A stretch of DNA of 64,000 nt from Pseudomonas sp. B21-028 (GTDB lineage Bacteria > Pseudomonadota > Gammaproteobacteria > Pseudomonadales > Pseudomonadaceae): contig NZ_CP087184.1 in the NCBI RefSeq assembly GCF_024749045.1, positions 2,604,001 through 2,668,000 on the forward strand, in the 5' to 3' direction. Shown piece after piece: positions 1 through 64,000 of this stretch (within the stretch, counting starts at the first letter, position 1; every line of letters starts with the position of its first letter). A model generated the notes under the pieces. That model made no database searches. It saw nothing but the letters and a program-made list of their open reading frames with translations, and was not told the DNA's origin. The translations under genes and the position numbers were made by a program.

Positions 1-21
1 GAAACCGGGTCGTTGAAATCT

Positions 22-55
22 TCACCGTCCTTGGCCCTAAGGCCTTGGACGGTGA
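22..55. other. Strong hairpin at window start
   Basis: A 9-bp perfect outer stem (22-30 with 47-55) encloses an inner ggcc/ggcc pairing. There is no T tract on either side, so it need not be a terminator. No gene could be placed around it, and its role is unknown. Confidence 0.4.
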
Positions 56-160
56 CCCAGAAATATCCCTCCAATCCTCGATCTTAACTCCGCCCAACGT
101 CTGCCCATTGCTGATATCGGGTTCGCCGCTGCCATGACGATTAACTGAGCGGCGATGTGC

Positions 161-277
161 CTTGATACCCTCAAAAAACAAGTCCAGAATCAAGTCTTTT
201 CCTGCCCTGGCAAGAAAAGAAACCCCTTACATTTCAATGGGTCGGACACCAGATACGGGTCTCGTTTCCCGCTCCAA
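161..277 (+). repeat. Left island end with tRNA-Gly 3' fragment (att-like)
   Basis: This 117-bp stretch matches 60083-60199 without gaps, with about 16 mismatches by eye. The last 19 bases (259-277) are identical in both copies and equal the 3' end of bacterial tRNA-Gly(GCC), including the CCA. Tyrosine-integrase islands commonly recombine at tRNA 3' ends and leave such a fragment at the far end. No rest of the tRNA is present here, so this is read as the distal end of an island lying to the left, not a functional tRNA. Confidence 0.75.
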
Positions 278-320
278 TTATTTTTCTATAGGCTTCCATT
301 GAAGTATGTACAAAGCACAA

Positions 321-343
321 AAAGAGGCTTCGGCCTCTTTTTT
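321..343 (+). terminator. Rho-independent terminator
   Basis: A perfect 8-bp stem (321-328 with 333-340) around a TTCG tetraloop runs into a short T run at 338-343. It lies just after the tRNA-Gly fragment. The A run on its 5' side could let it work in both directions. Confidence 0.7.
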
Positions 344-905
344 CGTTCCAGTAAAGTCCATTCTGATGCATCAATAGCCACGATTTTTAAGTACATTATT
401 TAGTACATCAATTCGACGCTTGGTAAAATTAGTTTTTAGCGATGCTTGGCGCTCAGAAAACCGTACAGCACGTCTTCATTCACATAGGATGAAGACGCTC
501 AAAAGAACGAACCCATCGCCTATCACCATCAGCACATGATCTGCCGGGATACCCACACGCTTCGGGGCACTCTCTCATTGCTCTATCTCCCAAGAGGCGT
601 TCAGAGGATTCTCCGCTCTCTTTCGGAGTCATCCCCGTTCCACTACTTCCCTGATAACATACATCAGCCGTGGCGGAACTAGGTGAGGACAATCAGAAAT
701 CACCGAGGAGAGGGCCCATATAGCAGGCTGACGCGGCCGCAGTTTCTCCAAGCCCCGGTTTATGAAAGCCAGAGTCAATACTCAGTTCAATATCGTATTG
801 CCTGAGCAATCATGGGGACGTGCGCCTTCACATGCGCTGACGCAGCCAATCGCTTCACCCTAATGCGACGAAACATAGAGGGCATGGCGCAGAAGGCGCC
901 AAAAC
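344..905. other. Region without a supported gene
   Basis: About 560 bases between the terminator and the end of the AraC-type gene. Short open frames occur, for example at 480-692 on the minus strand, but they have low-complexity composition, no convincing ribosome binding site and no recognisable motif. I see no RNA gene or repeat. Confidence 0.5.
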
Positions 906-927
906 AGGCACTTCTCGATGAGTGCCT
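906..927 (-). terminator. Terminator after AraC-type gene
   Basis: A 7-bp perfect stem (906-912 with 921-927). Read on the minus strand it is followed by GTTTTGG. It lies just downstream of the AraC-type regulator stop codon. Confidence 0.5.
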
Positions 928-953
928 TCCATTTGAAGGGAGCTAGCGTGGCA

Positions 954-1922
954 CTAATGGCTTTTTTCGTCTCGAGGTGAGTATCCAAAAGCTTCCTTGA
1001 ACCGGACGGAAAAAAGCGCCTGGCTGGAAAAACCACAGTTGTAGGCCACTTCCGCGATGGTCGCGGGCCGAGCCTTGTGCAGCGCATTCTCGCGCAGAAG
1101 CTTTTGAGCGTGCCTGAGCCGAGCAAGACGAAGTTCTCGCCCGAACGTCGTATCGTGAGCCTGGAAAATCTTGTGGACATAGCGGATGGAAACGCGGTGA
1201 GCTTGAGCTGCTCGCTCAGGTGCAAGATCCGGGTCGTGAAAGTTTGCCGCGATATACGCCATGACACGGTGAAAGAAGTGATCGATGACCGTTCGTGAAT
1301 CCCCCGCTGCATCGGTCTCCGGTACATCCATCATCAAGAAAGCCAATTCCAGCAATCCTCTCTCCAAGCTTCTGACATGCTCGGGGGAAAGGCAGGAGGC
1401 GTTTTCCAATGCTTGCAACGCGAATTGCGTTAGCAGTGGCACGAAACGCGAATTGGCGACGTCGACGCGGCCACAACGCGCATCAATTTTCGGACACATC
1501 GCCCTGAATTGGTCGGCCGGTATTTTTACTGTGACGTTTCTCGTGCCGTTGGGGATATCCAACTGATAGGTTTCTGCGGAATTGAAGACAGAGACCTGGC
1601 CTGGCGCAACGTCTCCAAATCGACCCAGGTGTGTGAACTGCTCAGTTTGCATGGTCGGCATGACTAGCGCGAAAAAATCCGAATCATCGCGTCCGGCATG
1701 TACTTTGCGGCGCACAGCCCGTTGCGCATCAGCGGCAAAGCGAGTAATTCCGACCGCGCCGATCTGGGTGGATTCAATGACTCCGCAGAACGATGCAGGG
1801 TTGTAGGCCGCCACGTCTATCGGGTAGTAGACATCGCTCATGAAATCCTGCCAGGCAGCAAGACGTCTTTGTGGATGAACCTCGCCCGTCGAGAACCGGG
1901 TTATCAAATGTAACGAATCCAC
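954..1922 (-). CDS. AraC-family regulator with AraC-binding-like (FeaR-type) N-terminus
   Basis: A transcription activator of about 322 residues. The N-terminal two thirds (MPTMQ, GDVAPGQ and SAETY segments) resemble the ligand-binding-like domain of FeaR-type activators. The last ~100 residues hold the two-helix-turn-helix AraC domain, ending in the typical CGFSSQALFSVRFKEAFGYSP segment. A GTG at 1922 follows a GGAGG with 4-5 nt spacing and is preferred; the frame also opens with a GTG at 1943. It is transcribed away from the dimethylformamidase-like genes across a ~460-bp gap, so it probably controls that cluster. The family is clear; the ligand and target are inferred. Confidence 0.85.
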   Translation of the reverse strand: MDSLHLITRFSTGEVHPQRRLAAWQDFMSDVYYPIDVAAYNPASFCGVIESTQIGAVGITRFAADAQRAVRRKVHAGRDDSDFFALVMPTMQTEQFTHLGRFGDVAPGQVSVFNSAETYQLDIPNGTRNVTVKIPADQFRAMCPKIDARCGRVDVANSRFVPLLTQFALQALENASCLSPEHVRSLERGLLELAFLMMDVPETDAAGDSRTVIDHFFHRVMAYIAANFHDPDLAPERAAQAHRVSIRYVHKIFQAHDTTFGRELRLARLRHAQKLLRENALHKARPATIAEVAYNCGFSSQALFSVRFKEAFGYSPRDEKSH

Positions 1923-2381
1923 ACGCCCTCCTGAAAAAATCACTGCCTTAGAAGCTCAAGCAAGCCCTATGCCATGACTTCCAGGCAAGCCTAGTCAGCC
2001 TAGTCAGCCATCGGAAGCGCCGTGTCATATTTCGATAATAACCGGTGGATGCATAAGTCCAGTTAAAGCGGACCAATGGTGCGGAAGCAAAGGTATGCCA
2101 TGAGCCGTTGCTCTGTAGGTGAGCCGGTTGCGAGCAAAGACCAGACTCGTGCACCTACTCTGCGCACCGTGCACGCTGACGAAAATCTTGGTTCTCTCAT
2201 GCGATAGATCGCGGGGCGCGGTCCATCGGACGATATCGCTACCGGTACAGGGGGGCAGCGTATCTCCTCCGGCCAGCGCTCCGCAACGCGGCCAGGCGCA
2301 TTTTTGGATATCTGCGCAATCGACTGACAAGCAAGAGAAAAGTATGAACACAACAATAACTACCGCACTGAGGGAATGACC
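1923..2381. promoter_or_regulatory. Divergent control region, regulator / dmf-like operon
   Basis: A 459-bp gap between the divergently transcribed regulator and the dimethylformamidase small-subunit gene. It holds a short tandem repeat (tagtcagcc twice near 1992-2009). No gene is supported. The promoter of the catabolic operon and the AraC-type binding sites are expected here, but I could not pin them down. Confidence 0.4.
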
Positions 2382-2765
2382 ATGCGTACCTCCTCAGATC
2401 GCGAAGCTGAATTGGCCGCTTTGTTCCACGCTCGGTTTTTTGAGCGCCTGCGTGACGACTGCGACTCTGGCGTGATCGGCGCCTACGAACGGTCTCCGCT
2501 CGGGCCACACGATGACAAGACTCGAAGGGTCGTGCGTGGGCTAGGCGGGGCGTCTATAGCCGGCAAGGCGATTGTCATTTCGCTGGGTATCGACGGGCCA
2601 TGGGGCGTCGGGAACATTGTGATTGGAGAGCCAGGCAACTTCGTTCGAAGTCCAGGCATTTTCCTGACTTACGACGACGCATTGCGTCACGTTTTTTCGC
2701 TTCGATGCCGAGCCCTTTTCGCTGCCGAGTCGCGCGAAACGGATTCTCAGTCGGATAACGGATGA
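2382..2765 (+). CDS. dmfA1: N,N-dimethylformamidase-like small (alpha) subunit
   Basis: A 127-residue soluble protein with no signal peptide. I identify it from context: it directly precedes, with a 1-bp gap, a gene matching the large subunit of N,N-dimethylformamidase, and known small subunits are about 132 residues. The sequence ends in a charged tail after a region with GIDGPWGVGN and SPGIFLTYDDAL. The ATG at 2382 is chosen because GAGGGA lies 7 nt upstream; the ATG at 2376 would leave almost no spacing. In the family the small subunit packs on the catalytic large subunit. Substrate specificity is not shown by the sequence. Confidence 0.7.
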   Translation: MRTSSDREAELAALFHARFFERLRDDCDSGVIGAYERSPLGPHDDKTRRVVRGLGGASIAGKAIVISLGIDGPWGVGNIVIGEPGNFVRSPGIFLTYDDALRHVFSLRCRALFAAESRETDSQSDNG

Positions 2766-2766
2766 A

Positions 2767-5088
2767 ATGAGAATGAACCAGATCAGTCAGCAAATTTTCG
2801 GCTATAGCGACGGATTCTCTGTGTCGCCGGGTGAAAGTCTTTCTTTCAAGGTAAGTTGCGAAGGGGTCGCGCGATATGACGCCTCGCTTGTAAAGCTTCG
2901 ACACGGGTTTACGGGGGAGTCGGGCCCCGGTTTCCTTGAGACGCCTGTTGACTCGTCGTTCGAAGGAAGCTACGAGGGTATCCAGCATGTGTGCCAGCCG
3001 GGCTCTTATGTGGAAATCACCGACACGCAAGGACTTCTACGATCTCCTAACGGTTTGGTTATTGAAGCCCATGTCTATCCGACACTGCCGCAAGGCACGC
3101 GCTCGGGCAACTTCGGGGCCTACCACGTAACGCAGAACTCATTTGAGAGTGATTCGGGCCTACAGGCAATTTTGGGAAACTGGTCCGTGGCCAGTTGTTC
3201 TGGCTACGCCCTTGTTCTGGAGGAAGGGCGTCCAACGTTTATATGGGTGGCTGATGGTGAGACAAAGAAAGTTTCATTGGCAACGCCACTTATTGCACAC
3301 CAGTGGTATCGCGTCATAGTCAGTGTCAAATCGGATACCGGGATGGTCTGCCTGGAGCAGACACCAATCGACAACATCATGAACCGTCTCTCAGCGAGCG
3401 CCAGTGCCTTGCGCGCAGAATCACGTACTGTCCCGTTCGGCGCGAGACTGACTGAAAGCCAGGCCCCCTTCAGGATCGGGGCGCTGGCCTGTCAGCAAGA
3501 CGGTCGATGGCTGGCGAATGCCGCCTACAACGGAAAAATTGGTGGAATCCGCATTCTGCGTCCCTCTCTCGGCGATGCGGTTGTTGCCGAACTGGCCGTC
3601 TGGCACTTTGGCAAGAGCCTTCGTGACGATGGCCTGTTGCTCAGCGATGTTGTAGACGTGTCCGGAAATGGTTTGCATGGACGCTGCTTCAACGCGCCGA
3701 CACGGGGAGTGGCGGGCCATAGGTTTAAGGGTTTGAGCGACGACTTTCGGCGGGCACCTGACGAGTTTGATGCGATCCATTTTCACGACGATGACATCAC
3801 CGACGCCCAGTGGCCAACGGCGTTCAAGATTCAGGTCCCAGATGATCTCGCGAGTGGTGTATACGCCGCGAAACTGTGCAGTGCAGGCGTTGAACAATAC
3901 ATCCCGTTTTTCGTCAGGCCGGGACGTCAGAAGCGCGAAGTGGCGGTGCTTTTCTCTACGGCGACTTATCTGGCGTACGCCAACGACCGAATAGCCTTTG
4001 AAGCCAATGGCGCGGAAATTATCGTCAGTCGGACACCGATCATTGATCGGCAAGATCTGACGCTTCAGAACCATCCTGAATTTGGCCGTTCCTGTTATGA
4101 AATCCATAACGATGGCTCTGGCGTCGTCTTCGGCAGCACTCGGCGCCCCATCCTGACGCTCAACCCCAAACACCGCGCCTGGTTCCAGGCAGAGGGCGTA
4201 TGGGGGCTTCCTGCTGATCTCTGCATCGTTCATTGGCTCGACACAATCGGCTGCGAATTCGACGCGCTGACGGATGAAGACCTAGATCGCGAAGGCGTCG
4301 ACCTGCTCAAGGACTACAAGGTTCTAATTACTGGCAGTCATCCAGAATATGTGACACGCAACGAGCTCAACGCGATCGAGGCTTTCACCGGGAACGGCGG
4401 ACGCTTGATGTACCTGGGCGGAAACGGTTTTTTCGCGACCGTTTCATTTGATCCGGAAGAGCGGCATGTCATGGAGTTGCGCAGGTCAGACGCGGGTACA
4501 CGCCCCCACGAGTCGCCGTTTGGCGATCGCCGCCACCAGACCTCCGGTGAAATGGCCGGTCTATGGCGCAACAAGGGTAAGGCGCCGCAGCGATTGCTAG
4601 GCGTTGGGTTCGCCGCGCAAGGTTTCGACCGCTGCACGTATTACGAACGCCTCACCGACAGCCACGATCCACTCGCCGCTTTTGCGTTTGAAGGGATTGG
4701 CAGCGATGAGCGCATTGGCGACTTTGGACTCATGGGCGGTGGTGCCGCCGGGGCGGAGATCGACCGATACGATCCGTCATTAGGGACCCCGCCGGGTGCG
4801 CTTGTCCTGGCGACATCCGGGCCGTTGTCGGATGCCTACCTTCTCGCCTCCGAAGACGTCTATGAATCAATCCCTGGCATTGGAGGGACCGAGCAGTCCC
4901 GTGTGCGTGCGGACATCGTTCTGTGTCCGTTGCCAGGAGGAGGCGGCGTATTCTCGGTGGGATCGATTGCCTACACCGGTTCACTTTCCCACAACCATTA
5001 CGACAACAATGTCGCGCGGCTCACCGGCAATGTGCTCAAGCGGTTCCTGCACCCTGAAGCGTTGGACGTCGTCATCGATTGCAATTGA
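2767..5088 (+). CDS. dmfA2: N,N-dimethylformamidase-like large (beta, catalytic) subunit
   Basis: A 773-residue protein; characterised large subunits are about 760. The N-terminal part (about 60-280) has a lectin/jelly-roll-like character, with segments such as NGLVIEAHVYPT and KIGGIRIL. The C-terminal part carries the catalytic region. Characterised enzymes bind one iron through two Tyr and one Glu. The plausible equivalents are Y401 (TYLAYAN), Y444 (SCYEIHN) and E527 (GSHPEYV), at matching spacing. The reaction would be hydrolysis of an N-substituted formamide to amine and formate. It is coupled to the small subunit; an in-frame ATG at 2773 is an alternative start. The true substrate may not be dimethylformamide. 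Confidence 0.8.
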   Translation: MRMNQISQQIFGYSDGFSVSPGESLSFKVSCEGVARYDASLVKLRHGFTGESGPGFLETPVDSSFEGSYEGIQHVCQPGSYVEITDTQGLLRSPNGLVIEAHVYPTLPQGTRSGNFGAYHVTQNSFESDSGLQAILGNWSVASCSGYALVLEEGRPTFIWVADGETKKVSLATPLIAHQWYRVIVSVKSDTGMVCLEQTPIDNIMNRLSASASALRAESRTVPFGARLTESQAPFRIGALACQQDGRWLANAAYNGKIGGIRILRPSLGDAVVAELAVWHFGKSLRDDGLLLSDVVDVSGNGLHGRCFNAPTRGVAGHRFKGLSDDFRRAPDEFDAIHFHDDDITDAQWPTAFKIQVPDDLASGVYAAKLCSAGVEQYIPFFVRPGRQKREVAVLFSTATYLAYANDRIAFEANGAEIIVSRTPIIDRQDLTLQNHPEFGRSCYEIHNDGSGVVFGSTRRPILTLNPKHRAWFQAEGVWGLPADLCIVHWLDTIGCEFDALTDEDLDREGVDLLKDYKVLITGSHPEYVTRNELNAIEAFTGNGGRLMYLGGNGFFATVSFDPEERHVMELRRSDAGTRPHESPFGDRRHQTSGEMAGLWRNKGKAPQRLLGVGFAAQGFDRCTYYERLTDSHDPLAAFAFEGIGSDERIGDFGLMGGGAAGAEIDRYDPSLGTPPGALVLATSGPLSDAYLLASEDVYESIPGIGGTEQSRVRADIVLCPLPGGGGVFSVGSIAYTGSLSHNHYDNNVARLTGNVLKRFLHPEALDVVIDCN

Positions 5089-5173
5089 CGGTCCATTCAG
5101 AAGCATGAACGCCGAGCCCGGCCAATGCTTGGACTCGGGGAGCGGACCAGGCAGCGGTCCATACCTTGATCGA

Positions 5174-5205
5174 CCAAGTGGCAGCCGCTAGCGGCTGCTC
5201 CTTGG
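5174..5205. other. Long hairpin after dmf-like genes
   Basis: An 18-bp perfect palindrome (5181-5198) lies inside an outer ccaag/cttgg pair (5174-5178 with 5201-5205). It sits about 90 bp after the large-subunit stop and lacks a T tract, so it may be an mRNA 3'-stabilising or attenuating structure. The rest of the 5089-5479 gap shows no gene. Confidence 0.5.
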
Positions 5206-5479
5206 GCGCGACAAGTTCATAGCAATAAAGGCGTCGTGCACTCACACGAAAAGCACGGTTCGCTGGTTCGATAGTCGACCGTAACAGAGGCCCCTAAACT
5301 GAATCCATCGAACGCCAAAAGGCCCATCCTGGTGTTTGATGAATAGGCCCTGTCCAGTCTAGATGTGCAAATAACAAAAGCGGTGCGCGGTTCCACAGCA
5401 AGCGCTGGCGACACGCGGCAACCGTATCTAAACAATGTCCGGGTGAAGATCCGGGCCAATCGTCAAGGGGCAACAAAAA

Positions 5480-6820
5480 ATGAGCGATACCTTGGTCGTA
5501 CCCAGTGATAATGGTCAACTCAGCAAGAAACTTTCGCTGACGGACGTCCTTGTCTACGGGTTGCTTTACTTCGTTCCGATTGCTCCTGTCTCTGTCTTTG
5601 GAGCGATTCATAACACGTCCAATGGACTGACCGCGCTGACCTATACGCTGGCCGCCATTGCGATGGTGTTCAGTGCGATCAGTTACAGCGAAATGGCGAA
5701 ACGAATTCCTCTTTCGGGATCGGTCTATTCCTATGTGACAAAGGGCACCAATGTCACATTCGGCTTCATGGCGGGATGGGCCATCCTGCTGGATTACCTG
5801 TTGCTTCCAGCACTGCTGGCGATTCTCGGCGCGGCGGCCTTGCAACCCTTGTTTCCCAGTGTCGACAAGGTGGTTTGGCTCGGGATTTTTGTCGCGGTGC
5901 CTATGATCGTGAACCTGTTCGGTATCACCGTTAACGTGAATGTGGGGAAGGTGCTGCTGGTCATCCAGTTGGTTGTTCTCTCGATTTTCGTCTTCTTTGC
6001 GGTGGGCCTCATCGCCGAAGGCGCGGTCTCCAAGGAGCAACTGCTGGCGCCTTTCTACAACCCGTCGCAATTCAGCCTGTCCGCCGTGTTTGGCGCCGTG
6101 CCGATCGCCGCCTTGAGCTTTATCGGTTTTGACGCGGTTTCAACGTTGAACGAGGAAGCCGAAGGCGGCGGTAAAACCGTATCGCGCGCCACCATGCTGT
6201 TACTCGTGATCGTGACCGTGCTGTTCGTTGTGCAGGTCTACCTGGCGTCTGTGTTCGTGCCCCTGGGCTCGACATTCCAGAACGGTGCCGCGGACGTTGC
6301 CTTCTACACGGTCAGCACCCAAGTGGTGGGTACGTGGTTCCTGCCGGTCATCACGTTGACGAATGCGTTGATAGCCTTGCTGGCTAACGCGCTTATTTCC
6401 CAGGCCACCACCACGAAAGTCATCTACTGCATGGCTCGCGATAAAAAGCTGCCTCATGTGCTCGCCAAACTTAATAAAAATGAAGCACCAACGACCGCGT
6501 TATACCTGGTCGCCGCGCTCTCGCTGGTCATTGCCATTGTCGGCAAAGACCAGATTGAAACCATCGTAACGATGGTCACATTCGGCGCATTGTGTGCGTA
6601 TGTGATGTTGCATGCTTCTGTCATCGCCTTCTTCAGGGGCAAGACTGATCGCTCCTTCTTCAAGCATCTCGTTTCCCCCACGCTGGGCGCGGCCGTCCTC
6701 TGCTACGCGCTGTTCAGCGCGAACTCGAATGCCCAGCTGGTCGGTGTCGCATGGCTTGTGCTCGGCGGCATCGTCGCGTGGATTCTGAAAGGCAAGCAAT
6801 CGTTGGATATACCCGTATAG
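5480..6820 (+). CDS. APC-superfamily amino acid/amine permease
   Basis: A 446-residue inner-membrane transporter with about 12 hydrophobic segments. The first (LSLTDVLVYGLLYFVPIAPV) and the SGSVYSYV segment in the second helix region are typical of the APC family, as is GFDAVSTLNEEAEGG. The start ATG follows a GGGG run. It lies between the formamidase-like genes and the aldehyde dehydrogenase on the same strand, so import of the amine or amide substrate, or of an amine product, is the likely role. The exact substrate cannot be read from the sequence. Confidence 0.85.
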   Translation: MSDTLVVPSDNGQLSKKLSLTDVLVYGLLYFVPIAPVSVFGAIHNTSNGLTALTYTLAAIAMVFSAISYSEMAKRIPLSGSVYSYVTKGTNVTFGFMAGWAILLDYLLLPALLAILGAAALQPLFPSVDKVVWLGIFVAVPMIVNLFGITVNVNVGKVLLVIQLVVLSIFVFFAVGLIAEGAVSKEQLLAPFYNPSQFSLSAVFGAVPIAALSFIGFDAVSTLNEEAEGGGKTVSRATMLLLVIVTVLFVVQVYLASVFVPLGSTFQNGAADVAFYTVSTQVVGTWFLPVITLTNALIALLANALISQATTTKVIYCMARDKKLPHVLAKLNKNEAPTTALYLVAALSLVIAIVGKDQIETIVTMVTFGALCAYVMLHASVIAFFRGKTDRSFFKHLVSPTLGAAVLCYALFSANSNAQLVGVAWLVLGGIVAWILKGKQSLDIPV

Positions 6821-6985
6821 AGCCACACTGTGACTTTAAGGCTGCATGAAAAACGATGTGGCCGATACGCAAACCTGCCGTGACTCCCCAACTGGACGGC
6901 TGGCTTAGTCAGCAACTTATTGTCCGTTAAATCTAAATTCTTTCTGAGTGCAGGCATCTGGCGCCTGCACTCATTGGAGACGCCT

Positions 6986-8410
6986 ATGCACATTAAAATG
7001 CTCATCAACGGCGAATTGGTCGCAGGCGAAGGCGAGCGGCTCGCGGTAATGAACCCTTCTCTGGGGATCGCGCTAGTGGACATTGCCGAGGCTACGCCTG
7101 CGCAGGTTGATTGCGCAGTGCAAGCCGCTGACGCCGCCTTCGAGAGCTGGTCCCAGACCACGCCAAAGGATCGCTCGCTGTTGTTGCTCAAACTGGCTGA
7201 CCTCATCGATAGCCATGCCGTAGAACTGGCCCGGCTGGAATCGAATAATTGTGGCAAACCTTACGCGGCCACCTTGGGCGACGAACTGCCTGGCGTCTCT
7301 GATGTATTTCGTTTTTTCGCGGGTGCGAGCCGGTGCCTGCAAGGCTCGGCGGCGGGCGAGTATTTGCCAGGCCATACTTCGATGATCCGTCGCGACCCGG
7401 TGGGCGTCGTCGCCTCGATTGCGCCTTGGAACTATCCACTGATGATGGCCGCGTGGAAACTGGCTCCCGCCCTGGCGGCCGGTAATACCGTTGTCCTCAA
7501 GCCTTCCGAACAGACACCGCTGACGGCGCTTAAGTTAGGCTCGTTAATGGCCACGGTTTTCCCAGCAGGCGTGGTCAATGTTGTGTTCGGACGAGGGCCC
7601 AGTGTAGGCAAGCCGCTTACTACCCACGAGAAAGTGCGGATGGTCTCACTGACGGGGTCAGTGGCCACCGGCAGTCATATCATCGCCGGTACCGCTGACA
7701 CCGTTAAGCGTATGCATATGGAATTGGGAGGCAAAGCCCCCGTGATCATTTTCGAGGACGCAGACATCGATGCGGCTGTAGAGGGCATACGTAATTTCGG
7801 TTTCTATAACGCTGGCCAGGATTGCACCGCAGCCTGCCGGATCTATGTGCAAAAAGGCATTTACGCTCGCCTCGTTGAAAAGCTCGGCATCGCCGTATCA
7901 AGTATCAAGTTTGGTCTTCAGGATGATCCTGAGACTGAGATGGGGCCGCTGATCACCCAACAGCACTTGGACCGTGTTGTCGGCTTCGTGGATCGAGCAC
8001 GGTTACTGCCACACATAGAAGTCGTGACGGGAGGGAAACGCGTAGAAGGTCCCGGATACTTCTTCGAACCCACGGTACTTGCCGGCGCGAGGCAAGACGA
8101 CGAAGTGGTGCGCCGGGAGATTTTTGGCCCGGTGGTTTCCGTGACCGAATTTGAAGACGAGGCGCAGGCACTGTCTTGGGCAAACGACTCTGATTATGGC
8201 CTGGCATCATCGGTGTGGACCTCTGATGTAGGGCGAGCTCACCGACTTGCAGCACGCCTGCAGTACGGCTGCACTTGGGTCAATACCCATTTCATGCTGA
8301 TGAGCGAGATGCCACACGGTGGTGTAAAGCAGTCCGGCTACGGCAAAGACATGTCGATGTACGGCTTGGAGGATTACACCGTGATTCGCCACGTGATGGT
8401 CAAGCACTGA
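6986..8410 (+). CDS. Aldehyde dehydrogenase, aminobutyraldehyde dehydrogenase type
   Basis: A 474-residue NAD(P)-dependent aldehyde dehydrogenase, the length typical of PatD/YdcW gamma-aminobutyraldehyde dehydrogenases. It shows the cofactor segment [13 protein letters not shown], the general-base Glu in MELGGKAP and the catalytic Cys in [10 protein letters not shown], which resembles the PatD subgroup. The ATG at 6986 has GGAGA 7 nt upstream; the frame opens earlier at 6920 without a good site. Its position after the formamidase-like operon and APC permease suggests that it oxidises an aminoaldehyde derived from the released amine. That link is inference; the enzyme class is secure. Confidence 0.85.
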
Positions 8411-8566
8411 CCGAAATGTAGCGCCGTCTCTGCGGCCGCCCACACGAATGCTGAAACGCACAATCGCGCAGTCTTGCTTTTGCAGGCTGCGCGTAGTGCC
8501 AACGCCGAGTAGGTGAAAGCACTTATCTGACTGACAAAAAATATTGTTCATCCATGAGGCAGTCCC

Positions 8567-8665
8567 ATGTTCGATGCCATGTCTATTTGCCTGAAGCTCG
8601 TGCTTTTATCCGGGCTCTGCCTGCTGGGCCTGATCGTCGGCATGAATCTTATCAAAGCAATCTGA
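8567..8665 (+). CDS. Putative 32-residue membrane peptide
   Basis: A 32-codon frame starting at ATG 8567, with GAGG 7 nt upstream. It encodes one hydrophobic helix (KLVLLSGLCLLGLIVG) with short polar ends. The composition fits a small single-pass membrane protein. I recognise no family, and it may be chance. It lies between the aldehyde dehydrogenase and the integrase remnant. Confidence 0.35.
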   Translation: MFDAMSICLKLVLLSGLCLLGLIVGMNLIKAI

Positions 8666-8777
8666 ACAAGCAGATGATCAGTTAATCCAGCAGCCAGATG
8701 CTCACCGGCAGTGGCGAGAATTTGCTACTGGCGAAAGCTTCTGAGCAGGCTGCGAATTTACGAGTGGAGTTAATACG

Positions 8778-9064
8778 ATGGTCCTTGCCATTGCGGCGGT
8801 CCGACACGCCAAGCCTCGCGCCAAAAACTTCACCCTTCCTGATTTTGATGGCCTCGCGCCTTTCGTGAATACGAAGGGCACCAAGAGCTGGTACTTCCGT
8901 TTTTCTTGGGCGGGCAAAGAGCCTCGTATTTCGCTCGGTACTTATCCTGAAAAGGCCTACGCGATGCTCGAGCTCTGCGTGATATCGCCAGGGCGCTGGT
9001 CGCGAAGGGTATCGATCCCCGCGATCAGCGGTGCCTTGAGCGCAATGCCAAACTGTTGGCCGTG
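8778..9064 (+). pseudogene. Tyrosine integrase remnant (N-terminal DUF4102 part), frameshifted
   Basis: The first ~62 codons (8778 to about 8962) encode the Arm-type DNA-binding N-terminus of a P4-like integrase (VRHAKPRAKNFTLPDFDGLA, WYFRFSWAGKEPRISLGTYPE). The match then continues in another frame (DARALRDIARALVAKGIDPR, to about 9064) and stops. The catalytic core with the R-H-R-Y residues is absent. A second remnant of the same family lies at 60300-60545. From here to 9330 no gene is seen. Confidence 0.8.
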
Positions 9065-9330
9065 AGAACACCTTCTTAGGTTGATGTGATGCAGCTCTTT
9101 GGCCCTTAGGGGGAAGAGCGGGACCGCCCGGGAATTCAAGCAGTGCTGAACTGGGTTATGCCAACTCTCGGTCCACCATTGCTGGTCTTCAGCTCGCTCG
9201 CCACGCCTGAAAGCCAAGATCGTATCCTTAGGCTTTTCGTCCCAGAGTCACCGTGCTGATCGACGACATGGCGTGCTCCCCTCAAACCTACCTATGCATC
9301 CAGATGAATGGAGCTTAGGCTGGAGCTGGG

Positions 9331-9369
9331 GTTATCCAGACTATGCTACGATTAGATAGCGTAGATAAC
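9331..9369. promoter_or_regulatory. Inverted-repeat operator of toxin-antitoxin module 1
   Basis: A 39-bp interrupted dyad runs from gttatc (9331) to gataac (9369) with an inner gctac/gcgtag pairing, about 16 bp before the antitoxin ATG. The same arrangement, with the same 39-bp span, precedes the second module at 56619-56657. Conserved spacing in both copies suggests an autoregulatory site for the antitoxin. Confidence 0.5.
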
Positions 9370-9385
9370 TAGTGAGGAGATTTCC

Positions 9386-10057
9386 ATGAGCGTTACAGAG
9401 CAGTCGGGCGTCTCCACCTTGGTCGGTACGCCTAAGGAGGCTCGGGCTAGCTTAAGCCGCTCGCATGCGGACCGAGTATTGGTCGTGTCTTTCGATCAGG
9501 TCAACCTCAGTGTATTTGAGGCGTTGGCGGAAAACTTCGCCAACGTGGCCTCCTCGATGTATGAGGTGCTGCAGGAGCGTCAGGACCCTAAGTCGCTCGA
9601 GCGACTGGCCGAGGTGTTTGTGACACGTAAGCCGCCTTCGCCTCGCCTGCTCAAGGAAGCGGCAATGCTGGTCCAAGCCCGCAAAGCAGTCTTGGAAAGC
9701 GGTGACTGGCTGAGCGCCGCGGACATCGCCCAGGTGGCCCAGTTGAGTACCCGCAACCCGAGTGCCCAGCCCAACAAATGGAAAAAGCAGGGGCAGATCT
9801 TTGCCATCAGTCACGGTGGGGTCGACTATTTTCCTGGTTACGGCTTGGATCCAGACGCGGGCTATCGGCCGCTCAAGGCACTCGCCAAAGTCATTCAGGC
9901 TTTTGGTGCCCACAAGGACGGCTGGGGTATGGCTTACTGGTTCCGCTCCGATAATAGTTTTCTAGGAGGCAAAAGACCTCAGGACCTGTTGGCATCGGCG
10001 CCTGATCGGGTGATTGCTGCCGCACAGGATGAAATCCAAGGCATTGTCCATGGCTAA
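9386..10057 (+). CDS. MbcA/ParS-Xre-type antitoxin, copy 1
   Basis: A 223-residue protein. The middle (WLSAADIAQVAQLSTRNPSA, then PNKWKKQGQIFAI) has helix-turn-helix character. The last ~60 residues (YRPLKALAKVIQAF, WF, LGGKRPQDLLA) match the toxin-binding domain of MbcA/ParS/Xre antitoxins. Its stop overlaps the RES toxin start by 8 bp, the usual antitoxin-toxin coupling. It is longer than classical antitoxins of this family (about 110-150). The ATG at 9386 follows GAGGAGA. It differs from the second copy at about 14 of 223 positions. Confidence 0.85.
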   Translation: MSVTEQSGVSTLVGTPKEARASLSRSHADRVLVVSFDQVNLSVFEALAENFANVASSMYEVLQERQDPKSLERLAEVFVTRKPPSPRLLKEAAMLVQARKAVLESGDWLSAADIAQVAQLSTRNPSAQPNKWKKQGQIFAISHGGVDYFPGYGLDPDAGYRPLKALAKVIQAFGAHKDGWGMAYWFRSDNSFLGGKRPQDLLASAPDRVIAAAQDEIQGIVHG

Positions 10058-10757
10058 GCAGCGTACCGAGTCCAGTGAGGGTAGGGCGACGCCTCCCACG
10101 GATTTTGCGGCGTCCGTTACCCCAGTGCCTGCGGCTACGTTGCACGTCACTTTCACCGTGATCGCCAAAGGCGATGTGCTTCACCGTGTGCACCAGGATA
10201 AGTATCAGCCTGATCAATTCAATCCTGGTGTGCACGGCAACGCACGTTTCAGCCCGATCCAGGATGATCAGGGGCGGGCGATTCCCACCTTGTATGGCGG
10301 CACGACAGTCGATTGCGCCTTGATGGAGACCGTCTTCCACGACGTTCCCCATACGGCTGGGTTTAAGAGCTTCGACAAAGGCAAGCTGACTGGACAGGTG
10401 CATTCTGCCGTCCAGGTTAGCCAACCGCTGCACCTGGTTGATCTGTCCAGCGTGCCACTGCGGAAACTGGGCATCACGCGCAAACAATTGATCGACACTG
10501 AGAAAGATCAATATCCTGCGACGCGCAAATGGGCCGAGGCAATCCACCGTCAGTATCCAGATGCGCAAGGGCTGTCTTGGGTGTCGCGACAGGATGATTC
10601 GGCACGTGCGGTGGTGCTCTTTGGTGACCGGATTCCTGACGGCGCACTTCATCCGCAGGGGGCGTCACGCAGCTTGACCGGCGACTCGACTGTGTTCGAC
10701 ACGGTGCTCAATCTGGCAGAGCGGATTGGGGTCGTTATCATCGCGGGAAAAAGCTGA
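10050..10757 (+). CDS. RES-domain toxin, copy 1
   Basis: A 235-residue protein with the RES signature residues in order: Arg in NARFSP, Glu in ALMETVFHD and Ser in RQDDSARAVVLF. Characterised RES toxins degrade NAD+ and halt growth. The frame opens upstream, but the ATG at 10050, inside the antitoxin stop region (ATGGCTAA), is the coupled start and matches the second copy. It is followed by a terminator. The ~50 residues before the RES core are Ala/Thr/Pro-rich. A paralogue lies at 57339-58046. Confidence 0.9.
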   Translation: MAKQRTESSEGRATPPTDFAASVTPVPAATLHVTFTVIAKGDVLHRVHQDKYQPDQFNPGVHGNARFSPIQDDQGRAIPTLYGGTTVDCALMETVFHDVPHTAGFKSFDKGKLTGQVHSAVQVSQPLHLVDLSSVPLRKLGITRKQLIDTEKDQYPATRKWAEAIHRQYPDAQGLSWVSRQDDSARAVVLFGDRIPDGALHPQGASRSLTGDSTVFDTVLNLAERIGVVIIAGKS

Positions 10758-10830
10758 ATCAAAATGACCGAACAGTCGCCCCTGAAAGCCGCTCTCTGAG
10801 GCTGGAATTGCCATTCCTCAGTCATTAGAT

Positions 10831-10854
10831 CTTGCCGAAGACGGCGAGTTTTTT
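10831..10854 (+). terminator. Terminator after toxin 1
   Basis: A 7-bp stem (10831-10837 with 10842-10848, one G-T pair) with an AAGA loop, followed by six T. It ends the toxin-antitoxin operon. Confidence 0.75.
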
Positions 10855-11003
10855 ATGGGGGCATTAATGGTGATTTCCGTACAAGTTTTACGTGGTGCCG
10901 ACGGCCAGACACGTCTCGCCTACCTCCCAAGGAAGGGGGGCTTGCCACGGAGCGCAGCAACAATGATGGCTGGTTCCGCGCTGGCCTAAATGCGGAGCTC
11001 GTT

Positions 11004-11252
11004 ATGGACGTCAACCAGATGTTAAATGATGAACTGGTGAGCCGGCTGGAAGAGAAAATTCCAGCCATGGCGAAAGGCGCGATTAAGGCGGCCTATATCA
11101 ATACGCTGGCAGCCGGACTCAGTGTGATGGAAATCAGGAATGGCATGCTCGTTGAAACAACGGCCGATGGTCCGCACACGGTTATTCGGATGGCCAAGCC
11201 CAAGCATAAGGTAGCTTCGGGCAGGATTATCAAGGTGCGCCACCTTTCATAA
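11004..11252 (+). CDS. Small hypothetical protein (82 aa)
   Basis: An 82-residue soluble protein, helical at the N-terminus (QMLNDELVSRLEEKIPAMAK) and then beta-like (GMLVETTADGPHTVIRM), with a basic end (PKHKVASGRIIKVRHL). The arrangement is plausible for a real small island gene, and the frame is clean. I recognise no family and can state no function. It sits between toxin-antitoxin module 1 and the recombinase-ParB block. Confidence 0.5.
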   Translation: MDVNQMLNDELVSRLEEKIPAMAKGAIKAAYINTLAAGLSVMEIRNGMLVETTADGPHTVIRMAKPKHKVASGRIIKVRHLS

Positions 11253-11385
11253 TGGGAGGTTGAGAGCGCCCGTATCTTCACGATTTCGCCGCGCAGCGCG
11301 CGGGAAATCTGCATATTCGTCATGTCAGTCTTTGTGCTTTGCGCGAAAGATAGTCGCCAAGCTCGCCATCGCATGGGCCGTCAAA

Positions 11386-11598
11386 TCAGTGACCCTGGGC
11401 TCTCAGCTTAGCCAAGCCCTGCTTGATGTGTCCGGCATTTTCTCCGATGGTGTGAAGTGCACCTCGGACGTTGGCACCAATCTCCGCTGCACCTTGGTCT
11501 TCTACCTTCAAGGTCAGCTCCATCACCGCGGCCTCCAAGGCGAGCTGATTTTGGTACAGCCGCTCGAGCACATCAGAAAGTGAATATTCGGTGGGCAT
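11386..11598 (-). CDS. Small helical hypothetical protein linked to recombinase-ParB block
   Basis: A 70-residue, mostly alpha-helical protein (SLSDVLERLYQNQLALEAAV, GALHTIGENAGHIKQGLAKL). Part of it (LEAAVMELT..GAAEIGAN) recurs in a truncated neighbour at 11950-12069, which supports its being a real family. It lies on the same strand as, and downstream of, the two ParB-like genes. Its function is unknown. Confidence 0.55.
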   Translation of the reverse strand: MPTEYSLSDVLERLYQNQLALEAAVMELTLKVEDQGAAEIGANVRGALHTIGENAGHIKQGLAKLRAQGH

Positions 11599-11691
11599 TG
11601 TTTCGACTCCAATCGAGGACTCAAGAGCGTAGCAGCGGAAGGGACGGAAACCAAAGCGCGGTAGGCCGAGAAAGTACTTGCTGAGATTAGT

Positions 11692-11898
11692 GGCAGCAAT
11701 CGGCCGATAGTGTTGAAAAAGTCGCTCCGTTCAAACTGCCTGGAAAATTGACCGGGGAAAACGCCATTTTTGCACGCTGCTACGTGAAATCTGAGCCCGG
11801 AAGCTTTAGCCAAAAGTAAGGATTTCAATCTCAGATGCGTACTTTTCTGCCATGGATACCAAGGCCGACTTTTCCAACAGAATCGGCCAATAGCTGCC
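11692..11898. mobile_element. MITE-like element or IS relic with 30-bp inverted ends
   Basis: The ends 11692-11721 and 11869-11898 are inverted repeats, identical at 25 of 30 positions (core atcggcc...gctgcc and tttttcaac-type inner ends). They bound a 207-bp unit without a transposase. Ends with this ttgaaaaag motif are common in Pseudomonas IS debris. No target-site duplication was identified with confidence. Confidence 0.5.
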
Positions 11899-11949
11899 GG
11901 CCGTAGAGGGCCGTCTTACCCCCAAAAGCAACAGCGCTAATCGGGTGCA

Positions 11950-12069
11950 ATTGCCGGTCATCTCTGATGCTCCGCGCTGCTCACCCCATTGCGTCAGCTC
12001 CATGATTGCGGCTTCAACGCCATTTGGTTTTGATTGATTTTGAACAGTCGGGAAAGGAGCAGATTTCAT
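11950..12069 (-). pseudogene. Truncated paralogue of the 70-residue helical protein
   Basis: The frame beginning at 12069 encodes VEAAIMELTQWGEQRGASEM, related to the same segment of the protein at 11386-11598. After about 40 residues the similarity ends, and the frame continues into sequence next to the inverted-repeat element. It looks like a gene cut short by that insertion. The block ends just before the ParB-like gene stop at 12118. Confidence 0.45.
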
Positions 12070-12117
12070 ACCACATCGTGGTTCCTCCATGAAAGAGAAC
12101 AGCGTGGCAGGCAAGCG

Positions 12118-13023
12118 CTACTCCCGTTCAAGCTGCCTGGCGTCAGATGTCACCGCTTCCATGATAGACATCAGCTCCTCCAGCAGTTCAGAGTAATAAC
12201 GAGTGACGTAGCCTGCGATGGCTTCGTTGCGCAAGAGGCGGACTAGATAACCTTTAGTCACAACCAAAACCAGCATTGTCTCGCCCAGGGTGTCCTCGAC
12301 TTGCTTGTAATCATGCTGAAGATTCTCCATCTCCCGTTCCATGCGCGCAATGTCGACGGCACTGACTTCACTCGGCTTTTTTCTCGTCTCAATCAGCATC
12401 TCCGGACGAGATGCTGCCAAGACCATTCGCGCATAGTTTCGAGTAAAACAGTTCGCTGAAATCATCATTTCAACCGTTTCGATTTGGCGGATGGGTTTCA
12501 TTTGCCGCAGCGAGCGAAATACGTCCTGCGATACCATGCGAACCTTCAACATCTCCGCCACTTCAGGCGCTATTCCTTTGAGTAAGTTTTCTCTATCGTG
12601 GACTTGATCAACATTGATCCCGAGTACAGCTGCAATTCGAGATGCGCCGATGCCTTTCTTCAGAGCAGATAGGATCATCTTATGCTCTTGAATCGGTGTC
12701 AGTCGGTTGATCTGGCGGTTATAGGTGAAGGCTTCATCATCAGTGGAGATCAAGCACAGTGCCTCAATGGCCCCCAATGCCTTGAGCGCCTCTAAGCGAA
12801 AGTGCCCGTCCAGAAGCAAGTATGAAGCTACTCCCCCTGCGATGAGGGGTTTGGGATGAACCACCAACGGCTCAACGACTCCCAGTTCCCTAATCGAGCT
12901 CAAGATGCTGGCGTACTTTTTACTGCCTGGTATCAGTTGATCGACCCTACGTGAGGGCAGTATGCGATCTAAAGGAACCGCAATAACTCGATGCTCGAAT
13001 GCCTGCTTGACCTCTGTCATCAC
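12118..13023 (-). CDS. ParB/RepB-like protein 2 (RepB C-terminal domain type)
   Basis: A 301-residue protein with a ParB N-terminal domain: VPLDRILPSRR, then VEPLVV, and the ParB box region LLDGHFRLEALKALG. A helix-turn-helix segment follows (LKKGIGASRIAAVLGINVDQ), then a plasmid RepB-like C-terminus. There is no partner ParA. It starts inside the stop of the preceding ParB gene (4-bp overlap), so it is third in an operon with the serine recombinase. Classical partition is unlikely without ParA; a role in recombination control or CTP-dependent DNA clamping is speculation. Confidence 0.8.
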   Translation of the reverse strand: MMTEVKQAFEHRVIAVPLDRILPSRRVDQLIPGSKKYASILSSIRELGVVEPLVVHPKPLIAGGVASYLLLDGHFRLEALKALGAIEALCLISTDDEAFTYNRQINRLTPIQEHKMILSALKKGIGASRIAAVLGINVDQVHDRENLLKGIAPEVAEMLKVRMVSQDVFRSLRQMKPIRQIETVEMMISANCFTRNYARMVLAASRPEMLIETRKKPSEVSAVDIARMEREMENLQHDYKQVEDTLGETMLVLVVTKGYLVRLLRNEAIAGYVTRYYSELLEELMSIMEAVTSDARQLERE

Positions 13024-13931
13024 GGCGTCACCCCAAATATTCGGTCAGCGAGTGGTTTGGGCATATCCGGAATATCTTCGTTGCGAAGTAGCGTCTTGAA
13101 GTAGTCATCGGCGAGCAATTTGCGCATTGCGGTGACGATAATCAGCAGCCGCTGTTCGTTGATGTCTGACTTTTTAATCATCACCTTCTGGCGTCGGACT
13201 TCGTTCTGATAAGCGCTGAGTAGCTTCTGAGGCGTAGGTTTTTCCGTGCGAGGCGCTTGTTGCCCGTATCGTTTGCCAAAAGTTTTACGTCTATCAACCA
13301 GGCGGCGCACCCTCATCAACTGTTCGCCTTTGAGTACGCCGCTCTCGTAGGCGTCGATCATTGCCTGCTGCAGATCGACATCCTTGGAGCGAGCAATCTC
13401 CACCGCCAATTTTATTGATAACCAACCTTTCTCCACCGCAGCGATTAGTCGTTCTTCTCCCTGCCGCAGTAGCACTAGAATTCCTTGGATGTAGCCTGAA
13501 TCCAAGCAGGTTTTTTCGGCTATCTGCTGGCAGGTATACCCACGCTCTGACAGCATCTGGATTGACATCAAAAGCTCTCGGTTGGTGTGTTTTCGTCGTG
13601 CCAGGTTTTCAACTAACCCGATCAGGTACCGATCCGCTTCATTGGCGCTCACCACGATGCACGGAATTTTTCTCTCGCCAAGAGCTTGCAATGCTTCGAA
13701 GCGACCTTGGCCACAAACGATTTCATAGGGCTCGGTGCCGCTCGTGGTAGGTGCCACGGTAATCGGGCGTTTCAGACCTAACGCGGAGATGTTTTCAACA
13801 AGCCTGGCGAAGACCTGCTTGTTTCGCGCTCGTGGATTGAGCACCCGAATCTCCTCAATTGGCACAAGCTGAATTGTCGTTTCTTCGGCAACGTGCATCA
13901 GGGCTCGGCGATGGGTCTCGATAGCAGTCAT
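13020..13931 (-). CDS. ParB-like protein 1
   Basis: A 303-residue ParB-family protein. It has the opening strand (VPIEEIRVLNPRARN), the box region VCGQGRFEALQALGERKIPC and the following LVENLARRKHTNRELL segment, then a helix-turn-helix (YTCQQIAEKTCLDSGYIQGI). It overlaps both neighbours by 4 bp, giving the strict order recombinase, ParB1, ParB2. It is distinct from chromosomal ParB and has no ParA nearby. It probably binds a specific DNA site in or near this element; I could not identify the site. Confidence 0.8.
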   Translation of the reverse strand: MTAIETHRRALMHVAEETTIQLVPIEEIRVLNPRARNKQVFARLVENISALGLKRPITVAPTTSGTEPYEIVCGQGRFEALQALGERKIPCIVVSANEADRYLIGLVENLARRKHTNRELLMSIQMLSERGYTCQQIAEKTCLDSGYIQGILVLLRQGEERLIAAVEKGWLSIKLAVEIARSKDVDLQQAMIDAYESGVLKGEQLMRVRRLVDRRKTFGKRYGQQAPRTEKPTPQKLLSAYQNEVRRQKVMIKKSDINEQRLLIIVTAMRKLLADDYFKTLLRNEDIPDMPKPLADRIFGVTP

Positions 13932-15499
13932 GCAACCCTCCTAGAATCACTGCGGCGTGAGAGCTCCGAAAGGATATCCAAGGTGTCGAACCGGTAAATT
14001 TCGAGGTTGGCCTGATTTCTTTCAGCAAGACGCAGCCGAGGGAAGCCAACATCGATTGTTGGCAGAATGTAGTAATCCAAGGCGGCTTCTTCTCCTTCCT
14101 TGATGCGAACCGCGATTGTTAAGTCGGGGCTCAAACCATGTTCGAAGCGGATGCTCCACCTCTTGCTGCCACTCGGTAACACTTGGCAGCGACTCAGCAC
14201 CAGCGATATTAATATTTCTTTGTTAACCAAGATGAGGTCAGTGCTCGGATCTACCGAAACGCTACCGCCCATTTCGACAATTTTCTGAGTCGTTTTTTGA
14301 AGGAGCAGCGGGTGCATTTGCCTAAGACGTTTGTTGGCTTCGATGTATTTGTAGTCGCGTGCTGGTGAGTATCCGATTAGCGAATAGCACCGAAGCAAGC
14401 TCCCAAACCTTTGGAGATATGCGCTACTTGAGGGACATCCTTCTGACTCGTCTATAACTAGGCCTGACAGATATCCAATACGTTGATAGATTGCCTTCAG
14501 TGCCTGCAGCATTTCCTCATCGGGCATGCGATAGGAGCGCGTTTGGATGATCGATTGAGCACCTTTGAATAGGATGAGGCTGACGATGGGACGAAACGCT
14601 TCATCCGCTCTGACCCACTCCTCAGGCGGGTTCTGCTTATGTGTTTCCTTCAATTTGAATGAGGTGTGATTCCACACGTTATTGCCAACATACTTTTCAT
14701 TGATCAGAACCTGATGCACCGTGCCTCTCGACCATAATCTGCCTCGATCATTGAGAATCCCTTGAGAGTTCAGCCAGTTTGCGATTTCGCGTTCGTTCCT
14801 TCCTTCCTCGACAAAAAGCCGATAAATGTGATGCACAATCTCAATTTCAGCGGGAGGCCCAGGCACTAAAATGACACGGTCAGTTTGGATGCTTTTATGC
14901 TCCCCAATCGCTAGTTCGTTCTTGGCTGCGCCGTGCCCATCGACCAGCTGCCGCCTCAATCCGAAACCCGCCGCGCCGCCTTGGCGATACCCTAGCTCAA
15001 TGAGCCGGGATTGGCCGGCAAAGACCTTAACCGACAATTCTCGGCTGTATTCGCCTGCCATCATGCGCTTCACGCTTTTGAGAATGTTAGATACAGGTGA
15101 ACCGTCGTTAGTAAACTGCTCTGCGCAGTACTGGACGGATACTCCAGCCTGGCGGCAGCGCACCTCGTAACTGGCGCTCACATCGGGATCTTGAAAGCGA
15201 CCCCAGCGGCTGACGTCATAGACAAGAACGGTCGAATAATCGGCTAACCCTTTCTCCACGTCATAGAAAAGTTGCTTGAGCGCGTCTCGGCCTTCTAAGC
15301 GCAAGCCGCTTTTACCCGCATCGGTGTATATCTTGTTTATTTCCAGAGCGTGAGTCGCTGCGTAAACGCGGATCGTATCGAGCTGATTCTCGGTCGAATA
15401 TTGCTGATGCTCCGTGGACATGCGCACATACGCCGCCGCTAGGGCGGTGCTTGAAGCACTGCTAGTGTTGTACGCGCCAATGAGACTTTGCATCGGCAA
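13928..15499 (-). CDS. Large serine recombinase
   Basis: A 523-residue site-specific recombinase. The resolvase domain shows the nucleophile Ser28 in YVRMSTEHQQYS and the partner arginine region YDVSRWGRF. A recombinase domain follows (REIANWLNSQGI, LINEKYVGNNVWN). The C-terminus does not show an obvious zinc ribbon. It leads an overlapping operon with two ParB-like genes and is divergent from a small regulator-like gene. Large serine recombinases integrate and excise elements at short sites, so this one probably moves the segment it lies in. Confidence 0.9.
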   Translation of the reverse strand: MPMQSLIGAYNTSSASSTALAAAYVRMSTEHQQYSTENQLDTIRVYAATHALEINKIYTDAGKSGLRLEGRDALKQLFYDVEKGLADYSTVLVYDVSRWGRFQDPDVSASYEVRCRQAGVSVQYCAEQFTNDGSPVSNILKSVKRMMAGEYSRELSVKVFAGQSRLIELGYRQGGAAGFGLRRQLVDGHGAAKNELAIGEHKSIQTDRVILVPGPPAEIEIVHHIYRLFVEEGRNEREIANWLNSQGILNDRGRLWSRGTVHQVLINEKYVGNNVWNHTSFKLKETHKQNPPEEWVRADEAFRPIVSLILFKGAQSIIQTRSYRMPDEEMLQALKAIYQRIGYLSGLVIDESEGCPSSSAYLQRFGSLLRCYSLIGYSPARDYKYIEANKRLRQMHPLLLQKTTQKIVEMGGSVSVDPSTDLILVNKEILISLVLSRCQVLPSGSKRWSIRFEHGLSPDLTIAVRIKEGEEAALDYYILPTIDVGFPRLRLAERNQANLEIYRFDTLDILSELSRRSDSRRVA

Positions 15500-15605
15500 G
15501 TCCTCGATCTGTTTAGTCGCCGCTGAAGCAAGCAGGTAGGCGTGAACAGTGACTTCGTTTTGTAAAAAGTGGCTCTAATTAAGGTAGAAGACCGGGGAGG
15601 GAAAA

Positions 15606-15962
15606 ATGTTCTCGAAAACGGGCAATTCTTTTCTGGCTCAACGGCAGTACGCAGCAGGCATTGCCAGGGCCCTGCATATGGAGCTCGGAGGAACGCACCA
15701 GGCGACGAAAACACTGATGAGGTGGACCAATGCAAATGAGAAAACGGTGAAGAACTGGATGGCTGGGAGCAACGGCCCCAGTGGGATGCACTTAGTGGCC
15801 TTGGTGAAGCATTCTGACCTGGCGTTGGCAGCTTTTCTTAGGATGGCTGGGAGGCCTCATGCGCTAACAGCTTCGGAGCTACCAGTGCTTAGGCAGAAGC
15901 TGCAGACGGTAATTGAGGGAATAGACTCCTATCTTCGTGTTGTAGATGCGGCGCTAGAGTAG
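15606..15962 (+). CDS. Small putative DNA-binding protein divergent from recombinase
   Basis: A 118-residue protein. The region THQATKTLMRWTNANEKTVK followed by NWMAGSNGPSG reads like a helix-turn-helix of a phage-type regulator. The C-terminal helix (LPVLRQKLQTVIEGIDSYL) may dimerise. It starts 106 bp from the recombinase start on the opposite strand, with GGGAGGG just before its ATG. It is a likely repressor or control gene of the recombinase-ParB unit; that is inferred from position. Confidence 0.65.
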   Translation: MFSKTGNSFLAQRQYAAGIARALHMELGGTHQATKTLMRWTNANEKTVKNWMAGSNGPSGMHLVALVKHSDLALAAFLRMAGRPHALTASELPVLRQKLQTVIEGIDSYLRVVDAALE

Positions 15963-16065
15963 ATCGGGAGCAGTATCGAATATGGAACCGTTAGTGAGTG
16001 CTAACGCCATCCGGTTCCTGGGCTATATTGAAGCCGAGCACCATCAAGGCGCTGCATCAGTTCGC

Positions 16066-16344
16066 CTACTGTCCATGGCGCCTCATCGTTAGCAACGGCA
16101 GCGTGATAATCCGCATGTTCATCATGATCTGCGAGCCCTGCCTCATGTCGAAGTGCTTGGCGCAACGTGAAGATTGATCAAGAATCGTGGCGTCCAATCC
16201 GACCCGTCCATCACGCACCAATGATAGAGCGGTAGCGGCCAGGGCGGTCTTTTCATCAATAATTGAGTACATGACTGTTCCCGTCGCCTGATCTTCCAGC
16301 CTGGTTAGTACGACTTTCCTGGCTATGCTCCCGAATTTCCGCAC
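16066..16344 (-). CDS. Small hypothetical protein (GTG start)
   Basis: A 92-codon frame opening with GTG; the segment TGTVMYSIIDEKTALAATAL reads like a folded domain, and the tail is less regular. No family is recognised, and it may be a decayed gene at the edge of the recombinase element. Low confidence. Confidence 0.3.
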   Translation of the reverse strand: MRKFGSIARKVVLTRLEDQATGTVMYSIIDEKTALAATALSLVRDGRVGLDATILDQSSRCAKHFDMRQGSQIMMNMRIITLPLLTMRRHGQ

Positions 16345-16383
16345 TCGATTGCTTTGTCACCCGAGGTCGCAGTTGAAACCCGG

Positions 16384-16423
16384 ATCCGGCCGTAAGCGTC
16401 AGGCCGCTCGAGCCGGATTTTTT
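16384..16423 (+). terminator. Possible terminator
   Basis: A 7-bp stem (atccggc 16384-16390 with gccggat 16412-16418), a long loop and a following T run. It would stop transcripts from the left before metY, which is convergent. Confidence 0.4.
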
Positions 16424-16469
16424 CGGATGCCTTCGTGATACTCAGGAACGCGTATCGTCGCGGCGACGA

Positions 16470-17753
16470 CTAGCCTCGACGTTGAGTTGGCCCCAGGGCT
16501 TGGTGCAAATCAGCGATCAGGTCCTCAATCGCCTCAATTCCTACCGACAGACGAATCATTTCGGGCTTCACGCCAGCCTTTGCTTGTTCCTGCTGGTTCA
16601 TTTGCCGATGGGTGGTGGAAGCCGGATGGCAGGCGAGAGACTTGGCGTCACCGATGTTGACCAGTCGCTTGAAGATTTGCAGAGCATCATAGAAGCGCAC
16701 GCCTGCGTCATAGCCGCCCTTCAAACCAAACGATAGGATCGCCGACGGTTTACCCTGCATGTATTTTTGTGCCAGTGCGTGATGAGGATGGTCCGGGAGG
16801 CCGGCGTAGCTGACCCATTCCACTTCAGCATGGCTCTGCAGGAATTGCGCAACTTTCAGGGCGTTGTCGGTGTGACGCTCCATGCGCAGCGCGAGCGTTT
16901 CCAGGCCTTGCAGCAGCAGGAACGCGTTCATGGGTGCCAGTGCTGCGCCGGTGTTGCGCAATGGCACTGTGCGTGCGCGCGCGATGAAGGCGGCGGGCCC
17001 GAACTTCTCGGTATAAATCACATCATGGTACGCCGGCTCGGGCTGGTTGAGACTGGGAAATTTTTCCGGGTATTGAGTCCATGGGAAGTTGCCGCTGTCG
17101 ATGATCACACCGCCCAGGGAATTGCCGTGTCCGCCGACGTACTTGGTCACGGAATGCACAACGATATCGGCCCCAAACTGAATCGGCTTGCACAGGATAG
17201 GCGTAGCCACCGTGTTATCGACCATCAGCGGTACGCCGCGGGTGTGAGCAGCTTCAGCCAAGGCTTCGAGATCAATGATGTTACCCGCCGGGTTGCCGAT
17301 GCTTTCGCAGTACACCAGCTTGGTGTTGTCGTCGATCAGTTCGGCGATAGCCTCGGCAGAGTCATCTCGGGCAAAACGCACCTCCACGCCAAAGCTTGGC
17401 AACAGGTGTGCGAAGAGAGTGTAGGTGCCGCCATAGAGCTGTGGAGTGGTGACGATATTGTCACCTGCGCGGGTTAACGTTTGGATCGCATAATGGATTG
17501 CCGCGCTGCCGGCCGATACGGCCAGCCCTGCCACGCCGCCTTCGAGGGCGGCCATCCTTTGTTCCAGCACATCATTGGTGGGGTTCATGATTCTGGTGTA
17601 AATGTTGCCCGGCACGTCCAGGTTGAACAGGTCGGCGCCGTGTTGGGCGTTATCGAATTCGAAGGCAACATTCTGATAGATAGGCACTGCGACAGCCTTG
17701 GTGGTCGGGTCCGACGTGAAGCCATGGTGCAGTGCGATGGTGGCGTCTTTCAT
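16470..17753 (-). CDS. metY: O-acetylhomoserine aminocarboxypropyltransferase
   Basis: A 427-residue PLP enzyme of the Cys/Met metabolism family. It makes homocysteine (or methionine) from O-acetylhomoserine and sulfide or methanethiol. It shows the opening HHGFTSDPTTKAVAVPIYQN, the YTRIMNPT segment, the PLP phosphate region SAGSAAIHYAI and the Schiff-base Lys in HSVTKYVGGHG; length and motifs fit MetY closely. It is monocistronic on the minus strand. I looked for a SAM riboswitch upstream and saw none. The call is secure at family level. Confidence 0.92.
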   Translation of the reverse strand: MKDATIALHHGFTSDPTTKAVAVPIYQNVAFEFDNAQHGADLFNLDVPGNIYTRIMNPTNDVLEQRMAALEGGVAGLAVSAGSAAIHYAIQTLTRAGDNIVTTPQLYGGTYTLFAHLLPSFGVEVRFARDDSAEAIAELIDDNTKLVYCESIGNPAGNIIDLEALAEAAHTRGVPLMVDNTVATPILCKPIQFGADIVVHSVTKYVGGHGNSLGGVIIDSGNFPWTQYPEKFPSLNQPEPAYHDVIYTEKFGPAAFIARARTVPLRNTGAALAPMNAFLLLQGLETLALRMERHTDNALKVAQFLQSHAEVEWVSYAGLPDHPHHALAQKYMQGKPSAILSFGLKGGYDAGVRFYDALQIFKRLVNIGDAKSLACHPASTTHRQMNQQEQAKAGVKPEMIRLSVGIEAIEDLIADLHQALGPTQRRG

Positions 17754-17910
17754 GATTGGTATTGATCCCTTTAAATTGTTCTGGATTTTGCGGCATTAAG
17801 ATCCTCTCGAAGTCGATTATGCCGATCGTTGAGCGCTTTGACCCGGTAAGTCGAAATCTACCGTAGGGGTTTACGCCCCCCCTCGGCTATTGGGAAACAA
17901 TTGAAATCAA

Positions 17911-17926
17911 GGGCCCCGAAGGGCCC
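17911..17926 (-). terminator. GC hairpin between metY and hydrolase
   Basis: gggccc cgaa gggccc forms a perfect 6-bp stem-loop. On the minus strand it is followed by TTGATTTC, a weak terminator for the hydrolase gene. No gene is seen in the rest of the 17754-18065 gap. Confidence 0.45.
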
Positions 17927-18065
17927 TAGAGTCTAGTCGACACCCGGAATCAAGGGCATCCAACTGCTGCTTGAAATCAGTTTCCCGTAAGGAAACAACG
18001 TGATGACATTTTCTTGAGTCGAGCTGTTTGCGTCGGTAAACCAGCGTCAACTGGGGCCCAATAAA

Positions 18066-18956
18066 TCAGAACTCCAGTGAAGCGCCGTCTTCCGGAATCG
18101 CTACACGGTTCTCAATACCGTGCTTCTTGACATAGGTGCGCAGTTCTTCACGAGTCAGGGACATGTGATTGATTGCATCCATGTGTACGGCGACGATCTT
18201 CGCGTATTTCGCAGCCTGAGCGGCGCGTAGGACATCTTCCTCACCCATGATGATTGACCCCTCATATCCGGTCATCATTGCCTTGCCTGCATTCAGTACG
18301 ATCACTTCGGGGTGATACTTCTCAATGGTCTGGTCTACCTCTTTACGCCAGACCGTGTCACCGGCAAGGTAAAGGGTCTTGTAGCCTGGCGCTTGAAAGA
18401 CCACCCCCATGGCTTCACCTAACGGCTTTGCCAGGGCTGGCACGGCATACATTTCATCTGTGCCATGTTGACCACCGGTTTTCGTAATTCTGACGCCGCC
18501 GAATTCAGCGTCGCCTTCCAGGACGCGCACATTCTTGAAGCCTTGTGAACGAATCAGCTTCGCATCGTCCTCATGTTGAGTGAATAAAGGGATGTCTTTA
18601 GGTAGGGCTTTTTGCGCGGCGTCGTCCCAGTGATCAAGGTGCGTGTGAGTGACGATCACTGCGTCGACGCCGGCGATAACCTCAGAAGGTGACTCGGTCA
18701 GATCAACCAATGGATTTCGAAGGTTACTGCGGTAGGTATTTTCAAATCCTGGGTAAGCGCCCTTTTTGGCGAGCATCGGATCGATCAGGAATGTCGTTTC
18801 ACCGTAGGTGATTTTGGCCGTCGCGTTACGAACTTGCTGTAGATCCATTTTAGGGGACGCGTCAGGTGCCGTTGGGGCATTTGTGCCCGCGAATGCCGAC
18901 GTGGTCGCGGCTGCGCAAGCCATGCTTAGTGCAAAGCGAAGCGTTTTAAAACTCAT
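18066..18956 (-). CDS. Exported metallo-beta-lactamase-fold hydrolase (UlaG-like)
   Basis: A 296-residue protein with a signal peptide (MSFKTLRFALSMACAAATTS, cleavage near AFA). The metal-binding motif is HTHLDHWDD, with further ligands in QHGTDEMY, AGDTVW and AVHMDAINH. It belongs to the UlaG/YtnP-type branch of metal-dependent hydrolases. The start at 18956 is chosen for the signal peptide and the GGAGA upstream; the frame runs on to 19055. It is divergent from a GlxA-type regulator, which probably controls it. The substrate is unknown. Confidence 0.8.
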   Translation of the reverse strand: MSFKTLRFALSMACAAATTSAFAGTNAPTAPDASPKMDLQQVRNATAKITYGETTFLIDPMLAKKGAYPGFENTYRSNLRNPLVDLTESPSEVIAGVDAVIVTHTHLDHWDDAAQKALPKDIPLFTQHEDDAKLIRSQGFKNVRVLEGDAEFGGVRITKTGGQHGTDEMYAVPALAKPLGEAMGVVFQAPGYKTLYLAGDTVWRKEVDQTIEKYHPEVIVLNAGKAMMTGYEGSIIMGEEDVLRAAQAAKYAKIVAVHMDAINHMSLTREELRTYVKKHGIENRVAIPEDGASLEF

Positions 18957-19193
18957 GAATTCAGTCTCCAGTTGGTACCTCAAGGCTGCATTCTTGCTGA
19001 ATGCTTTCAAGGCTGACAGTGGCCTGAATGACATATTTCGATATAATCGGGCCAATCAGTTTTTCGTTTCCAGAACGGAAAGAGGGGGAGGCGACAGCTC
19101 AATTCAGCCTCTGCCAAGCATTTAACCGAGGGCGCGCGCCCAGATACCTGCGAGCGTAACGACAAGCCCATTGGGTCAAACCGAGGCTACCTG

Positions 19194-20204
19194 ATGCATT
19201 CCATACGTGTTGCTGTCTTGGCTTTTGATGGCGTAAGCCTGTTCCATCTTTCTGTACCCGGGATGGTGTTGGGGGCAACTCAGTCCGCGCCTGGCGAGCC
19301 TCATTACGAGATCAAATACTGCGCAGAGACGCCGGGAATGGTGGCAAGCGATCAAGGCCTCGGTTTAGAGGTCACTCAGGGCCTGGAGTTGATGGCGGCA
19401 TCTGACCTGATCATCATCCCTGCGTGGGGGGATCAAGCGGTTTGTGCATCTGCCGAACTTGTGAAAGCGCTTCAACTCGCCAATTCCGAAGGAAAGCTCA
19501 TCGTTGGGTTGTGTCTAGGCGCATTCGTGCTTGGAGATGCCGGGCTACTTGATGGCAAAGAAGCGACCACGCATTGGACTGCTCGAGACGAGTTTGCGCG
19601 ACGCTTCCCAAATGTTCGTTTCAGGCCAGAAGTGCTTTATGTCAGCGCTGAGAATATCGTGACGTCAGCAGGAACCGTGGCGGCAATTGATTGTTGCCTT
19701 CATTTGGTTCGCGAACGACTTGGAGCCGAGGCCGCGAATCGCACCGCGAAAATGCTGGTCACACCGCCACATAGGCAGGGGGGGCAGGCTCAATACATAG
19801 AATATCCTGTGCCGCACCTATCTAGAGAGACGCATTTGTCTGACGTACTGGAATGGGCTCGGATGAATCTGTCCAGTGACCTGACGCTCGACGTCCTGGC
19901 GGACAGGGCAAAGATGAGTCGGCGCACTTTCACTCGGCGCTTCAGGGAGGCTACCGGCAGCACCGTCTCTAAATGGTTGAATGCCCAGCGCGTTGTCAGG
20001 GCGCAGGAACTGTTGGAAACGACTGACCTGCCCATTGAGTGTGTGGCGGGTGAAGCAGGGTTTGGCACCCCCTTATCCTTGAGGCAACAATTCGGCGTTC
20101 AGCTCGGCACCTCGCCGTCTGAGTACAGGCGAATGTTTTGTCGTGACATGAGCCCGGTCCGAAAGACGAGCGACAGTGAGCAGACTGCCGGACTGTCTAG
20201 CTAA
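19194..20204 (+). CDS. GlxA-family regulator (DJ-1/PfpI plus AraC domains)
   Basis: A 336-residue regulator. The N-terminal DJ-1/PfpI-like domain (1 to ~190) has the nucleophile-elbow Cys in GLCLGAFVLG followed by THWTARDEFARRFP. The C-terminal AraC helix-turn-helix pair includes RAKMSRRTFTRRF and FGTPLSLRQQFG. The architecture matches GlxA/CdhR/ArgR-type activators. It is divergent from the exported hydrolase across ~240 bp and likely regulates it. The ligand is unknown. Confidence 0.88.
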   Translation: MHSIRVAVLAFDGVSLFHLSVPGMVLGATQSAPGEPHYEIKYCAETPGMVASDQGLGLEVTQGLELMAASDLIIIPAWGDQAVCASAELVKALQLANSEGKLIVGLCLGAFVLGDAGLLDGKEATTHWTARDEFARRFPNVRFRPEVLYVSAENIVTSAGTVAAIDCCLHLVRERLGAEAANRTAKMLVTPPHRQGGQAQYIEYPVPHLSRETHLSDVLEWARMNLSSDLTLDVLADRAKMSRRTFTRRFREATGSTVSKWLNAQRVVRAQELLETTDLPIECVAGEAGFGTPLSLRQQFGVQLGTSPSEYRRMFCRDMSPVRKTSDSEQTAGLSS

Positions 20205-20358
20205 ATGACTGAAACCGCAAAGCTTCAGTCATTATCGCTCTTAGAAATCCACGGTCACTCCGGTATAAAGCGCGCGACTATCACCAGGCAGGAACGAGGC
20301 TTCATCCAAACCATGCGCCTGCCCAACTGGTAAGCTCGGCCATCAATTTGCAGGATGA

Positions 20359-21249
20359 ATGGCCATGTCATTACGCGCGCTTCGAACACTGCTTGCCATT
20401 GCCCAATACGGTTCTTTTGTTCGGGCAGCGGACGCCGTGCACCTGACCCAATCAGCGGTCAGCCTTCATGTTCGGTCATTGGAGGAGGATTTCAATACGC
20501 TCCTGTTTGACCGCTCACGACGGTTGCCGGTGCTGACGGATGCAGGCCATATTGCCGTTGAGCACGCGCGAGAAATTCTAGCCTTATACGACGGGATCTC
20601 CTCCGAGATTGGAGGCGACACTGAGTTGCGCGGCAGGCTCAGAATCGGTGCCATTCATACAGCGCTGGCGAGCGTCTTGCCCCTCGCGTTGTTGGCAATG
20701 CGTGCTGAGCATCCTCACCTGCGCATCACTGTTGCGTCGGGAATGTCCGCTGAGTTGGCCTCGCGCATGGAGGCGGGCGAGCTTGACGTTGCGATCACCA
20801 CGGAGCCGGTGAAGCCACACCCTTATGGCCTGGCAAGCACGGTACTTTACGAGGAAGGGTTCTGGATCATCGCGCCGGCGTCCCATGCGCATGAGGACTT
20901 GAAGCTTCTACTCAAAAGCCAGCCGTTCATTCGATTTGATCGTCGCGCCTGGGCAGGTCGTACCATTGAGCGAGAGCTTCGCGCTATGCGGCTGCGCGTG
21001 CAGACCAGCATGGAACTGGATAGCCAGGATGCGATTATCCAGATGGTCTCAAGCGGGCTGGGCGTATCCATCATTCCGCTCTCTGGACATCAAGTCGCAA
21101 GCTTGAAAACACTGGCCGTTGGGCCTTTCGGCATCCCTCAAAAAACCAGGCGCGTGGTATTGCTGGAGCGCGAAGATCGTCCCCTTGGGCGACTGGCGGC
21201 AGCCCTGGCGAACGCGGTGAAAGCGCATGTCTTGCACGATAAACCATGA
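20359..21249 (+). CDS. LysR-family regulator
   Basis: A 296-residue LysR-type protein. Its N-terminal winged helix (LRALRTLLAIAQYGSFVRAA, then HLTQSAVSLHVRSLEEDFNT) is followed by a substrate-binding effector domain. ATG codons at 20359 and 20365 are both possible. It lies upstream of the AEC transporter on the same strand, with a ~180-bp gap containing a short coupled frame, so control of that transporter is plausible. The effector is not evident. Confidence 0.88.
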   Translation: MAMSLRALRTLLAIAQYGSFVRAADAVHLTQSAVSLHVRSLEEDFNTLLFDRSRRLPVLTDAGHIAVEHAREILALYDGISSEIGGDTELRGRLRIGAIHTALASVLPLALLAMRAEHPHLRITVASGMSAELASRMEAGELDVAITTEPVKPHPYGLASTVLYEEGFWIIAPASHAHEDLKLLLKSQPFIRFDRRAWAGRTIERELRAMRLRVQTSMELDSQDAIIQMVSSGLGVSIIPLSGHQVASLKTLAVGPFGIPQKTRRVVLLEREDRPLGRLAAALANAVKAHVLHDKP

Positions 21250-21343
21250 GTAATACTTGTTGATTGCTGAAGTTTAAAACGTTTTTATTTTGGAGTCCGA
21301 CCTCTTATCGTGGTCCTCGTACAAGTGAGTTCTTGAGGGCACC

Positions 21344-21436
21344 ATGATTACTGGACCTGCCGTAGACATGCCGCTGATGAGCCGACTGATTGTGGGATGT
21401 GAACCGTCGGCACAAAAAACCAAGGCACGCGTATGA
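21344..21436 (+). CDS. Possible 30-residue leader peptide coupled to transporter
   Basis: A 30-codon frame with GAGGGC before its ATG. It ends in TGA at 21434-21436, overlapping the transporter's ATG (21433) as ATGA. That overlap would allow translational coupling. The peptide has no evident domain. It may be chance, or a leader tuning transporter expression. Confidence 0.35.
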   Translation: MITGPAVDMPLMSRLIVGCEPSAQKTKARV

Positions 21437-22359
21437 CCCTTTCCTTGTTGACTGCCTTGTTGCCCATCGCACTACTGATCATGCTGGGCGCGTGGCTCAA
21501 GCGTCGTCATTTTCTGACGGATACTTTTTGGGCACAGGCAGAGCGCTTGGCGTACTACGTGTTGCTGCCTTCACTTTTCTTTCACGGACTGGCGACCGCC
21601 AACCTTGATGGCGTGCCCTTTCAAAGCATGGTTTCGGTACTCGTGTTCTCGACTGTGGTGGTATCGCTAATGTTGTTGGGCGCGAAGTCGCTGATCACCA
21701 TGGACGATGCTGCGTTCACTTCGGTTTTTCAGGGTGGGATACGTTTCAATAACTACGTAGGCGTGTCGGCAGCCGCGGGCTTGTTCGGTGTGCAGGGTAT
21801 AGCCCTGGCAGCGGTCGCGAACGCGGCCATAGTGCCCAGTGTGAACATGCTGTGCGTAATGGTGTTCGCGAAGTACGGATCAGCCGGCAGGATGCCATTT
21901 AGCAAAGTCCTCAAGCAGTTGGCATTGAACCCACTGATACTCGCGTGCTTCGCCGGCGGATTGGTCCAGGTCTCGGGCTGGGGACTGCCTGTCGGTATTG
22001 AGCCGATGCTCAAGGCCTTGGGACAAGCGTCACTGCCGCTCGGATTGCTCTGCGTTGGTGCTGCGCTTGAGTTCGGAAGCATAAGGCAATGGTTTCGCCC
22101 GGTGGGTTACTCGTCGCTGACCAAGTTTCTAATCATGCCACTGGTTACGCTTTGGGCGTGCCACCTGTTCGAACTTGAAGGAAAGGCCGCGGTTGCAGCA
22201 CTTCTATTCCAGGCACTGCCCACAGCCTCATCCTCCTACATCATGGCAAGGCAATTAGGGGGAGACGCCCCCCTTATGGCTGGGATCATCGCTTGCCAGA
22301 CCATGCTGGCAGGATTAGCACTTCCAGCGGTCATCCTTGTGATGGCCCGGTGGATTTGA
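21433..22359 (+). CDS. AEC (auxin efflux carrier) family transporter
   Basis: A 308-residue inner-membrane protein with about ten hydrophobic segments. Typical AEC features are ALLPIALLIMLGAWLKRR at the start, GGIRFNNYVGVSAA in the middle and ALPTASSSYIMARQLGGD near the end. Bacterial members export or import small organic acids or related solutes. It follows a LysR gene. The substrate is unknown. Confidence 0.88.
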   Translation: MTLSLLTALLPIALLIMLGAWLKRRHFLTDTFWAQAERLAYYVLLPSLFFHGLATANLDGVPFQSMVSVLVFSTVVVSLMLLGAKSLITMDDAAFTSVFQGGIRFNNYVGVSAAAGLFGVQGIALAAVANAAIVPSVNMLCVMVFAKYGSAGRMPFSKVLKQLALNPLILACFAGGLVQVSGWGLPVGIEPMLKALGQASLPLGLLCVGAALEFGSIRQWFRPVGYSSLTKFLIMPLVTLWACHLFELEGKAAVAALLFQALPTASSSYIMARQLGGDAPLMAGIIACQTMLAGLALPAVILVMARWI

Positions 22360-22389
22360 GTGTCAGTATTTCGAGGCGATCGCCTACGC

Positions 22390-22425
22390 GCGTTAGGCAC
22401 AGCCATAAAACGCTGTGCCTAACGC
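22390..22425. terminator. Bidirectional terminator-like hairpin
   Basis: A 14-bp perfect stem (22390-22403 with 22412-22425) with an 8-nt loop lies between the convergent transporter and hutH genes. No long T tract is present, but the stem is very stable. Confidence 0.65.
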
Positions 22426-22457
22426 AGTCATCATTTGTTCATGGCGGATATCATCTA

Positions 22458-23990
22458 TCAGATGCTGGGCAACAACTTATTCAATACCAAGTCGTTCAAG
22501 CAGCCGGAAGCCAATAACTCACTGGCTGCATTGATATCCGGCGCGAAGAAACGGTCCTTCTCGTAATAGGCCACTTTGCTTCGCAGACTGTTCCGGGCCA
22601 GTTCCAACTTGGGCGACGTCTTCAAGCCGTCACGCAAGTCCAGGCCTTGGCAGGCCGCTAGCCACTCCACAGCCAGGATTCCACGGGTGTTTTCAGCCAT
22701 TTCCCACAACCGTTTGCCGGCCGCGGGTGCCATCGATACGTGATCTTCCTGATTTGCGGATGTGGGCAGGCTGTCTACGGAATGGGGGTGAGCCAGCGCC
22801 TTGTTCTCGCTGGCCAGCGCTGCTGCTGTCACCTGAGAAATCATGAAGCCCGAGTTCACGCCGCCATTGGCTACCAGGAACGGCGGCAGTTGTGACATGT
22901 GTTTGTCCATCATCAACGAAATGCGGCGCTCGCTCAGCGAGCCGATTTCAGCAATGGCCAATGCCATATTGTCTGCGGCCATGGCCACTGGCTCGGCGTG
23001 GAAGTTGCCGCCAGAGATCACGTCACCTTCAACGGCAAAGACCAGTGGGTTATCGGATACGGCATTCGCTTCGACGACTAATACTTCCGCGGCCTGACGG
23101 AGCTGGGTCAGGCATGCGCCCATGACTTGAGGTTGGCAGCGTAGAGAGTAGGGATCTTGGACCTTGCCGCAGTCTTTGTGCGAATCGGCGACCTCACTGC
23201 TTTGGCCCAGCAGGTCGCGATAAGCAGTAGCTGTATCAATCTGGGCCTTCTGGCCGCGAGCGGCATGGATACGTGCGTCAAACGGCGAGCGGGAGCCCAA
23301 GACAGCTTCGACCGTCAACGCACCGATGGCCAAGGCGCCTGCAAACAGGTCTTCGCCCTCGAACAAACCGCGCAGAGCATAAGCAGTGGACACCTGGGTA
23401 CCGTTGAGCAACGCCAAACCCTCTTTGGCAGCCAGCGTCAACGGCGCCAAACCGGCCACCTTCAGTGCTTCGGTGGCTTCCAGCCATTCGCCCTTATGAC
23501 GGGCTTTGCCTTCTCCCAGCAGCACGAGGGACATGTGCGCCAAAGGTGCCAAGTCACCAGATGCGCCGACCGAACCTTTTAACGGAATATGCGGATACAC
23601 CTCGGCGTTGATCAATGCTATCAGAGCATCGATCACCACGCGGCGTATGCCGGAGAAACCACGGCTGAGGCTATTGACCTTGAGCACCATGATCAACCGC
23701 ACCAGCGCATCGCTGATCGGCTCACCCACACCAGCGGCGTGGGACAGTACTAGCGAACGTTGCAGATTTTCCAGATCTTCACTGGCGATACGGGTCGAGG
23801 CCAGCAGGCCGAAACCGGTATTGATACCGTAGGCGGTGCGATTCTCGGCGAGGATCTGCTCCACGCAAGCGACACTGGCTTCAATTTGCGCAGAGGCACT
23901 GTGGTCGAGGGTGATTTTTACTGGGTGCTGGTAAACGGCACGCAGTTGGGCAAGGCTCAATTGGCCTGGGATAACGTTAAGTGTTTTCAT
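22458..23990 (-). CDS. hutH: Histidine ammonia-lyase
   Basis: A 510-residue enzyme that deaminates L-histidine to trans-urocanate, the first step of histidine breakdown. The MIO-cofactor triad Ala-Ser-Gly is in [15 protein letters not shown]. Other family marks are [12 protein letters not shown] and NQEDHVSMA. It overlaps the urocanase stop by 4 bp (ATGA), so hutU-hutH form one transcript. The usual hutI, hutG and hutF are not in the window, so later steps must be encoded elsewhere; this may be a second copy of hutH. Confidence 0.95.
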
Positions 23991-25678
23991 GCTTTGGCTC
24001 CTTTAACAAGAGTGATCATTGGCAGGTTCAAGCCTTGCTCATTCGCGCAATCAATGGCGATCTGGTAACCGGCATCGGCATGGCGCATCACGCCGGTCGC
24101 CGGGTCGTTGTGCAGTACACGGGCAATCCGTTCGGCCGCTTCGTCAGTACCGTCGCAGACGATCACCATGCCCGAGTGCTGGGAAAAGCCCATGCCGACG
24201 CCGCCACCGTGGTGCAGCGACACCCAGGTCGCGCCACTGGCGGTGTTGAGCAGGGCATTGAGCAGCGGCCAGTCGGAAACGGCGTCGGAGCCGTCCTGCA
24301 TGGACTCGGTTTCACGGTTGGGGCTGGCCACGGAGCCGGAATCGAGGTGGTCGCGACCGATGACGATCGGCGCCGACAACTCACCGCTGCGCACCATCTC
24401 GTTGAACGCCAGGCCCAACTTGGCGCGCTGGCCCAGGCCAACCCAGCAGATCCGTGCCGGCAAGCCCTGGAAGCTGATGCGCTCGCGGGCCATGTCCAGC
24501 CAGTTGTGCAGGTGGGCGTCGTCGGGGATCAGTTCCTTGACCTTGGCGTCGGTCTTGTAGATGTCCTGCGGGTCACCGGACAGCGCCGCCCAGCGGAACG
24601 GGCCGATGCCGCGGCAAAACAGCGGACGGATGTAGGCCGGGACGAAACCCGGGAAGTCGAAGGCATTCTCGACGCCTTCTTCCTGGGCCATCTGGCGGAT
24701 GTTGTTGCCGTAGTCGAAGGTCGGCACGCCCATTTTCTGGAAGGCCAGCATGGCTTTGACGTGCACGGCCATCGATTGCTTGGCGGCCTTCACCACGGCG
24801 GCGGGCTCGGTCTTGGCGCGGGCACGGTATTCGTCCCAGGTCCAGCCGGCCGGCAGATAGCCGTTGAGGGGGTCGTGGGCGCTGGTCTGGTCGGTGACCA
24901 TGTCCGGACGCACACCACGACGGACCATTTCCGGCAGGATTTCCGCCGCGTTCCCACACAGCGCGATGGAAATCGCCTTGCCTTCAGCGGTGTATTTCTC
25001 GATGCGCGCCAGGGCGTCGTCGAGGTCTTTGGCCTGCTCGTCGACGTAGCGGGTTTTCAGGCGGAAATCGATGCTCACCTGCTGGCACTCGATGTTCAGC
25101 GAGCACGCACCGGCCAGGGTCGCGGCCAGTGGTTGCGCGCCACCCATGCCGCCCAGGCCGGCGGTCAGCACCCAACGGCCCTTGAGGTTGGAATCGTAAT
25201 GCTGGCGACCAGCCTCGACGAAGGTTTCATACGTGCCCTGGACGATGCCCTGGCTGCCGATGTAGATCCAGCTGCCGGCGGTCATCTGGCCGTACATGGC
25301 CAGGCCCTTGGCGTCGAGTTCGTTGAAGTGTTCCCAACTGGCCCAGTGCGGCACCAGGTTGGAGTTGGCGATCAGGACGCGCGGGGCGTTGCTGTGGGTC
25401 TTGAACACGCCCACCGGCTTGCCGGATTGCACCAGCAGGGTTTCGTCGTCGTTCAGGTTGGTGAGGCTTTCGACGATCTTGTCGTAGCACTCCCAGTTGC
25501 GCGCCGCGCGGCCGATGCCACCGTAGACCACCAACTCCTTGGGGTTCTCGGCCACTTCCGGATCGAGGTTGTTCATCAACATCCGCAGCGGCGCTTCGGT
25601 CAGCCAGCTCTTGGCGGTCAGCGTGTTACCGCGAGGGGCGCGGATTTCGATATTGCGGAAATGGAGTGGTTTGCTCAC
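23987..25678 (-). CDS. hutU: Urocanate hydratase
   Basis: A 563-residue NAD-dependent urocanase that converts urocanate to imidazolonepropionate. It shows the Rossmann-like [12 protein letters not shown] and the active-site Cys in [11 protein letters not shown]. The GTG at 25678 is taken as the start: GAGAGGA lies 7 nt upstream, and the N-terminus then matches family length. The 27 codons further upstream are not needed. Third-position GC is visibly higher than in the transporter genes nearby, so it may differ in origin. A TGTATATACA operator lies upstream. Confidence 0.94.
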
Positions 25679-25748
25679 CGGTAATCCTCTCGAAATGACT
25701 TGCAGCTTATTGTTGGTTTTCGCTACATCTGGCGAGTAAATATAATCA

Positions 25749-25758
25749 TGTATATACA
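25749..25758. promoter_or_regulatory. HutC-like operator before hutU-hutH
   Basis: TGTATATACA, a perfect palindrome, lies about 70 bp upstream of the hutU start. HutC repressors are known to bind TGTANNTACA-type sites. Related sites lie at 29244, 31589 and 31868. Confidence 0.7.
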
Positions 25759-25990
25759 AGCTTAATCAAGCAGATTTTTGACCGCTATTGTTGTCGGCAT
25801 GAATATCTTCACGTGATTAGTTTTTTCGTTCGAATGGCATTGATGCAGGTTTTGCCATCAAGCTTTGCGCACTGGGCGCGCTGTGACAGTTTCAGCCAGG
25901 GATCATGAGCTGAGCCATAGCAAGGCGCTGGGATTGCTCTCGCACGGGGCTCTTCTAGTCAACAGAACGGCGAACCATTTCGGCCTCAAT

Positions 25991-26017
25991 CGCGCCTGAG
26001 AACATTTTTCAGGCGCG
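25991..26017 (-). terminator. Terminator-like hairpin after the ABC operon
   Basis: A 9-bp perfect stem (25991-25999 with 26009-26017) just after the ABC ATPase stop. It has no clear T tract. No gene is present in the remaining 25679-26048 interval. Confidence 0.5.
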
Positions 26018-26048
26018 GTAAGCGACCAGCCGGCTTAAGGCACTTCGG

Positions 26049-26813
26049 TTATTTCAGATTGCCGCTGAGAAATTGCTGCAAACGCTCGCTCTTGGGGTTC
26101 CCCAGCACTTCCTCAGGCGGTCCTTGCTCTTCTACGAGCCCTTGGTGCAAGAACAACACCTGGTTCGATACCTTACGAGCGAAGCTCATTTCGTGCGTCA
26201 CCATGATCATGGTTCGGCCTTCTTCGGCGAGGCCCTGAATGACCTTCAGCACTTCTCCTACTAGTTCAGGGTCCAGGGCAGACGTCGGTTCGTCGAACAG
26301 CATGATTTCCGGTTCCATGGCCAGCGCCCGGGCTATCGCGACGCGCTGCTGCTGGCCGCCCGAGAGAAAGGCCGGGTATTGATCGGCAACTCGCGATGGT
26401 AAACCAACCTTGTCCAGGTAACGCCGAGCCAGCTCCTCTGCATCCTTCTTGCTGACCCCCAACACTCGGCGAGGGGCCATTGTGATGTTGTCGAGCACGG
26501 TCATGTGGCTCCACAGATTGAAATGCTGGAATACCATCGCCAGTCGCGTGCGCAGTCGCTGCAGTTCATCTGCGTTTGCAACGCGCATGCCGTGGTGGTC
26601 ATGGATCATGCGTATCGGCTGATTGTCGAGACTCATGGCGCCGTTGCTAGGGATTTCCAGAAAATTGATACAGCGCAAAAAGGTGCTTTTGCCCGACCCG
26701 CTGGCACCGATCAGGCTAATGACGTCGCCGGCCTTTGCGTTCAGTGAAACACCCTTGAGGACTTCGTGGTCGCCATAACTTTTATGCAGGTTTTCTACGG
26801 TCAGTTTGTACAT
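26049..26813 (-). CDS. Polar amino acid ABC transporter ATPase (HisP-like)
   Basis: A 254-residue ABC ATPase. It shows Walker A (GASGSGKST), the signature LSGGQQQRVAIARAL, Walker B (IMLFDEPTSALD) and the H-loop VTHEMSFAR. The fit is closest to HisP/GlnQ enzymes of polar amino acid uptake. The ATG at 26813 is preferred to the TTG two codons earlier. It is the last gene of a four-gene transporter unit that also encodes the binding protein and two permeases. Histidine-type substrates are likely from the hut context. Confidence 0.9.
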   Translation of the reverse strand: MYKLTVENLHKSYGDHEVLKGVSLNAKAGDVISLIGASGSGKSTFLRCINFLEIPSNGAMSLDNQPIRMIHDHHGMRVANADELQRLRTRLAMVFQHFNLWSHMTVLDNITMAPRRVLGVSKKDAEELARRYLDKVGLPSRVADQYPAFLSGGQQQRVAIARALAMEPEIMLFDEPTSALDPELVGEVLKVIQGLAEEGRTMIMVTHEMSFARKVSNQVLFLHQGLVEEQGPPEEVLGNPKSERLQQFLSGNLK

Positions 26814-26829
26814 ATTCAAGCACCCTGAA

Positions 26830-27540
26830 TTAATGAGCTGGGCCGAGGAACGACAGCCAACGGCGCTCAGCCAGACGGAACAGACCGACCAGAGAGAAAG
26901 TGATAGTGAGGTAAATCGCTGCGGCGATGCCGAACGATTGGAAGGTCAGAAATGTTGCTGAATTGGCATCTCTGGCAACCTTGAGGATGTCCGGTACCGT
27001 GGCGGTGAAAGCGACCGTGGTGGAATGCAGCATCAGTATCACTTCGTTGCTGTAGTTCGGCAGTGAGCGACGCAATGCAGACGGCATGATGATGTAGGTG
27101 TAAAGCTTCCATCCTCGAAGCCCAAAGGCCTTTGCTGCTTCGACTTCACCATGATTCATGTTGCGAATCGCCCCGGAGAAGATCTCCGTGGTGTAGGCGC
27201 AAGTGTTCAAGGCAAAGGCCAGGATGGTGCAGTTCAATGCATCGCGAAAGAATGCATCAAGCAGCGGTTGGGAGCGCACCGCAGCGAGGCTGTAGATGCC
27301 GGTGTAGCAGATCAATAGCTGTATATACAGAGGCGTGCCACGGAACAAATAGGTATAGAACTGCACGGGCCAGCGCACGAAAAGGTTGCTTGATACCCTG
27401 GCAATCGACAGCGGGACCGCCATCAAGAAGCCGAAGAAGAGCGAGGCACTGAGCAGCCATAGTGTCATCGCCAAGCCCGTGATGTGATAACCATCGTGGT
27501 ACAGGAAGGGTTTCCAATATTCTTGCAATAGCTCGATCAT
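26830..27540 (-). CDS. ABC transporter permease (HisM-like)
   Basis: A 236-residue inner-membrane permease of the His/Glu/Gln/Arg type, with about five membrane segments. The EAA loop EVEAAKAFGLRGWKLYTYII contacts the ATPase. It overlaps the upstream permease stop by 4 bp. It pairs with the 27537-28256 permease to form the channel. Confidence 0.88.
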   Translation of the reverse strand: MIELLQEYWKPFLYHDGYHITGLAMTLWLLSASLFFGFLMAVPLSIARVSSNLFVRWPVQFYTYLFRGTPLYIQLLICYTGIYSLAAVRSQPLLDAFFRDALNCTILAFALNTCAYTTEIFSGAIRNMNHGEVEAAKAFGLRGWKLYTYIIMPSALRRSLPNYSNEVILMLHSTTVAFTATVPDILKVARDANSATFLTFQSFGIAAAIYLTITFSLVGLFRLAERRWLSFLGPAH

Positions 27541-28256
27541 CGCACGGCCTCCCGAGTTCCTGCGGCGTAAAAACTTTCCAGCCTGCGCAAGACATAGTTT
27601 GATGCGGTGGTGATAACCAAATAGATCAACGCTGCAAGGACCAAGAAGAAGAACAGTTGATAGGAACTCTTTCCTGCATCCTGGGCAACCTTGACCAAGT
27701 CAGCCAGACCAATGATCGAGACCAGTGCGGTCGCTTTCAGGATCACCATCCAGTTGTTGCCAATGCCCGGTAATGCAAAGCGCATCATTTGCGGGAAAAG
27801 CACCAGGCGGAATCGTTGGGCGCGGGTCAGGCCATAGGCCGTGGCTGCTTCTAATTGCCCCTTTGGAACGGCGAGAATCGCTCCGCGGAAGGTTTCGGTG
27901 AAATACGCACCGTAGATGAAGCCCAGGGTGATGACCCCTGCGCTGAACGGATTGATTTCGATATATTCCCAGCCAAAGGCATCGGTCAGATTCGTCAGCC
28001 ACGTCTGAAGGCTATAGAAGATCAGCAGCATCAAGACCAGGTCGGGCACGCCGCGGATAAGCGTGGTGTAGGCTTGCGCAGGGATGCGTAGCAAGGCTGA
28101 CTTCGAGAGTTTCGCGCTGGCACCGATCAATCCCAGGCCCACGCTCAGCAACAAGCACAGTGCGGACAATTTGACAGTCATCCAGGAGCCTTGCAGCAAC
28201 AGCGGGCCGAAACCCTTTAGGCTGAAGCCTAGAGTCTGCAATAGGTTTTCTAGCAT
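27537..28256 (-). CDS. ABC transporter permease (HisQ-like)
   Basis: A 239-residue permease with about five membrane segments and the EAA loop QLEAATAYGLTRAQRFRLVL. The ATG at 28256, with GAAGGG upstream, is preferred over the TTG at 28274. It follows the binding-protein gene after a short hairpin and is coupled to the HisM-like gene. Confidence 0.88.
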   Translation of the reverse strand: MLENLLQTLGFSLKGFGPLLLQGSWMTVKLSALCLLLSVGLGLIGASAKLSKSALLRIPAQAYTTLIRGVPDLVLMLLIFYSLQTWLTNLTDAFGWEYIEINPFSAGVITLGFIYGAYFTETFRGAILAVPKGQLEAATAYGLTRAQRFRLVLFPQMMRFALPGIGNNWMVILKATALVSIIGLADLVKVAQDAGKSSYQLFFFLVLAALIYLVITTASNYVLRRLESFYAAGTREAVR

Positions 28257-28284
28257 TGGACAGCCCTTCGTCAATCAAGAAAAA

Positions 28285-28304
28285 CGCCCATCCGAAAATG
28301 GGCG
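28285..28304 (-). other. Intercistronic hairpin
   Basis: cgccca / tgggcg stem (28285-28290 with 28299-28304) between the binding-protein and permease genes. Such hairpins often stabilise the upstream mRNA and reduce readthrough, giving excess binding protein. Confidence 0.5.
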
Positions 28305-28311
28305 CAGCGTG

Positions 28312-29094
28312 TTATTTACCGCTGTAGATATTCTGATCACCAAAGTGTTTTTTCTGAATGGCTACATAGCTGCCATCCTCATGCAGTGCCTTGATGCCTT
28401 TGTTTAGCAGGGCCTTGAGGTCGGCGTTGCCTTGGGCGAGACCTACCGCGGTTTTCGCGGGCAACAGTTCATGCTCGACTGCTTTACTTACCTCAAAATT
28501 CGCCCCTTGCGGCGACTTCAAGAAGCCCATTTCGGCTTGCAACATATTCTGGATCGAGGCATCGAGACGGCCAGTCACCAAGTCCGAATAGACCTGATCC
28601 TGGTTGGCATAGGCTTGGGTTTTGACCCCGGCTTTGTTCAGTACGGCCTTGGCATAAGCTTCCTCGGTGGTGCCTTGCTCATAACCAACCGTCTTGCCGA
28701 CGAGCGTCTTGATATCTTCGGTCAGCCCAGAGCCTTTCTTGAAAACGAAGGAGGTGGGAACGGAGAACAGCTCATCGGAGAAATCGATGACCTTTTCGCG
28801 CGAGGATGTCACGGTCATGGCGGAGATCACGCCGTCGAATTTGTTGGCTTTCAGGCCGGGAATCATGCCGTCAAAATCACTCTCGACCCATTTGCACTTC
28901 ACTTTCAATTCAGCACAAATCGCATTGCCTAAGTCGATATCGAAGCCCACCAGGCTACCGTCGGCAGCTTTGGACTCGAAGGGGGCATAAGAGGGGTCAA
29001 CGCCGAACCGCAACTCCTTGTACTCCTTGGCCGAGGCAAAGCTGCCAGCCACACACAACGCCAGTACAGAGAGGGTCAAAATAGATTTTTTCAT
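28312..29094 (-). CDS. Periplasmic basic/polar amino acid binding protein (HisJ/ArgT-like)
   Basis: A 260-residue solute-binding protein with a signal peptide (MKKSILTLSVLALCVAGSFA). Family marks are FGVDPSYAPFESKAADGSLV, FDIDLGNAICAEL and the SREKVIDFSDELF strand. It resembles lysine-arginine-ornithine/histidine binding proteins; two Cys (in AICAEL and KCKW) could form the small disulfide seen in that group. The start at 29094 gives the signal peptide. It is first in the transporter operon, with an operator 150 bp upstream. Histidine, possibly D-histidine, is the inferred ligand. Confidence 0.9.
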   Translation of the reverse strand: MKKSILTLSVLALCVAGSFASAKEYKELRFGVDPSYAPFESKAADGSLVGFDIDLGNAICAELKVKCKWVESDFDGMIPGLKANKFDGVISAMTVTSSREKVIDFSDELFSVPTSFVFKKGSGLTEDIKTLVGKTVGYEQGTTEEAYAKAVLNKAGVKTQAYANQDQVYSDLVTGRLDASIQNMLQAEMGFLKSPQGANFEVSKAVEHELLPAKTAVGLAQGNADLKALLNKGIKALHEDGSYVAIQKKHFGDQNIYSGK

Positions 29095-29243
29095 TGTTTT
29101 TATTCCTAAGGACCAAAGAGCGCTTGAGCGCACGGATGCGGTACGGAGCTCGTGTGTGTCGCTATGGGAGTGGTACACAGAGCCCATTTTTTCGTTTAAG
29201 CGTGTCGAGGTGACGGATCGACTTTACCGCGTAAATACATACT

Positions 29244-29253
29244 TGTACATACA
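29244..29253. promoter_or_regulatory. HutC-like operator before ABC operon
   Basis: TGTACATACA fits TGTANNTACA, about 150 bp before the binding-protein start. The rest of 29095-29462 shows no gene. Confidence 0.65.
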
Positions 29254-29462
29254 GGCATAGCCAATCAAGCAGCCATTTATCTGCTCGGATGTGTATGGGT
29301 GGAAAAAGGGCTGGAAACGCTGAGGGGAGGGGGTGATCAGTTTCGTTTTTTCCGGTCACTACGGGCGTAGGGCCTGGGTCTATTGTGATGTATGAATCAG
29401 AAAGCGACCGACGCCCTTTGGAAGCGGCGCTGGTCAAGTTTTACGGCAGATGTGTCGAAGAG

Positions 29463-30200
29463 TCAGACGTCTCTGTGCGCTGCATTCATGGGTAAGCGAC
29501 TACCCAGTCGATAGCGGGAGGAGGGGTGGACGAGCCGCACAAAGGTGACAATTTTGTTTTGGCTCCAAGTCCGGCGTATGAGGGCCAGGCAAGGTTCGGT
29601 TGCATCGATTTGCAGATGTTTGCTCTCCTCTGCGCTGGGGTGGCAGGCCTCTACGATATGTTCCATTTCGTCGGGCTTGATGACTTGCAAAAGGTATTTG
29701 GCCGGTTGCAGGTGTTCGCCGAATTTTTGTTTCAGGAACTCTGGCACCAGCTCGGGATTGACGTAACGATCCTCAAGCTGCACTGGCACGTCTTCTTCGC
29801 TGTGCGCACAAACCAGATGAAAAACCGAAGAGCCCGTGGGCAGGCCCAGGGCGGAAGCGACTGACATCGATGCGGATTCGCGTCCCAGGTGCAGGACGCG
29901 ACAGCCGTAACTATGACCCCGAGCGAGAATCTCGTCAGCGATGTTGGTGATGCGCAACAGGTTCGATTGCGGCTTGCTTTCGGCTACGAATGTTCCAACA
30001 CCTGAAATCCGCACCAATAGACCTTCTTCGGTCAGCTCGCGCAGGGCTCGATTGACGGTCATGCGCGAGATGCCCAGCTCTTGCACCAACTGGTTCTCTG
30101 AATAGATCAGGTCGCCAGGTTTCCAAACGCCCGCTCGAAGTTGGTCCAGCACAAAATCCTTCGCGCGTCGGTAGAGCGCTTGTGGTGCATTTTTGATCAT
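29463..30200 (-). CDS. hutC: HutC-like GntR-family repressor
   Basis: A 245-residue regulator. The N-terminal GntR winged helix (ENQLVQELGISRMTVNRALR) is followed by a UTRA effector domain (GHSYGCRVLHLGRE, VFHLVCAH). Both parts fit the histidine utilisation repressor HutC, which is induced by urocanate. Its ATG overlaps the aminotransferase stop (TGATG), so the two are co-transcribed. Four TGTANNTACA sites around it are probable targets, including one before its own operon. Because the neighbours differ from a classical hut operon, it may be a paralogue with a different inducer. Confidence 0.85.
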   Translation of the reverse strand: MIKNAPQALYRRAKDFVLDQLRAGVWKPGDLIYSENQLVQELGISRMTVNRALRELTEEGLLVRISGVGTFVAESKPQSNLLRITNIADEILARGHSYGCRVLHLGRESASMSVASALGLPTGSSVFHLVCAHSEEDVPVQLEDRYVNPELVPEFLKQKFGEHLQPAKYLLQVIKPDEMEHIVEACHPSAEESKHLQIDATEPCLALIRRTWSQNKIVTFVRLVHPSSRYRLGSRLPMNAAHRDV

Positions 30201-31336
30201 CAGTCGGTCCGTGTCTCTTGTGCGGCAAGGACTCTTGCCAAGGAATGGAGGAAAAGATCGTTATCCTCACAGCTTCCTATAGATACCCGCAAGTACTGAG
30301 TATATCCCGCTTCGCGCCAAGGCTTGATGATGACCCCTTCGCGCAGCAATGCCTGGTTGATGACTTCGGCAGGATAAGGGGTGCTGAAAAAGAGGAAGTT
30401 AGCCATGGAGGGGGCAGTTGTGATGCCTTGCTCTTGCAGTGCGATCTCCAGTCGTCGGCGTTCGCTGGCGACGTGGGAGAGGCCGGCATTCAGATGATTT
30501 TCATCGGCCAGCGCGGCGACCGCAGCGGCTTGGGCCACTCGGTTGACATTGAAGGGGGTGCGCAGGCGATTGATCAAATCGGCCAGTAGCGGGTCGCTGA
30601 CGATGCCATAGCCGATGCGTAAACCTGCCAATGAATAGGCCTTGGAGAAGGTTCGAAGCAGGATAAACGGCTTGCCGCTGGCCTGGATCAAGCCGAGGCA
30701 GTCTGGGTACTCAGGCTCCCATTGAGCGTATTCGTAATAGGCTTCGTCAAACACCAGCAAGCATTTGGGAGGTAATGCATCGAGCAATTGCTTCAATTCG
30801 ATTGCGCTCAAGGTGCAGCCAACCGGATTGGAGGGGCAGGAAAACATCAGCACATGGGTATGCGGTGTAAGGGCGGAAATCATCGCCGCCACGTCAAAAG
30901 TGCCTTGGTCGGTCATGGGAACACCGATTACCCGAGCGCCGGCTGCCACTGGAAAAATGAAATGCAAACCGAATGAGGGCACCACGGTAACCACTTCATC
31001 ATCATGGTCCAGAAACACTCGACTGATGACACTCAGCAAATCCTCAGAACCGTTGCCGAACACGAAGCGATCTTCCGGAACATCAAGTTTTTCCGAGAGT
31101 GCGGAGCGCAGTGCCTGGCAGCCAGAGTCGGGGTACAGCGCAATCTCATGACAGGCTTGGGTGGTCGCGGCGTTGACAGCGGGGGCGGTGCCCATTGGGT
31201 TTTCATTGCTGCCCAATTTAGCGACGCGTGTCAGACCGAAGCGTTTGCGCACTGCATCAGAGGCGAGGCCGGCGTTGTAACTGGCCAATTCGCGTACTTC
31301 AGCGCGAGCAAGCAGGGTCAGGTCGTTGGCGTTCAT
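30200..31336 (-). CDS. HisC-like PLP aminotransferase
   Basis: A 378-residue class I/II aminotransferase of the histidinol-phosphate type. It shows KLGSNENPMG, CPSNPVGC, FDEAYYEY and the PLP Lys in RTFSKAYSLAGLRIGYG. A biosynthetic role is unlikely, because it is co-transcribed with a HutC-like repressor and carries a HutC-like operator. Transamination between imidazolepyruvate and L-histidine is the inferred reaction. The family is sure, the substrate is not. Confidence 0.85.
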   Translation of the reverse strand: MNANDLTLLARAEVRELASYNAGLASDAVRKRFGLTRVAKLGSNENPMGTAPAVNAATTQACHEIALYPDSGCQALRSALSEKLDVPEDRFVFGNGSEDLLSVISRVFLDHDDEVVTVVPSFGLHFIFPVAAGARVIGVPMTDQGTFDVAAMISALTPHTHVLMFSCPSNPVGCTLSAIELKQLLDALPPKCLLVFDEAYYEYAQWEPEYPDCLGLIQASGKPFILLRTFSKAYSLAGLRIGYGIVSDPLLADLINRLRTPFNVNRVAQAAAVAALADENHLNAGLSHVASERRRLEIALQEQGITTAPSMANFLFFSTPYPAEVINQALLREGVIIKPWREAGYTQYLRVSIGSCEDNDLFLHSLARVLAAQETRTD

Positions 31337-31539
31337 ACAAGGCTAACCTCTCGGGAATTTTGCTGGAAGGTATTGCGATCTGGATGGTTCCGCAGGGGAC
31401 GCTGCGGGCTCGGCTGTTCAGCGCTTTGACGGATTTCGTGCGGGAGGCTGTAGTGGAAGAGTGTCGCCAATTCGGCGATCCGGCCTGCGGGGCTCATCCC
31501 TTCGGTAGTCGCGGCAGTCATCGGGTGCAGTTTTTTCAT
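31333..31539 (-). CDS. Small upstream coupled ORF (68 aa)
   Basis: A 68-codon frame with AGAGG before its ATG. Its stop overlaps the aminotransferase ATG by 4 bp. The first half (MTAATTEGMSPAGRIAELAT) looks protein-like; the second half is irregular. It may be a real small protein, a coupling leader or chance. No family is recognised. Confidence 0.4.
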   Translation of the reverse strand: MKKLHPMTAATTEGMSPAGRIAELATLFHYSLPHEIRQSAEQPSPQRPLRNHPDRNTFQQNSREVSLV

Positions 31540-31588
31540 TGATTACCTCTTAGGTGCAGGGCCACAAGGAAGTGTTGCTGTATGATCC

Positions 31589-31598
31589 TGTATATATA
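31589..31598. promoter_or_regulatory. HutC-like operator before hisC-like/hutC operon
   Basis: TGTATATATA, one base from TGTANNTACA, inside the near-palindrome cctgtatatatagg, about 50 bp before the first frame of the operon. Confidence 0.6.
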
Positions 31599-31867
31599 GG
31601 TAACGCAATGTTCAGGCCAAGCCTTATCTTTTCTGTTGATCGCTGCTCGTAAACACCTTCCAGGCCAGGGGGTGCTCACATGAATATTTGTTCAGGTGTA
31701 ACTGAAGGTTGCATCGGAGTGTTTCCGGGGTCTCATTGATGAGTCGAAAGGAAGCGCATGGTAAGGCTTTCTGCGGACAGTATTTTGGACAGAAGCAGTG
31801 CTCGATCCACTTCGGATCAGGGGTCTGAACGGATCCTTGTCTAACAGGCACGGTAAGTGCTTAATCC

Positions 31868-31877
31868 TGTATATACA
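31868..31877. promoter_or_regulatory. HutC-like operator before ridA-dadA unit
   Basis: TGTATATACA inside the perfect 12-bp palindrome ctgtatatacag (31867-31878), about 120 bp before ridA. No gene is supported in 31599-31997; the 31624-31851 minus-strand frame is judged spurious. Confidence 0.68.
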
Positions 31878-31997
31878 GAGCCGTCGATCAGGCTTGTAGA
31901 TCGATTTCCGATCTGCTGTGACACGCTCGGTCGAGTCGATGGCTAAAAGTGGCGTCTGCTATAGGCGCTTTCATAATCCGCTTAGAGAGAGTCCCCC

Positions 31998-32345
31998 ATG
32001 ACGGTTAGCAATTTGCCCTTTTCAAAAGTCCGCCACAGCCAAGGCCTAGTGTTTTTATCCGGTGAACTGCCGTTCAATGAGGATGGCAGCTTCCCGGAGG
32101 GTATCGAGGCACAAACGCGCCTGACCTTGATGCGCATTGCTCAAACACTGGAAGCTGAGTCACTGTCGTTGGATGACGTGGTGAGCGTCACGGTGTACTT
32201 GACCGAGCGGAGTAACTTCGCCGAGTTCAACCGGATTTATGCTTCGTTTTTCACGGCCAATTTGCCTGTTCGCGCTACCGTCTGTGCCGGCCTCGTGGTG
32301 GATGCGTTGGTTGAAATCAGTGTCATCGCGCAGCAGCGTGCTTGA
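31998..32345 (+). CDS. RidA-family enamine/imine deaminase
   Basis: A 115-residue RidA/YjgF protein. It shows the opening SHSQGLVFLSGELP-like strand, the middle DDVVSVTVYLTE and the end LPVRATVCAGLVVDALVEIS, with the ligand Arg in the PVRATV segment. These proteins hydrolyse reactive imines/enamines released by amino acid oxidation. It is directly upstream of a DadA-like dehydrogenase, whose product is an imino acid, so the pairing is functional. Confidence 0.88.
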   Translation: MTVSNLPFSKVRHSQGLVFLSGELPFNEDGSFPEGIEAQTRLTLMRIAQTLEAESLSLDDVVSVTVYLTERSNFAEFNRIYASFFTANLPVRATVCAGLVVDALVEISVIAQQRA

Positions 32346-32357
32346 GTTGGAGGCAGC

Positions 32358-33593
32358 GTGAACGACAAACAAGTAGTAGTACTGGGCGCCGGCATCGTCG
32401 GTATAAGCACGGCCCTGCATCTGCAACGCCGGGGCTGTGCGGTGACCTTGGTAGACAAGGGGCCGCCCGGGCGCGAGACGTCATACGGTAATGCCGGGAT
32501 CATCCAGCGCGAGGCCGTTGAACCGTACGGGTTCCCAAGGGACCTGGCGAGCCTGATGAGAGTGGTGACCAAGCGCGATATCGGCGTCAACTATCATCTG
32601 CGTGCGATGCCGGAGTACATGCCTACGCTGACCAGGTATTGGGCCAACTCAGCGCCAAGGCATTACCGAGCTATTGCGGACGCCTTTCGGACCTTGGTCG
32701 AGCATTCAATCAGCGAGCACTCCGAGTTGATCGAGCAAAGCGAGGCCCAACACCTGATCGTGCACAAAGGTTGGATTCAAGCTTTTCGAACCCCGGAAAA
32801 ATATGAAAAGGCGATGGAGAGCGCCCAGCGTGTGAGTGCGCACGGTGTATTGTCGCAAGCGTTGGACGGCGCCGGGCTCAGGCTCGCAGAACCCGCTTTG
32901 GGTGAAGCTCTCGTTGGGGGGATTCACTGGCTTCAACCTTGGACCTGTGTTGATCCGGGAGAGCTGGTGCAACGCTATGCCGAGCTCTTCTTGCGTGAGG
33001 GCGGACAGTTTGAACGCGGCGATGCCCGTTCATTGCGCCAAGCGGGAGCTGGCTGGCGAGTCTCCACCGAGTCCGGGCCGGTCGAAGCATCACAGGTCGT
33101 CGTGGCGCTTGGTCCTTGGGCCCAAGAGTTGCTGAGGCCCATGGGTTACCGCATCCCGTTGTTTATCAAGCGTGGTTATCACGCCCATTTCGCCGACGGG
33201 GCAAACTTGAGTCGCCCGGTGCTTGATACCGAGCAAGGCTACATGTTGGCGCCGATGAAGCGTGGTGTGCGTCTATCTACGGGGGCCGAATTCGCCCGTC
33301 TCGATGCGCCTCTGACCCCAGTGCAGCTAGGGAAGGCCGAAAGCGCGGCCCGACAACTCTTGGCATTGGGATCTCAGGTTGAGCGGACGCCATGGAGCGG
33401 TGCGCGACCTTGTACCGTTGATATGAAACCGGTCATTGGTGCCGCGCCGTCGCATAAGGGGCTCTGGTTCAACTTCGGCCATGCTCATCAAGGTTTTACG
33501 CTAGGTCCGGTCAGTGGCCGGCTGCTTGCGGAATTAATGATGGGAGAAACACCAGTGGTCGAGCCGGCACCCTTCGCTCCTGGGCGTTTCTGA
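32358..33593 (+). CDS. DadA-like FAD D-amino acid dehydrogenase
   Basis: A 411-residue FAD protein of the DAO family. It shows the dinucleotide motif VVVLGAGIVGISTALHLQRR and the DadA-type YGNAGIIQREAVEPYG, with a C-terminal FAD segment FNFGHAHQGFTLGPVSG. The GTG at 32358 follows GGAGG by 5 nt. It oxidises a D-amino acid to the imino acid and passes electrons to the membrane chain. Its context with RidA, a histidine transporter and a HisC-like aminotransferase suggests D-histidine as substrate. Confidence 0.87.
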   Translation: MNDKQVVVLGAGIVGISTALHLQRRGCAVTLVDKGPPGRETSYGNAGIIQREAVEPYGFPRDLASLMRVVTKRDIGVNYHLRAMPEYMPTLTRYWANSAPRHYRAIADAFRTLVEHSISEHSELIEQSEAQHLIVHKGWIQAFRTPEKYEKAMESAQRVSAHGVLSQALDGAGLRLAEPALGEALVGGIHWLQPWTCVDPGELVQRYAELFLREGGQFERGDARSLRQAGAGWRVSTESGPVEASQVVVALGPWAQELLRPMGYRIPLFIKRGYHAHFADGANLSRPVLDTEQGYMLAPMKRGVRLSTGAEFARLDAPLTPVQLGKAESAARQLLALGSQVERTPWSGARPCTVDMKPVIGAAPSHKGLWFNFGHAHQGFTLGPVSGRLLAELMMGETPVVEPAPFAPGRF

Positions 33594-33618
33594 ATTGACG
33601 ATGCGTCGGCCTTCTCGT

Positions 33619-33638
33619 CCCTCCTCTTGAGAGGAGGG
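33619..33638. terminator. Hairpin after dadA-like gene
   Basis: A perfect 8-bp stem, ccctcctc / gaggaggg, with a ttga loop. It probably separates the catabolic unit from the chemoreceptor. Confidence 0.6.
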
Positions 33639-33771
33639 CAGGCATTATCTGAAAGAAAAATGACGACCGAATTGTCTCGTTTCCACGTCGTGTGAGCAAC
33701 GTTTACAGCACTCGCCGCGGGCGCTTTTACCCATGGGCGCCCACGTTCCATCTGCCTGCCCAGGAATACTC

Positions 33772-35718
33772 ATGAACATCAAACAGAAACTCACGTGGGC
33801 GTTTGCCGCTATCGCCTGCGCGCCAGTCATATTGGTCGCAATGGTTGTCGTACTGAACTTGCGTAGCGCAGCGCAAGCCAGTTTCCTGGATAGCAGTGGC
33901 CGCGAAATCAGGCAGATTGACCGCGGGATGCGGCAGTTTTTCGACAGCATCCGCCAAAACGTCGAATACCTTGCCAAAGACCCTCGGATCGCCAACGTTC
34001 AGGGATTGAAGAACTATACGGCCGCTGACGCCCCGAAAACGCCTCTGACGAAGGTCGATCGACAGATCCAGGTGGTATTCGACAGTTTCGCAGAAACCCA
34101 CCCAACCACGGCTTCCATTTCCCTTGGACTCAATGACGGAGGTTTTGCAGGTTGGCCCGATGACCAGACAATGGCCAGCTACGACCCACGGGTGCGACCT
34201 TGGTACAAGGCTGCCATGGAAGCCGCACGAGGCTCAACCGTAAGGACGGGCGCGTATTACTGGGCACCCGATGACATGGTGCTGGTCAGTACGGTCCGCA
34301 CGATCAATGACGCGAGCGGTGCCCCGGTGGGCGTCGTTGGCGTGGACGTATCGCTCAAGCAACTGACTGAATTGGTCAAAGCCATCAAGTTGGGCAAGAG
34401 TGGTTACCTGATGTTGGTCGAGGCCAATGGCAATGTCTTGGTCGATCCCGCAAATGCCAAAAACAATTTCAAGCCGTTAGGTGAGCTAGGACCCGGCTAT
34501 GCCGAATTGGCCAAAAGCGCTGATGGGGTGACTCAAGTCGAGATCGATGGTGTGCCATACATGGTCAACGTCCTGAGTTCCGATGGCCTGGGTTGGCGTT
34601 TTATTGGCCTGATCAAGCGTGATGAAGTGATGGCCGACGCCATGAGCCTGACCTGGTTGATTGCAGCCATCGCTGTTGCATTGGCCGTGGTGTTCGCCAT
34701 CGTTGGTGCTGGTTTTGCCAGCGTGATCGTGCGCCCGATTCGTGGCGTGGCTGATGGGTTGCAAGAGATTGCCGAAGGTGAAGGTGACCTTACACGTCAA
34801 CTCCAAGTACGGGGCAAGGACGAAACTGCCAACCTGGCCGGTTGGTTCAATCAGTTTCTAAGCATGATCGCTCAGTTGGTGAAGCGTATTGGCAATGCGT
34901 CGTCCGATCTGCAAGTCGCTGCCGCTGACACCAACGAAGTCGCCAATAACATGAACCTGGCTGCCGGCCGCCAACGTGAGGCGGTGGAATTGGTAAGCAC
35001 CGCTTTCAATGAAATGCTCGCCACTGCCAATGAGGTCGCACGTTCCTGCAGTGCCGCGGCGTCGAGTGCTGATGAAGGCTACCGCGACGTGCACGATGGC
35101 CAGAAGCAAATCAGCGAAGCCACCGGCAGCGTGCTCAAGCTCAGTGAGGAGCTGCAGGTATCGACCCAGACCATGCATCTGCTCGAGCAAGACAGCAATA
35201 ACATCAATGCGATTCTCGACACCATTCGCTCGATTGCCGAGCAGACCAACTTGCTGGCGCTCAACGCCGCCATCGAAGCCGCCCGTGCGGGTGATCAAGG
35301 GCGTGGCTTTGCAGTGGTCGCGGATGAAGTTCGCGCCTTGGCTCGTCGCACCTCCGACTCTACCGGCGAAATAGACAGCCTACTGGGTAACCTCGCTCGC
35401 CGCACCCAGGAAGTCACCCAGCAGATGCAAGGCAGCCTGCAAGCGTCCCAGGCTAGCGTGCAGCGGATCCAGCGGGCCCGCGACAGCTTCGACAAGATCC
35501 GCGCTTCAGTGGACTCGATTCGCGACCAGAACACCCAGATCGCCACGGCGGCAGAGGAGCAGCATCAAGTGGCGGAGGAGATCAATCGGCACATCGCACA
35601 GATCCACGCCGATGCGCAGATGGTAGAGGAGTTCGCGCATTCAGCCCATGCCGGATCGGGGCGAATGACGGCCATTTCTGGCCAGCTTCAAGGATTGGTC
35701 GGGCGCTTCAAGTTTTAG
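33772..35718 (+). CDS. Methyl-accepting chemotaxis protein with dCache ligand domain
   Basis: A 648-residue chemoreceptor. It has one membrane helix at the N-terminus (about 10-30), a periplasmic dCache domain to about residue 275, and a second helix ([20 protein letters not shown]). A HAMP domain and a signalling domain with the conserved tip [20 protein letters not shown] follow. The ligand pocket shows the R-W-Y run [10 protein letters not shown] and later Asp residues (YYWAPDD, GVDVSL), as in amino-acid-binding dCache domains. Its position after the D-amino-acid genes suggests sensing of histidine or a related compound. There is no C-terminal CheR pentapeptide. Confidence 0.9.
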
Positions 35719-35928
35719 TCCGTACGAACAATGGACGCTCAATTGCCGATTAGAGGGTAAGCCCCATGAGCGTTGAGCCCAGAGAAAAAACAGTGAAAGC
35801 CGCCGTCCCTGGCGGTCCCGTCCAGCGGGCCATTCAAACAGGCTGATCAACGCGGGAAGGCCTGCGCTCCGAATCATGATTAGACCTGTCAGGTCGCCAG
35901 ACCGTGTGCTGCATTCCGTTCGGGGTCG

Positions 35929-38079
35929 TCAGTACTTCCACTGCACAGCGACTTCCAGACTGCGCGGCTCGCCCACGTAATACTGGGTGTTGCTCTGGTG
36001 GATGAAACGGGCATAGACCTCGTCGGTCAGGTTGCGCAGGCGCGCGCTGACCTGTACGTGTTTGTCCAGATCGTGGGTCATGGACAAACCATAGACAGTG
36101 TACGAGGGCACCCAGGTCGTATTGGCGGTGTTAGCGTAGACCGACGACACATAGCGCACGTCGGCCCCGAGCTGCCAGTCAGGAGCCACGTCATAGGTCA
36201 GCCAGAGATTGGCTACGCGGTCGGGAATGTTCACCGGATTCTTGCCTTTGCGCGAGAACACAACACCGGCGATGGTTTCATTGAACTCGTCGTACTCAGC
36301 CCTTACCCAACTGAAGTTACCGGCCGCCAATAGCTTGGGCGTGATCTTGAATGAAGCGGCCAGCTCTATGCCGGTGGAGGTTTGTTGACCCGCTTGTTCG
36401 GTGGTGTTGGGCACCGTCGAGGAGGGGACGGAGATGTTTTTGCGCACGATGCGGTAGGCCGCGGCGGTGGCCGAGCCGCGACCGTCAAGAAAATCGAACT
36501 TGCTGCCCACCTCGAATTGGCGACCGGTGCTCAAGTCGAAGTTGCTCACCTGGGCAATGGAGGCGCTGGTAAGCGTCCCTCCCGGCGGCTCGGCCGAGGT
36601 ACTGTATTGGGTATAAAGGCTGACATTCGACGTTAGGTCGTACACCAGGCCCAGGCGTCCCGTGATTGCATCCCAACGCTTGTCGAGCCTGGCCTGCGCC
36701 GCATGATCGACGATCTCGAAGTCGATATGGTCATAGCGCAGCGCAGTGATCAGCGCCAGTTGCTCGGTCAGGCGCGTGCGGTTCTCGACGAACGCCGACG
36801 AGGTATCGGTCCACGTGCTGCGACCTTTAGTGCGCGGTGCATCCATCCCCGGAATGTCCAGGAAGTGGCCCGGCTCGAAGCCATCTGGATCGATGGTGTC
36901 GAAGGCGCCTTTGGACAACGGGTAATTGGTTTGCTGGTTGGTGTTGTAATCCACGCCCAGCGCCCAATCGCTGGCCAGGCCGAACAGTTGAGCCTGGTGA
37001 GTCAGCTCGAAGCGGTCACCGTTGACCTCCTGGTCGTGCCGCTGGCGGTAACCGCCGGAGCGGGCGATGGCGCTGTTGTCGCTGTTGTAGCGGTAGACCT
37101 CAAGGTTGCGGTAATCGCGCTGGCCATCGTAGTGGTAGAAGGTATTGCGCAACTGGGTATTGTCGTCCAACTGGTAGTCCGTGATCGAGCGTATCCAGCG
37201 GGTGCGCTGCTCGTAGCGACCGTCCTCGACGTTGTAGTTGTTGAAGCGGTTGTGCTTGTCGATCTGCAGCTTGCCGGTCAGCGGTTGCAGTACCGGCGTG
37301 CCCCAGTAGGGACTGTCTTCCTTCTCTTCCAGGTATTCGATCGCCAGCGTATGGGAGAGTCGGTCGTTGATGTCGCTGAGCAGCGAGAAGGCCAGGTTGC
37401 CCGCACCGTTCTCCTGGCGATCTATGTAGCCGTTGCTGCTGGTGCGGCTATAGTCGAGGCGCGCATAGTGGCGCGGGCCATCGCCGCTGTTGAGCGCTTT
37501 ATTGAAGCCGACCGCGGTTTCCCAGGTGTCGTAGCGACCGTAGCTCATCCGGCCTTCGAAGGTATCTTCCTCGCGGTTGGCAAGTTTGGTGATCACGTTC
37601 AGGCTGCCACCCACGGCACCGCTGCCGTTGAGGAACGAGGACGGGCCGCCGAGCAATTCCACCCGGTCATAAATCCAGGCGCCGACCGGACGTGCTGCGC
37701 CGCCGTATTGCAGATTGATGCCGTTGAACAACTGGCTGATCTGGGCGCCGTTGAAGCCGCGGTACGATACATAGCCGCCCCAGCCGGGTGGCGCAGAAGC
37801 GTTAACCCCAGGCAGAGCGTTCGCCGCGTCTTGAAAGTTGCGTGCGCCGATACGTTCTATCGTCTTGCGATCGGCCACGCTTACAGAGGCGGGATTTTCC
37901 CGGGCACTGAGATTCAGGCGCGAGCCGCTTTCGATGGGGGTATCCAGGTCCAGGCGGGTGGCCGGTTTCGGCTGGTCGGCCGAGGCATTGATGTAACTGG
38001 TGGGTAAGTTCAGGGCAGTGTCTTGCGCCCACGCGCAGGTGCTGCCCGCGAGCAGCGCTAAAGTGGTCAAGCGAAACAT
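35929..38079 (-). CDS. TonB-dependent receptor (siderophore/metal type)
   Basis: A 716-residue outer-membrane receptor. It has a signal peptide (MFRLTTLALLAGSTCAWAQ), a plug domain (VSVADRKTIERIGARNFQDA, VELLGGPSSFLNGSGAVGG) and a 22-strand barrel ending VAVQWKY with a terminal aromatic residue. There is no N-terminal signalling extension, so it is not a FecA-type transducer. A DUF2946 gene follows on the same strand. Substrate unknown; an iron chelate or copper compound is possible. Confidence 0.9.
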   Translation of the reverse strand: MFRLTTLALLAGSTCAWAQDTALNLPTSYINASADQPKPATRLDLDTPIESGSRLNLSARENPASVSVADRKTIERIGARNFQDAANALPGVNASAPPGWGGYVSYRGFNGAQISQLFNGINLQYGGAARPVGAWIYDRVELLGGPSSFLNGSGAVGGSLNVITKLANREEDTFEGRMSYGRYDTWETAVGFNKALNSGDGPRHYARLDYSRTSSNGYIDRQENGAGNLAFSLLSDINDRLSHTLAIEYLEEKEDSPYWGTPVLQPLTGKLQIDKHNRFNNYNVEDGRYEQRTRWIRSITDYQLDDNTQLRNTFYHYDGQRDYRNLEVYRYNSDNSAIARSGGYRQRHDQEVNGDRFELTHQAQLFGLASDWALGVDYNTNQQTNYPLSKGAFDTIDPDGFEPGHFLDIPGMDAPRTKGRSTWTDTSSAFVENRTRLTEQLALITALRYDHIDFEIVDHAAQARLDKRWDAITGRLGLVYDLTSNVSLYTQYSTSAEPPGGTLTSASIAQVSNFDLSTGRQFEVGSKFDFLDGRGSATAAAYRIVRKNISVPSSTVPNTTEQAGQQTSTGIELAASFKITPKLLAAGNFSWVRAEYDEFNETIAGVVFSRKGKNPVNIPDRVANLWLTYDVAPDWQLGADVRYVSSVYANTANTTWVPSYTVYGLSMTHDLDKHVQVSARLRNLTDEVYARFIHQSNTQYYVGEPRSLEVAVQWKY

Positions 38080-38151
38080 GAAGAGCTTCCTGGCTTAATT
38101 CGATGAGCACACACCCCGCCGCGCTTGATGCAGCGGCGGGTGGTGAAGATG

Positions 38152-38541
38152 TCAGAGCGCGGGAAGCAGGGCGGGGGAGGCGCGAGGATTGATCAAGGGC
38201 CATCGCTGCCTGGGTTGGCAACGGGTCGGTTGTGCGGGCAAGGGCTTGGCTGGCTCGCCGGCAAGCAGGGCGAGCAGCCCGAAAAACGCCGCCAGCAGGA
38301 TCGCACCGAACAGGCTCGCAATGACGCAATCAGCGACGACGGGCAGCGAAGGGGCGGGCACATCCTGCAGGCCCTCGAATATTGCCCCGCCGTCAGTAGA
38401 GCAAAACAGTCCGCCGTCCAAACCGCTCAATCGCAAGCCGGCCATTTGTCCATGGCCCATCGCACACAGCAACGAACCGAACAGGATGCTGAAGTACAGC
38501 ACCCAGGCAATCATCGATTTTTCGCGGCTGGCCAGCTTCAT
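38152..38541 (-). CDS. DUF2946-like small membrane/exported protein
   Basis: A 129-residue protein with an N-terminal hydrophobic segment (MIAWVLYFSILFGSLLCAMG), a middle with GHGQM and a single Cys (GLFCSTDGG), and a second hydrophobic segment (ASLFGAILLAAFFGLLALLA). This fits DUF2946 proteins, which are often found next to TonB receptors and copper genes. It ends Pro/Arg-rich. The ATG at 38541 is preferred to the TTG at 38547. It lies upstream of the TonB receptor gene in transcription order. Confidence 0.6.
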   Translation of the reverse strand: MKLASREKSMIAWVLYFSILFGSLLCAMGHGQMAGLRLSGLDGGLFCSTDGGAIFEGLQDVPAPSLPVVADCVIASLFGAILLAAFFGLLALLAGEPAKPLPAQPTRCQPRQRWPLINPRASPALLPAL

Positions 38542-38602
38542 CAGCAAAGCTCGTTGAGAAGGAACGGTTTATCGGCGAGCGGATTTTACATTTTTTGATC
38601 CG

Positions 38603-39178
38603 TCAGTGAGCTTTTAAACAGTTCGACATACAGGCAACCGCCTTGCTGTCCGGTCTGTCGTCGGTATAAAAACCGTCTCGATTCGGCATCTTTACATCCG
38701 CCAAGGTCGATGCATCCACGGTCGCGTTGGCGTCCAGCAGTTTGTTCATGTGCAGGATGTAGCCGGTCACCGCATAGACTTGTTCGTTGGACAATGACTG
38801 TGGCGCCTGGAAGGGCATGGCTCTTCGGATGTAGTCGAAAAGCGTCGTTGCATAGGGCCAATAGCTGCCGACTGTCTTGAGCGGTTTGTCAGTCGTCAGC
38901 GTTCCTGCGCCCCCCGCCAACGCGGGGCCGATGCCACCTTCGAGCTTCACGCCATGACAGCTGACGCAGCTGCTCATGTAGACCTTTTCCCCATCAGCCA
39001 CCGTTGCGCGCCCTGGAGGCAACGCCTTGCCGTCGGGTGCCACGTCGATGTTCCAACTGGCGATCTGCGCTTCGGTAGCCTTGGTGCCCAAACCGTACTG
39101 GGATTGTGCCGAGGCATGGGTCAGCGCACAGGCGCACAGCAAACCGATGAGAAACGATCCACCTTTAAGCCCGTCCAT
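38603..39178 (-). CDS. c-type cytochrome subunit of sulfite/sulfane dehydrogenase
   Basis: A 191-residue exported cytochrome c with a signal peptide (to about ASAQ), a heme site CVSCH and the distal Met region RRAMPFQAPQSLSNEQVYAV. Length and context fit the SoxD/SorB electron acceptor. It overlaps the molybdoenzyme stop by 14 bp, so the two subunits are co-translated. It passes electrons from sulfur oxidation to the respiratory chain. Two Cys near the C-terminus (ACMSNC) are unusual and may form a disulfide. Confidence 0.82.
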   Translation of the reverse strand: MDGLKGGSFLIGLLCACALTHASAQSQYGLGTKATEAQIASWNIDVAPDGKALPPGRATVADGEKVYMSSCVSCHGVKLEGGIGPALAGGAGTLTTDKPLKTVGSYWPYATTLFDYIRRAMPFQAPQSLSNEQVYAVTGYILHMNKLLDANATVDASTLADVKMPNRDGFYTDDRPDSKAVACMSNCLKAH

Positions 39179-40472
39179 TGGTCACCTCCCCATTGCTGGA
39201 AACACGCCACGGTTGCACCGAATTGTTGTGGTAGAAAGAGACCTTGCCACGTTCATCAATCAACTGTTCTAGCATCGGCTGAACATAGCCGGTCTCGTCG
39301 ATGGCGCGGCTCATGATCATCAATTCCTGGCCGTTCCATTCGAAAGGCGCCCTGAAGACAGTCAGCGCCTTGGTCAGAATGGGCTCCTGTAGCCTGGCTT
39401 GCGTCCAGGTATTGCCGCCGTCGACGGAGACATCGACACGGGTGATTTTTCCGTGGCCGCTCCAGGCAATGCCACGCATCTCATGCAGGCCTTTGCGCGT
39501 CAGTTTCTGGGTGCCGGAAGGGTAGGTCACCAGCGATTTGCATTCCATGACAAAGGAAAATTTCCGAGCTTTGCCGTTGGCCATCAAGTCGGTGTATTTG
39601 GCGGTTTCTTCCCGGCTGTAGGCGGGCGCATCGGTGACATGCAGTCGGCGCAGCCATTTGATGTGGGTATTGCCCTCGTAGCCGGGGACAAACAGGCGCA
39701 GCGGATAGCCCTGTTCCGGCCTTAGACGCTCGCCGTTCTGGCTGTAGACCACCATCACATCGTCCAGGCATTTCTCGATGGGAATGCTGCGCGTCATTGC
39801 GGCGCCGTCCGCCCCTTCGGCAATGATCCACTTGGCTTGGGGCTTGAGCCCGGCTTCATCCAGCAGGGTCTTCAGGGGAACGCCCGTCCATTCAGCGCAA
39901 CTCACCAGGCCACTGACCTCGGCGGCGGTTTTGCCCCACGGAGGTAGAAACGATGGATTGCCCGAACACTCCATGAAGTGCACTCGTGACACGGCGGGGA
40001 ACTGGCGTATCTCGTCCACGGTAAAGATCAAGGCGTTTTCGGTGAGGCCGTGAATTACCAACCGGTGTTCCGCCGGATCGATTTGCGGGACACCCGCATG
40101 ATGGCGCTCATAGAACAGACCGTTCGGGGTAATGATGCCGTCCAGTTCCTGAAGTGGCGAGGTGCTGTAGGCGGACATCGTGTCCTTCAGGCCGGGATAT
40201 AGATTTCTGACCGCTTTGGTTTCGAACGTTGAAGGTTTGCCATAAGGGCTTGCCGTGGGGGTGCCAAGGCTACTGGTCCATTGCGGGACTTCAAGGGGCA
40301 GGTTCGGATCAAGAGGGGCGACGTTGGTCGTCTCTGCGTTGACCAGGTCGCTATCGCCCAGAGCAAAGGCAGCAGTACCGATAACGGCCCCGCTTTGAAT
40401 CAAGAAATCCCTGCGAGCCAAAGATGTTTGAGGCATGTCTTGCTTGGCGGGGACCATGGATTTTTTTGTCAT
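39165..40472 (-). CDS. SoxC/SorA-like molybdopterin sulfite/sulfane dehydrogenase
   Basis: A 435-residue periplasmic molybdoenzyme. It has a Tat signal (ARRDFLIQSG), the sulfite oxidase fold with the Mo-ligand Cys in FMECSGNPSF, and the dimerisation domain (KITRVDVSVDGGNTWTQARL). It is closest to SoxC. No other sox genes are nearby, so it probably works as a stand-alone sulfite-oxidising pair with its cytochrome, not in a full Sox system. A TetR-type operator lies in its upstream gap. Confidence 0.87.
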   Translation of the reverse strand: MTKKSMVPAKQDMPQTSLARRDFLIQSGAVIGTAAFALGDSDLVNAETTNVAPLDPNLPLEVPQWTSSLGTPTASPYGKPSTFETKAVRNLYPGLKDTMSAYSTSPLQELDGIITPNGLFYERHHAGVPQIDPAEHRLVIHGLTENALIFTVDEIRQFPAVSRVHFMECSGNPSFLPPWGKTAAEVSGLVSCAEWTGVPLKTLLDEAGLKPQAKWIIAEGADGAAMTRSIPIEKCLDDVMVVYSQNGERLRPEQGYPLRLFVPGYEGNTHIKWLRRLHVTDAPAYSREETAKYTDLMANGKARKFSFVMECKSLVTYPSGTQKLTRKGLHEMRGIAWSGHGKITRVDVSVDGGNTWTQARLQEPILTKALTVFRAPFEWNGQELMIMSRAIDETGYVQPMLEQLIDERGKVSFYHNNSVQPWRVSSNGEVTNGRA

Positions 40473-40522
40473 TGTTGTTCCCTCTGATTCCTTTGTCGGG
40501 CTGGACCCAACGGCGAGTCTAT

Positions 40523-40540
40523 AGACCGATCGGTCGGTCT
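40523..40540. promoter_or_regulatory. TetR-type operator before the molybdoenzyme gene
   Basis: agaccga-tcgg-tcggtct, a 7-bp inverted repeat with a 4-bp spacer, about 50 bp upstream of the start. Its core (accgatcggt) also occurs at 41380-41389 before the TetR gene. Confidence 0.7.
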
Positions 40541-40657
40541 GTAGGTAAGCCTAGAACGAAAAACGCGCGTGGTCCAGTCGCAAGGACGACCATCGGTGAT
40601 GGCACGTGAATGAGGGGAGCGAGGAAAGCGGCGCACTTGAAGCGCCGCTGATGACAG

Positions 40658-41275
40658 TCAAGCCGGGCGCGGCTCAACCTTCAGTCCGGGCAGGAGGGTG
40701 TCGCAAAAGAACGTCGCGATGGATTCCGGAGAGCGCGGGCCTCCGGGCTTGATCCACAAGTAGCTGTAGTGGTGGATACCAAGAATAGCCTTCACGGCTA
40801 ACGAGTCCGATGTGCGGAAGGTCCCCTCGCTCACGCCAGCCTTGAGGATATTCGACCAGAGCTTTTCATACTGCCGGTGCAGGTCGAGCAATTCAGTCTG
40901 GCGCTCGCCAATGACCGAATACACTTCTCGAAAACACACCGTCATTTCAGCCAGGTGGGTGACAATAGTGCGCATCACGATGGCCGAGAATTGGCGAAAT
41001 TTATCTTCTGCAGGCTGGTCGCTCTCGTACAGGGGCGTACCTTCTGCGATGAGCACTCGCAAATACCGGCTGGTGATTTCGAACAGCAATTCTTCCTTGC
41101 TGCCGATGTGGTAATACAGCGCGCCTCGAGCCAGGCCAGTGGCTTTTTCCAACTCAGCCATGCCGGTTGCGTGAAACCCGCGCGTCGAGAACAGCTGCGC
41201 AGCGATCTTCAGTATCCGCTCCTTAGTGCTTGTTTCAGCAGATTCGGCAGCGACGACGGCGTTCTTTTTTCCCAT
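40658..41275 (-). CDS. TetR-family regulator
   Basis: A 205-residue repressor. The N-terminal helix-turn-helix (ERILKIAAQLFSTRGFHATG, then GLARGALYYHIGSKEELLFE) and the all-helical C-terminal ligand domain fit the TetR family. Matching operator cores before its own gene and before the soxCD-like operon indicate autoregulation and control of that operon. The inducer is unknown. Confidence 0.88.
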   Translation of the reverse strand: MGKKNAVVAAESAETSTKERILKIAAQLFSTRGFHATGMAELEKATGLARGALYYHIGSKEELLFEITSRYLRVLIAEGTPLYESDQPAEDKFRQFSAIVMRTIVTHLAEMTVCFREVYSVIGERQTELLDLHRQYEKLWSNILKAGVSEGTFRTSDSLAVKAILGIHHYSYLWIKPGGPRSPESIATFFCDTLLPGLKVEPRPA

Positions 41276-41379
41276 GGGTCAATTCCAACCGGTTGAGCGC
41301 CAATCATACCCATGCGTGCGCGGTGAAGGATACAGACGGGCGAAGCTCATCCCATGGTTGCAGGAAGATAGTTGTATTG

Positions 41380-41389
41380 ACCGATCGGT
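41380..41389. promoter_or_regulatory. TetR-type operator core before TetR gene
   Basis: The palindrome accgatcggt lies in the gap between the TetR gene and the divergent DMT transporter and matches the core of the site at 40523-40540. Confidence 0.6.
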
Positions 41390-41467
41390 ACAGAGGCGTT
41401 TAACGTGTTTTTAAGGGCGCGGTGGCGTCAAGAGTTCTGAGAGCCTGCCTAGGCATTGGGATCGACC

Positions 41468-42361
41468 ATGACAATAAGCAACCCCGTAACGAAGGCGTCC
41501 AGCTCGTCAGCCTCGGCAAGATTGATCGCGATGATCTGTTTCGCCATGCTCGCCTTTGCCGCGAACTCCTTGCTGTGCCGCCTGGCGCTTAAGCACACCG
41601 ACATTGATGCTGCGAGTTTCAGCGTTGTCCGGCTGGCCAGCGGGGCCTTGGTGTTATGGCTGTTGTGTGCCTTGAGGCGGACCTCAACCATAGGCAAAGG
41701 CAGTTGGCAGGGGGCCGCTGCCTTGTTCGTTTACGTCTTCGCTTTTTCCTTCGCGTACCGTCATTTGGAGACCGGGACGGGGGCATTGCTGCTGTTTGGC
41801 GCGGTTCAGCTGAGCATGGTTCTGTACGGCATGTTCAAAGGCGAGCGGATGCACACGTTGGCAGTCGTTGGGTTTGTGCTGGCGATTGCTGGCTTGGTCA
41901 GTCTGCTGCTTCCAGGTGCCGCAGCACCTGACCCCGTTAGCGCACTCACGATGCTGTTATCGGGGGTGGCATGGGGGATCTATTCACTGCTTGGCAAAAC
42001 TGTCGCCGATCCGCTGACAACCACAGCCGGCAATTTTCTGCGCTCGATTCCCCTGGTCTTGGTTGCAAGTTTGCCGTTTCTCTCAGAGCTGCGTTGGGAT
42101 CTGCTGGGGATATTTTATGCGGTTCTTTCCGGCGCGCTGGCGTCGGGCGTTGGCTACGCGGTCTGGTACGTCGCGGTGCGTTATCTTGCAGCGTTTCAAG
42201 CCGCGACGGTGCAGCTAAGCGTGCCCATCCTGGCTTCGCTGGCGGGCATCGTTTTTCTGGGGGAAAGCCTGAGCGTAAGGATGGTGTTGGCATCCATTGC
42301 TGTACTGGGCGGCGTTGCGTTGGTGCTGGGTGGCAAGCATGGCAGAGCCACAGGCAGCTAG
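41468..42361 (+). CDS. EamA/DMT-family transporter
   Basis: A 297-residue inner-membrane protein with about ten helices in two EamA repeats (GAVQLSMVLYGMFKGE in the first, PILASLAGIVFLGESLS in the second). The usual role is export of metabolites or amino acids. The ATG at 41468 follows GGGA; the TTG at 41456 is less likely. It is divergent from the TetR gene and may be under its control through the shared gap. Confidence 0.87.
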   Translation: MTISNPVTKASSSSASARLIAMICFAMLAFAANSLLCRLALKHTDIDAASFSVVRLASGALVLWLLCALRRTSTIGKGSWQGAAALFVYVFAFSFAYRHLETGTGALLLFGAVQLSMVLYGMFKGERMHTLAVVGFVLAIAGLVSLLLPGAAAPDPVSALTMLLSGVAWGIYSLLGKTVADPLTTTAGNFLRSIPLVLVASLPFLSELRWDLLGIFYAVLSGALASGVGYAVWYVAVRYLAAFQAATVQLSVPILASLAGIVFLGESLSVRMVLASIAVLGGVALVLGGKHGRATGS

Positions 42362-42435
42362 AGGCTCCGCTCTCTCAATCATGTGCGCCTGGGCGTGCCT
42401 GAGTTTGTTCGCTCAACCACTCAAGGACTAGACTG

Positions 42436-43266
42436 GTGCCGCCCAGTCATAAGGCCCGTCAACCCATGCTCCTCGTCCCGTCAGATACCGCCGAACAGAC
42501 AAAGCTCACCCTCGAGGTGGTGCTGCGCTATCACATGGCCTGGAAGCACCGCGACCTGGAGGCGATACTCGCGCTCTATCACCCGCATGTGCAGTACAAC
42601 GATTTTTTCCAGAACCGCAGCATGGGCCTGACCGAGCTGCGCGCCTACATCACCGGCACGTTGCCGCGCCATCCCGATGAATATCTTGAGCACAATGACC
42701 GCATCCGCGCTGACGGCTGCACGGCATTCATCCAGTACCAGACCGCTCTGAAGGGCAGTGGCGAGCGGGTGGTTTTTCGCACCAGCGAAGCGATCACCGT
42801 ATGTGAGGGTCAGATCCTGCGTGTCAACGAATACGCGTCACTCGTGCGCGACGGCGAGCCGCACGCCGGGCGTCGCGCCCCCGCCATCAGTAAGCTAGGG
42901 CTCTCGGCGCGCCAGTTGAGTTTCATGGCGCGAGACTTGGCCGATTACTTTACCCGCCAACAGCCATTCCTGGACCCTGACCTGGATCTTGCTCGGATCG
43001 CCAGCGCCACCGGGTACAGCCGTAATCAGTTGTCTTACTTATTGAATCAAGTGCTCGGGCAAAGCTTCTATCGCTACGTGACTCAGGCTCGCTTGGCCTA
43101 CCTCCTTGAACGCCTCGCCAGTTACGACGAAAACGCACCCATCGATGCCCTCGCAGTGGCTGCCGGATTCAATTCCACCTCGGCGTTCTACAAGGCTTTC
43201 CGTAGCCATACCGGCTGCACACCTAAAGCCTGGTTGAAGGCCAATTGCGCGCGTACCCGCAGATAA
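42436..43266 (+). CDS. SnoaL-like plus AraC-domain regulator
   Basis: A 276-residue fusion. The N-terminal half (about 20-140) reads as a SnoaL/NTF2-like pocket (YHMAWKHRDLEAILALYHPH, EYLEHNDRIRADGC). The C-terminal ~110 residues are an AraC domain (LARIASATGYSRNQLSYLLN, VAAGFNSTSAFYKAFRSHTG). This pairing is unusual among AraC regulators. A GTG at 42436 has AAGGA 8 nt upstream; the ATG at 42466 is an alternative. It precedes an amine-oxidase-like operon on the same strand and is its likely regulator. Confidence 0.8.
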   Translation: MPPSHKARQPMLLVPSDTAEQTKLTLEVVLRYHMAWKHRDLEAILALYHPHVQYNDFFQNRSMGLTELRAYITGTLPRHPDEYLEHNDRIRADGCTAFIQYQTALKGSGERVVFRTSEAITVCEGQILRVNEYASLVRDGEPHAGRRAPAISKLGLSARQLSFMARDLADYFTRQQPFLDPDLDLARIASATGYSRNQLSYLLNQVLGQSFYRYVTQARLAYLLERLASYDENAPIDALAVAAGFNSTSAFYKAFRSHTGCTPKAWLKANCARTRR

Positions 43267-43323
43267 CACAGGCCCCTTCGCTGCGCATTAAGCTCTGTCG
43301 GCAATCAAACGACGGAGCAGGTG

Positions 43324-44748
43324 ATGGCTGGTTGGGGTGGTGTGAGTTTGTGGATGGAGCAAGTCGACGAGGCGCTGACGCCGCGTCCGGCGTTGCATCA
43401 GGATCTGCAAGCCGATGTGGTGATCATCGGTGCCGGCTACAGCGGTCTTTGGACGGCCTATTACCTCAAGCAGCAAGCACCGCACCTGGACATCGTCATA
43501 GTTGAAGCACAGATTGCCGGTTTCGGCGCCTCCGGCCGCAATGGCGGCTGGTTGATGGGTAATCTGCTCGGCGAAGACCGACTCCTGGGGCCCTTGCCGG
43601 CCGCGCAGCGTCATGCTGGATATCAACTGCTGCACGGAATTCCCGATGAAGTGGCGCGGGTGTGCCACGTCGAAAGCATCGATTGCGAACTGCGTAAAGG
43701 CGGAGTGCTGTACTGCGCGGCGCGGTATCCCGAGCAAGAACGGCGCCTGCGCGAACAACTCGCTGCCGCCCGTGCGCAAGGCCTGGGGGAAGACGATTAT
43801 CGCTGGCTGAGCCCTCAGGCCTTGCGCGAACAATTGAATGTGGCCCAGGCATACGGCGCCTTGTATTCACCTCACTGCGCGACCCTTCAACCTGCCCGGT
43901 TGGTACGGGGGCTAGCCGAAGTCGTGGAACGCATGGGTGTGCGCATTTTCGAGCAAAGCGCTGTGCTCGACTGGACGGCAGGCCAAGTTCGAACCGAGCA
44001 CGGTCGCGTGAGCGCCGAGTGGGTGGTCCCGGCCGTCGAGGGATATGCCAGTGCCTTGCCCCCGTTAAACAAATATCAACTGGCCGCCCAGAGCCTGATC
44101 GTTGCAACTGAGCCGCTCCCGGCCGATGTATGGGCCGAAATCGGACTCAGCCGTGGCCAGGCCTTCAGCGAAAACAGTCGACAAGTCACCTACGGTCAGC
44201 GCAGCCGCGATGACCGCTTGGTATTTGGTGCCCGCGGTGGCTATCGTTTTGGAGGTCGCCTGCGCAGTGACTTCAACCTCAGTCAGGCCGAACGTGAGTT
44301 GCGCCAGTACTTGTTTAGCGAACTATTCCCGGTTTTGCGCAATGTTCGCCTGACTCACGCCTGGGGCGGCAACCTGGGTGTCGCCCGGCATTTTCACCCG
44401 CACATGCTGGCCGACCGCCGGCAGAAAATCGCACTCGTCGGTGGCTATGGCGGCGAAGGCGTAGGCGCCAGCAACCTGGGGGGGCGCACGGTGGCGGCGC
44501 TGATTCTCGGTCAGGACAACGAACTGACCCGCCAGCCTTGGGTGTTGGGCGACCGTCCGCTGGCCTCGTTGCCACGCTGGGAGCCAGAGCCCCTGCGCTG
44601 GCTGGGTTACAACGCCATTATCCAGAGCTTTGTTCATGAAGATCGGATATTGGCCAACCTCCATGCGCCGCGCTGGCGCCGCCAGATGGCTGAGGGCCTG
44701 GCTGGTTGCATGGAACGTCTGATGAAGTCCAAGGAGCCGTTCGCATGA
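43324..44748 (+). CDS. FAD oxidoreductase, gamma-glutamylputrescine oxidase type
   Basis: A 474-residue DAO-fold flavoprotein. It shows the FAD motif ADVVIIGAGYSGLWTAYYLK and FGASGRNGGWLMG, which is typical of PuuB/amine oxidases, and a C-terminal GGYGGEGVGASNLGGR. The coupled cupin and PotF-like binding protein suggest oxidation of a polyamine or gamma-glutamyl polyamine. The start follows GGAG by 6 nt. The exact amine is not determinable from the sequence. Confidence 0.85.
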   Translation: MAGWGGVSLWMEQVDEALTPRPALHQDLQADVVIIGAGYSGLWTAYYLKQQAPHLDIVIVEAQIAGFGASGRNGGWLMGNLLGEDRLLGPLPAAQRHAGYQLLHGIPDEVARVCHVESIDCELRKGGVLYCAARYPEQERRLREQLAAARAQGLGEDDYRWLSPQALREQLNVAQAYGALYSPHCATLQPARLVRGLAEVVERMGVRIFEQSAVLDWTAGQVRTEHGRVSAEWVVPAVEGYASALPPLNKYQLAAQSLIVATEPLPADVWAEIGLSRGQAFSENSRQVTYGQRSRDDRLVFGARGGYRFGGRLRSDFNLSQAERELRQYLFSELFPVLRNVRLTHAWGGNLGVARHFHPHMLADRRQKIALVGGYGGEGVGASNLGGRTVAALILGQDNELTRQPWVLGDRPLASLPRWEPEPLRWLGYNAIIQSFVHEDRILANLHAPRWRRQMAEGLAGCMERLMKSKEPFA

Positions 44749-45086
44749 AGATCGATCATTTTCGCGACACCCCATGCTTGTCTCTCGGGGAGTCGGGCGC
44801 TGTCGGCATGCCGCTGGGCGAGCCGATTTCACAGGTCGCCACGACAAGCGTTGAGCGCGATGACGGCGTCGAGGCTGGCGTGTGGGAATGCACCCCCGGA
44901 CGCTGGCGGCGCCAGATTGTGCAACAGGAGTTCTGCCATTTCATTCAGGGGCGTTGCACCTTCACCCCGGACGGCGGTGAGGCCCTCCACATCCAGGCCG
45001 GTGATGCGTTGATGTTGCCTGCGAACACGACGGGAGTCTGGGACATACAAGAAACCGTTCGCAAAAGCTACGTGCTGATTTTCTGA
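44745..45086 (+). CDS. Cupin-domain protein (DUF861/EutQ-like)
   Basis: A 113-residue single-cupin protein with the barrel segments ECTPGRWRRQIVQQEFCHFI, GRCTFTPDGGEALHIQAGDA and LPANTTGVWDI. Its ATG overlaps the oxidase stop (ATGA). Such cupins frequently accompany amine and polyamine oxidases; whether they are enzymes or sensors is unclear. Confidence 0.8.
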   Translation: MKIDHFRDTPCLSLGESGAVGMPLGEPISQVATTSVERDDGVEAGVWECTPGRWRRQIVQQEFCHFIQGRCTFTPDGGEALHIQAGDALMLPANTTGVWDIQETVRKSYVLIF

Positions 45087-45130
45087 ACTGCCTTCATCCA
45101 TAACGCTTAGAACAAAGGTTGAGGTCTCGT

Positions 45131-46204
45131 ATGTTGAAATCGATCGTTCCGCTACTGTTGATCGCGTCTACCGCTCAGGCGGCAGACTCCGTCAGGATCT
45201 ACAACTGGAGCAGCTACATCGCCCCCGATACCCTGCAAAACTTTACCACTCATACTGGGCACCCGACTCAGTATGACGTGTACGACAGCAACGAGGTCCT
45301 CGACGCCAAACTGATGGCCGGCCGTTCCGGGTATGACGTGGTGTTTCCCTCTAACCACTTCATGGCCCGGCAGATCAAGGCCGGTGCGCTGAAACCGCTG
45401 GACCGCAGCAAACTGCCGAACTGGCAGAACCTCAACCCGACGCTGATGAAAGTTCTGGAGGCCAACGATCCGGGCAACCGATACGGTTTTCCCTACCTGT
45501 GGGGCAGCACCGGCATTGGCTACAACGTAGCCAAGGTCAAGGCAGTCTTGGGCGATATACCAATAGACTCATGGGACATCGTGTTCAAGCCCGAGAACAT
45601 GAAAAAACTCGCCCGATGCGGCGTAGCCATGCTCGACAACGGTCCCGAGATCCTTCCCATCGCCTTGAACTACCTGGGGCTTGGGCATCACAGCAAGGAC
45701 AAGGCTGACTACGAGAAGGCCCAGGCCCTGCTACTCAAAGTGCGCCCCTATGTGAGTTACTTCCACAACTCCAAGTACACCAGCGATCTTGCAACGGGTG
45801 ATGTGTGTCTGGTCGTGGGGTTTTCTGGCGACGTGATGCAGGCGGTCGCAAGAGCCAATGAGGCCGGGAACGGCCAGCAGATTGCCTACGCCATCCCCAA
45901 GGAAGGCTCACCCATGTGGTTCGACATGGTCGCCATGCCCGCCGATTCTCCGAATGAAGCTGCCGGTTACGCGTTTCTGAATTACCTGCTGGACCCCAAC
46001 GTCATGGCTGACATCAGCAACCACGTGCACTATGCCAACGGCAATGCTGCCGCTGAAGGCATGGTCGACAAGGCCATTCTCAACGACCCGATGGTGTACC
46101 CGCCTGAAAGCGTGATGAAGAAACTCTTTGTGCTGGAAGCGATGCCGCTGGAGACCGACCGGCTGCGCACGCGTGTTTGGAGTCGGGTTAAAAACGGGCA
46201 ATAA
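45131..46204 (+). CDS. PotF/SpuD-like polyamine-binding protein
   Basis: A 357-residue periplasmic binding protein. It has a signal peptide (MLKSIVPLLLIASTAQA), then VRIYNWSSYIAPDTLQNF and VYDSNEVLDAKLMAGRSGYD, typical of putrescine/spermidine binding proteins. The ATG at 45131 with GAGG 6 nt upstream is chosen over the TTG at 45119. No ABC permease or ATPase follows, so it either borrows another polyamine transporter or acts in sensing. Confidence 0.87.
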   Translation: MLKSIVPLLLIASTAQAADSVRIYNWSSYIAPDTLQNFTTHTGHPTQYDVYDSNEVLDAKLMAGRSGYDVVFPSNHFMARQIKAGALKPLDRSKLPNWQNLNPTLMKVLEANDPGNRYGFPYLWGSTGIGYNVAKVKAVLGDIPIDSWDIVFKPENMKKLARCGVAMLDNGPEILPIALNYLGLGHHSKDKADYEKAQALLLKVRPYVSYFHNSKYTSDLATGDVCLVVGFSGDVMQAVARANEAGNGQQIAYAIPKEGSPMWFDMVAMPADSPNEAAGYAFLNYLLDPNVMADISNHVHYANGNAAAEGMVDKAILNDPMVYPPESVMKKLFVLEAMPLETDRLRTRVWSRVKNGQ

Positions 46205-46342
46205 AGTCAATCGCCGATGATGCGGGCAGCCCGGATCATCGGCGGCAGGTCCGCGGTGCGAAAGCATGCCTCACACGGGCACCATGATTTCTGGCGGCGG
46301 AGTGTGTTGGCAATGGCTTGCGGTGGGGTGAGCCTCAGCGGT

Positions 46343-47701
46343 TCATTTAAGAAATGCATTCTGTTGACCAGCAATTGTTTCTACGCCCGACTCGGAAATA
46401 TTCGTTTCTTTAAGTGGAACCTCACCTACCGAAAGCGCACGCTCGATGAGTAACTCGCTGCCCTTGTCTTTCAATAAGGCTTGCAGCCGCTGGAATTCGC
46501 CGCACCAGATGGTTTCAATATCGCGATCCCGCGCCTTGTCGCGATCGCTGCTGAGGGCTATGGCGCGAACCTGCATGCGGCCATTGTCGGCTTTTCCACC
46601 CACTTCCACTCCGTAGCCGGGGGTAGCGGCCTTGCGCAGCACGACCTTGCCGGTTTCTGCCCAGGCAGTCGCCATGCCTTCGCGCACTTCGTAGCCGAGG
46701 CTGGCCAACCCGCCGAGCACGGCTTCGCGGCGGGCGAGGGCGGCCTGGTCCTGTAAGTGGGAAGCGATAAGCGTTTTACACTGCTCGATCAGTCCGGTCA
46801 TTACCGAGAGCTCGGTGTCGGTTGTACAAGCGCCAATATGACCGAGCAAGGTCGCGTGTTCGATGCCTGTGTAGGTTTTGACTTCGCTGGCCAGATCCTG
46901 CATTTGTTCGAGACACTCGCGCTGTCTCTGGAAGTTTCGCGTGGCAGCGGCGAGGTCGAGTACTAGGCTGTCGAGCAGCAGGTTGCGCCGCTTGGCATCG
47001 GCTTCCGTTTCAGCGCGTTCCAGTGCCAGGAGGAACGGCGCGGCACACTCAGCGCCTTGCAGCAGTTGCAGCTCCACGATGTGGCGGTCAATGCGTAGCA
47101 ACCGTACGTCGCGCGTTGCATCCGGCTCCCGGGCCGCAATCCATTCGCGCAGGGAAAGCTCGGGTTCGTCGAGCTTGAGTTGCTGCGCGAGGGCGCGTTG
47201 GGTATCGCTTAGGGTTGGCTCCTCGTTTGCCTTGCTCAAGTGGCCGAAACCCTCGGCCAGCAGACGTTCGGCATCTTCACGACTGGCACCGCTGGCCAAT
47301 CGGGAGAGGGATTCCAGCAAGGCCTGATCGACGCTTTCGGGGTTGGCTTGCAAAGCGTCAAGCAGGGTTTCTGCGTTTTCCTGGACGCGTCGGTCGCGTT
47401 GGCGTCGTTCGGCAGCGCGAATGATCGCGCGCTCTTCGCGGTCCTCCAAGTCACGGTGTAGGTGCTCGATCTCCACTGGAACGGCCTTCTGCAGTTCTGC
47501 CAATCGGTCTTCTGCCAGCAGAGCGCGAAGGCGAGTGTGTCGCTCCAAGAAGGCGGAGCGCTCCTGTTCACTGAGTTCGCCAAGCCTTGTGGCCTGTGTC
47601 TGCCAGCGGTCCACGGCGCGTTCCAGGCGTTGCAGGTGGCCTTCACAAATGGCGATGATTTCTTCGCGGGTAACAATGCGAACGACCTTGGGACCACTCA
47701 T
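46343..47701 (-). CDS. Charged, probably coiled-coil protein of the helicase-Clp operon
   Basis: A 452-residue protein with no signal or membrane segment. Residues ~15-130 and 200-330 are rich in Glu, Arg, Leu and Gln in heptad-like order (HLQRLERAVDRWQTQATRLG), suggesting long helices or coiled coils. The C-terminus has a beta-rich part (YEVREGMATAWAETGKVVLR, then EVGGKADNGRMQVRAIALSS). Its ATG overlaps the helicase stop by 4 bp, so it is the last gene of a four-gene operon. I know no family function; a structural, sensor or adaptor role is plausible. Confidence 0.75.
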   Translation of the reverse strand: MSGPKVVRIVTREEIIAICEGHLQRLERAVDRWQTQATRLGELSEQERSAFLERHTRLRALLAEDRLAELQKAVPVEIEHLHRDLEDREERAIIRAAERRQRDRRVQENAETLLDALQANPESVDQALLESLSRLASGASREDAERLLAEGFGHLSKANEEPTLSDTQRALAQQLKLDEPELSLREWIAAREPDATRDVRLLRIDRHIVELQLLQGAECAAPFLLALERAETEADAKRRNLLLDSLVLDLAAATRNFQRQRECLEQMQDLASEVKTYTGIEHATLLGHIGACTTDTELSVMTGLIEQCKTLIASHLQDQAALARREAVLGGLASLGYEVREGMATAWAETGKVVLRKAATPGYGVEVGGKADNGRMQVRAIALSSDRDKARDRDIETIWCGEFQRLQALLKDKGSELLIERALSVGEVPLKETNISESGVETIAGQQNAFLK

Positions 47702-50700
47702 TGGCAGATTTCCGTATCAACTGAAGTAGGGCTGGGTTGCAGCGGCTGCTCGGCTTGCATGGCGTGTTCGATTGCTTCACGCAGCCGTGAGCGTTCGCTG
47801 TCGCCGCTGTGATACCAAGCTTGCGACGACACACGATGGATGTGCGGGATGGCGCGGTGCAGCACGGATGGGCGCCAAATTTCTCGGGCGCGGGCACGTT
47901 CCAGCAGATTATGGCAAGGCGCATCGCACTCGATGCCGATTGCGTAAAGGCCCGTGCCTGGATTCTCGATGGCGAAGTCGAGACCGAAAGCGTCGCCTTC
48001 ACTGGCGGGAGCGGCCTGCCATCCCAGGGAATGAATGAATTCACCGACCAGCCTGACAAAGCCGTCGCGTTGCTGACCTTGCTCACGATGCTGGCTGCTG
48101 CGGTCGGTCTGCAGGCGCTCCAGCAACTTGGTACTGCTGCTGAACTCGCCCGAGGAGAGCGCGCGAGCATATTCCAGATAGCCTTGCAGATAGTCTCGCG
48201 GGCTGTTGGGGGCACGGTGCGTGTTGAGCATGTCGGAGATGTCGGCGATCGGCATCGACGTGATCATCACCACCTTGCGCCGGGCGCGGGTCACCGCCAC
48301 GTTCAGGCGTCGTTCGCCACCCGTCTGCCCCAGTACACCGAAGCTGCGGCGGAATGTGCCTTGGCTGTTGCGACCGAAGGTGGAGGAGAAGACGATGATG
48401 TCGCGTTCATCCCCCTGCACGTTCTCCACGTTCTTGACGAACACCGACATGTCCTCGCCGTCTTCGCTGCGCTCGCGCTCCTGGGTGTAGGCGGCGCGGA
48501 ACAGTTCATCCTGCTCTGCCCGCTGCTCCAAGTGCTCCTCGATGAGGTCGGCCTGCTTGCGGTTGAAGGTGACGACACCCACCGAGGGTCGATGGTCGTA
48601 GGGCTCCTGCCACAATTCGTTCAGGTACTCGACGACCCGTTCGGCTTCCTGGGCGTTGCTCTGGTTTTGATACAGCCCACCGACCTGAATCAGCTCCAGC
48701 GGCTTGATGCGCTGGATGCTCGCTTGCGGGTGTCGGACCGGAACGTTCAGGCGATTGCCATAGAACGAGGCGTTGGAAAAGCCGATCAGTTCACGGTAGG
48801 CCGAGCGGTAGTGGATCTGCAATGTCGTGCTGGGCAGGGCGTTGCGCGCTAGTTGCAGCAGGTCGGGGCAATCCTTGATCTCGCGACGATTCCAAGTGTC
48901 TTCGAACGCTTCGCGTTGTTCCTCATCCGCGTCTTCATCAGGTTCGTCGCCATCAAACACTTCGGCTTCGTCGCTTTCGATGCGACTGGAAAAGAATGCC
49001 GTCGGCGGCATTTGCTTCTCATCGCCGCTGACCACAGTGACCTGGCCGCGGAACAGGGTCGGCAGGGCGAACTCAACCGGCATCTGTGAGGCTTCGTCGT
49101 AGATAACGGTATCGAACAGGCCTGCCTTGAGCGGCAGCACACGGCTGGCGACGTCCGGGTTCATCAACCACACCGGGCGTAGGCTCATCAGGCCTAAGTG
49201 ACTGCCCAGTTCAATGAATTCGCGCAGGCGTCGTGAGCGTTTGCCAGTCAGACGAGTGACATCCTCCCATTGTTTGCGATTACCCAGGTGATCAAGGTTG
49301 ATGGCTTTGGCCAGCAGCTCGCGGTTGAGCAGCCGCATCTGCGCATCGGCTTGCGCGAGGCTGGCGACTTTGGCACGGGCTTCGTCCTGGCTGAACAGCA
49401 GTTCGGGATTGGTTTGCTCGACGCGGTGTTTCCAACCCAGTCGAGCTTCGCGGTTGAGCAGGCGCCGCACCGCGGCTTCAAGCTGCTCGGGCGCGATGTT
49501 GTCCAACTGTTCCTGGCGTTGGCGCAGCAATGCGAGCAGCTCCAGGTCGGCTGCTGTCAACTGAGCAGCGCGCCCGCGGAATGCCTGGTAGGCGGCCAGG
49601 AAGGGCAGCGCTTCATGCAGCCGATCAAGAGACAGTTGATTACTCAGATTGTGCTCGATGGCATGCTGCAGCTGCTGCACCAGTTCTTCGCCCAGCCAGT
49701 CGCCGAGTACCTTGAGTTGCTCGAGGCTGGATTGGCGAACGCCATGGCGCATCAGCGAAGCATCGAGATCGCTGAGCAGCGCCTCGAGATGTTGTTTGTC
49801 GCCGGCGAGGGCGGCCTCGTCGGCCTGCCGGGCGCGAGGCGATTGCGCCAACGCCATGGCCAGCGCCTGGATTTCCAGCAGGTGGCGGATGTCGCTCTTC
49901 GCGAAGCTGATCAATTCCAGGCAGGCTTGCTGACTCACAGCTTCCAGTTCCAACGCCTGGTGCAGCATACTCAACTCGGCGCGCAATGGTCGCCACTGGC
50001 TTTCAAGGCGGATGGCTGCCTGCAGGGTGGGTAGTGCTTCAATAACACGGCTTTCCCCCTGGCCCTGAAGGAAGTTGCGCAGTCGGTTGCGCCGCAACAG
50101 ATGCATCGGGTTGATGTTCGCCAACCAGGACCGGGCTGCCATGACCTTGGTGCAGTCTTGATCCAGATGCCTGAGGGCCTTGTTTTCGAGCAGGCAGAGG
50201 GCCGGTGACAAGGCGGGGGCGTAGTGGTCCTGATCCAGTTGGCCGAGTTGCTGATCCAGTTGCTGTAGTTCACCGAGAATCGACTCTCCCCGTGGAGGTT
50301 GGCCCGCTTCGCGGCTGCGGAAAAGCGGTAGCCACCGCGCAAGGCGCAGACGTTGCTCTTGCTTCAGGTCGAGCAGGGCTGCGACATGGGCCGCTATCCA
50401 GTTACGGTACGGCACCGGGTCGTCGATTTCGAAGCTGGCAGGGTGTGCTTGCAGCGTGGCCTGACGGTTGTGTTCGGCTTGGGTGAAACTGTGCAGATTG
50501 TCGGTGAAAGCCTGCAAGGTCGCCCGGTCGGCGGCGAACGACTGTAACTGGGCCAATGGACTGCCTTCGTAGCGTGCGGGCAACCACAGGCGAATCAGAG
50601 GGGCGCAGCTTTCCTCCAAACGGGTCAGGCTAGCGAGGTCCAGGGAGGCCAGGCGTTGGCGCAGGGCCGGGAACGCGAGCGGGGCCGGGCCGGATTCCAA

Positions 50701-53700
50701 TTCAATCAACTCGCCGAGCAGCCTGCGATAGCTGAGGCCGGTATTTTCATCCAGGCGATGCAGGCTCTGGTGGAAGCGGTCGAGCTCGCCCTCCAAGGCC
50801 TCGATGCGGGCCGCGACTTGTTCGCGCTGGCGCTGCCAGCCCTGCGCCTGGCTGCCGTTCGTGAACAGGCTTTCCAGTTGTTCGCGAATATTGCGGATGA
50901 CGGGCTCGCGGTCGCGGTTGACGTCATTGAGCATGACGATGCGTTGACCAAGGCCTTCGGCGACCAGGCGTTTGTACACGACCTCAAGCGCCGCATGTTT
51001 CTGGCAGACGATAAGCAAGCTGCGTTGGCGGCCTATGGCGTCGGCGACCATGTTGACGATGGTCTGGCTCTTGCCGGTTCCGGGCGGCCCCTCGACCAGC
51101 AGTCCCGGGCTTTGTCGGGCCTGGATCACGGCCGCTTCCTGGGAGGGATCGCTGGCCACGGTGAAGTAACGTTGCAGCTCGCCTGGCGGTGCCTCGTGCG
51201 CGGTTTCGTCGGCAGTCTTGAGGCGCAACGCCGTTTCCAGGCCGGTACCGGCGGGCGACAGGGTTTTCAGTTGGCGCAGGTCTTCACCGATGGCTTGCCC
51301 CATGAAGGTCACGTGAAACAGCACCGCCGCGCAGTCCAGCTCGTCTTGGTAGGGCGCGATCTCCACGGTGCTGGCGGGCAGGTTGCCAAGGGCGCGAGAG
51401 CGAATGGTGGCGAGCATGCCGAAGGCGTCCATCACATCCGCCGCCCGAATTGACGAGCGGCCCAGCAGTTCATCGGCGGTCTTGCGCCAACGTTTGCAGG
51501 TTTCGGCGCCGAGCACGCTTTCCAACGCGGGGTTGAGCCGCACTTCCTCACGCTCACTGTCGAACGCCAAGGCGGCGTGACCACGGGAACCCAGCTCCAG
51601 CAGCAGTTTCACGGGCCACAGTAGGAGCGGGATGATCCGCGTACGCGTGGTGCCGCGAGGGTCGCGATTGAGCAGGAACGGGAAGCCCAGGTACAGGCCG
51701 TCGATGCCGGTGTCGCGTTTGTACAGCGCGCTTTGCCGGTACAAGGCATGCAGGCGCGATTCCAGCTGGCCGTTGAGCTGAAAACTCTCTGGGTCGAGGT
51801 TCACTGCCCGGGCATTACGTTGCAACAGGTGATCGAGCAAAGCCGCGGCCGGGCTGCGCGCGCTGTTCAGTTCGTTGACGTCGATCCGTGCGGTGCTCTT
51901 GCCGATGCTCATACGCACCAGTGGTCCGCGCATCACTGCGGTCACCACCTTCTTCTCGAAGAAGTCGAGGATCTGTGAGACGTACTGCTGTTTCTGTGGT
52001 TCCAGCCAATGACTGGACGGAATGGCGAGCAACACCAGTGCCTGGGCCAACGGCATACGTCGCTCCAGGCGGAACTGCTCGGCCCACTCGTCCACTGCCG
52101 GCACGCCACACCGGGCAAAGCCTTGGATGCGTTCATCGACACTGCGGTACAGCTCAAGCCGCGAATGGAATAGCAGTTGGGTCGCCCCTTCGGAGTCGAA
52201 CCAACCGACATCGGCAGTCCTGGCCAACTCGGCGGCGGCCTCTACAATCGAGGCCCCCGAACGGAACTGACTGATCGCCGCGCTGAGCAGCACAATCAGG
52301 TCTTCTTCGGCGATCACCCGGCGCTCCGACAGTGAGCTCAGCCCCGGATGGTCGGTGTCTGGAAACAGGCGTTGGCGCTCTTGCCATTGCGTGGACAGCT
52401 TGGCGCGCGAGGTCGATAGCAGGAATATCCGCAGTTGCTCTTCAACCAACTCGATGTGTTGGTGCAGGGCACGCTGACGTACGTTTTCGGCGCGGGATTT
52501 GAGACGCGACAGCCAGTTGTCGGTCTGCAATTGCTCAAGCAGGTCCGGGACCGATCCGCTGATCAGGCGATAGCCTTCCAGTGGGTGCTCCAGTAGCCAT
52601 CCTGGTGTGACGATGTCGCCACGATGAATCAACGGGATTTCCGGATTGAGGATTCTCAAGGCCAGCATCAGACGGAAGTCGTCCTCAATCCCTTCGTGCT
52701 GAACGACCTGGCGCAAGCCGGCGACCAGAGAAGGGGCGAGACCGACCTGCTCGGCCCACGTCACGATCACACCGCGCAGCAAATGGTCCAGGGCCTGTTG
52801 CCAGTTATCCGCCTGGGCAGCCGCCAGGGCGAATACGCCGGGCTTGTGGAAGCGGCGCTCGCCCAGCAGTAGGGTCGCGCCTTCACCTTCGTCCGTTTGC
52901 TGGACGGAAGAGGCCGGTGCCTCGACCGCAACGCCGTTGAGCCAGCCTTCGACCTGCGGCCATTGCCAGCGCTGATGACGGTCGCGTGCCAGCAAACCTC
53001 GCAGCAGCAGGTGCAGGCGCGGGTCGAGGTCGTCGGGGATCGGTACTCCGTTGGCCAGCACGTGAATAAGAAATGCATTGGCATTGATGCCATCGAAGCA
53101 GGCGCCCTGGGTCAGTTGCTCGAGCAGGATCATGCCCAGGCTCCACCAGTCCGAGGCAGCCGCAACGCCGCCTGCGATGGCTTCGGGCGCCATGTAGCGG
53201 CTGGTTTCCAGTGGCGATACGATGTCCAGGTCGAACTCGGACAGGCGTGCCGAACCGAAGCCGCTGATCACCAGGTCCAGCGGTTCGCGGGAACGTACCA
53301 GCAGGCTGGCCGGGCGCAGGTCACGATGGCGCAGGCCTGCCTCGTTGAACGCATGCAGCGCCTGGCCGAGTTCGTTGACCACATGGTGCACGCTGTCGCT
53401 GTCGCGGATCACGCTGCCGAGGTCTGCCAGGGTCCCGCCGGTGAGTTCTTCGATGACCTCGTAGGCCCGGTCATCCCAGCGGCCGGTGGCAATGATTTCG
53501 GGGACGTGCTCGCGTGGCAGTCGACGGATCACATCATAGATCGCCGGGTCCGGTTCGGCGCCGGGTCGATACAGGGTCAGGACCGCTTGTTGCGCGGTTT
53601 CCTCGTGCTTGGCGAGGTATCGTTCTCGCACGCCGTCGGTACTGCTGATCTGACGAATCAGCCGCCAACCATCGATCAGGGTCTGGGCGATGCCCTCTGG

Positions 53701-54006
53701 TTCGCTGCTGTCTGGTTGGGCGTCGTAGGACGTTGCTTGCGCAAGTGAGCTGCCACATTCAAGGCACATCAGGTCGCCATCGACCATCGGGTGACCGTTT
53801 TCGCAGAGCAGGTCAGGGACACTCCCCTGAGCCGGACTGACTGGCGGGAGGGTTTCCTCAGTGAAGACGGCTTGCGGCCGCCAGCCGGCGGTACGAATGG
53901 GTTCGCCAGCGAGGTCCCAGCCGCAGGGTTGTTCCTGAATGAGCCCTTCGCAGAACATTTCCTGGAGGGCGCGCTCGGTTTTGCAGTTAGGGCAGAAACG
54001 TATCAT
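47698..54006 (-). CDS. Pseudokinase - SF1/UPF1-like helicase - Vsr/MTES-like nuclease giant protein
   Basis: 2102 residues. Residues 5-84: Cys pairs (CPNC at 5-8, C19, C28, C68, CLEC at 81-84), likely zinc ribbons. Residues ~110-360: Ser/Thr kinase fold with HRD at 227-229 and YMAPE at 271-275, but the beta-3 Lys is replaced (AVLT, 141-144), the Asn after HRD is lost and DFG is GFG (249-251), so it is probably a pseudokinase. Residues ~960-1920: COG1112-type helicase, Walker A GPPGTGKS 973-980, DEAS 1637-1640, GDEKQMPP 1661-1668, motif VI VAVTRARR at about 1903. Residues ~1985-2090: nuclease-like end with D2010 and E2026-x-D2028. This resembles Mokosh MkoA (kinase plus helicase) with an added nuclease. 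Start: GTGGAG 8 nt upstream. Confidence 0.85.
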   Translation of the reverse strand: MIRFCPNCKTERALQEMFCEGLIQEQPCGWDLAGEPIRTAGWRPQAVFTEETLPPVSPAQGSVPDLLCENGHPMVDGDLMCLECGSSLAQATSYDAQPDSSEPEGIAQTLIDGWRLIRQISSTDGVRERYLAKHEETAQQAVLTLYRPGAEPDPAIYDVIRRLPREHVPEIIATGRWDDRAYEVIEELTGGTLADLGSVIRDSDSVHHVVNELGQALHAFNEAGLRHRDLRPASLLVRSREPLDLVISGFGSARLSEFDLDIVSPLETSRYMAPEAIAGGVAAASDWWSLGMILLEQLTQGACFDGINANAFLIHVLANGVPIPDDLDPRLHLLLRGLLARDRHQRWQWPQVEGWLNGVAVEAPASSVQQTDEGEGATLLLGERRFHKPGVFALAAAQADNWQQALDHLLRGVIVTWAEQVGLAPSLVAGLRQVVQHEGIEDDFRLMLALRILNPEIPLIHRGDIVTPGWLLEHPLEGYRLISGSVPDLLEQLQTDNWLSRLKSRAENVRQRALHQHIELVEEQLRIFLLSTSRAKLSTQWQERQRLFPDTDHPGLSSLSERRVIAEEDLIVLLSAAISQFRSGASIVEAAAELARTADVGWFDSEGATQLLFHSRLELYRSVDERIQGFARCGVPAVDEWAEQFRLERRMPLAQALVLLAIPSSHWLEPQKQQYVSQILDFFEKKVVTAVMRGPLVRMSIGKSTARIDVNELNSARSPAAALLDHLLQRNARAVNLDPESFQLNGQLESRLHALYRQSALYKRDTGIDGLYLGFPFLLNRDPRGTTRTRIIPLLLWPVKLLLELGSRGHAALAFDSEREEVRLNPALESVLGAETCKRWRKTADELLGRSSIRAADVMDAFGMLATIRSRALGNLPASTVEIAPYQDELDCAAVLFHVTFMGQAIGEDLRQLKTLSPAGTGLETALRLKTADETAHEAPPGELQRYFTVASDPSQEAAVIQARQSPGLLVEGPPGTGKSQTIVNMVADAIGRQRSLLIVCQKHAALEVVYKRLVAEGLGQRIVMLNDVNRDREPVIRNIREQLESLFTNGSQAQGWQRQREQVAARIEALEGELDRFHQSLHRLDENTGLSYRRLLGELIELESGPAPLAFPALRQRLASLDLASLTRLEESCAPLIRLWLPARYEGSPLAQLQSFAADRATLQAFTDNLHSFTQAEHNRQATLQAHPASFEIDDPVPYRNWIAAHVAALLDLKQEQRLRLARWLPLFRSREAGQPPRGESILGELQQLDQQLGQLDQDHYAPALSPALCLLENKALRHLDQDCTKVMAARSWLANINPMHLLRRNRLRNFLQGQGESRVIEALPTLQAAIRLESQWRPLRAELSMLHQALELEAVSQQACLELISFAKSDIRHLLEIQALAMALAQSPRARQADEAALAGDKQHLEALLSDLDASLMRHGVRQSSLEQLKVLGDWLGEELVQQLQHAIEHNLSNQLSLDRLHEALPFLAAYQAFRGRAAQLTAADLELLALLRQRQEQLDNIAPEQLEAAVRRLLNREARLGWKHRVEQTNPELLFSQDEARAKVASLAQADAQMRLLNRELLAKAINLDHLGNRKQWEDVTRLTGKRSRRLREFIELGSHLGLMSLRPVWLMNPDVASRVLPLKAGLFDTVIYDEASQMPVEFALPTLFRGQVTVVSGDEKQMPPTAFFSSRIESDEAEVFDGDEPDEDADEEQREAFEDTWNRREIKDCPDLLQLARNALPSTTLQIHYRSAYRELIGFSNASFYGNRLNVPVRHPQASIQRIKPLELIQVGGLYQNQSNAQEAERVVEYLNELWQEPYDHRPSVGVVTFNRKQADLIEEHLEQRAEQDELFRAAYTQERERSEDGEDMSVFVKNVENVQGDERDIIVFSSTFGRNSQGTFRRSFGVLGQTGGERRLNVAVTRARRKVVMITSMPIADISDMLNTHRAPNSPRDYLQGYLEYARALSSGEFSSSTKLLERLQTDRSSQHREQGQQRDGFVRLVGEFIHSLGWQAAPASEGDAFGLDFAIENPGTGLYAIGIECDAPCHNLLERARAREIWRPSVLHRAIPHIHRVSSQAWYHSGDSERSRLREAIEHAMQAEQPLQPSPTSVDTEICQ

Positions 54007-54020
54007 GGGGTGTGCTCCAC

Positions 54021-54665
54021 TCAGCGGCGTCGCGACGCGTGTGCGCTGATCTGTAAATGATGGCCTTGTTCATGCAGCAGATCGCGTAAGCGCAATAGAT
54101 CGTCACGTCGTGGGATGCCGGCCATCCAGACGCTGCCACTTTCGTCAAACATCAAATCGAGCGCCTTGTCGGTGGGTTCGAGCAGGCGTTCGTAATAACC
54201 CAGGCGTGCCCGGCCCAGTGGCGTGAGCAGGCTCAGACGTTGATTGTCACTGCCGCGCAAGGCCATGGTCTGGCTGAGCGCTTCGATATAGGGGTCGCTG
54301 ATCAAGGCATCTATCAAGCCCTTGGTCTGGAGCAACGGCTCGTTGAGTTGCTCCAGGGAGTAGCCACTGTAGACCAGGATGTCGAGTTCGCTGAGCCGAC
54401 GTAGGCCTTCGAGCAGTGATCGCAGGGCGTCGAACTGGTCAAACGGTTCCCCTCCGGAAATGGTGATTCCTTCGGCCTCATGCAGCCAGGGGGTTATCTG
54501 TTCAAGCAGTTGCTCCAGCGACAAGCGTCGGTGCCCGGGGCCCCAGGTGTCGGCAGAGATGCAGCCTGGACAGCGGATGCTGCAGCCCTGGAACCAGATG
54601 CCAATACGTCGCCCCGGGCCGAGGGTAGTGACCGGAAAATGCATGCGCGACAGGCTAAGGTCCAT
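54021..54665 (-). CDS. Radical-SAM (NrdG/activase-like) 4Fe-4S protein
   Basis: A 214-residue radical SAM protein of the compact activating-enzyme type. The cluster motif CxxxCxxC is C28-C32-C35 in QGCSIRCPGC. The SAM-binding GGEPFDQFDA motif follows at about 71. A C-terminal ~90-residue extension is present. No glycyl-radical enzyme, the usual partner of such activases, is in the window. It starts 2 nt after the Clp-like stop and ends 14 nt before the helicase start, so it is part of the same transcript. It may modify a protein or nucleic acid in a defence pathway; that is inference. Confidence 0.85.
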   Translation of the reverse strand: MDLSLSRMHFPVTTLGPGRRIGIWFQGCSIRCPGCISADTWGPGHRRLSLEQLLEQITPWLHEAEGITISGGEPFDQFDALRSLLEGLRRLSELDILVYSGYSLEQLNEPLLQTKGLIDALISDPYIEALSQTMALRGSDNQRLSLLTPLGRARLGYYERLLEPTDKALDLMFDESGSVWMAGIPRRDDLLRLRDLLHEQGHHLQISAHASRRR

Positions 54666-54667
54666 GT

Positions 54668-56500
54668 TCAGCGACGTTCCATCTTCAGTCCGGTGATGTC
54701 CAACTCGGTGATCGTGAAGTGCTCGCCCGGTTGCGCGTCCTGATCGAACAGTGCCCGCGACAGGGGGTTGAGCAGGCGTGCCTCTAACTGGTTGCGGATG
54801 CCCCGGCCACCGTTGGACAGGTCCTGCAGACAGAGGCTATGCAGTGTCTGGCGTGCCTGGGGGGCCAATTCGATAAACAGGTTCTGTCCCTGCAGGTCGT
54901 CGAAGGTGGCGTTGACCATTTGTTCGAAGATCTGCACTGCAACGCCTTCGCGAATGAAGTCGAAGACGATGATGTTTTCGCCGATTCGATTGAGGATTTC
55001 CGGACGATTGAGCACCAGCTTGAAATACCGGTCGATCTCGCTGTGCACCTTGTCCTGGACATGCTCGAAGGCTTCGCCCGGCAGGACGTTGGCAACGCGT
55101 TCGCCATTGTCACCCTGGCGATAGATCCCCAGGTTGGAAGTGAACACGATCAGGGCCTCCGAAAAATACACCCGATCACCGCGGCCTGAAGTCAGCACTC
55201 CGTCGTCGAGGATTTGCAGGAACTTGTCGAGAATCCGTGGATGAGCTTTTTCAATTTCATCGAATAACACCACGCTGAACGGCTTCTCGCGAATAGCATT
55301 GGTCAGCTCACCGCCGACGTCATAACCGACGTAGCCGGGCGGTGCGCCGATAAGGCGTTGATCGGCATGCTCGGCGCTGAACTCCGACATGTCGAAGCGA
55401 ATATATGCACTTTCGTCGCCGAATAGCAGGCTGGTAATCGTTTTGGCGAGTTCGGTCTTGCCTACGCCGGTCGGTCCCGCGAGAAAGGCTACGCCCCGTG
55501 GACGGTTGCCCTTGCGACTGGCGCCGACGCCCGTCATCGCACGCTTGACGATGTCGAGCATGTGCGTCACCGCATGCTCCTGGCCTTTGACCCGCTGGTG
55601 GACGAGCGCGTCCGCATGCCGGATACGCTGACGGTCGATCTTCAGCCACGGATCCTCAGTGACACCGATTTTGTAGCGACGCACCGCATCGGCAATCTGC
55701 TCCATGGCTACACCCTCGACCCGCGCCAGTTGCGCAATGGCGCTGAGATCGAGCAGCAGCAATCCCTCGGTGTTCTGGACGAAAGCTTCCACAGCCTGAT
55801 GCATTACCACTTCGCTGGCGCCCTGGCTGCCACTGAGCCCTTTGAGCAACGCCGGTGCCAATGCACGGCGGGACAATTGATCGGGTTTGGACACGGGAAT
55901 GTGGCGCAGGCGCGGGTTGTCGACCAGCAACCAGTCGGGCAAATCACCTTCTTTTTCCACCAGCCATAGCAGGGTATTGAAGAACGGTTTACGCAGCTGT
56001 GTGGCCGGACGGCTGCGAGCCTGATGGGATTGCACCAGGGCCTGCGTGAAGAGCTGGTGTTCAGCAGCGCTGAGGGAGTCGTTGCGAACCACCAGGCGTG
56101 AGGCGAAATCGATGATCAGCGCGATAGGTTCGCCAGCACGACCCACCAGCCGTGACAGGGTGGCGCCCAGCAGATCGACACCTGCGGGTGCTGCGCCATT
56201 GACCGGAGTCAGGCCAAGTTCCTGCAGCAACGTCTGGCCGGCTTCAGGGGCGGAGCCGGGTTTGTCGACTGCCCGGAAACCGGACACGGGATCCCAGGCG
56301 ATGACCTGGGTGTAGCCAGCATCGAGCAGGGCATTACAGAGGGTTTGGTTGAAGCTCTGCGCAGTCACCGTGCCGGGCGCCACTTCACTGGCCTGCAGGT
56401 CGCGGATGTTGCCGGACAGGACGAATTGGCTCTTCAGCGGCAGGAAGCGGAGAAGATCTCGTAGCCAACGTGGGCTTTCAAATATGGCAATCCCTGACAT
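54668..56500 (-). CDS. ClpB-type AAA+ ATPase with degenerate N-terminal half
   Basis: 610 residues. The C-terminal half is a ClpA/B second-ring module: Walker A GPTGVGKT (342-349), pore loop GYVGYD (389-394), Walker B VVLFDE (410-415), sensor region FTSNLG, arginine-finger region NRPEILNRI and sensor 2 GGRGIRN. The first ~290 residues look like an AAA domain that lost its Walker A (VLSGNIRD in place of the P-loop; LALIIDFASRL-like strand at 127-135). It has no ClpB middle coil and no ClpP-binding loop seen. It is first in the operon with radical-SAM, helicase and coiled-coil genes. It probably remodels a partner protein. Confidence 0.85.
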   Translation of the reverse strand: MSGIAIFESPRWLRDLLRFLPLKSQFVLSGNIRDLQASEVAPGTVTAQSFNQTLCNALLDAGYTQVIAWDPVSGFRAVDKPGSAPEAGQTLLQELGLTPVNGAAPAGVDLLGATLSRLVGRAGEPIALIIDFASRLVVRNDSLSAAEHQLFTQALVQSHQARSRPATQLRKPFFNTLLWLVEKEGDLPDWLLVDNPRLRHIPVSKPDQLSRRALAPALLKGLSGSQGASEVVMHQAVEAFVQNTEGLLLLDLSAIAQLARVEGVAMEQIADAVRRYKIGVTEDPWLKIDRQRIRHADALVHQRVKGQEHAVTHMLDIVKRAMTGVGASRKGNRPRGVAFLAGPTGVGKTELAKTITSLLFGDESAYIRFDMSEFSAEHADQRLIGAPPGYVGYDVGGELTNAIREKPFSVVLFDEIEKAHPRILDKFLQILDDGVLTSGRGDRVYFSEALIVFTSNLGIYRQGDNGERVANVLPGEAFEHVQDKVHSEIDRYFKLVLNRPEILNRIGENIIVFDFIREGVAVQIFEQMVNATFDDLQGQNLFIELAPQARQTLHSLCLQDLSNGGRGIRNQLEARLLNPLSRALFDQDAQPGEHFTITELDITGLKMERR

Positions 56501-56618
56501 GTTTCAGCTCGTAACGTTGGGTCGGTACGGGCAGGGTATTGCTCAATGCGCGCATTTGCCAGTGCGCTGCTACGAAAAGTTGTATTGAGAGAGTGCTTAT
56601 TGTTAGGTCAGAGCTAGG

Positions 56619-56657
56619 GTTATCTGAGATATGCTAGGATTGGATAGCGTAGATAAC
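56619..56657. promoter_or_regulatory. Inverted-repeat operator of toxin-antitoxin module 2
   Basis: The same 39-bp gttatc...gataac dyad as at 9331-9369, 17 bp before the antitoxin ATG. It lies in the 174-bp gap shared with the divergent Clp-like operon, so the antitoxin might also touch that promoter. Confidence 0.5.
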
Positions 56658-56674
56658 TGGTGAGGAAATTTTCC

Positions 56675-57346
56675 ATGAGCGTTACAGAGCAGTCGGGCGT
56701 CTCCACCTTAGTGGGTACGCCCAAGGAGGCGCGGGCTAGCTTGAGCCGCTCACATGCGGATCGAGTGCTGGTCGTGTCTTTCGATCGTATCAAGCTCGGA
56801 GTATTTGAAGCGTTGGCGGAAAACTTTGCCCATGTGGCCTCCTCGATGTATGAGGTGCTGCAGGAGCGTCAGGACCCGAAGGCACTGGAGCGCCTGGCCG
56901 AGGTGTTTGTGACGCGTAAGCCACCTTCGCCTCGTCTGCTCAAGGAAGCGGCGATGCTGGTACAGGCCCGCAAAGCAGTGCTGGAGAGCGGTGACTGGTT
57001 GACCTCCGCAGATATCGCGCAGGTGGCCCAGTTGAGTACCCGAAACCCGAGTGCCCAGCCCAACAAATGGAAAAAGCAAGGTCAGATCTTCGCTATCAAT
57101 CATGGTGGGGTCGACTATTTCCCGGGTTACGGCTTGGATCCGGACGCGGGCTATCGGCCGTTCAAGGCGTTAGCCAAAGTCATTGAGGCTTTCGGTGGCC
57201 ACAAGGACGGCTGGGGTCTGGCTTACTGGTTCCGGTCAGATAACAGCTTTCTGGGTGGTAAAAGGCCCCAGGACCTGCTGGCATCGGCGCCTGATCGGGT
57301 GATTGCTGCCGCACTGGATGAGATCCAGGGCATTGTCCATGGCTAA
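56675..57346 (+). CDS. MbcA/ParS-Xre-type antitoxin, copy 2
   Basis: A 223-residue protein nearly identical to the first copy (about 14 substitutions, several clustered at residues 37-42, FDQVNL versus FDRIKL). It has the same helix-turn-helix-like middle and toxin-binding C-terminus. The ATG at 56675 matches the first copy and follows GAGGAAA; the in-frame ATG at 56660 is not needed. It is divergent from the Clp-like operon. Because the two copies are so alike, cross-neutralisation between modules is likely. Confidence 0.85.
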   Translation: MSVTEQSGVSTLVGTPKEARASLSRSHADRVLVVSFDRIKLGVFEALAENFAHVASSMYEVLQERQDPKALERLAEVFVTRKPPSPRLLKEAAMLVQARKAVLESGDWLTSADIAQVAQLSTRNPSAQPNKWKKQGQIFAINHGGVDYFPGYGLDPDAGYRPFKALAKVIEAFGGHKDGWGLAYWFRSDNSFLGGKRPQDLLASAPDRVIAAALDEIQGIVHG

Positions 57347-58046
57347 GCAGCGTACCGAGTCCAGCGATAACATGGCTACACCGGCCACCGATTTGGCGGC
57401 GTCCATCACCCCGGTTCCCGCGGCTACGCTGCGCGTGACGTTCACGGTTCTTGCTAAAGGCGACGTGTTCCATCGTGTGCATCAGGATAAATATCAGCCG
57501 GATCAATTCAATCCCGGTGTGCACGGCAATGCACGCTTCAGCCCAATCCAGGACGATCAGGGGCAGGCGATTCCTACTTTGTATGGCGGCACAACAGTTG
57601 AGTGCGCCTTGATGGAAACCATTTTCCACGACGTTCCCCACACGGCTGGCTTCAAGAGCTTTGACAAAAGTAAGCTAGCTGGGCAGGTGCACTCTGTCGT
57701 CCAGGTTAGCCAGCCGCTGCAACTGGTTGATCTGTCCAGTGTCCCACTGCGTAAATTGGGCGTCACTCGCAAGCAATTGATCGACACTGAGAAGGATCAA
57801 TACCCCGCAACGCGCAAATGGGCAGAGGCGATCCACCGTCAATATCCGGATGTGCAAGGGCTGTCATGGGTGTCCCGACAAGATGATTCGGCACGTGCGG
57901 TGGTGCTCTTTGGTGACCGGATTCCTGAAGGTGCGCTCCATTCGCAGGGGGCGTCACGCAGCTTGACCGAGGATTCGAATGCATTCGACACGGTGCTAGA
58001 TCTGGCAGACCGGATTGGGGTCGTCGTCATCGCGGGGAAAAACTGA
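57339..58046 (+). CDS. RES-domain toxin, copy 2
   Basis: A 235-residue paralogue of the toxin at 10050-10757. The RES residues are kept (Arg in NARFSP, Glu in ALMETIFHD, Ser in DDSARAVVLF), so it should be active. It is coupled to the antitoxin by the same ATGGCTAA overlap. Differences from copy 1 cluster in the first 40 residues. NAD+ depletion is the known activity of the family. Confidence 0.9.
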   Translation: MAKQRTESSDNMATPATDLAASITPVPAATLRVTFTVLAKGDVFHRVHQDKYQPDQFNPGVHGNARFSPIQDDQGQAIPTLYGGTTVECALMETIFHDVPHTAGFKSFDKSKLAGQVHSVVQVSQPLQLVDLSSVPLRKLGVTRKQLIDTEKDQYPATRKWAEAIHRQYPDVQGLSWVSRQDDSARAVVLFGDRIPEGALHSQGASRSLTEDSNAFDTVLDLADRIGVVVIAGKN

Positions 58047-58340
58047 GGCAATGACCGAATAGATCCTCTGGATTTATGGTTTTCCTAGATGGCAGCAATC
58101 AGGCGACGCTCATTCTCTGCTATGAGCAGGACGTGACGACCGGACCCAAACAGCAGGCCGGGCGACGTCCGCGATGCCGTATTCTCAACGAAAGGTTTTG
58201 AGAGCCACGATGAGCTACACCACGCTTTGGGACATGATTGTTTTCTGTCGATCATGTCTACATGGCATGCATGTCAAATCTGGTGCAGTCGATAGCCGTG
58301 AGACGAATGCTGGGTTTGTTTTGCAGTTCTTACGACAAAC

Positions 58341-58371
58341 CATGGCCTGCCCCAAAGCAAGGCAGGCCATG
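58341..58371. terminator. Bidirectional hairpin between toxin 2 and DUF5623 gene
   Basis: An 11-bp perfect stem (catggcctgcc 58341-58351 with ggcaggccatg 58361-58371) in the convergent gap. No T tract. No gene is supported in 58047-58387. Confidence 0.6.
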
Positions 58372-58387
58372 CGGGAGCAGCCAACGC

Positions 58388-59665
58388 CTAACGACTTACC
58401 TTTTTCTGAAGGTCCGCGGCAGCGGCCTCAATCTTTGCAAGCATCTGAGCTCTTGGCTTGCACTCCTCATAACCTTTAAGGAGCAAGTCTCGGACAGTCT
58501 CGATGGCCTTGAGAGTGTCTTGCGGAGTGGTATATCCATCAATCGCTCGTCCGTAGTAGAGCTTGGCGTCGACCTCTGCCGTAATGCCGCCGGGATGCTC
58601 CATGAAAGCCCAGTCCTCTAGGCGCGATCGCACCTGGTTTAATTTTTCGTGAACCTTGGCAGTTACGCCGGCAGTACGCATAGAACTATTGCAGAGCTTA
58701 CGTAGGATGGGCCCAATAGTTGTGTGCTTCTCAAGTGACATGCCCCGCGCGGGGCGCCACCTAGAACGAACCCCAGGCGCTCCGCCGTACGCGATCGCTC
58801 CGTTTCTGACACCGGTGAACGGCATTGTGCGCGATCTACTTTGTTTTCCGGAGGCGATGCGGGCTGGGCTAATAAACTTGGAGTCGTACGCCATTCCTTG
58901 AGGCGTCCCCTTGGGGTAAGCACTGTCCGGAAGTCCCTCGACCTGGGCCTGTACCTTCGCGAGTAGCTCCTGACTAGGTGAAATCAGGTATGGGACGGCT
59001 TGGCCCGGGTAGTAGAGTCCCGGCCATCTTGGCGCCACTTGATACAGCCCGTGCTCCTGCAGCCACTCCTTCCTGAATCCCGGCATAGGCGAAATGTAGG
59101 GCTCATCTAGCAGTAACCAATCGCCCGATTGTGGATCCTCCCAGCCGGTCATGTGATCGGCTTTGGGCACCCTATCCAGGTCATTCATGACCTTAACGTT
59201 CCCATTCCGGAAAACTCTCACCAGCCCGGTCGAGTTCATGAAGAGCAGAGTAAAACTAGCTTGATCCAGATACTGCATCGCACTGACCTGGCTGCTAGCA
59301 TCGGTACGCATTTCGAGATGATCTGGCGCCTCAAGCTTGAATCTACTCAAATAGGCGCCGCCAACCTGAAGGCCGTCGATAAGCAACTCGGAAAGGGGGC
59401 GCGTGAGGCGAACCTCTACTGTGTAACGACCGGAGGATCGAACCTCGGAGCTGACGTCATCCCAGTACGCCGTTACATAGGCGATGTAGTTTTGAGCCGC
59501 AATCGTGGTAATCGCACGTTTGGCGTGCAAGAAGTTCTGGAAGCCTGCTTTGCGAGCAGCCTCATCGAGGGCTTGGTGGTGAGTGATATTAAATTCGCGC
59601 TTGAGAGCCTTTGCCAAGCGCTTGATGCCGTCGACAGTGGACGGAGGGGTAGCGAGGGTAACCAT
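58388..59665 (-). CDS. DUF5623-like island protein
   Basis: A 425-residue protein recognised from the N-terminal LAKALKREFNITHHQALDEA, then AGFQNFLHAKRAI. That segment is a helical region like the GSPRK-type N-terminus of mobile-island proteins annotated DUF5623. The middle is beta-rich; the last ~100 residues are helical (TLKAIETVRDLLLKGYEECK). The ATG at 59665 has GGGAG 6 nt upstream and is preferred over the GTG at 59686. No known function. It sits at the island edge next to the att-like repeat, a common place for such genes. Confidence 0.65.
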   Translation of the reverse strand: MVTLATPPSTVDGIKRLAKALKREFNITHHQALDEAARKAGFQNFLHAKRAITTIAAQNYIAYVTAYWDDVSSEVRSSGRYTVEVRLTRPLSELLIDGLQVGGAYLSRFKLEAPDHLEMRTDASSQVSAMQYLDQASFTLLFMNSTGLVRVFRNGNVKVMNDLDRVPKADHMTGWEDPQSGDWLLLDEPYISPMPGFRKEWLQEHGLYQVAPRWPGLYYPGQAVPYLISPSQELLAKVQAQVEGLPDSAYPKGTPQGMAYDSKFISPARIASGKQSRSRTMPFTGVRNGAIAYGGAPGVRSRWRPARGMSLEKHTTIGPILRKLCNSSMRTAGVTAKVHEKLNQVRSRLEDWAFMEHPGGITAEVDAKLYYGRAIDGYTTPQDTLKAIETVRDLLLKGYEECKPRAQMLAKIEAAAADLQKKVSR

Positions 59666-60082
59666 GAATATCTCCCGGCCTATCACGCAGCGTCACCCGT
59701 CTCCGCTACAACAGACCGATTGAATTCATAGTCAGTCGTTTAGCAAAGCAGTGCCGTTACCAGCTTTGAAGACGGGAGTCATACGCCTGCCGGGGCGCCA
59801 TCGCATGGTAGCAGCGGTTTTGCGATGAGTTCAAGCAGCAAGCTCTCGAAAAGTTTTACCTCTCTTTTTACTCGTTATGCTGCTTTTTCTGCCGAGTGAA
59901 TCTGCAAAGGCAGCATTGGCTCGATTGGTGTATGTTCGCTCGTAGAGAGATGATCCTGCAGTCGACACGGGCAACGCACGTCACTTTGTAACCATCGCCT
60001 AACTTTCCAGACCGGACGCTTCCCGCCCGATTGGCTAGTGGTAGTAGGTAATGGCACAGCCCGGAGTCCCGCCTTCCTTCCT
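59666..60082. other. Region without a supported gene
   Basis: About 417 bases between the DUF5623-like gene and the right att-like repeat. Only short open frames occur. It probably holds the DUF5623-like promoter and the distal island end. Confidence 0.4.
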
Positions 60083-60199
60083 CTTGATACCCACCGAAAA
60101 CAAGTCCAGAATCAAGTCCTTTCCTGCTTCAGGAATAACGGAAACCCCTTAAATTTCAATGAGTCGGACACCAGATGCGAGTCTCGTTTCCCGCTCCAA
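60083..60199 (+). repeat. Right island end with tRNA-Gly 3' fragment (att-like)
   Basis: The second copy of the 117-bp sequence at 161-277, aligned without gaps. The last 19 bases (60181-60199) are identical to 259-277 and match the tRNA-Gly(GCC) 3' end. The distance between copies, about 59.9 kb, is a typical island size. Similarity upstream of the tRNA part shows that related elements, not only the tRNA target, are repeated. Confidence 0.75.
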
Positions 60200-60211
60200 G
60201 ATTAAAAAAAG

Positions 60212-60237
60212 CGCCACTCAATGAGTGGCGTTTTTTT
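60212..60237 (+). terminator. Rho-independent terminator
   Basis: cgccactca-atgagtggcg forms a 9-bp stem followed by seven T (60231-60237), with an A run on the other side. Its place right after the tRNA-Gly end suggests it was the terminator of the tRNA gene. Confidence 0.85.
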
Positions 60238-60299
60238 GTGCGTGACATTTACGTTCGGCGTTGAAAAGAGAGGCTTCGGCCCGACTCTCACCGATACCT

Positions 60300-60545
60300 G
60301 AGTCCGAAACGCCAAACCCCGTGCCAAGGTCTACCCCCTCCCTGACTACAACGGCCTCGCCCTTTTCGTGAATACGAAAGGCGCCAAGAGCTGGCACTTC
60401 CGCTTTTCCTGAGCGGATAAGCAACCCCGTATTTCTCTCGGTACCTACCCTGAATTTTAGCTTAGGAGATGCTCGTGCTCTGCGTGATGTTGCGCGGGCA
60501 TGGTCTAAGGGCATCGATCCGCGTGTCCATCGGCAGCAGGAGCGT
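60300..60545 (+). pseudogene. Tyrosine integrase remnant 2, with stops and a frameshift
   Basis: The frame from 60302 reads VRNAKPRAKVYPLPDYNGLA then KGAKSWHFRFS, an in-frame TGA, ADKQPRISLGTYPEF and a TAG. A shifted frame then gives DARALRDVARAWSKGIDPR. This is the same integrase N-terminus as at 8778-9064, more decayed and without a catalytic core. It follows the tRNA-Gly fragment and terminator, the normal place for an island integrase. Confidence 0.8.
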
Positions 60546-60610
60546 AATGCCTGTCACCAGGGTTTACTTATCTGAGCTGCAAATGAGCATTAAATCCGCT
60601 CGCTGCAATT

Positions 60611-60629
60611 GACATTAATTATCATTGGC
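60611..60629. promoter_or_regulatory. Fur-like box before NRPS gene
   Basis: gacattaattatcattggc matches the 19-bp Fur consensus at 13 positions by eye and lies about 58 bp before the chosen start. This suggests iron repression and a siderophore role for the NRPS. Confidence 0.5.
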
Positions 60630-60686
60630 ACCTAGTATTCATTCCCCTTTGTGCCGGTCGGACCGTATAAGGATATAGAAGCGCCG

Positions 60687-63600
60687 ATGAAAGACTTTGA
60701 TGATGCTTTGCTTGCCTTGCTCCAGGATGACGAATTACAGCTGCCAGACAGCCTCCAAAGGCAGTCAGGTGGTGGGCCACAAGTCCTTTCCTTCGCTCAG
60801 CAGCGTCTCTGGTTCCTGCAACGCCTGGAACCGAATGCCACGGCTTACAACCTGTCCCGTGCTTTTCTGTTCGCGGGTACCTTGAATATCTCTGCGTTGC
60901 GTCTGGCATTCGAGGCGCTGATCAAGCGACATGGGGTATTGCGCACACGATTTATCGAAGTCGATGGCGAGCCTCGGCAAGAGCTGCTGGAGGATGTGGT
61001 GTTCGTCATGCAGGAGCGTGAGGTGCCTGGAGTCGATCGCGCCTCACGGCATGAGCATCTGGCGTCGTTGCTGGCGATTGAGGATCAGTCGGCGTTTATT
61101 CTTTCCCAGGCGCCCCTGCTCGAGGTCAAGCTGATTCGCTACGACGAATTCAGCCACGCTCTTCTCTTGAAAATGCATCACATCGTGACTGATGCCTGGT
61201 CCAATCCGATACTCGTGCGCGACCTGGCAACGGCGTACAGCCAAGCCATCCGAGGTGAAGCCCCGACGCTGCCCCCATTGCCCGTGCAATATGTGGACTA
61301 CGCGGTTTGGCAGCGTCGTCGCTTGCACACTGACGTGGTGCAGGCTGATCTTGAGTACTGGAAAAACTATCTCGGCGCGTCGGTACCGGTGTTGGAATTG
61401 CCCACCGATTTTCCGCGCCCCGCGCAGCAAAGTCAGCGCGGACAACGGCTTCGGTTCGCACTGGACGATGTACAGTCCGCCCGGATCCACGCGTTCTGTC
61501 GCGATTATGCATCGACCCCTTTTGTCATCCTCCTGGCGGCCTGGCAGCTGCTGTTGGCGCGCTATAGCGGCCAACAGACATTTGCCGTGGGCGTTCCCCA
61601 CGGCGGGCGCAGCCGTGAAGAGCTGGAAGAGTTGCTGGGCTTTTTCGTAAATACGCTGGTTTATCGCGTTCAGCTGGACCCGCAACTGACGGGCCGTGCG
61701 CTTTGCCGTCGTTTGCGCGGTGAGTCGCTGTCTGCACTGCAGCACGCCGAACTGCCGTTTGAGTTGCTGCTAGAGCATCTCGCGATCGAGCGTGACGTCA
61801 GCCGCACACCGCTGTTCCAGGCGATGTTCAACTTGAGTACGGGGGCGGCAGTCAACCTTGCGTTACCCGGGCTTGAGGTCGAGCGTGTATTGCCGACACA
61901 AGACAGTGCCAAATTCGATCTCACCTTGGACGTAGCGGTTCGACCAGACGGGGTGTATTGCGAGCTGGAATACAACCTGGACCTGTTCTCGCCTGCCACC
62001 GCCGAGCGTCTCGCCGGACTTTATCGTCACCTCCTGAATGGTTTGTTGACCCAACCAGATGTGCCGGTCTGGCATCTGCCGATGCTTGATGAGGTTCAGC
62101 GCTTGCAGCAGCTGGATACCTGGAACCGGACTGAGCGAGCCCTGCTACCGAATCAGGACATGCTGGGCTTGTTCGAGCGTCAGGTCAGTGCCGATCCTGA
62201 TCGCTGCGCGTTGATCAGCGGCGAGCAACAGTTGAGCTACGCAGTGCTCAACGCCCGTGCCAATCGACTGGCCCATTGGCTCAGAGCTGCCGGTGTTGTC
62301 GGGGATCAACGGGTAGGCGTTTGCCTGGATCGCGAAGCTGATTTGCTCGTGACATTGCTTGCCATTCAGAAAAGCGGCGGCGCCTATCTGCCAATCGACC
62401 CCGGACAACCAGCGGCACGCAATGCCGATATCATCGAGCAAGCCCGACCGGGCCTGGTGCTGACCCGTGAGGCTCTGCGGGGTGTCGTCGGTTCCTCCGC
62501 GCGGGTGGCCACCCTCGAAACGCTGGCCGATGCCTTACCCGCGCTGCCCGATACCAACCTGGCGCTGGCCACTCATCCACGTCAACTGGCCTATACCCTT
62601 TACACCTCTGGCTCTACGGGACGACCCAAGGGCGTCGACATTGAACGCCAGGCGTTTATCAATTTTCTGCTGGGCATCCAGGAACATGTGCAACTGAGCG
62701 ACGCCGATCGGCTCTTGGCGGTGACCACCCTGGGCTTTGATATCGCCGGGCTGGAGCTGTTCCTGCCGCTGATTCAGGGCGCGACGGTGGTGTTGGCCAG
62801 TCGTGAAGCCAGCCTGGACCCACGGGCATTGATCGACTTGCTCGAGCGTCACGCCATCAGTGTCATGCAGGCGACACCTGCCACCTGGCAAATGCTGGTC
62901 GATCACGATTCACTCGCCTGGAAAGGGCTTCGAGTGCTCTGCGGTGGCGAAGCACTGGGGTCAGAACTGGCCGAACGCCTGCTGGCGCGCCAGGTCAGGC
63001 TGCTGAATGTCTATGGTCCCACGGAAACCACAGTATGGTCGGCGGTGCATGCGGTAGAACAGGTGGACAGTGCTGTTATCCCCATCGGCCAGCCCTTGGC
63101 CAACAATCGCCTGTATGTCCTGGATGAGTTCCTCGAGCCCCAGCCGGTTGGCGTTGCAGGTGATCTATACATCGGCGGCAGTGGTGTCGCCCGAGGGTAT
63201 GCCGATCGGCCTGAATTGACCGCCGCGTCATTTATCCCCAATCCATTTGTGCAGCCTCATGCGCCGGGCGTCCAGGCAGGCAGTCGGCTGTACAGGACCG
63301 GTGATCGTGCGCGTTATCGCAGTGACGGTTGCCTGGAGTTCCTGGGGCGCAGCGATTTTCAGGTCAAGCTGCGCGGCTTTCGCATCGAGCCAGGTGAGAT
63401 CGAGGCGGCATTGTCCGCGTTGCCTGGCGTGGCTCAGGCGGTGGTGGTGTTGCGACGCGGCACCGGCGATCAGGACGTTCTGGTGGCGTATCTGTGCGGT
63501 GATATCACCGAGGTGGACAGCGCTGCCGTTGGGCAGCGACTGCGTGAACGGCTACCGGCCTACATGGTCCCGGGGGCGTTTGTCGTTCTGGCGAAGCTGC

Positions 63601-63962
63601 CACTCAATGCCAACGGCAAGGTCGATCGCAAGGCGCTGCCGGAGCCCCTCTGGAGTGCAGGGGAGGCGGGCGAGGAGCCCGTAGGGCAGTGGCAGACAAG
63701 CCTCGCCGAAATCTGGAAAGAAGTGCTCGGGGTCTGGCCCATTGCATCCGATGCCGATCTGTTCCGATTGGGCGCCCAATCGCTGCAACTGGTCAGGATT
63801 CAGGCACGGATCAGGCACCAGTTTGGTTGTGAGGTCGCACTGGCACAGTTGTTCGCTCACCCGGTGCTCAGTGATATGGCCGCGTTGATCGAGCAAGCCT
63901 GCGGTACACCTGAGGTTGATGAACTGACCGCTATTGAAAATCTGTTGCTGGCCTTCGAATAA
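60687..63962 (+). CDS. Single-module NRPS (C-A-T)
   Basis: 1091 residues. Condensation domain (~30-450) with HHIVTDAW at about 163, where the usual DG is DA. Adenylation domain (~475-960) with YTSGSTGRPKG from residue 639, FDIAGLELFLP, YGPTETT and NGKVDRKALP. Carrier domain with the phosphopantetheine Ser at 1032 (LGAQSLQL). No epimerase or thioesterase. Reading the pocket by alignment to GrsA gives about D-I-L-Q-C-G-V-V-W-K, closest to codes I associate with glycine; low certainty. The ATG at 60687 is chosen; the frame opens at a GTG (60651). It probably forms part of a longer assembly line to the right. Confidence 0.88.
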   Translation: MKDFDDALLALLQDDELQLPDSLQRQSGGGPQVLSFAQQRLWFLQRLEPNATAYNLSRAFLFAGTLNISALRLAFEALIKRHGVLRTRFIEVDGEPRQELLEDVVFVMQEREVPGVDRASRHEHLASLLAIEDQSAFILSQAPLLEVKLIRYDEFSHALLLKMHHIVTDAWSNPILVRDLATAYSQAIRGEAPTLPPLPVQYVDYAVWQRRRLHTDVVQADLEYWKNYLGASVPVLELPTDFPRPAQQSQRGQRLRFALDDVQSARIHAFCRDYASTPFVILLAAWQLLLARYSGQQTFAVGVPHGGRSREELEELLGFFVNTLVYRVQLDPQLTGRALCRRLRGESLSALQHAELPFELLLEHLAIERDVSRTPLFQAMFNLSTGAAVNLALPGLEVERVLPTQDSAKFDLTLDVAVRPDGVYCELEYNLDLFSPATAERLAGLYRHLLNGLLTQPDVPVWHLPMLDEVQRLQQLDTWNRTERALLPNQDMLGLFERQVSADPDRCALISGEQQLSYAVLNARANRLAHWLRAAGVVGDQRVGVCLDREADLLVTLLAIQKSGGAYLPIDPGQPAARNADIIEQARPGLVLTREALRGVVGSSARVATLETLADALPALPDTNLALATHPRQLAYTLYTSGSTGRPKGVDIERQAFINFLLGIQEHVQLSDADRLLAVTTLGFDIAGLELFLPLIQGATVVLASREASLDPRALIDLLERHAISVMQATPATWQMLVDHDSLAWKGLRVLCGGEALGSELAERLLARQVRLLNVYGPTETTVWSAVHAVEQVDSAVIPIGQPLANNRLYVLDEFLEPQPVGVAGDLYIGGSGVARGYADRPELTAASFIPNPFVQPHAPGVQAGSRLYRTGDRARYRSDGCLEFLGRSDFQVKLRGFRIEPGEIEAALSALPGVAQAVVVLRRGTGDQDVLVAYLCGDITEVDSAAVGQRLRERLPAYMVPGAFVVLAKLPLNANGKVDRKALPEPLWSAGEAGEEPVGQWQTSLAEIWKEVLGVWPIASDADLFRLGAQSLQLVRIQARIRHQFGCEVALAQLFAHPVLSDMAALIEQACGTPEVDELTAIENLLLAFE

Positions 63963-64000
63963 ACCATTCGATCCGCCCCACGCGTGTGCAGCCTGCGAGG

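Follow-up and report, generated by a model that had tools for sequence, protein, structure and literature searches.

A four-gene operon of Pseudomonas combining a Clp-like unfoldase, a radical SAM enzyme and a helicase-nuclease looks like an undescribed genome-defence system

Mokosh systems join a Ser/Thr kinase domain to a COG1112 RNA helicase and possess a separate PLD nuclease. In Dodola, the ClpB-like AAA+ protein DolB has DUF6414 as its usual partner, and TerY-P-like systems consist of a triad of vWA, PP2C and kinase. Finally, in FtsH ternary conflict systems, an AAA+ protein is encoded next to a radical SAM enzyme that has been proposed to modify a peptide effector (PMC7159879). The locus described here shares this last association, but FtsH ternary systems are MoxR/vWA/FtsH based and a Clp-radical SAM-helicase-nuclease set is absent from the available excerpts of that account (PMC7159879).

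The window, a stretch of 64,000 nucleotides from Pseudomonas sp. B21-028, contains an operon of four genes on its minus strand (46343-56500; all the operon features given below lie on this strand). From gene 1 to gene 4, the genes are separated by 2 nt, by 14 nt and then by a 4-nt overlap, and the open reading frame coordinates and spacings agree exactly with those claimed in the first-pass annotation. The stretch just upstream (56501-56580) is common to two other copies of the operon, L110 and L111, whose homology to the window reaches 56562 and 56580, respectively; it is likely a putative promoter region.

The first gene (54668-56500) encodes a Clp-like AAA+ unfoldase of 610 aa with AAA_2 and ClpB_D2-small domains. 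It displays two AAA+ modules as in Clp/Hsp100 unfoldases, the first one degenerate and without a Walker A motif (judged by eye), the second one intact, ClpB-like and predicted to be active. Its scores lie below the equivalog or exception cut-offs of ClpB, ClpA, ClpV, ClpG and ClpK, with a best NCBIfam score of 258.1 bits against 1232.1 (ClpB). A ClpB-like AAA+ domain is also shared with DolB, but this match reaches only 63 bits and covers only residues 266-457, and DUF6414 is not among the PADLOC matches of the operon proteins. The second gene (54021-54665) encodes a radical SAM enzyme of 214 aa with Fer4_12 and Radical_SAM domains. It belongs to the same family as the NrdG and pyruvate formate-lyase activating enzymes and possesses their CxxxCxxC cluster motif (residues 28-35, 54561-54584), which was read off the sequence; the three cluster cysteines and the GG of a GGE motif are invariant across 28 aligned sequences. 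However, its best NCBIfam match, NrdG, is below the equivalog cut-off (75.9 versus 126.1 bits), and no glycyl-radical enzyme partner is found among the Pfam matches of the operon proteins. Radical SAM enzymes are oxygen-sensitive, and this sensitivity, together with the missing glycyl-radical enzyme, counts against a role in defence.

The third gene (47698-54006) encodes a giant protein of 2102 aa. Its cysteine-rich N-terminus is followed by a pseudokinase domain (residues 160-352, 52951-53529; Pkinase, 3.9e-19), a DUF4011 match obtained by a Pfam-type domain search (residues 745-832, 51511-51774), an SF1 helicase of the COG1112 type (residues 953-1917, 48256-51150; AAA_11/AAA_12) and an MTES_1575 REase (residues 1983-2079, 47770-48060; 2.0e-16, 60.3 bits for a cut-off of 38.2). 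In all 15 intact giants (that of the window and 14 others), the VAIK lysine is missing and the DFG motif has become xFG, only the HRD aspartate being retained, so that the active Ser/Thr kinase of Mokosh is lacking. The same 15 proteins conserve the helicase motifs GPPGTGKSQT, DEASQMP and (V/I)TRAR as well as the REase motifs DFA and ECDAP. The helicase matches MkoA (162.9 bits) and MkoC (99.2 bits) and, as in Mokosh, a kinase-fold domain is present. In contrast with Mokosh, the helicase is fused in cis to the pseudokinase and to the REase, no PLD domain was matched in any of the four operon proteins, and a Clp protein, a radical SAM enzyme and an adaptor are added. The idea that the nuclease is of a different fold and fused in cis was therefore correct. 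The helicase-MTES_1575 half also aligns with the anti-phage proteins ProA (NF058533; 500.9 bits for a cut-off of 1500, best stretch 944-2087) and Hhe (NF042953; 312.4 bits for a cut-off of 2000, best stretch 1327-2074), whereas the N-terminal half and the operon partners are different. In PADLOC, the giant matches PDC-S37 with 493 bits. The PADLOC models match only parts of the operon, and no named system with the same four components was recognised in the open-access full-text literature. Altogether, in line with the first-pass annotation, these searches link the locus to no already named system, and it has the appearance of an undescribed genome-defence system.

The fourth gene (46343-47701) encodes a mostly helical coiled-coil protein of 452 aa, termed here the adaptor, with a C-terminal alpha/beta domain bearing a GY...WC signature and without any match to a Pfam or toxin family. 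Its structure model weakly resembles KA1 domains. It starts with MSGPK (47687-47701), as do 118 of its 120 best-listed relatives, the remaining two being shorter. The codons of this peptide differ synonymously between copies, which indicates that selection acts on the peptide. Cys400 is also near-invariant. With a dN/dS of 0.17, the adaptor, whose N-terminus is frozen, evolves faster than the three other proteins. Since the aligner assembles the N-terminal strand and the C-terminal domain into a single small fold, MSGPK may be conserved for folding.

The four genes are one unit that is inherited as a block across many Proteobacteria. A full-length giant, a Clp protein of at least 68% identity and a full-length coiled-coil gene are found in the same 6 of 298 sampled genomes of the family and in none of the other 292. 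Gene order is kept in 14 of the 15 fetched loci with a Clp protein of at least 60% identity, the last one (L132) being decayed, with a truncated giant and no adaptor. Distances between loci, computed pairwise for each of the four proteins, are correlated (r 0.65-0.86 over 13 loci, L097 and L126 being left out; 0 or 1 of 999 permutations as high). The dN/dS ratios, which are rough because dS is near 1 throughout, range from 0.05 to 0.17 between the window and L110/L111 and from 0.11 to 0.34 with the more distant L112. Copies also occur on large rhizobial and Caballeronia plasmids; in four plasmid records (H3-H6), which stand outside the fetched-locus counts, the adaptor is always present. In Microvirga and Roseomonas, 5'-shortened giants and the adaptor adjoin transposases. 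Phage carriage of the operon was considered and rejected: none of the 147 phage records with any match covers 80% of the Clp protein, the best 80 viral-contig loci listed match it only from residue 201 on, that is its C-terminal AAA part, and a further viral-contig scan gave no match.

The DNA common to four Pseudomonadaceae copies stops at the edges of the operon, and the flanks differ among the window, L110 and L111, in agreement with the suggestion that the genes co-occur in varied places. The description of the surroundings as island DNA holds only in part: with 59-63% G+C, the operon does not have a low content, but four relatives (L224-L227) cease to be homologous just to its left, at 46181-46197. 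No right-hand junction with these relatives was found and the right-flank gene is unmatched in 56 of the 57 genomes, all those other than its own, so that no insertion point is defined and a classical empty site was discarded. The neighbouring toxin-antitoxin pair consists of a gene encoding a RES-domain protein (57303-58046; PF08808) and a partner of 228 aa without a Pfam match. This pair is not a fifth component, since the DNA in common with the other copies ends at 56500-56580, before reaching it. The flank proteins tested near four-gene copies are mostly not defence genes: PADLOC matched 4 of 9 in a first set, in most cases owing to a helicase, DnaG-like or SMC fold in common, and in a second set it matched 1 of 10. 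Separately, some operon copies and relatives adjoin defence-type genes.

The Clp protein and the radical SAM enzyme are a chassis re-used with different helicase/nuclease sets. Eight loci, which we call type B, associate them with an SF1 helicase, a PIN nuclease and a coiled-coil protein. Three of the five plasmid type-B loci are near defence-type genes (brxL and DarT; TIR and HsdR-N; ArdA, HsdS and AbaSI), the two others lacking restriction or BREX genes in their vicinity (L093, with a Phd/YefM-type antitoxin, and L220, with mainly plasmid and hypothetical genes). The type-B coiled-coil proteins are probably related to the adaptor of the window, as judged by profile comparison. Their C-terminal domain matches that of L096/L134 at 95% (3.5e-8, for that single comparison) and L096/L134 match the window-like group at 52%; compared directly with the window adaptor, type-B proteins give a non-significant 0.3-1.6%, and 40% for the C-terminal domains. 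Among 71 loci with an ordinary Clp protein, none matches the C-terminal domain at E<=1. The proteins of L091, L128 and L133, which entered the C-terminal alignment by eye, reach 1.5%, 2.5% and 39%, respectively, when each is compared alone with the adaptor profile. Type-B coiled-coil proteins have no MSGPK, so that this tail cannot be the radical SAM substrate in every member. Among 24 diverged Clp loci, the radical SAM enzyme was not found in 8 and the coiled-coil domain was not found in 6, within the DNA examined per locus; these 24 include L015, whose extracted stretch holds five stops and which was left out of the other counts.

In a P. aeruginosa-like genome (G126), whose Clp protein is 98.9% identical to one named P. 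aeruginosa, the four operon genes come after a tRNA-Pro and defence-like genes. There, the operon borders core defence hotspot 1 (cDHS1). In PAO1, such genes bear the annotations 'probable chaperone' and 'probable radical-activating enzyme'. According to the parts available of the 2023 cDHS1 paper, the right-flank genes serve only as boundary markers and not as a system, and the flanking genes are present in every P. aeruginosa isolate (PMC10250203); 'Clp' and 'AAA' have no occurrence in its main text. From their place and domains, these right-flank genes appear to be those of the present operon.

We estimate at about 0.5 the probability that the operon would be a four-component anti-invader system in two parts, most likely directed against phages or plasmids. 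The Clp protein, the radical SAM enzyme and the MSGPK adaptor would form the chassis and the giant would be the effector, its cysteine-rich and pseudokinase front end regulating the SF1 helicase and the cis REase. The Ser-Gly-Pro-Lys tail and the conserved cysteine of the adaptor would probably be what the radical SAM enzyme acts on, or else a handle by which the Clp ring pulls. The Clp protein could then remodel the adaptor-giant complex to release or arm the helicase-nuclease, which would load onto foreign nucleic acid and cut it. We infer each of these steps, as well as the substrate of the radical SAM enzyme and the role in defence. The earlier interpretation as a conflict system is partly supported by the co-occurring mobile block, the cis REase without PLD, the lack of a named match and the defence-type genes beside some copies and relatives, defence remaining the presumptive part. 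More tentatively, the operon could define a new class of conflict systems, fixed at the cDHS1 border, in which an Hsp100 unfoldase whose first ring is dead, a radical SAM enzyme that modifies proteins and a coiled-coil adaptor with MSGPK and a conserved cysteine would license interchangeable helicase-nucleases by radical chemistry and unfolding.

On the other hand, one would wonder whether the genes form a core operon for stress, proteostasis or nucleic-acid repair rather than for defence. Presence of the flanking genes in every P. aeruginosa isolate (PMC10250203) would be unusual for a defence system; the genes are under purifying selection, a Clp protein and a helicase-nuclease would fit repair or disaggregation, and the hotspot could grow beside the operon because the junction tolerates insertions. 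We consider this explanation rather unlikely, though the most serious of the alternatives, since elsewhere the operon is patchy (6 of 298 family genomes), its flanks are unlike one another in the window, L110 and L111, and it is carried by rhizobial and Caballeronia plasmids. The shortened giants beside transposases, the decay of L132 and the restriction and BREX genes adjoining some type-B sets also argue against it.

Another hypothesis is a kinase-phosphatase signalling module, in which the chassis would sense a phospho-signal and the pseudokinase would be a leftover receptor. Supporting this idea, the Clp protein, the radical SAM enzyme and an MSGPK protein accompany kinase, FHA and PP2C genes in L091 and FHA and PP2C genes in L012, a kinase-WD40 gene is found in L127 and a kinase gene in L133, and the adaptor model is weakly KA1-like. 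Of the TerY-P triad, PP2C and kinase are seen in these relatives, with no vWA among the part of the neighbours scanned. However, an active kinase is lacking in the four-gene form and none of its four proteins matches FHA or PP2C, which makes this hypothesis improbable. It is more doubtful still that the giant alone would be a defence protein of the Hhe or ProA kind, with the three other genes as passengers: its matches to antiphage_ProA, Hhe and PDC-S37 (501, 312 and 493 bits) would fit, but gene order and co-occurrence are fixed, and the Clp protein and the radical SAM enzyme recur with a different effector set. Least probable of all is a maturation of the adaptor by these two proteins into a toxin guarded by the giant, since, even if the radical SAM enzyme shares its operon with the fastest-evolving protein, frozen at its N-terminus, the adaptor is a mostly helical protein of 452 aa, not a short precursor, and matches no toxin family.

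The constancy of MSGPK, the re-use of the Clp protein and the radical SAM enzyme with other effectors and the location of the operon at the edge of cDHS1 are new here and absent from the first-pass annotation. If the anti-invader reading is true, radical SAM chemistry and Hsp100 unfolding would join the means by which bacteria arm nucleases, and there would be a reason for the constancy of the cDHS1 border, at a major defence hotspot of P. aeruginosa. For an orphan radical SAM enzyme, the adaptor, with its MSGPK tail and Cys400, provides a testable candidate substrate. Lastly, the chassis connects the helicase-nuclease operons of Proteobacteria and the kinase/phosphatase operons found in other phyla into one searchable family.

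Re-reading of the window confirmed the coordinates and spacing that the first-pass annotation had given for the four minus-strand genes clp, rsam, giant and adaptor (46343-56500), which belong to a genome assembled as a single contig of 6.49 Mb. According to Pfam, the Clp-like protein contains AAA_2 and ClpB_D2-small, the radical SAM enzyme (rSAM) Fer4_12 and Radical_SAM, and the giant, of 2102 residues, Pkinase, DUF4011, AAA_11, AAA_12 and MTES_1575; the same search found no family for the adaptor, a coiled-coil protein of 452 residues. PADLOC, already suggested as a check at first pass, and NCBIfam gave only partial matches to the operon proteins: the PADLOC models cover parts only and the NCBIfam scores are all below cut-offs. 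We consider the kinase domain of the giant a pseudokinase because its VAIK lysine is missing and its DFG motif reads xFG, as in 15 of 15 intact giant orthologues. All 15 retain the HRD aspartate, intact SF1 motifs I, II and VI (the three inspected) and the REase residues DFA/ECDAP. This effector is kin of known helicase-nuclease defence proteins.

The proposed co-occurrence of the four genes was borne out. Fifteen loci with a Clp at least 60% identical were fetched from genome contigs (three), plasmid records (four of eight), the family sample of 298 Pseudomonadaceae genomes (five) and class and phylum samples (three). The order clp, rsam, giant, adaptor is kept in 14 of them, from Burkholderia (L008), Bradyrhizobium (L009), Sphingomonas (L010), Caballeronia (L088), Rhizobium (L089, L090, L097) and others (L110-L114, L126, L131); in the exception, L132, the giant is truncated and the adaptor missing. 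In the family sample, a full-length giant, a Clp of at least 68% identity and a full-length adaptor occur in the same six genomes (G000, G123, G280, G126, G052, G041) and are absent from the other 292. Weaker giant matches, mainly to the helicase-REase half, are found in 55 further genomes, a Clp at 38-39% in three genomes besides the six (G046, G110, G180) and an adaptor match of 51 residues in G230. Across 13 loci, the pairwise distances within each of the four proteins are correlated with one another (Spearman 0.65-0.86), at values reached by 0 or 1 of 999 permutations. The dN/dS of clp, rsam and giant is 0.05-0.10 against L110 and L111 and 0.11-0.18 against L112; that of the adaptor is 0.17 and 0.34, respectively.

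As judged from sequence comparison, this operon is a mobile cassette. The only stretch of the window to which L110-L113 DNA aligns begins at 46359-46478, ends at 56500-56580 and corresponds to the operon; on the left side the homology of four relatives ends at 46181-46197. The left-neighbour gene belongs to a widespread family, matched in 39 of 57 genomes, its own included, with frequent paralogues. On plasmids, Microvirga and Roseomonas retain the complete adaptor but of the giant just the end (residues 1466-2087, 59% identical, and 1648-2087, 55% identical, respectively), with transposases adjoining. An adaptor end is present on one Rhizobium plasmid.

Defence-type neighbours of the four-gene copies are a minority. 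L090 adjoins a reverse-transcriptase defence gene (RT-DUF3800, 884 bits), L009 an RNase H-SF1 helicase gene and L111 a UvrD helicase gene, whereas the neighbours of L114, for example, encode an amidohydrolase and a cation-efflux protein. RES or Xre toxin-antitoxin genes lie beside the operon in the window, where a RES-domain toxin gene and its upstream partner, of 228 residues and without Pfam match, occupy 56660-58046, and in L110 (Xre/MbcA/ParS antitoxin). Two sets of flank proteins were compared with PADLOC models: in the first, 4 of 9 matched, mostly via folds in common; in the second, one of 10 did. Further along the window lie a DUF5623 gene (58388-59686), to which none of the other 56 genomes in the 57-genome sample of relatives has a match, and an NRPS-type gene with condensation, AMP-binding and carrier domains (60651-63962).

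The operon also appears to form the edge of a P. aeruginosa defence hotspot, given the gene placement in G126 and G052. G126 contains a single giant match, and its Clp shares 98.9% identity with a protein labelled P. aeruginosa; in this genome a distance of 19.5 kb, including Dcm, Vsr and HATPase genes, separates tRNA-Pro from the adaptor. In G052, pheT, an IhfA-like gene and tRNA-Pro are about 7 to 9 kb from the adaptor. A 2023 paper describes flank genes of the core defence hotspot cDHS1 as present in every P. aeruginosa isolate (PMC10250203); from place and domains, we infer that those flank genes are these operon genes. The hotspot interior in G126 (L228:1605-16292) holds Dcm, Vsr, an HATPase/response-regulator pair and three large proteins without clear family.

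The adaptor begins with MSGPK in 118 of the best 120 of 1264 relatives, many of them close Pseudomonas copies; the other two are shorter proteins (401 and 336 residues). In a hand-picked alignment of 49 proteins, M, S, G and P of the start, G336, Y337, W399 and C400 are invariant. The codons for Gly, Pro and Lys of the start vary synonymously. Five of 21 diverged Clp loci encode an MSG(x)PK protein no more than 1.3 kb from clp (MSGPK in L012, L091 and L127, MSGSPK in L096, MSGTPK in L134) and 16 do not; the L011 adaptor starts with MSGPS. Controls gave one loose match in 71 ordinary-Clp loci (1.10 Mb) and none in 80 viral loci (1.40 Mb).

These adaptors fall into two groups. L011, L012 and L127 group with the window adaptor (phmmer 1e-6, 3e-8 and 8e-7; for L127 also 98.8%), and L091, L128 and L133 were placed there by eye. 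The second comprises L096, L134, L135, L130 and type-B proteins (95%, 3.5e-8), with cross-matches of 5.9e-6 to 6e-2 (L135, 6.5e-48). Statistically, only profile matches of 40-52% link the two; further links are gene place, the MSG(S/T)PK start of L096 and L134 and, by eye, a common GY/F...C pattern. On this sequence evidence we judge them homologous, short of proof. The coiled-coil domain is present in 18 of 24 diverged loci, counting L091, L128, L133 and training members; the same search gave nothing at E<=1 in ordinary-Clp controls and three matches at 0.1 in viral ones.

Two further arrangements probably share the chassis of Clp, rSAM and coiled-coil adaptor. Type B, a set of SF1 helicase, PIN, coiled-coil, Clp and rSAM genes, was found at eight loci (L092-L095, L220, L233, L234, L235), on plasmids of Moellerella, Polaromonas, Acinetobacter, Photobacterium and Leisingera and in three Pseudomonadaceae genomes. 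It is a second conserved operon, of plasmids and chromosomes, and a candidate defence system in its own right. It lies near brxL and DarT (L094), a TIR protein and HsdR-N (L095), ArdA, HsdS and AbaSI (L092), a Phd/YefM-type antitoxin (L093) or mainly plasmid and hypothetical genes (L220); the diverged L096 has an anti-phage dCTP deaminase nearby. In type C, signalling genes join the set: FHA and PP2C in L012, kinases in L127 and L133 and, on the rumen clostridial plasmid of Aristaeella (L091:4170-22032), two kinases, FHA and PP2C beside a DUF4011-helicase-MTES_1575 protein, an MSGPK protein, radical SAM and Clp. In L127, the row of genes that encodes Clp and the MSGPK protein also includes a kinase-WD40 propeller fusion (L127:8839-11841). 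With an rSAM profile trained partly on these same loci, rSAM and coiled-coil domain are both present in 15 of 24 diverged loci; in the fetched DNA rSAM is absent from eight and the coiled-coil domain from six, both from L013, L014, L016, L129 and L136. The Clp relatives of L013, L014 and L016 are clostridial and about 40% identical.

Mobility, context and the parallel helicase-nuclease sets are the grounds for proposing the operon as a putative defence system. The adaptor is a predicted target of modification by rSAM, because its frozen tail and Cys stand beside an NrdG-like enzyme without its usual partner. The models and open-access papers searched hold no system matching the Clp/rSAM/adaptor chassis; within that scope the chassis is what is new here, and the helicase-nuclease effector is already of known kinship.
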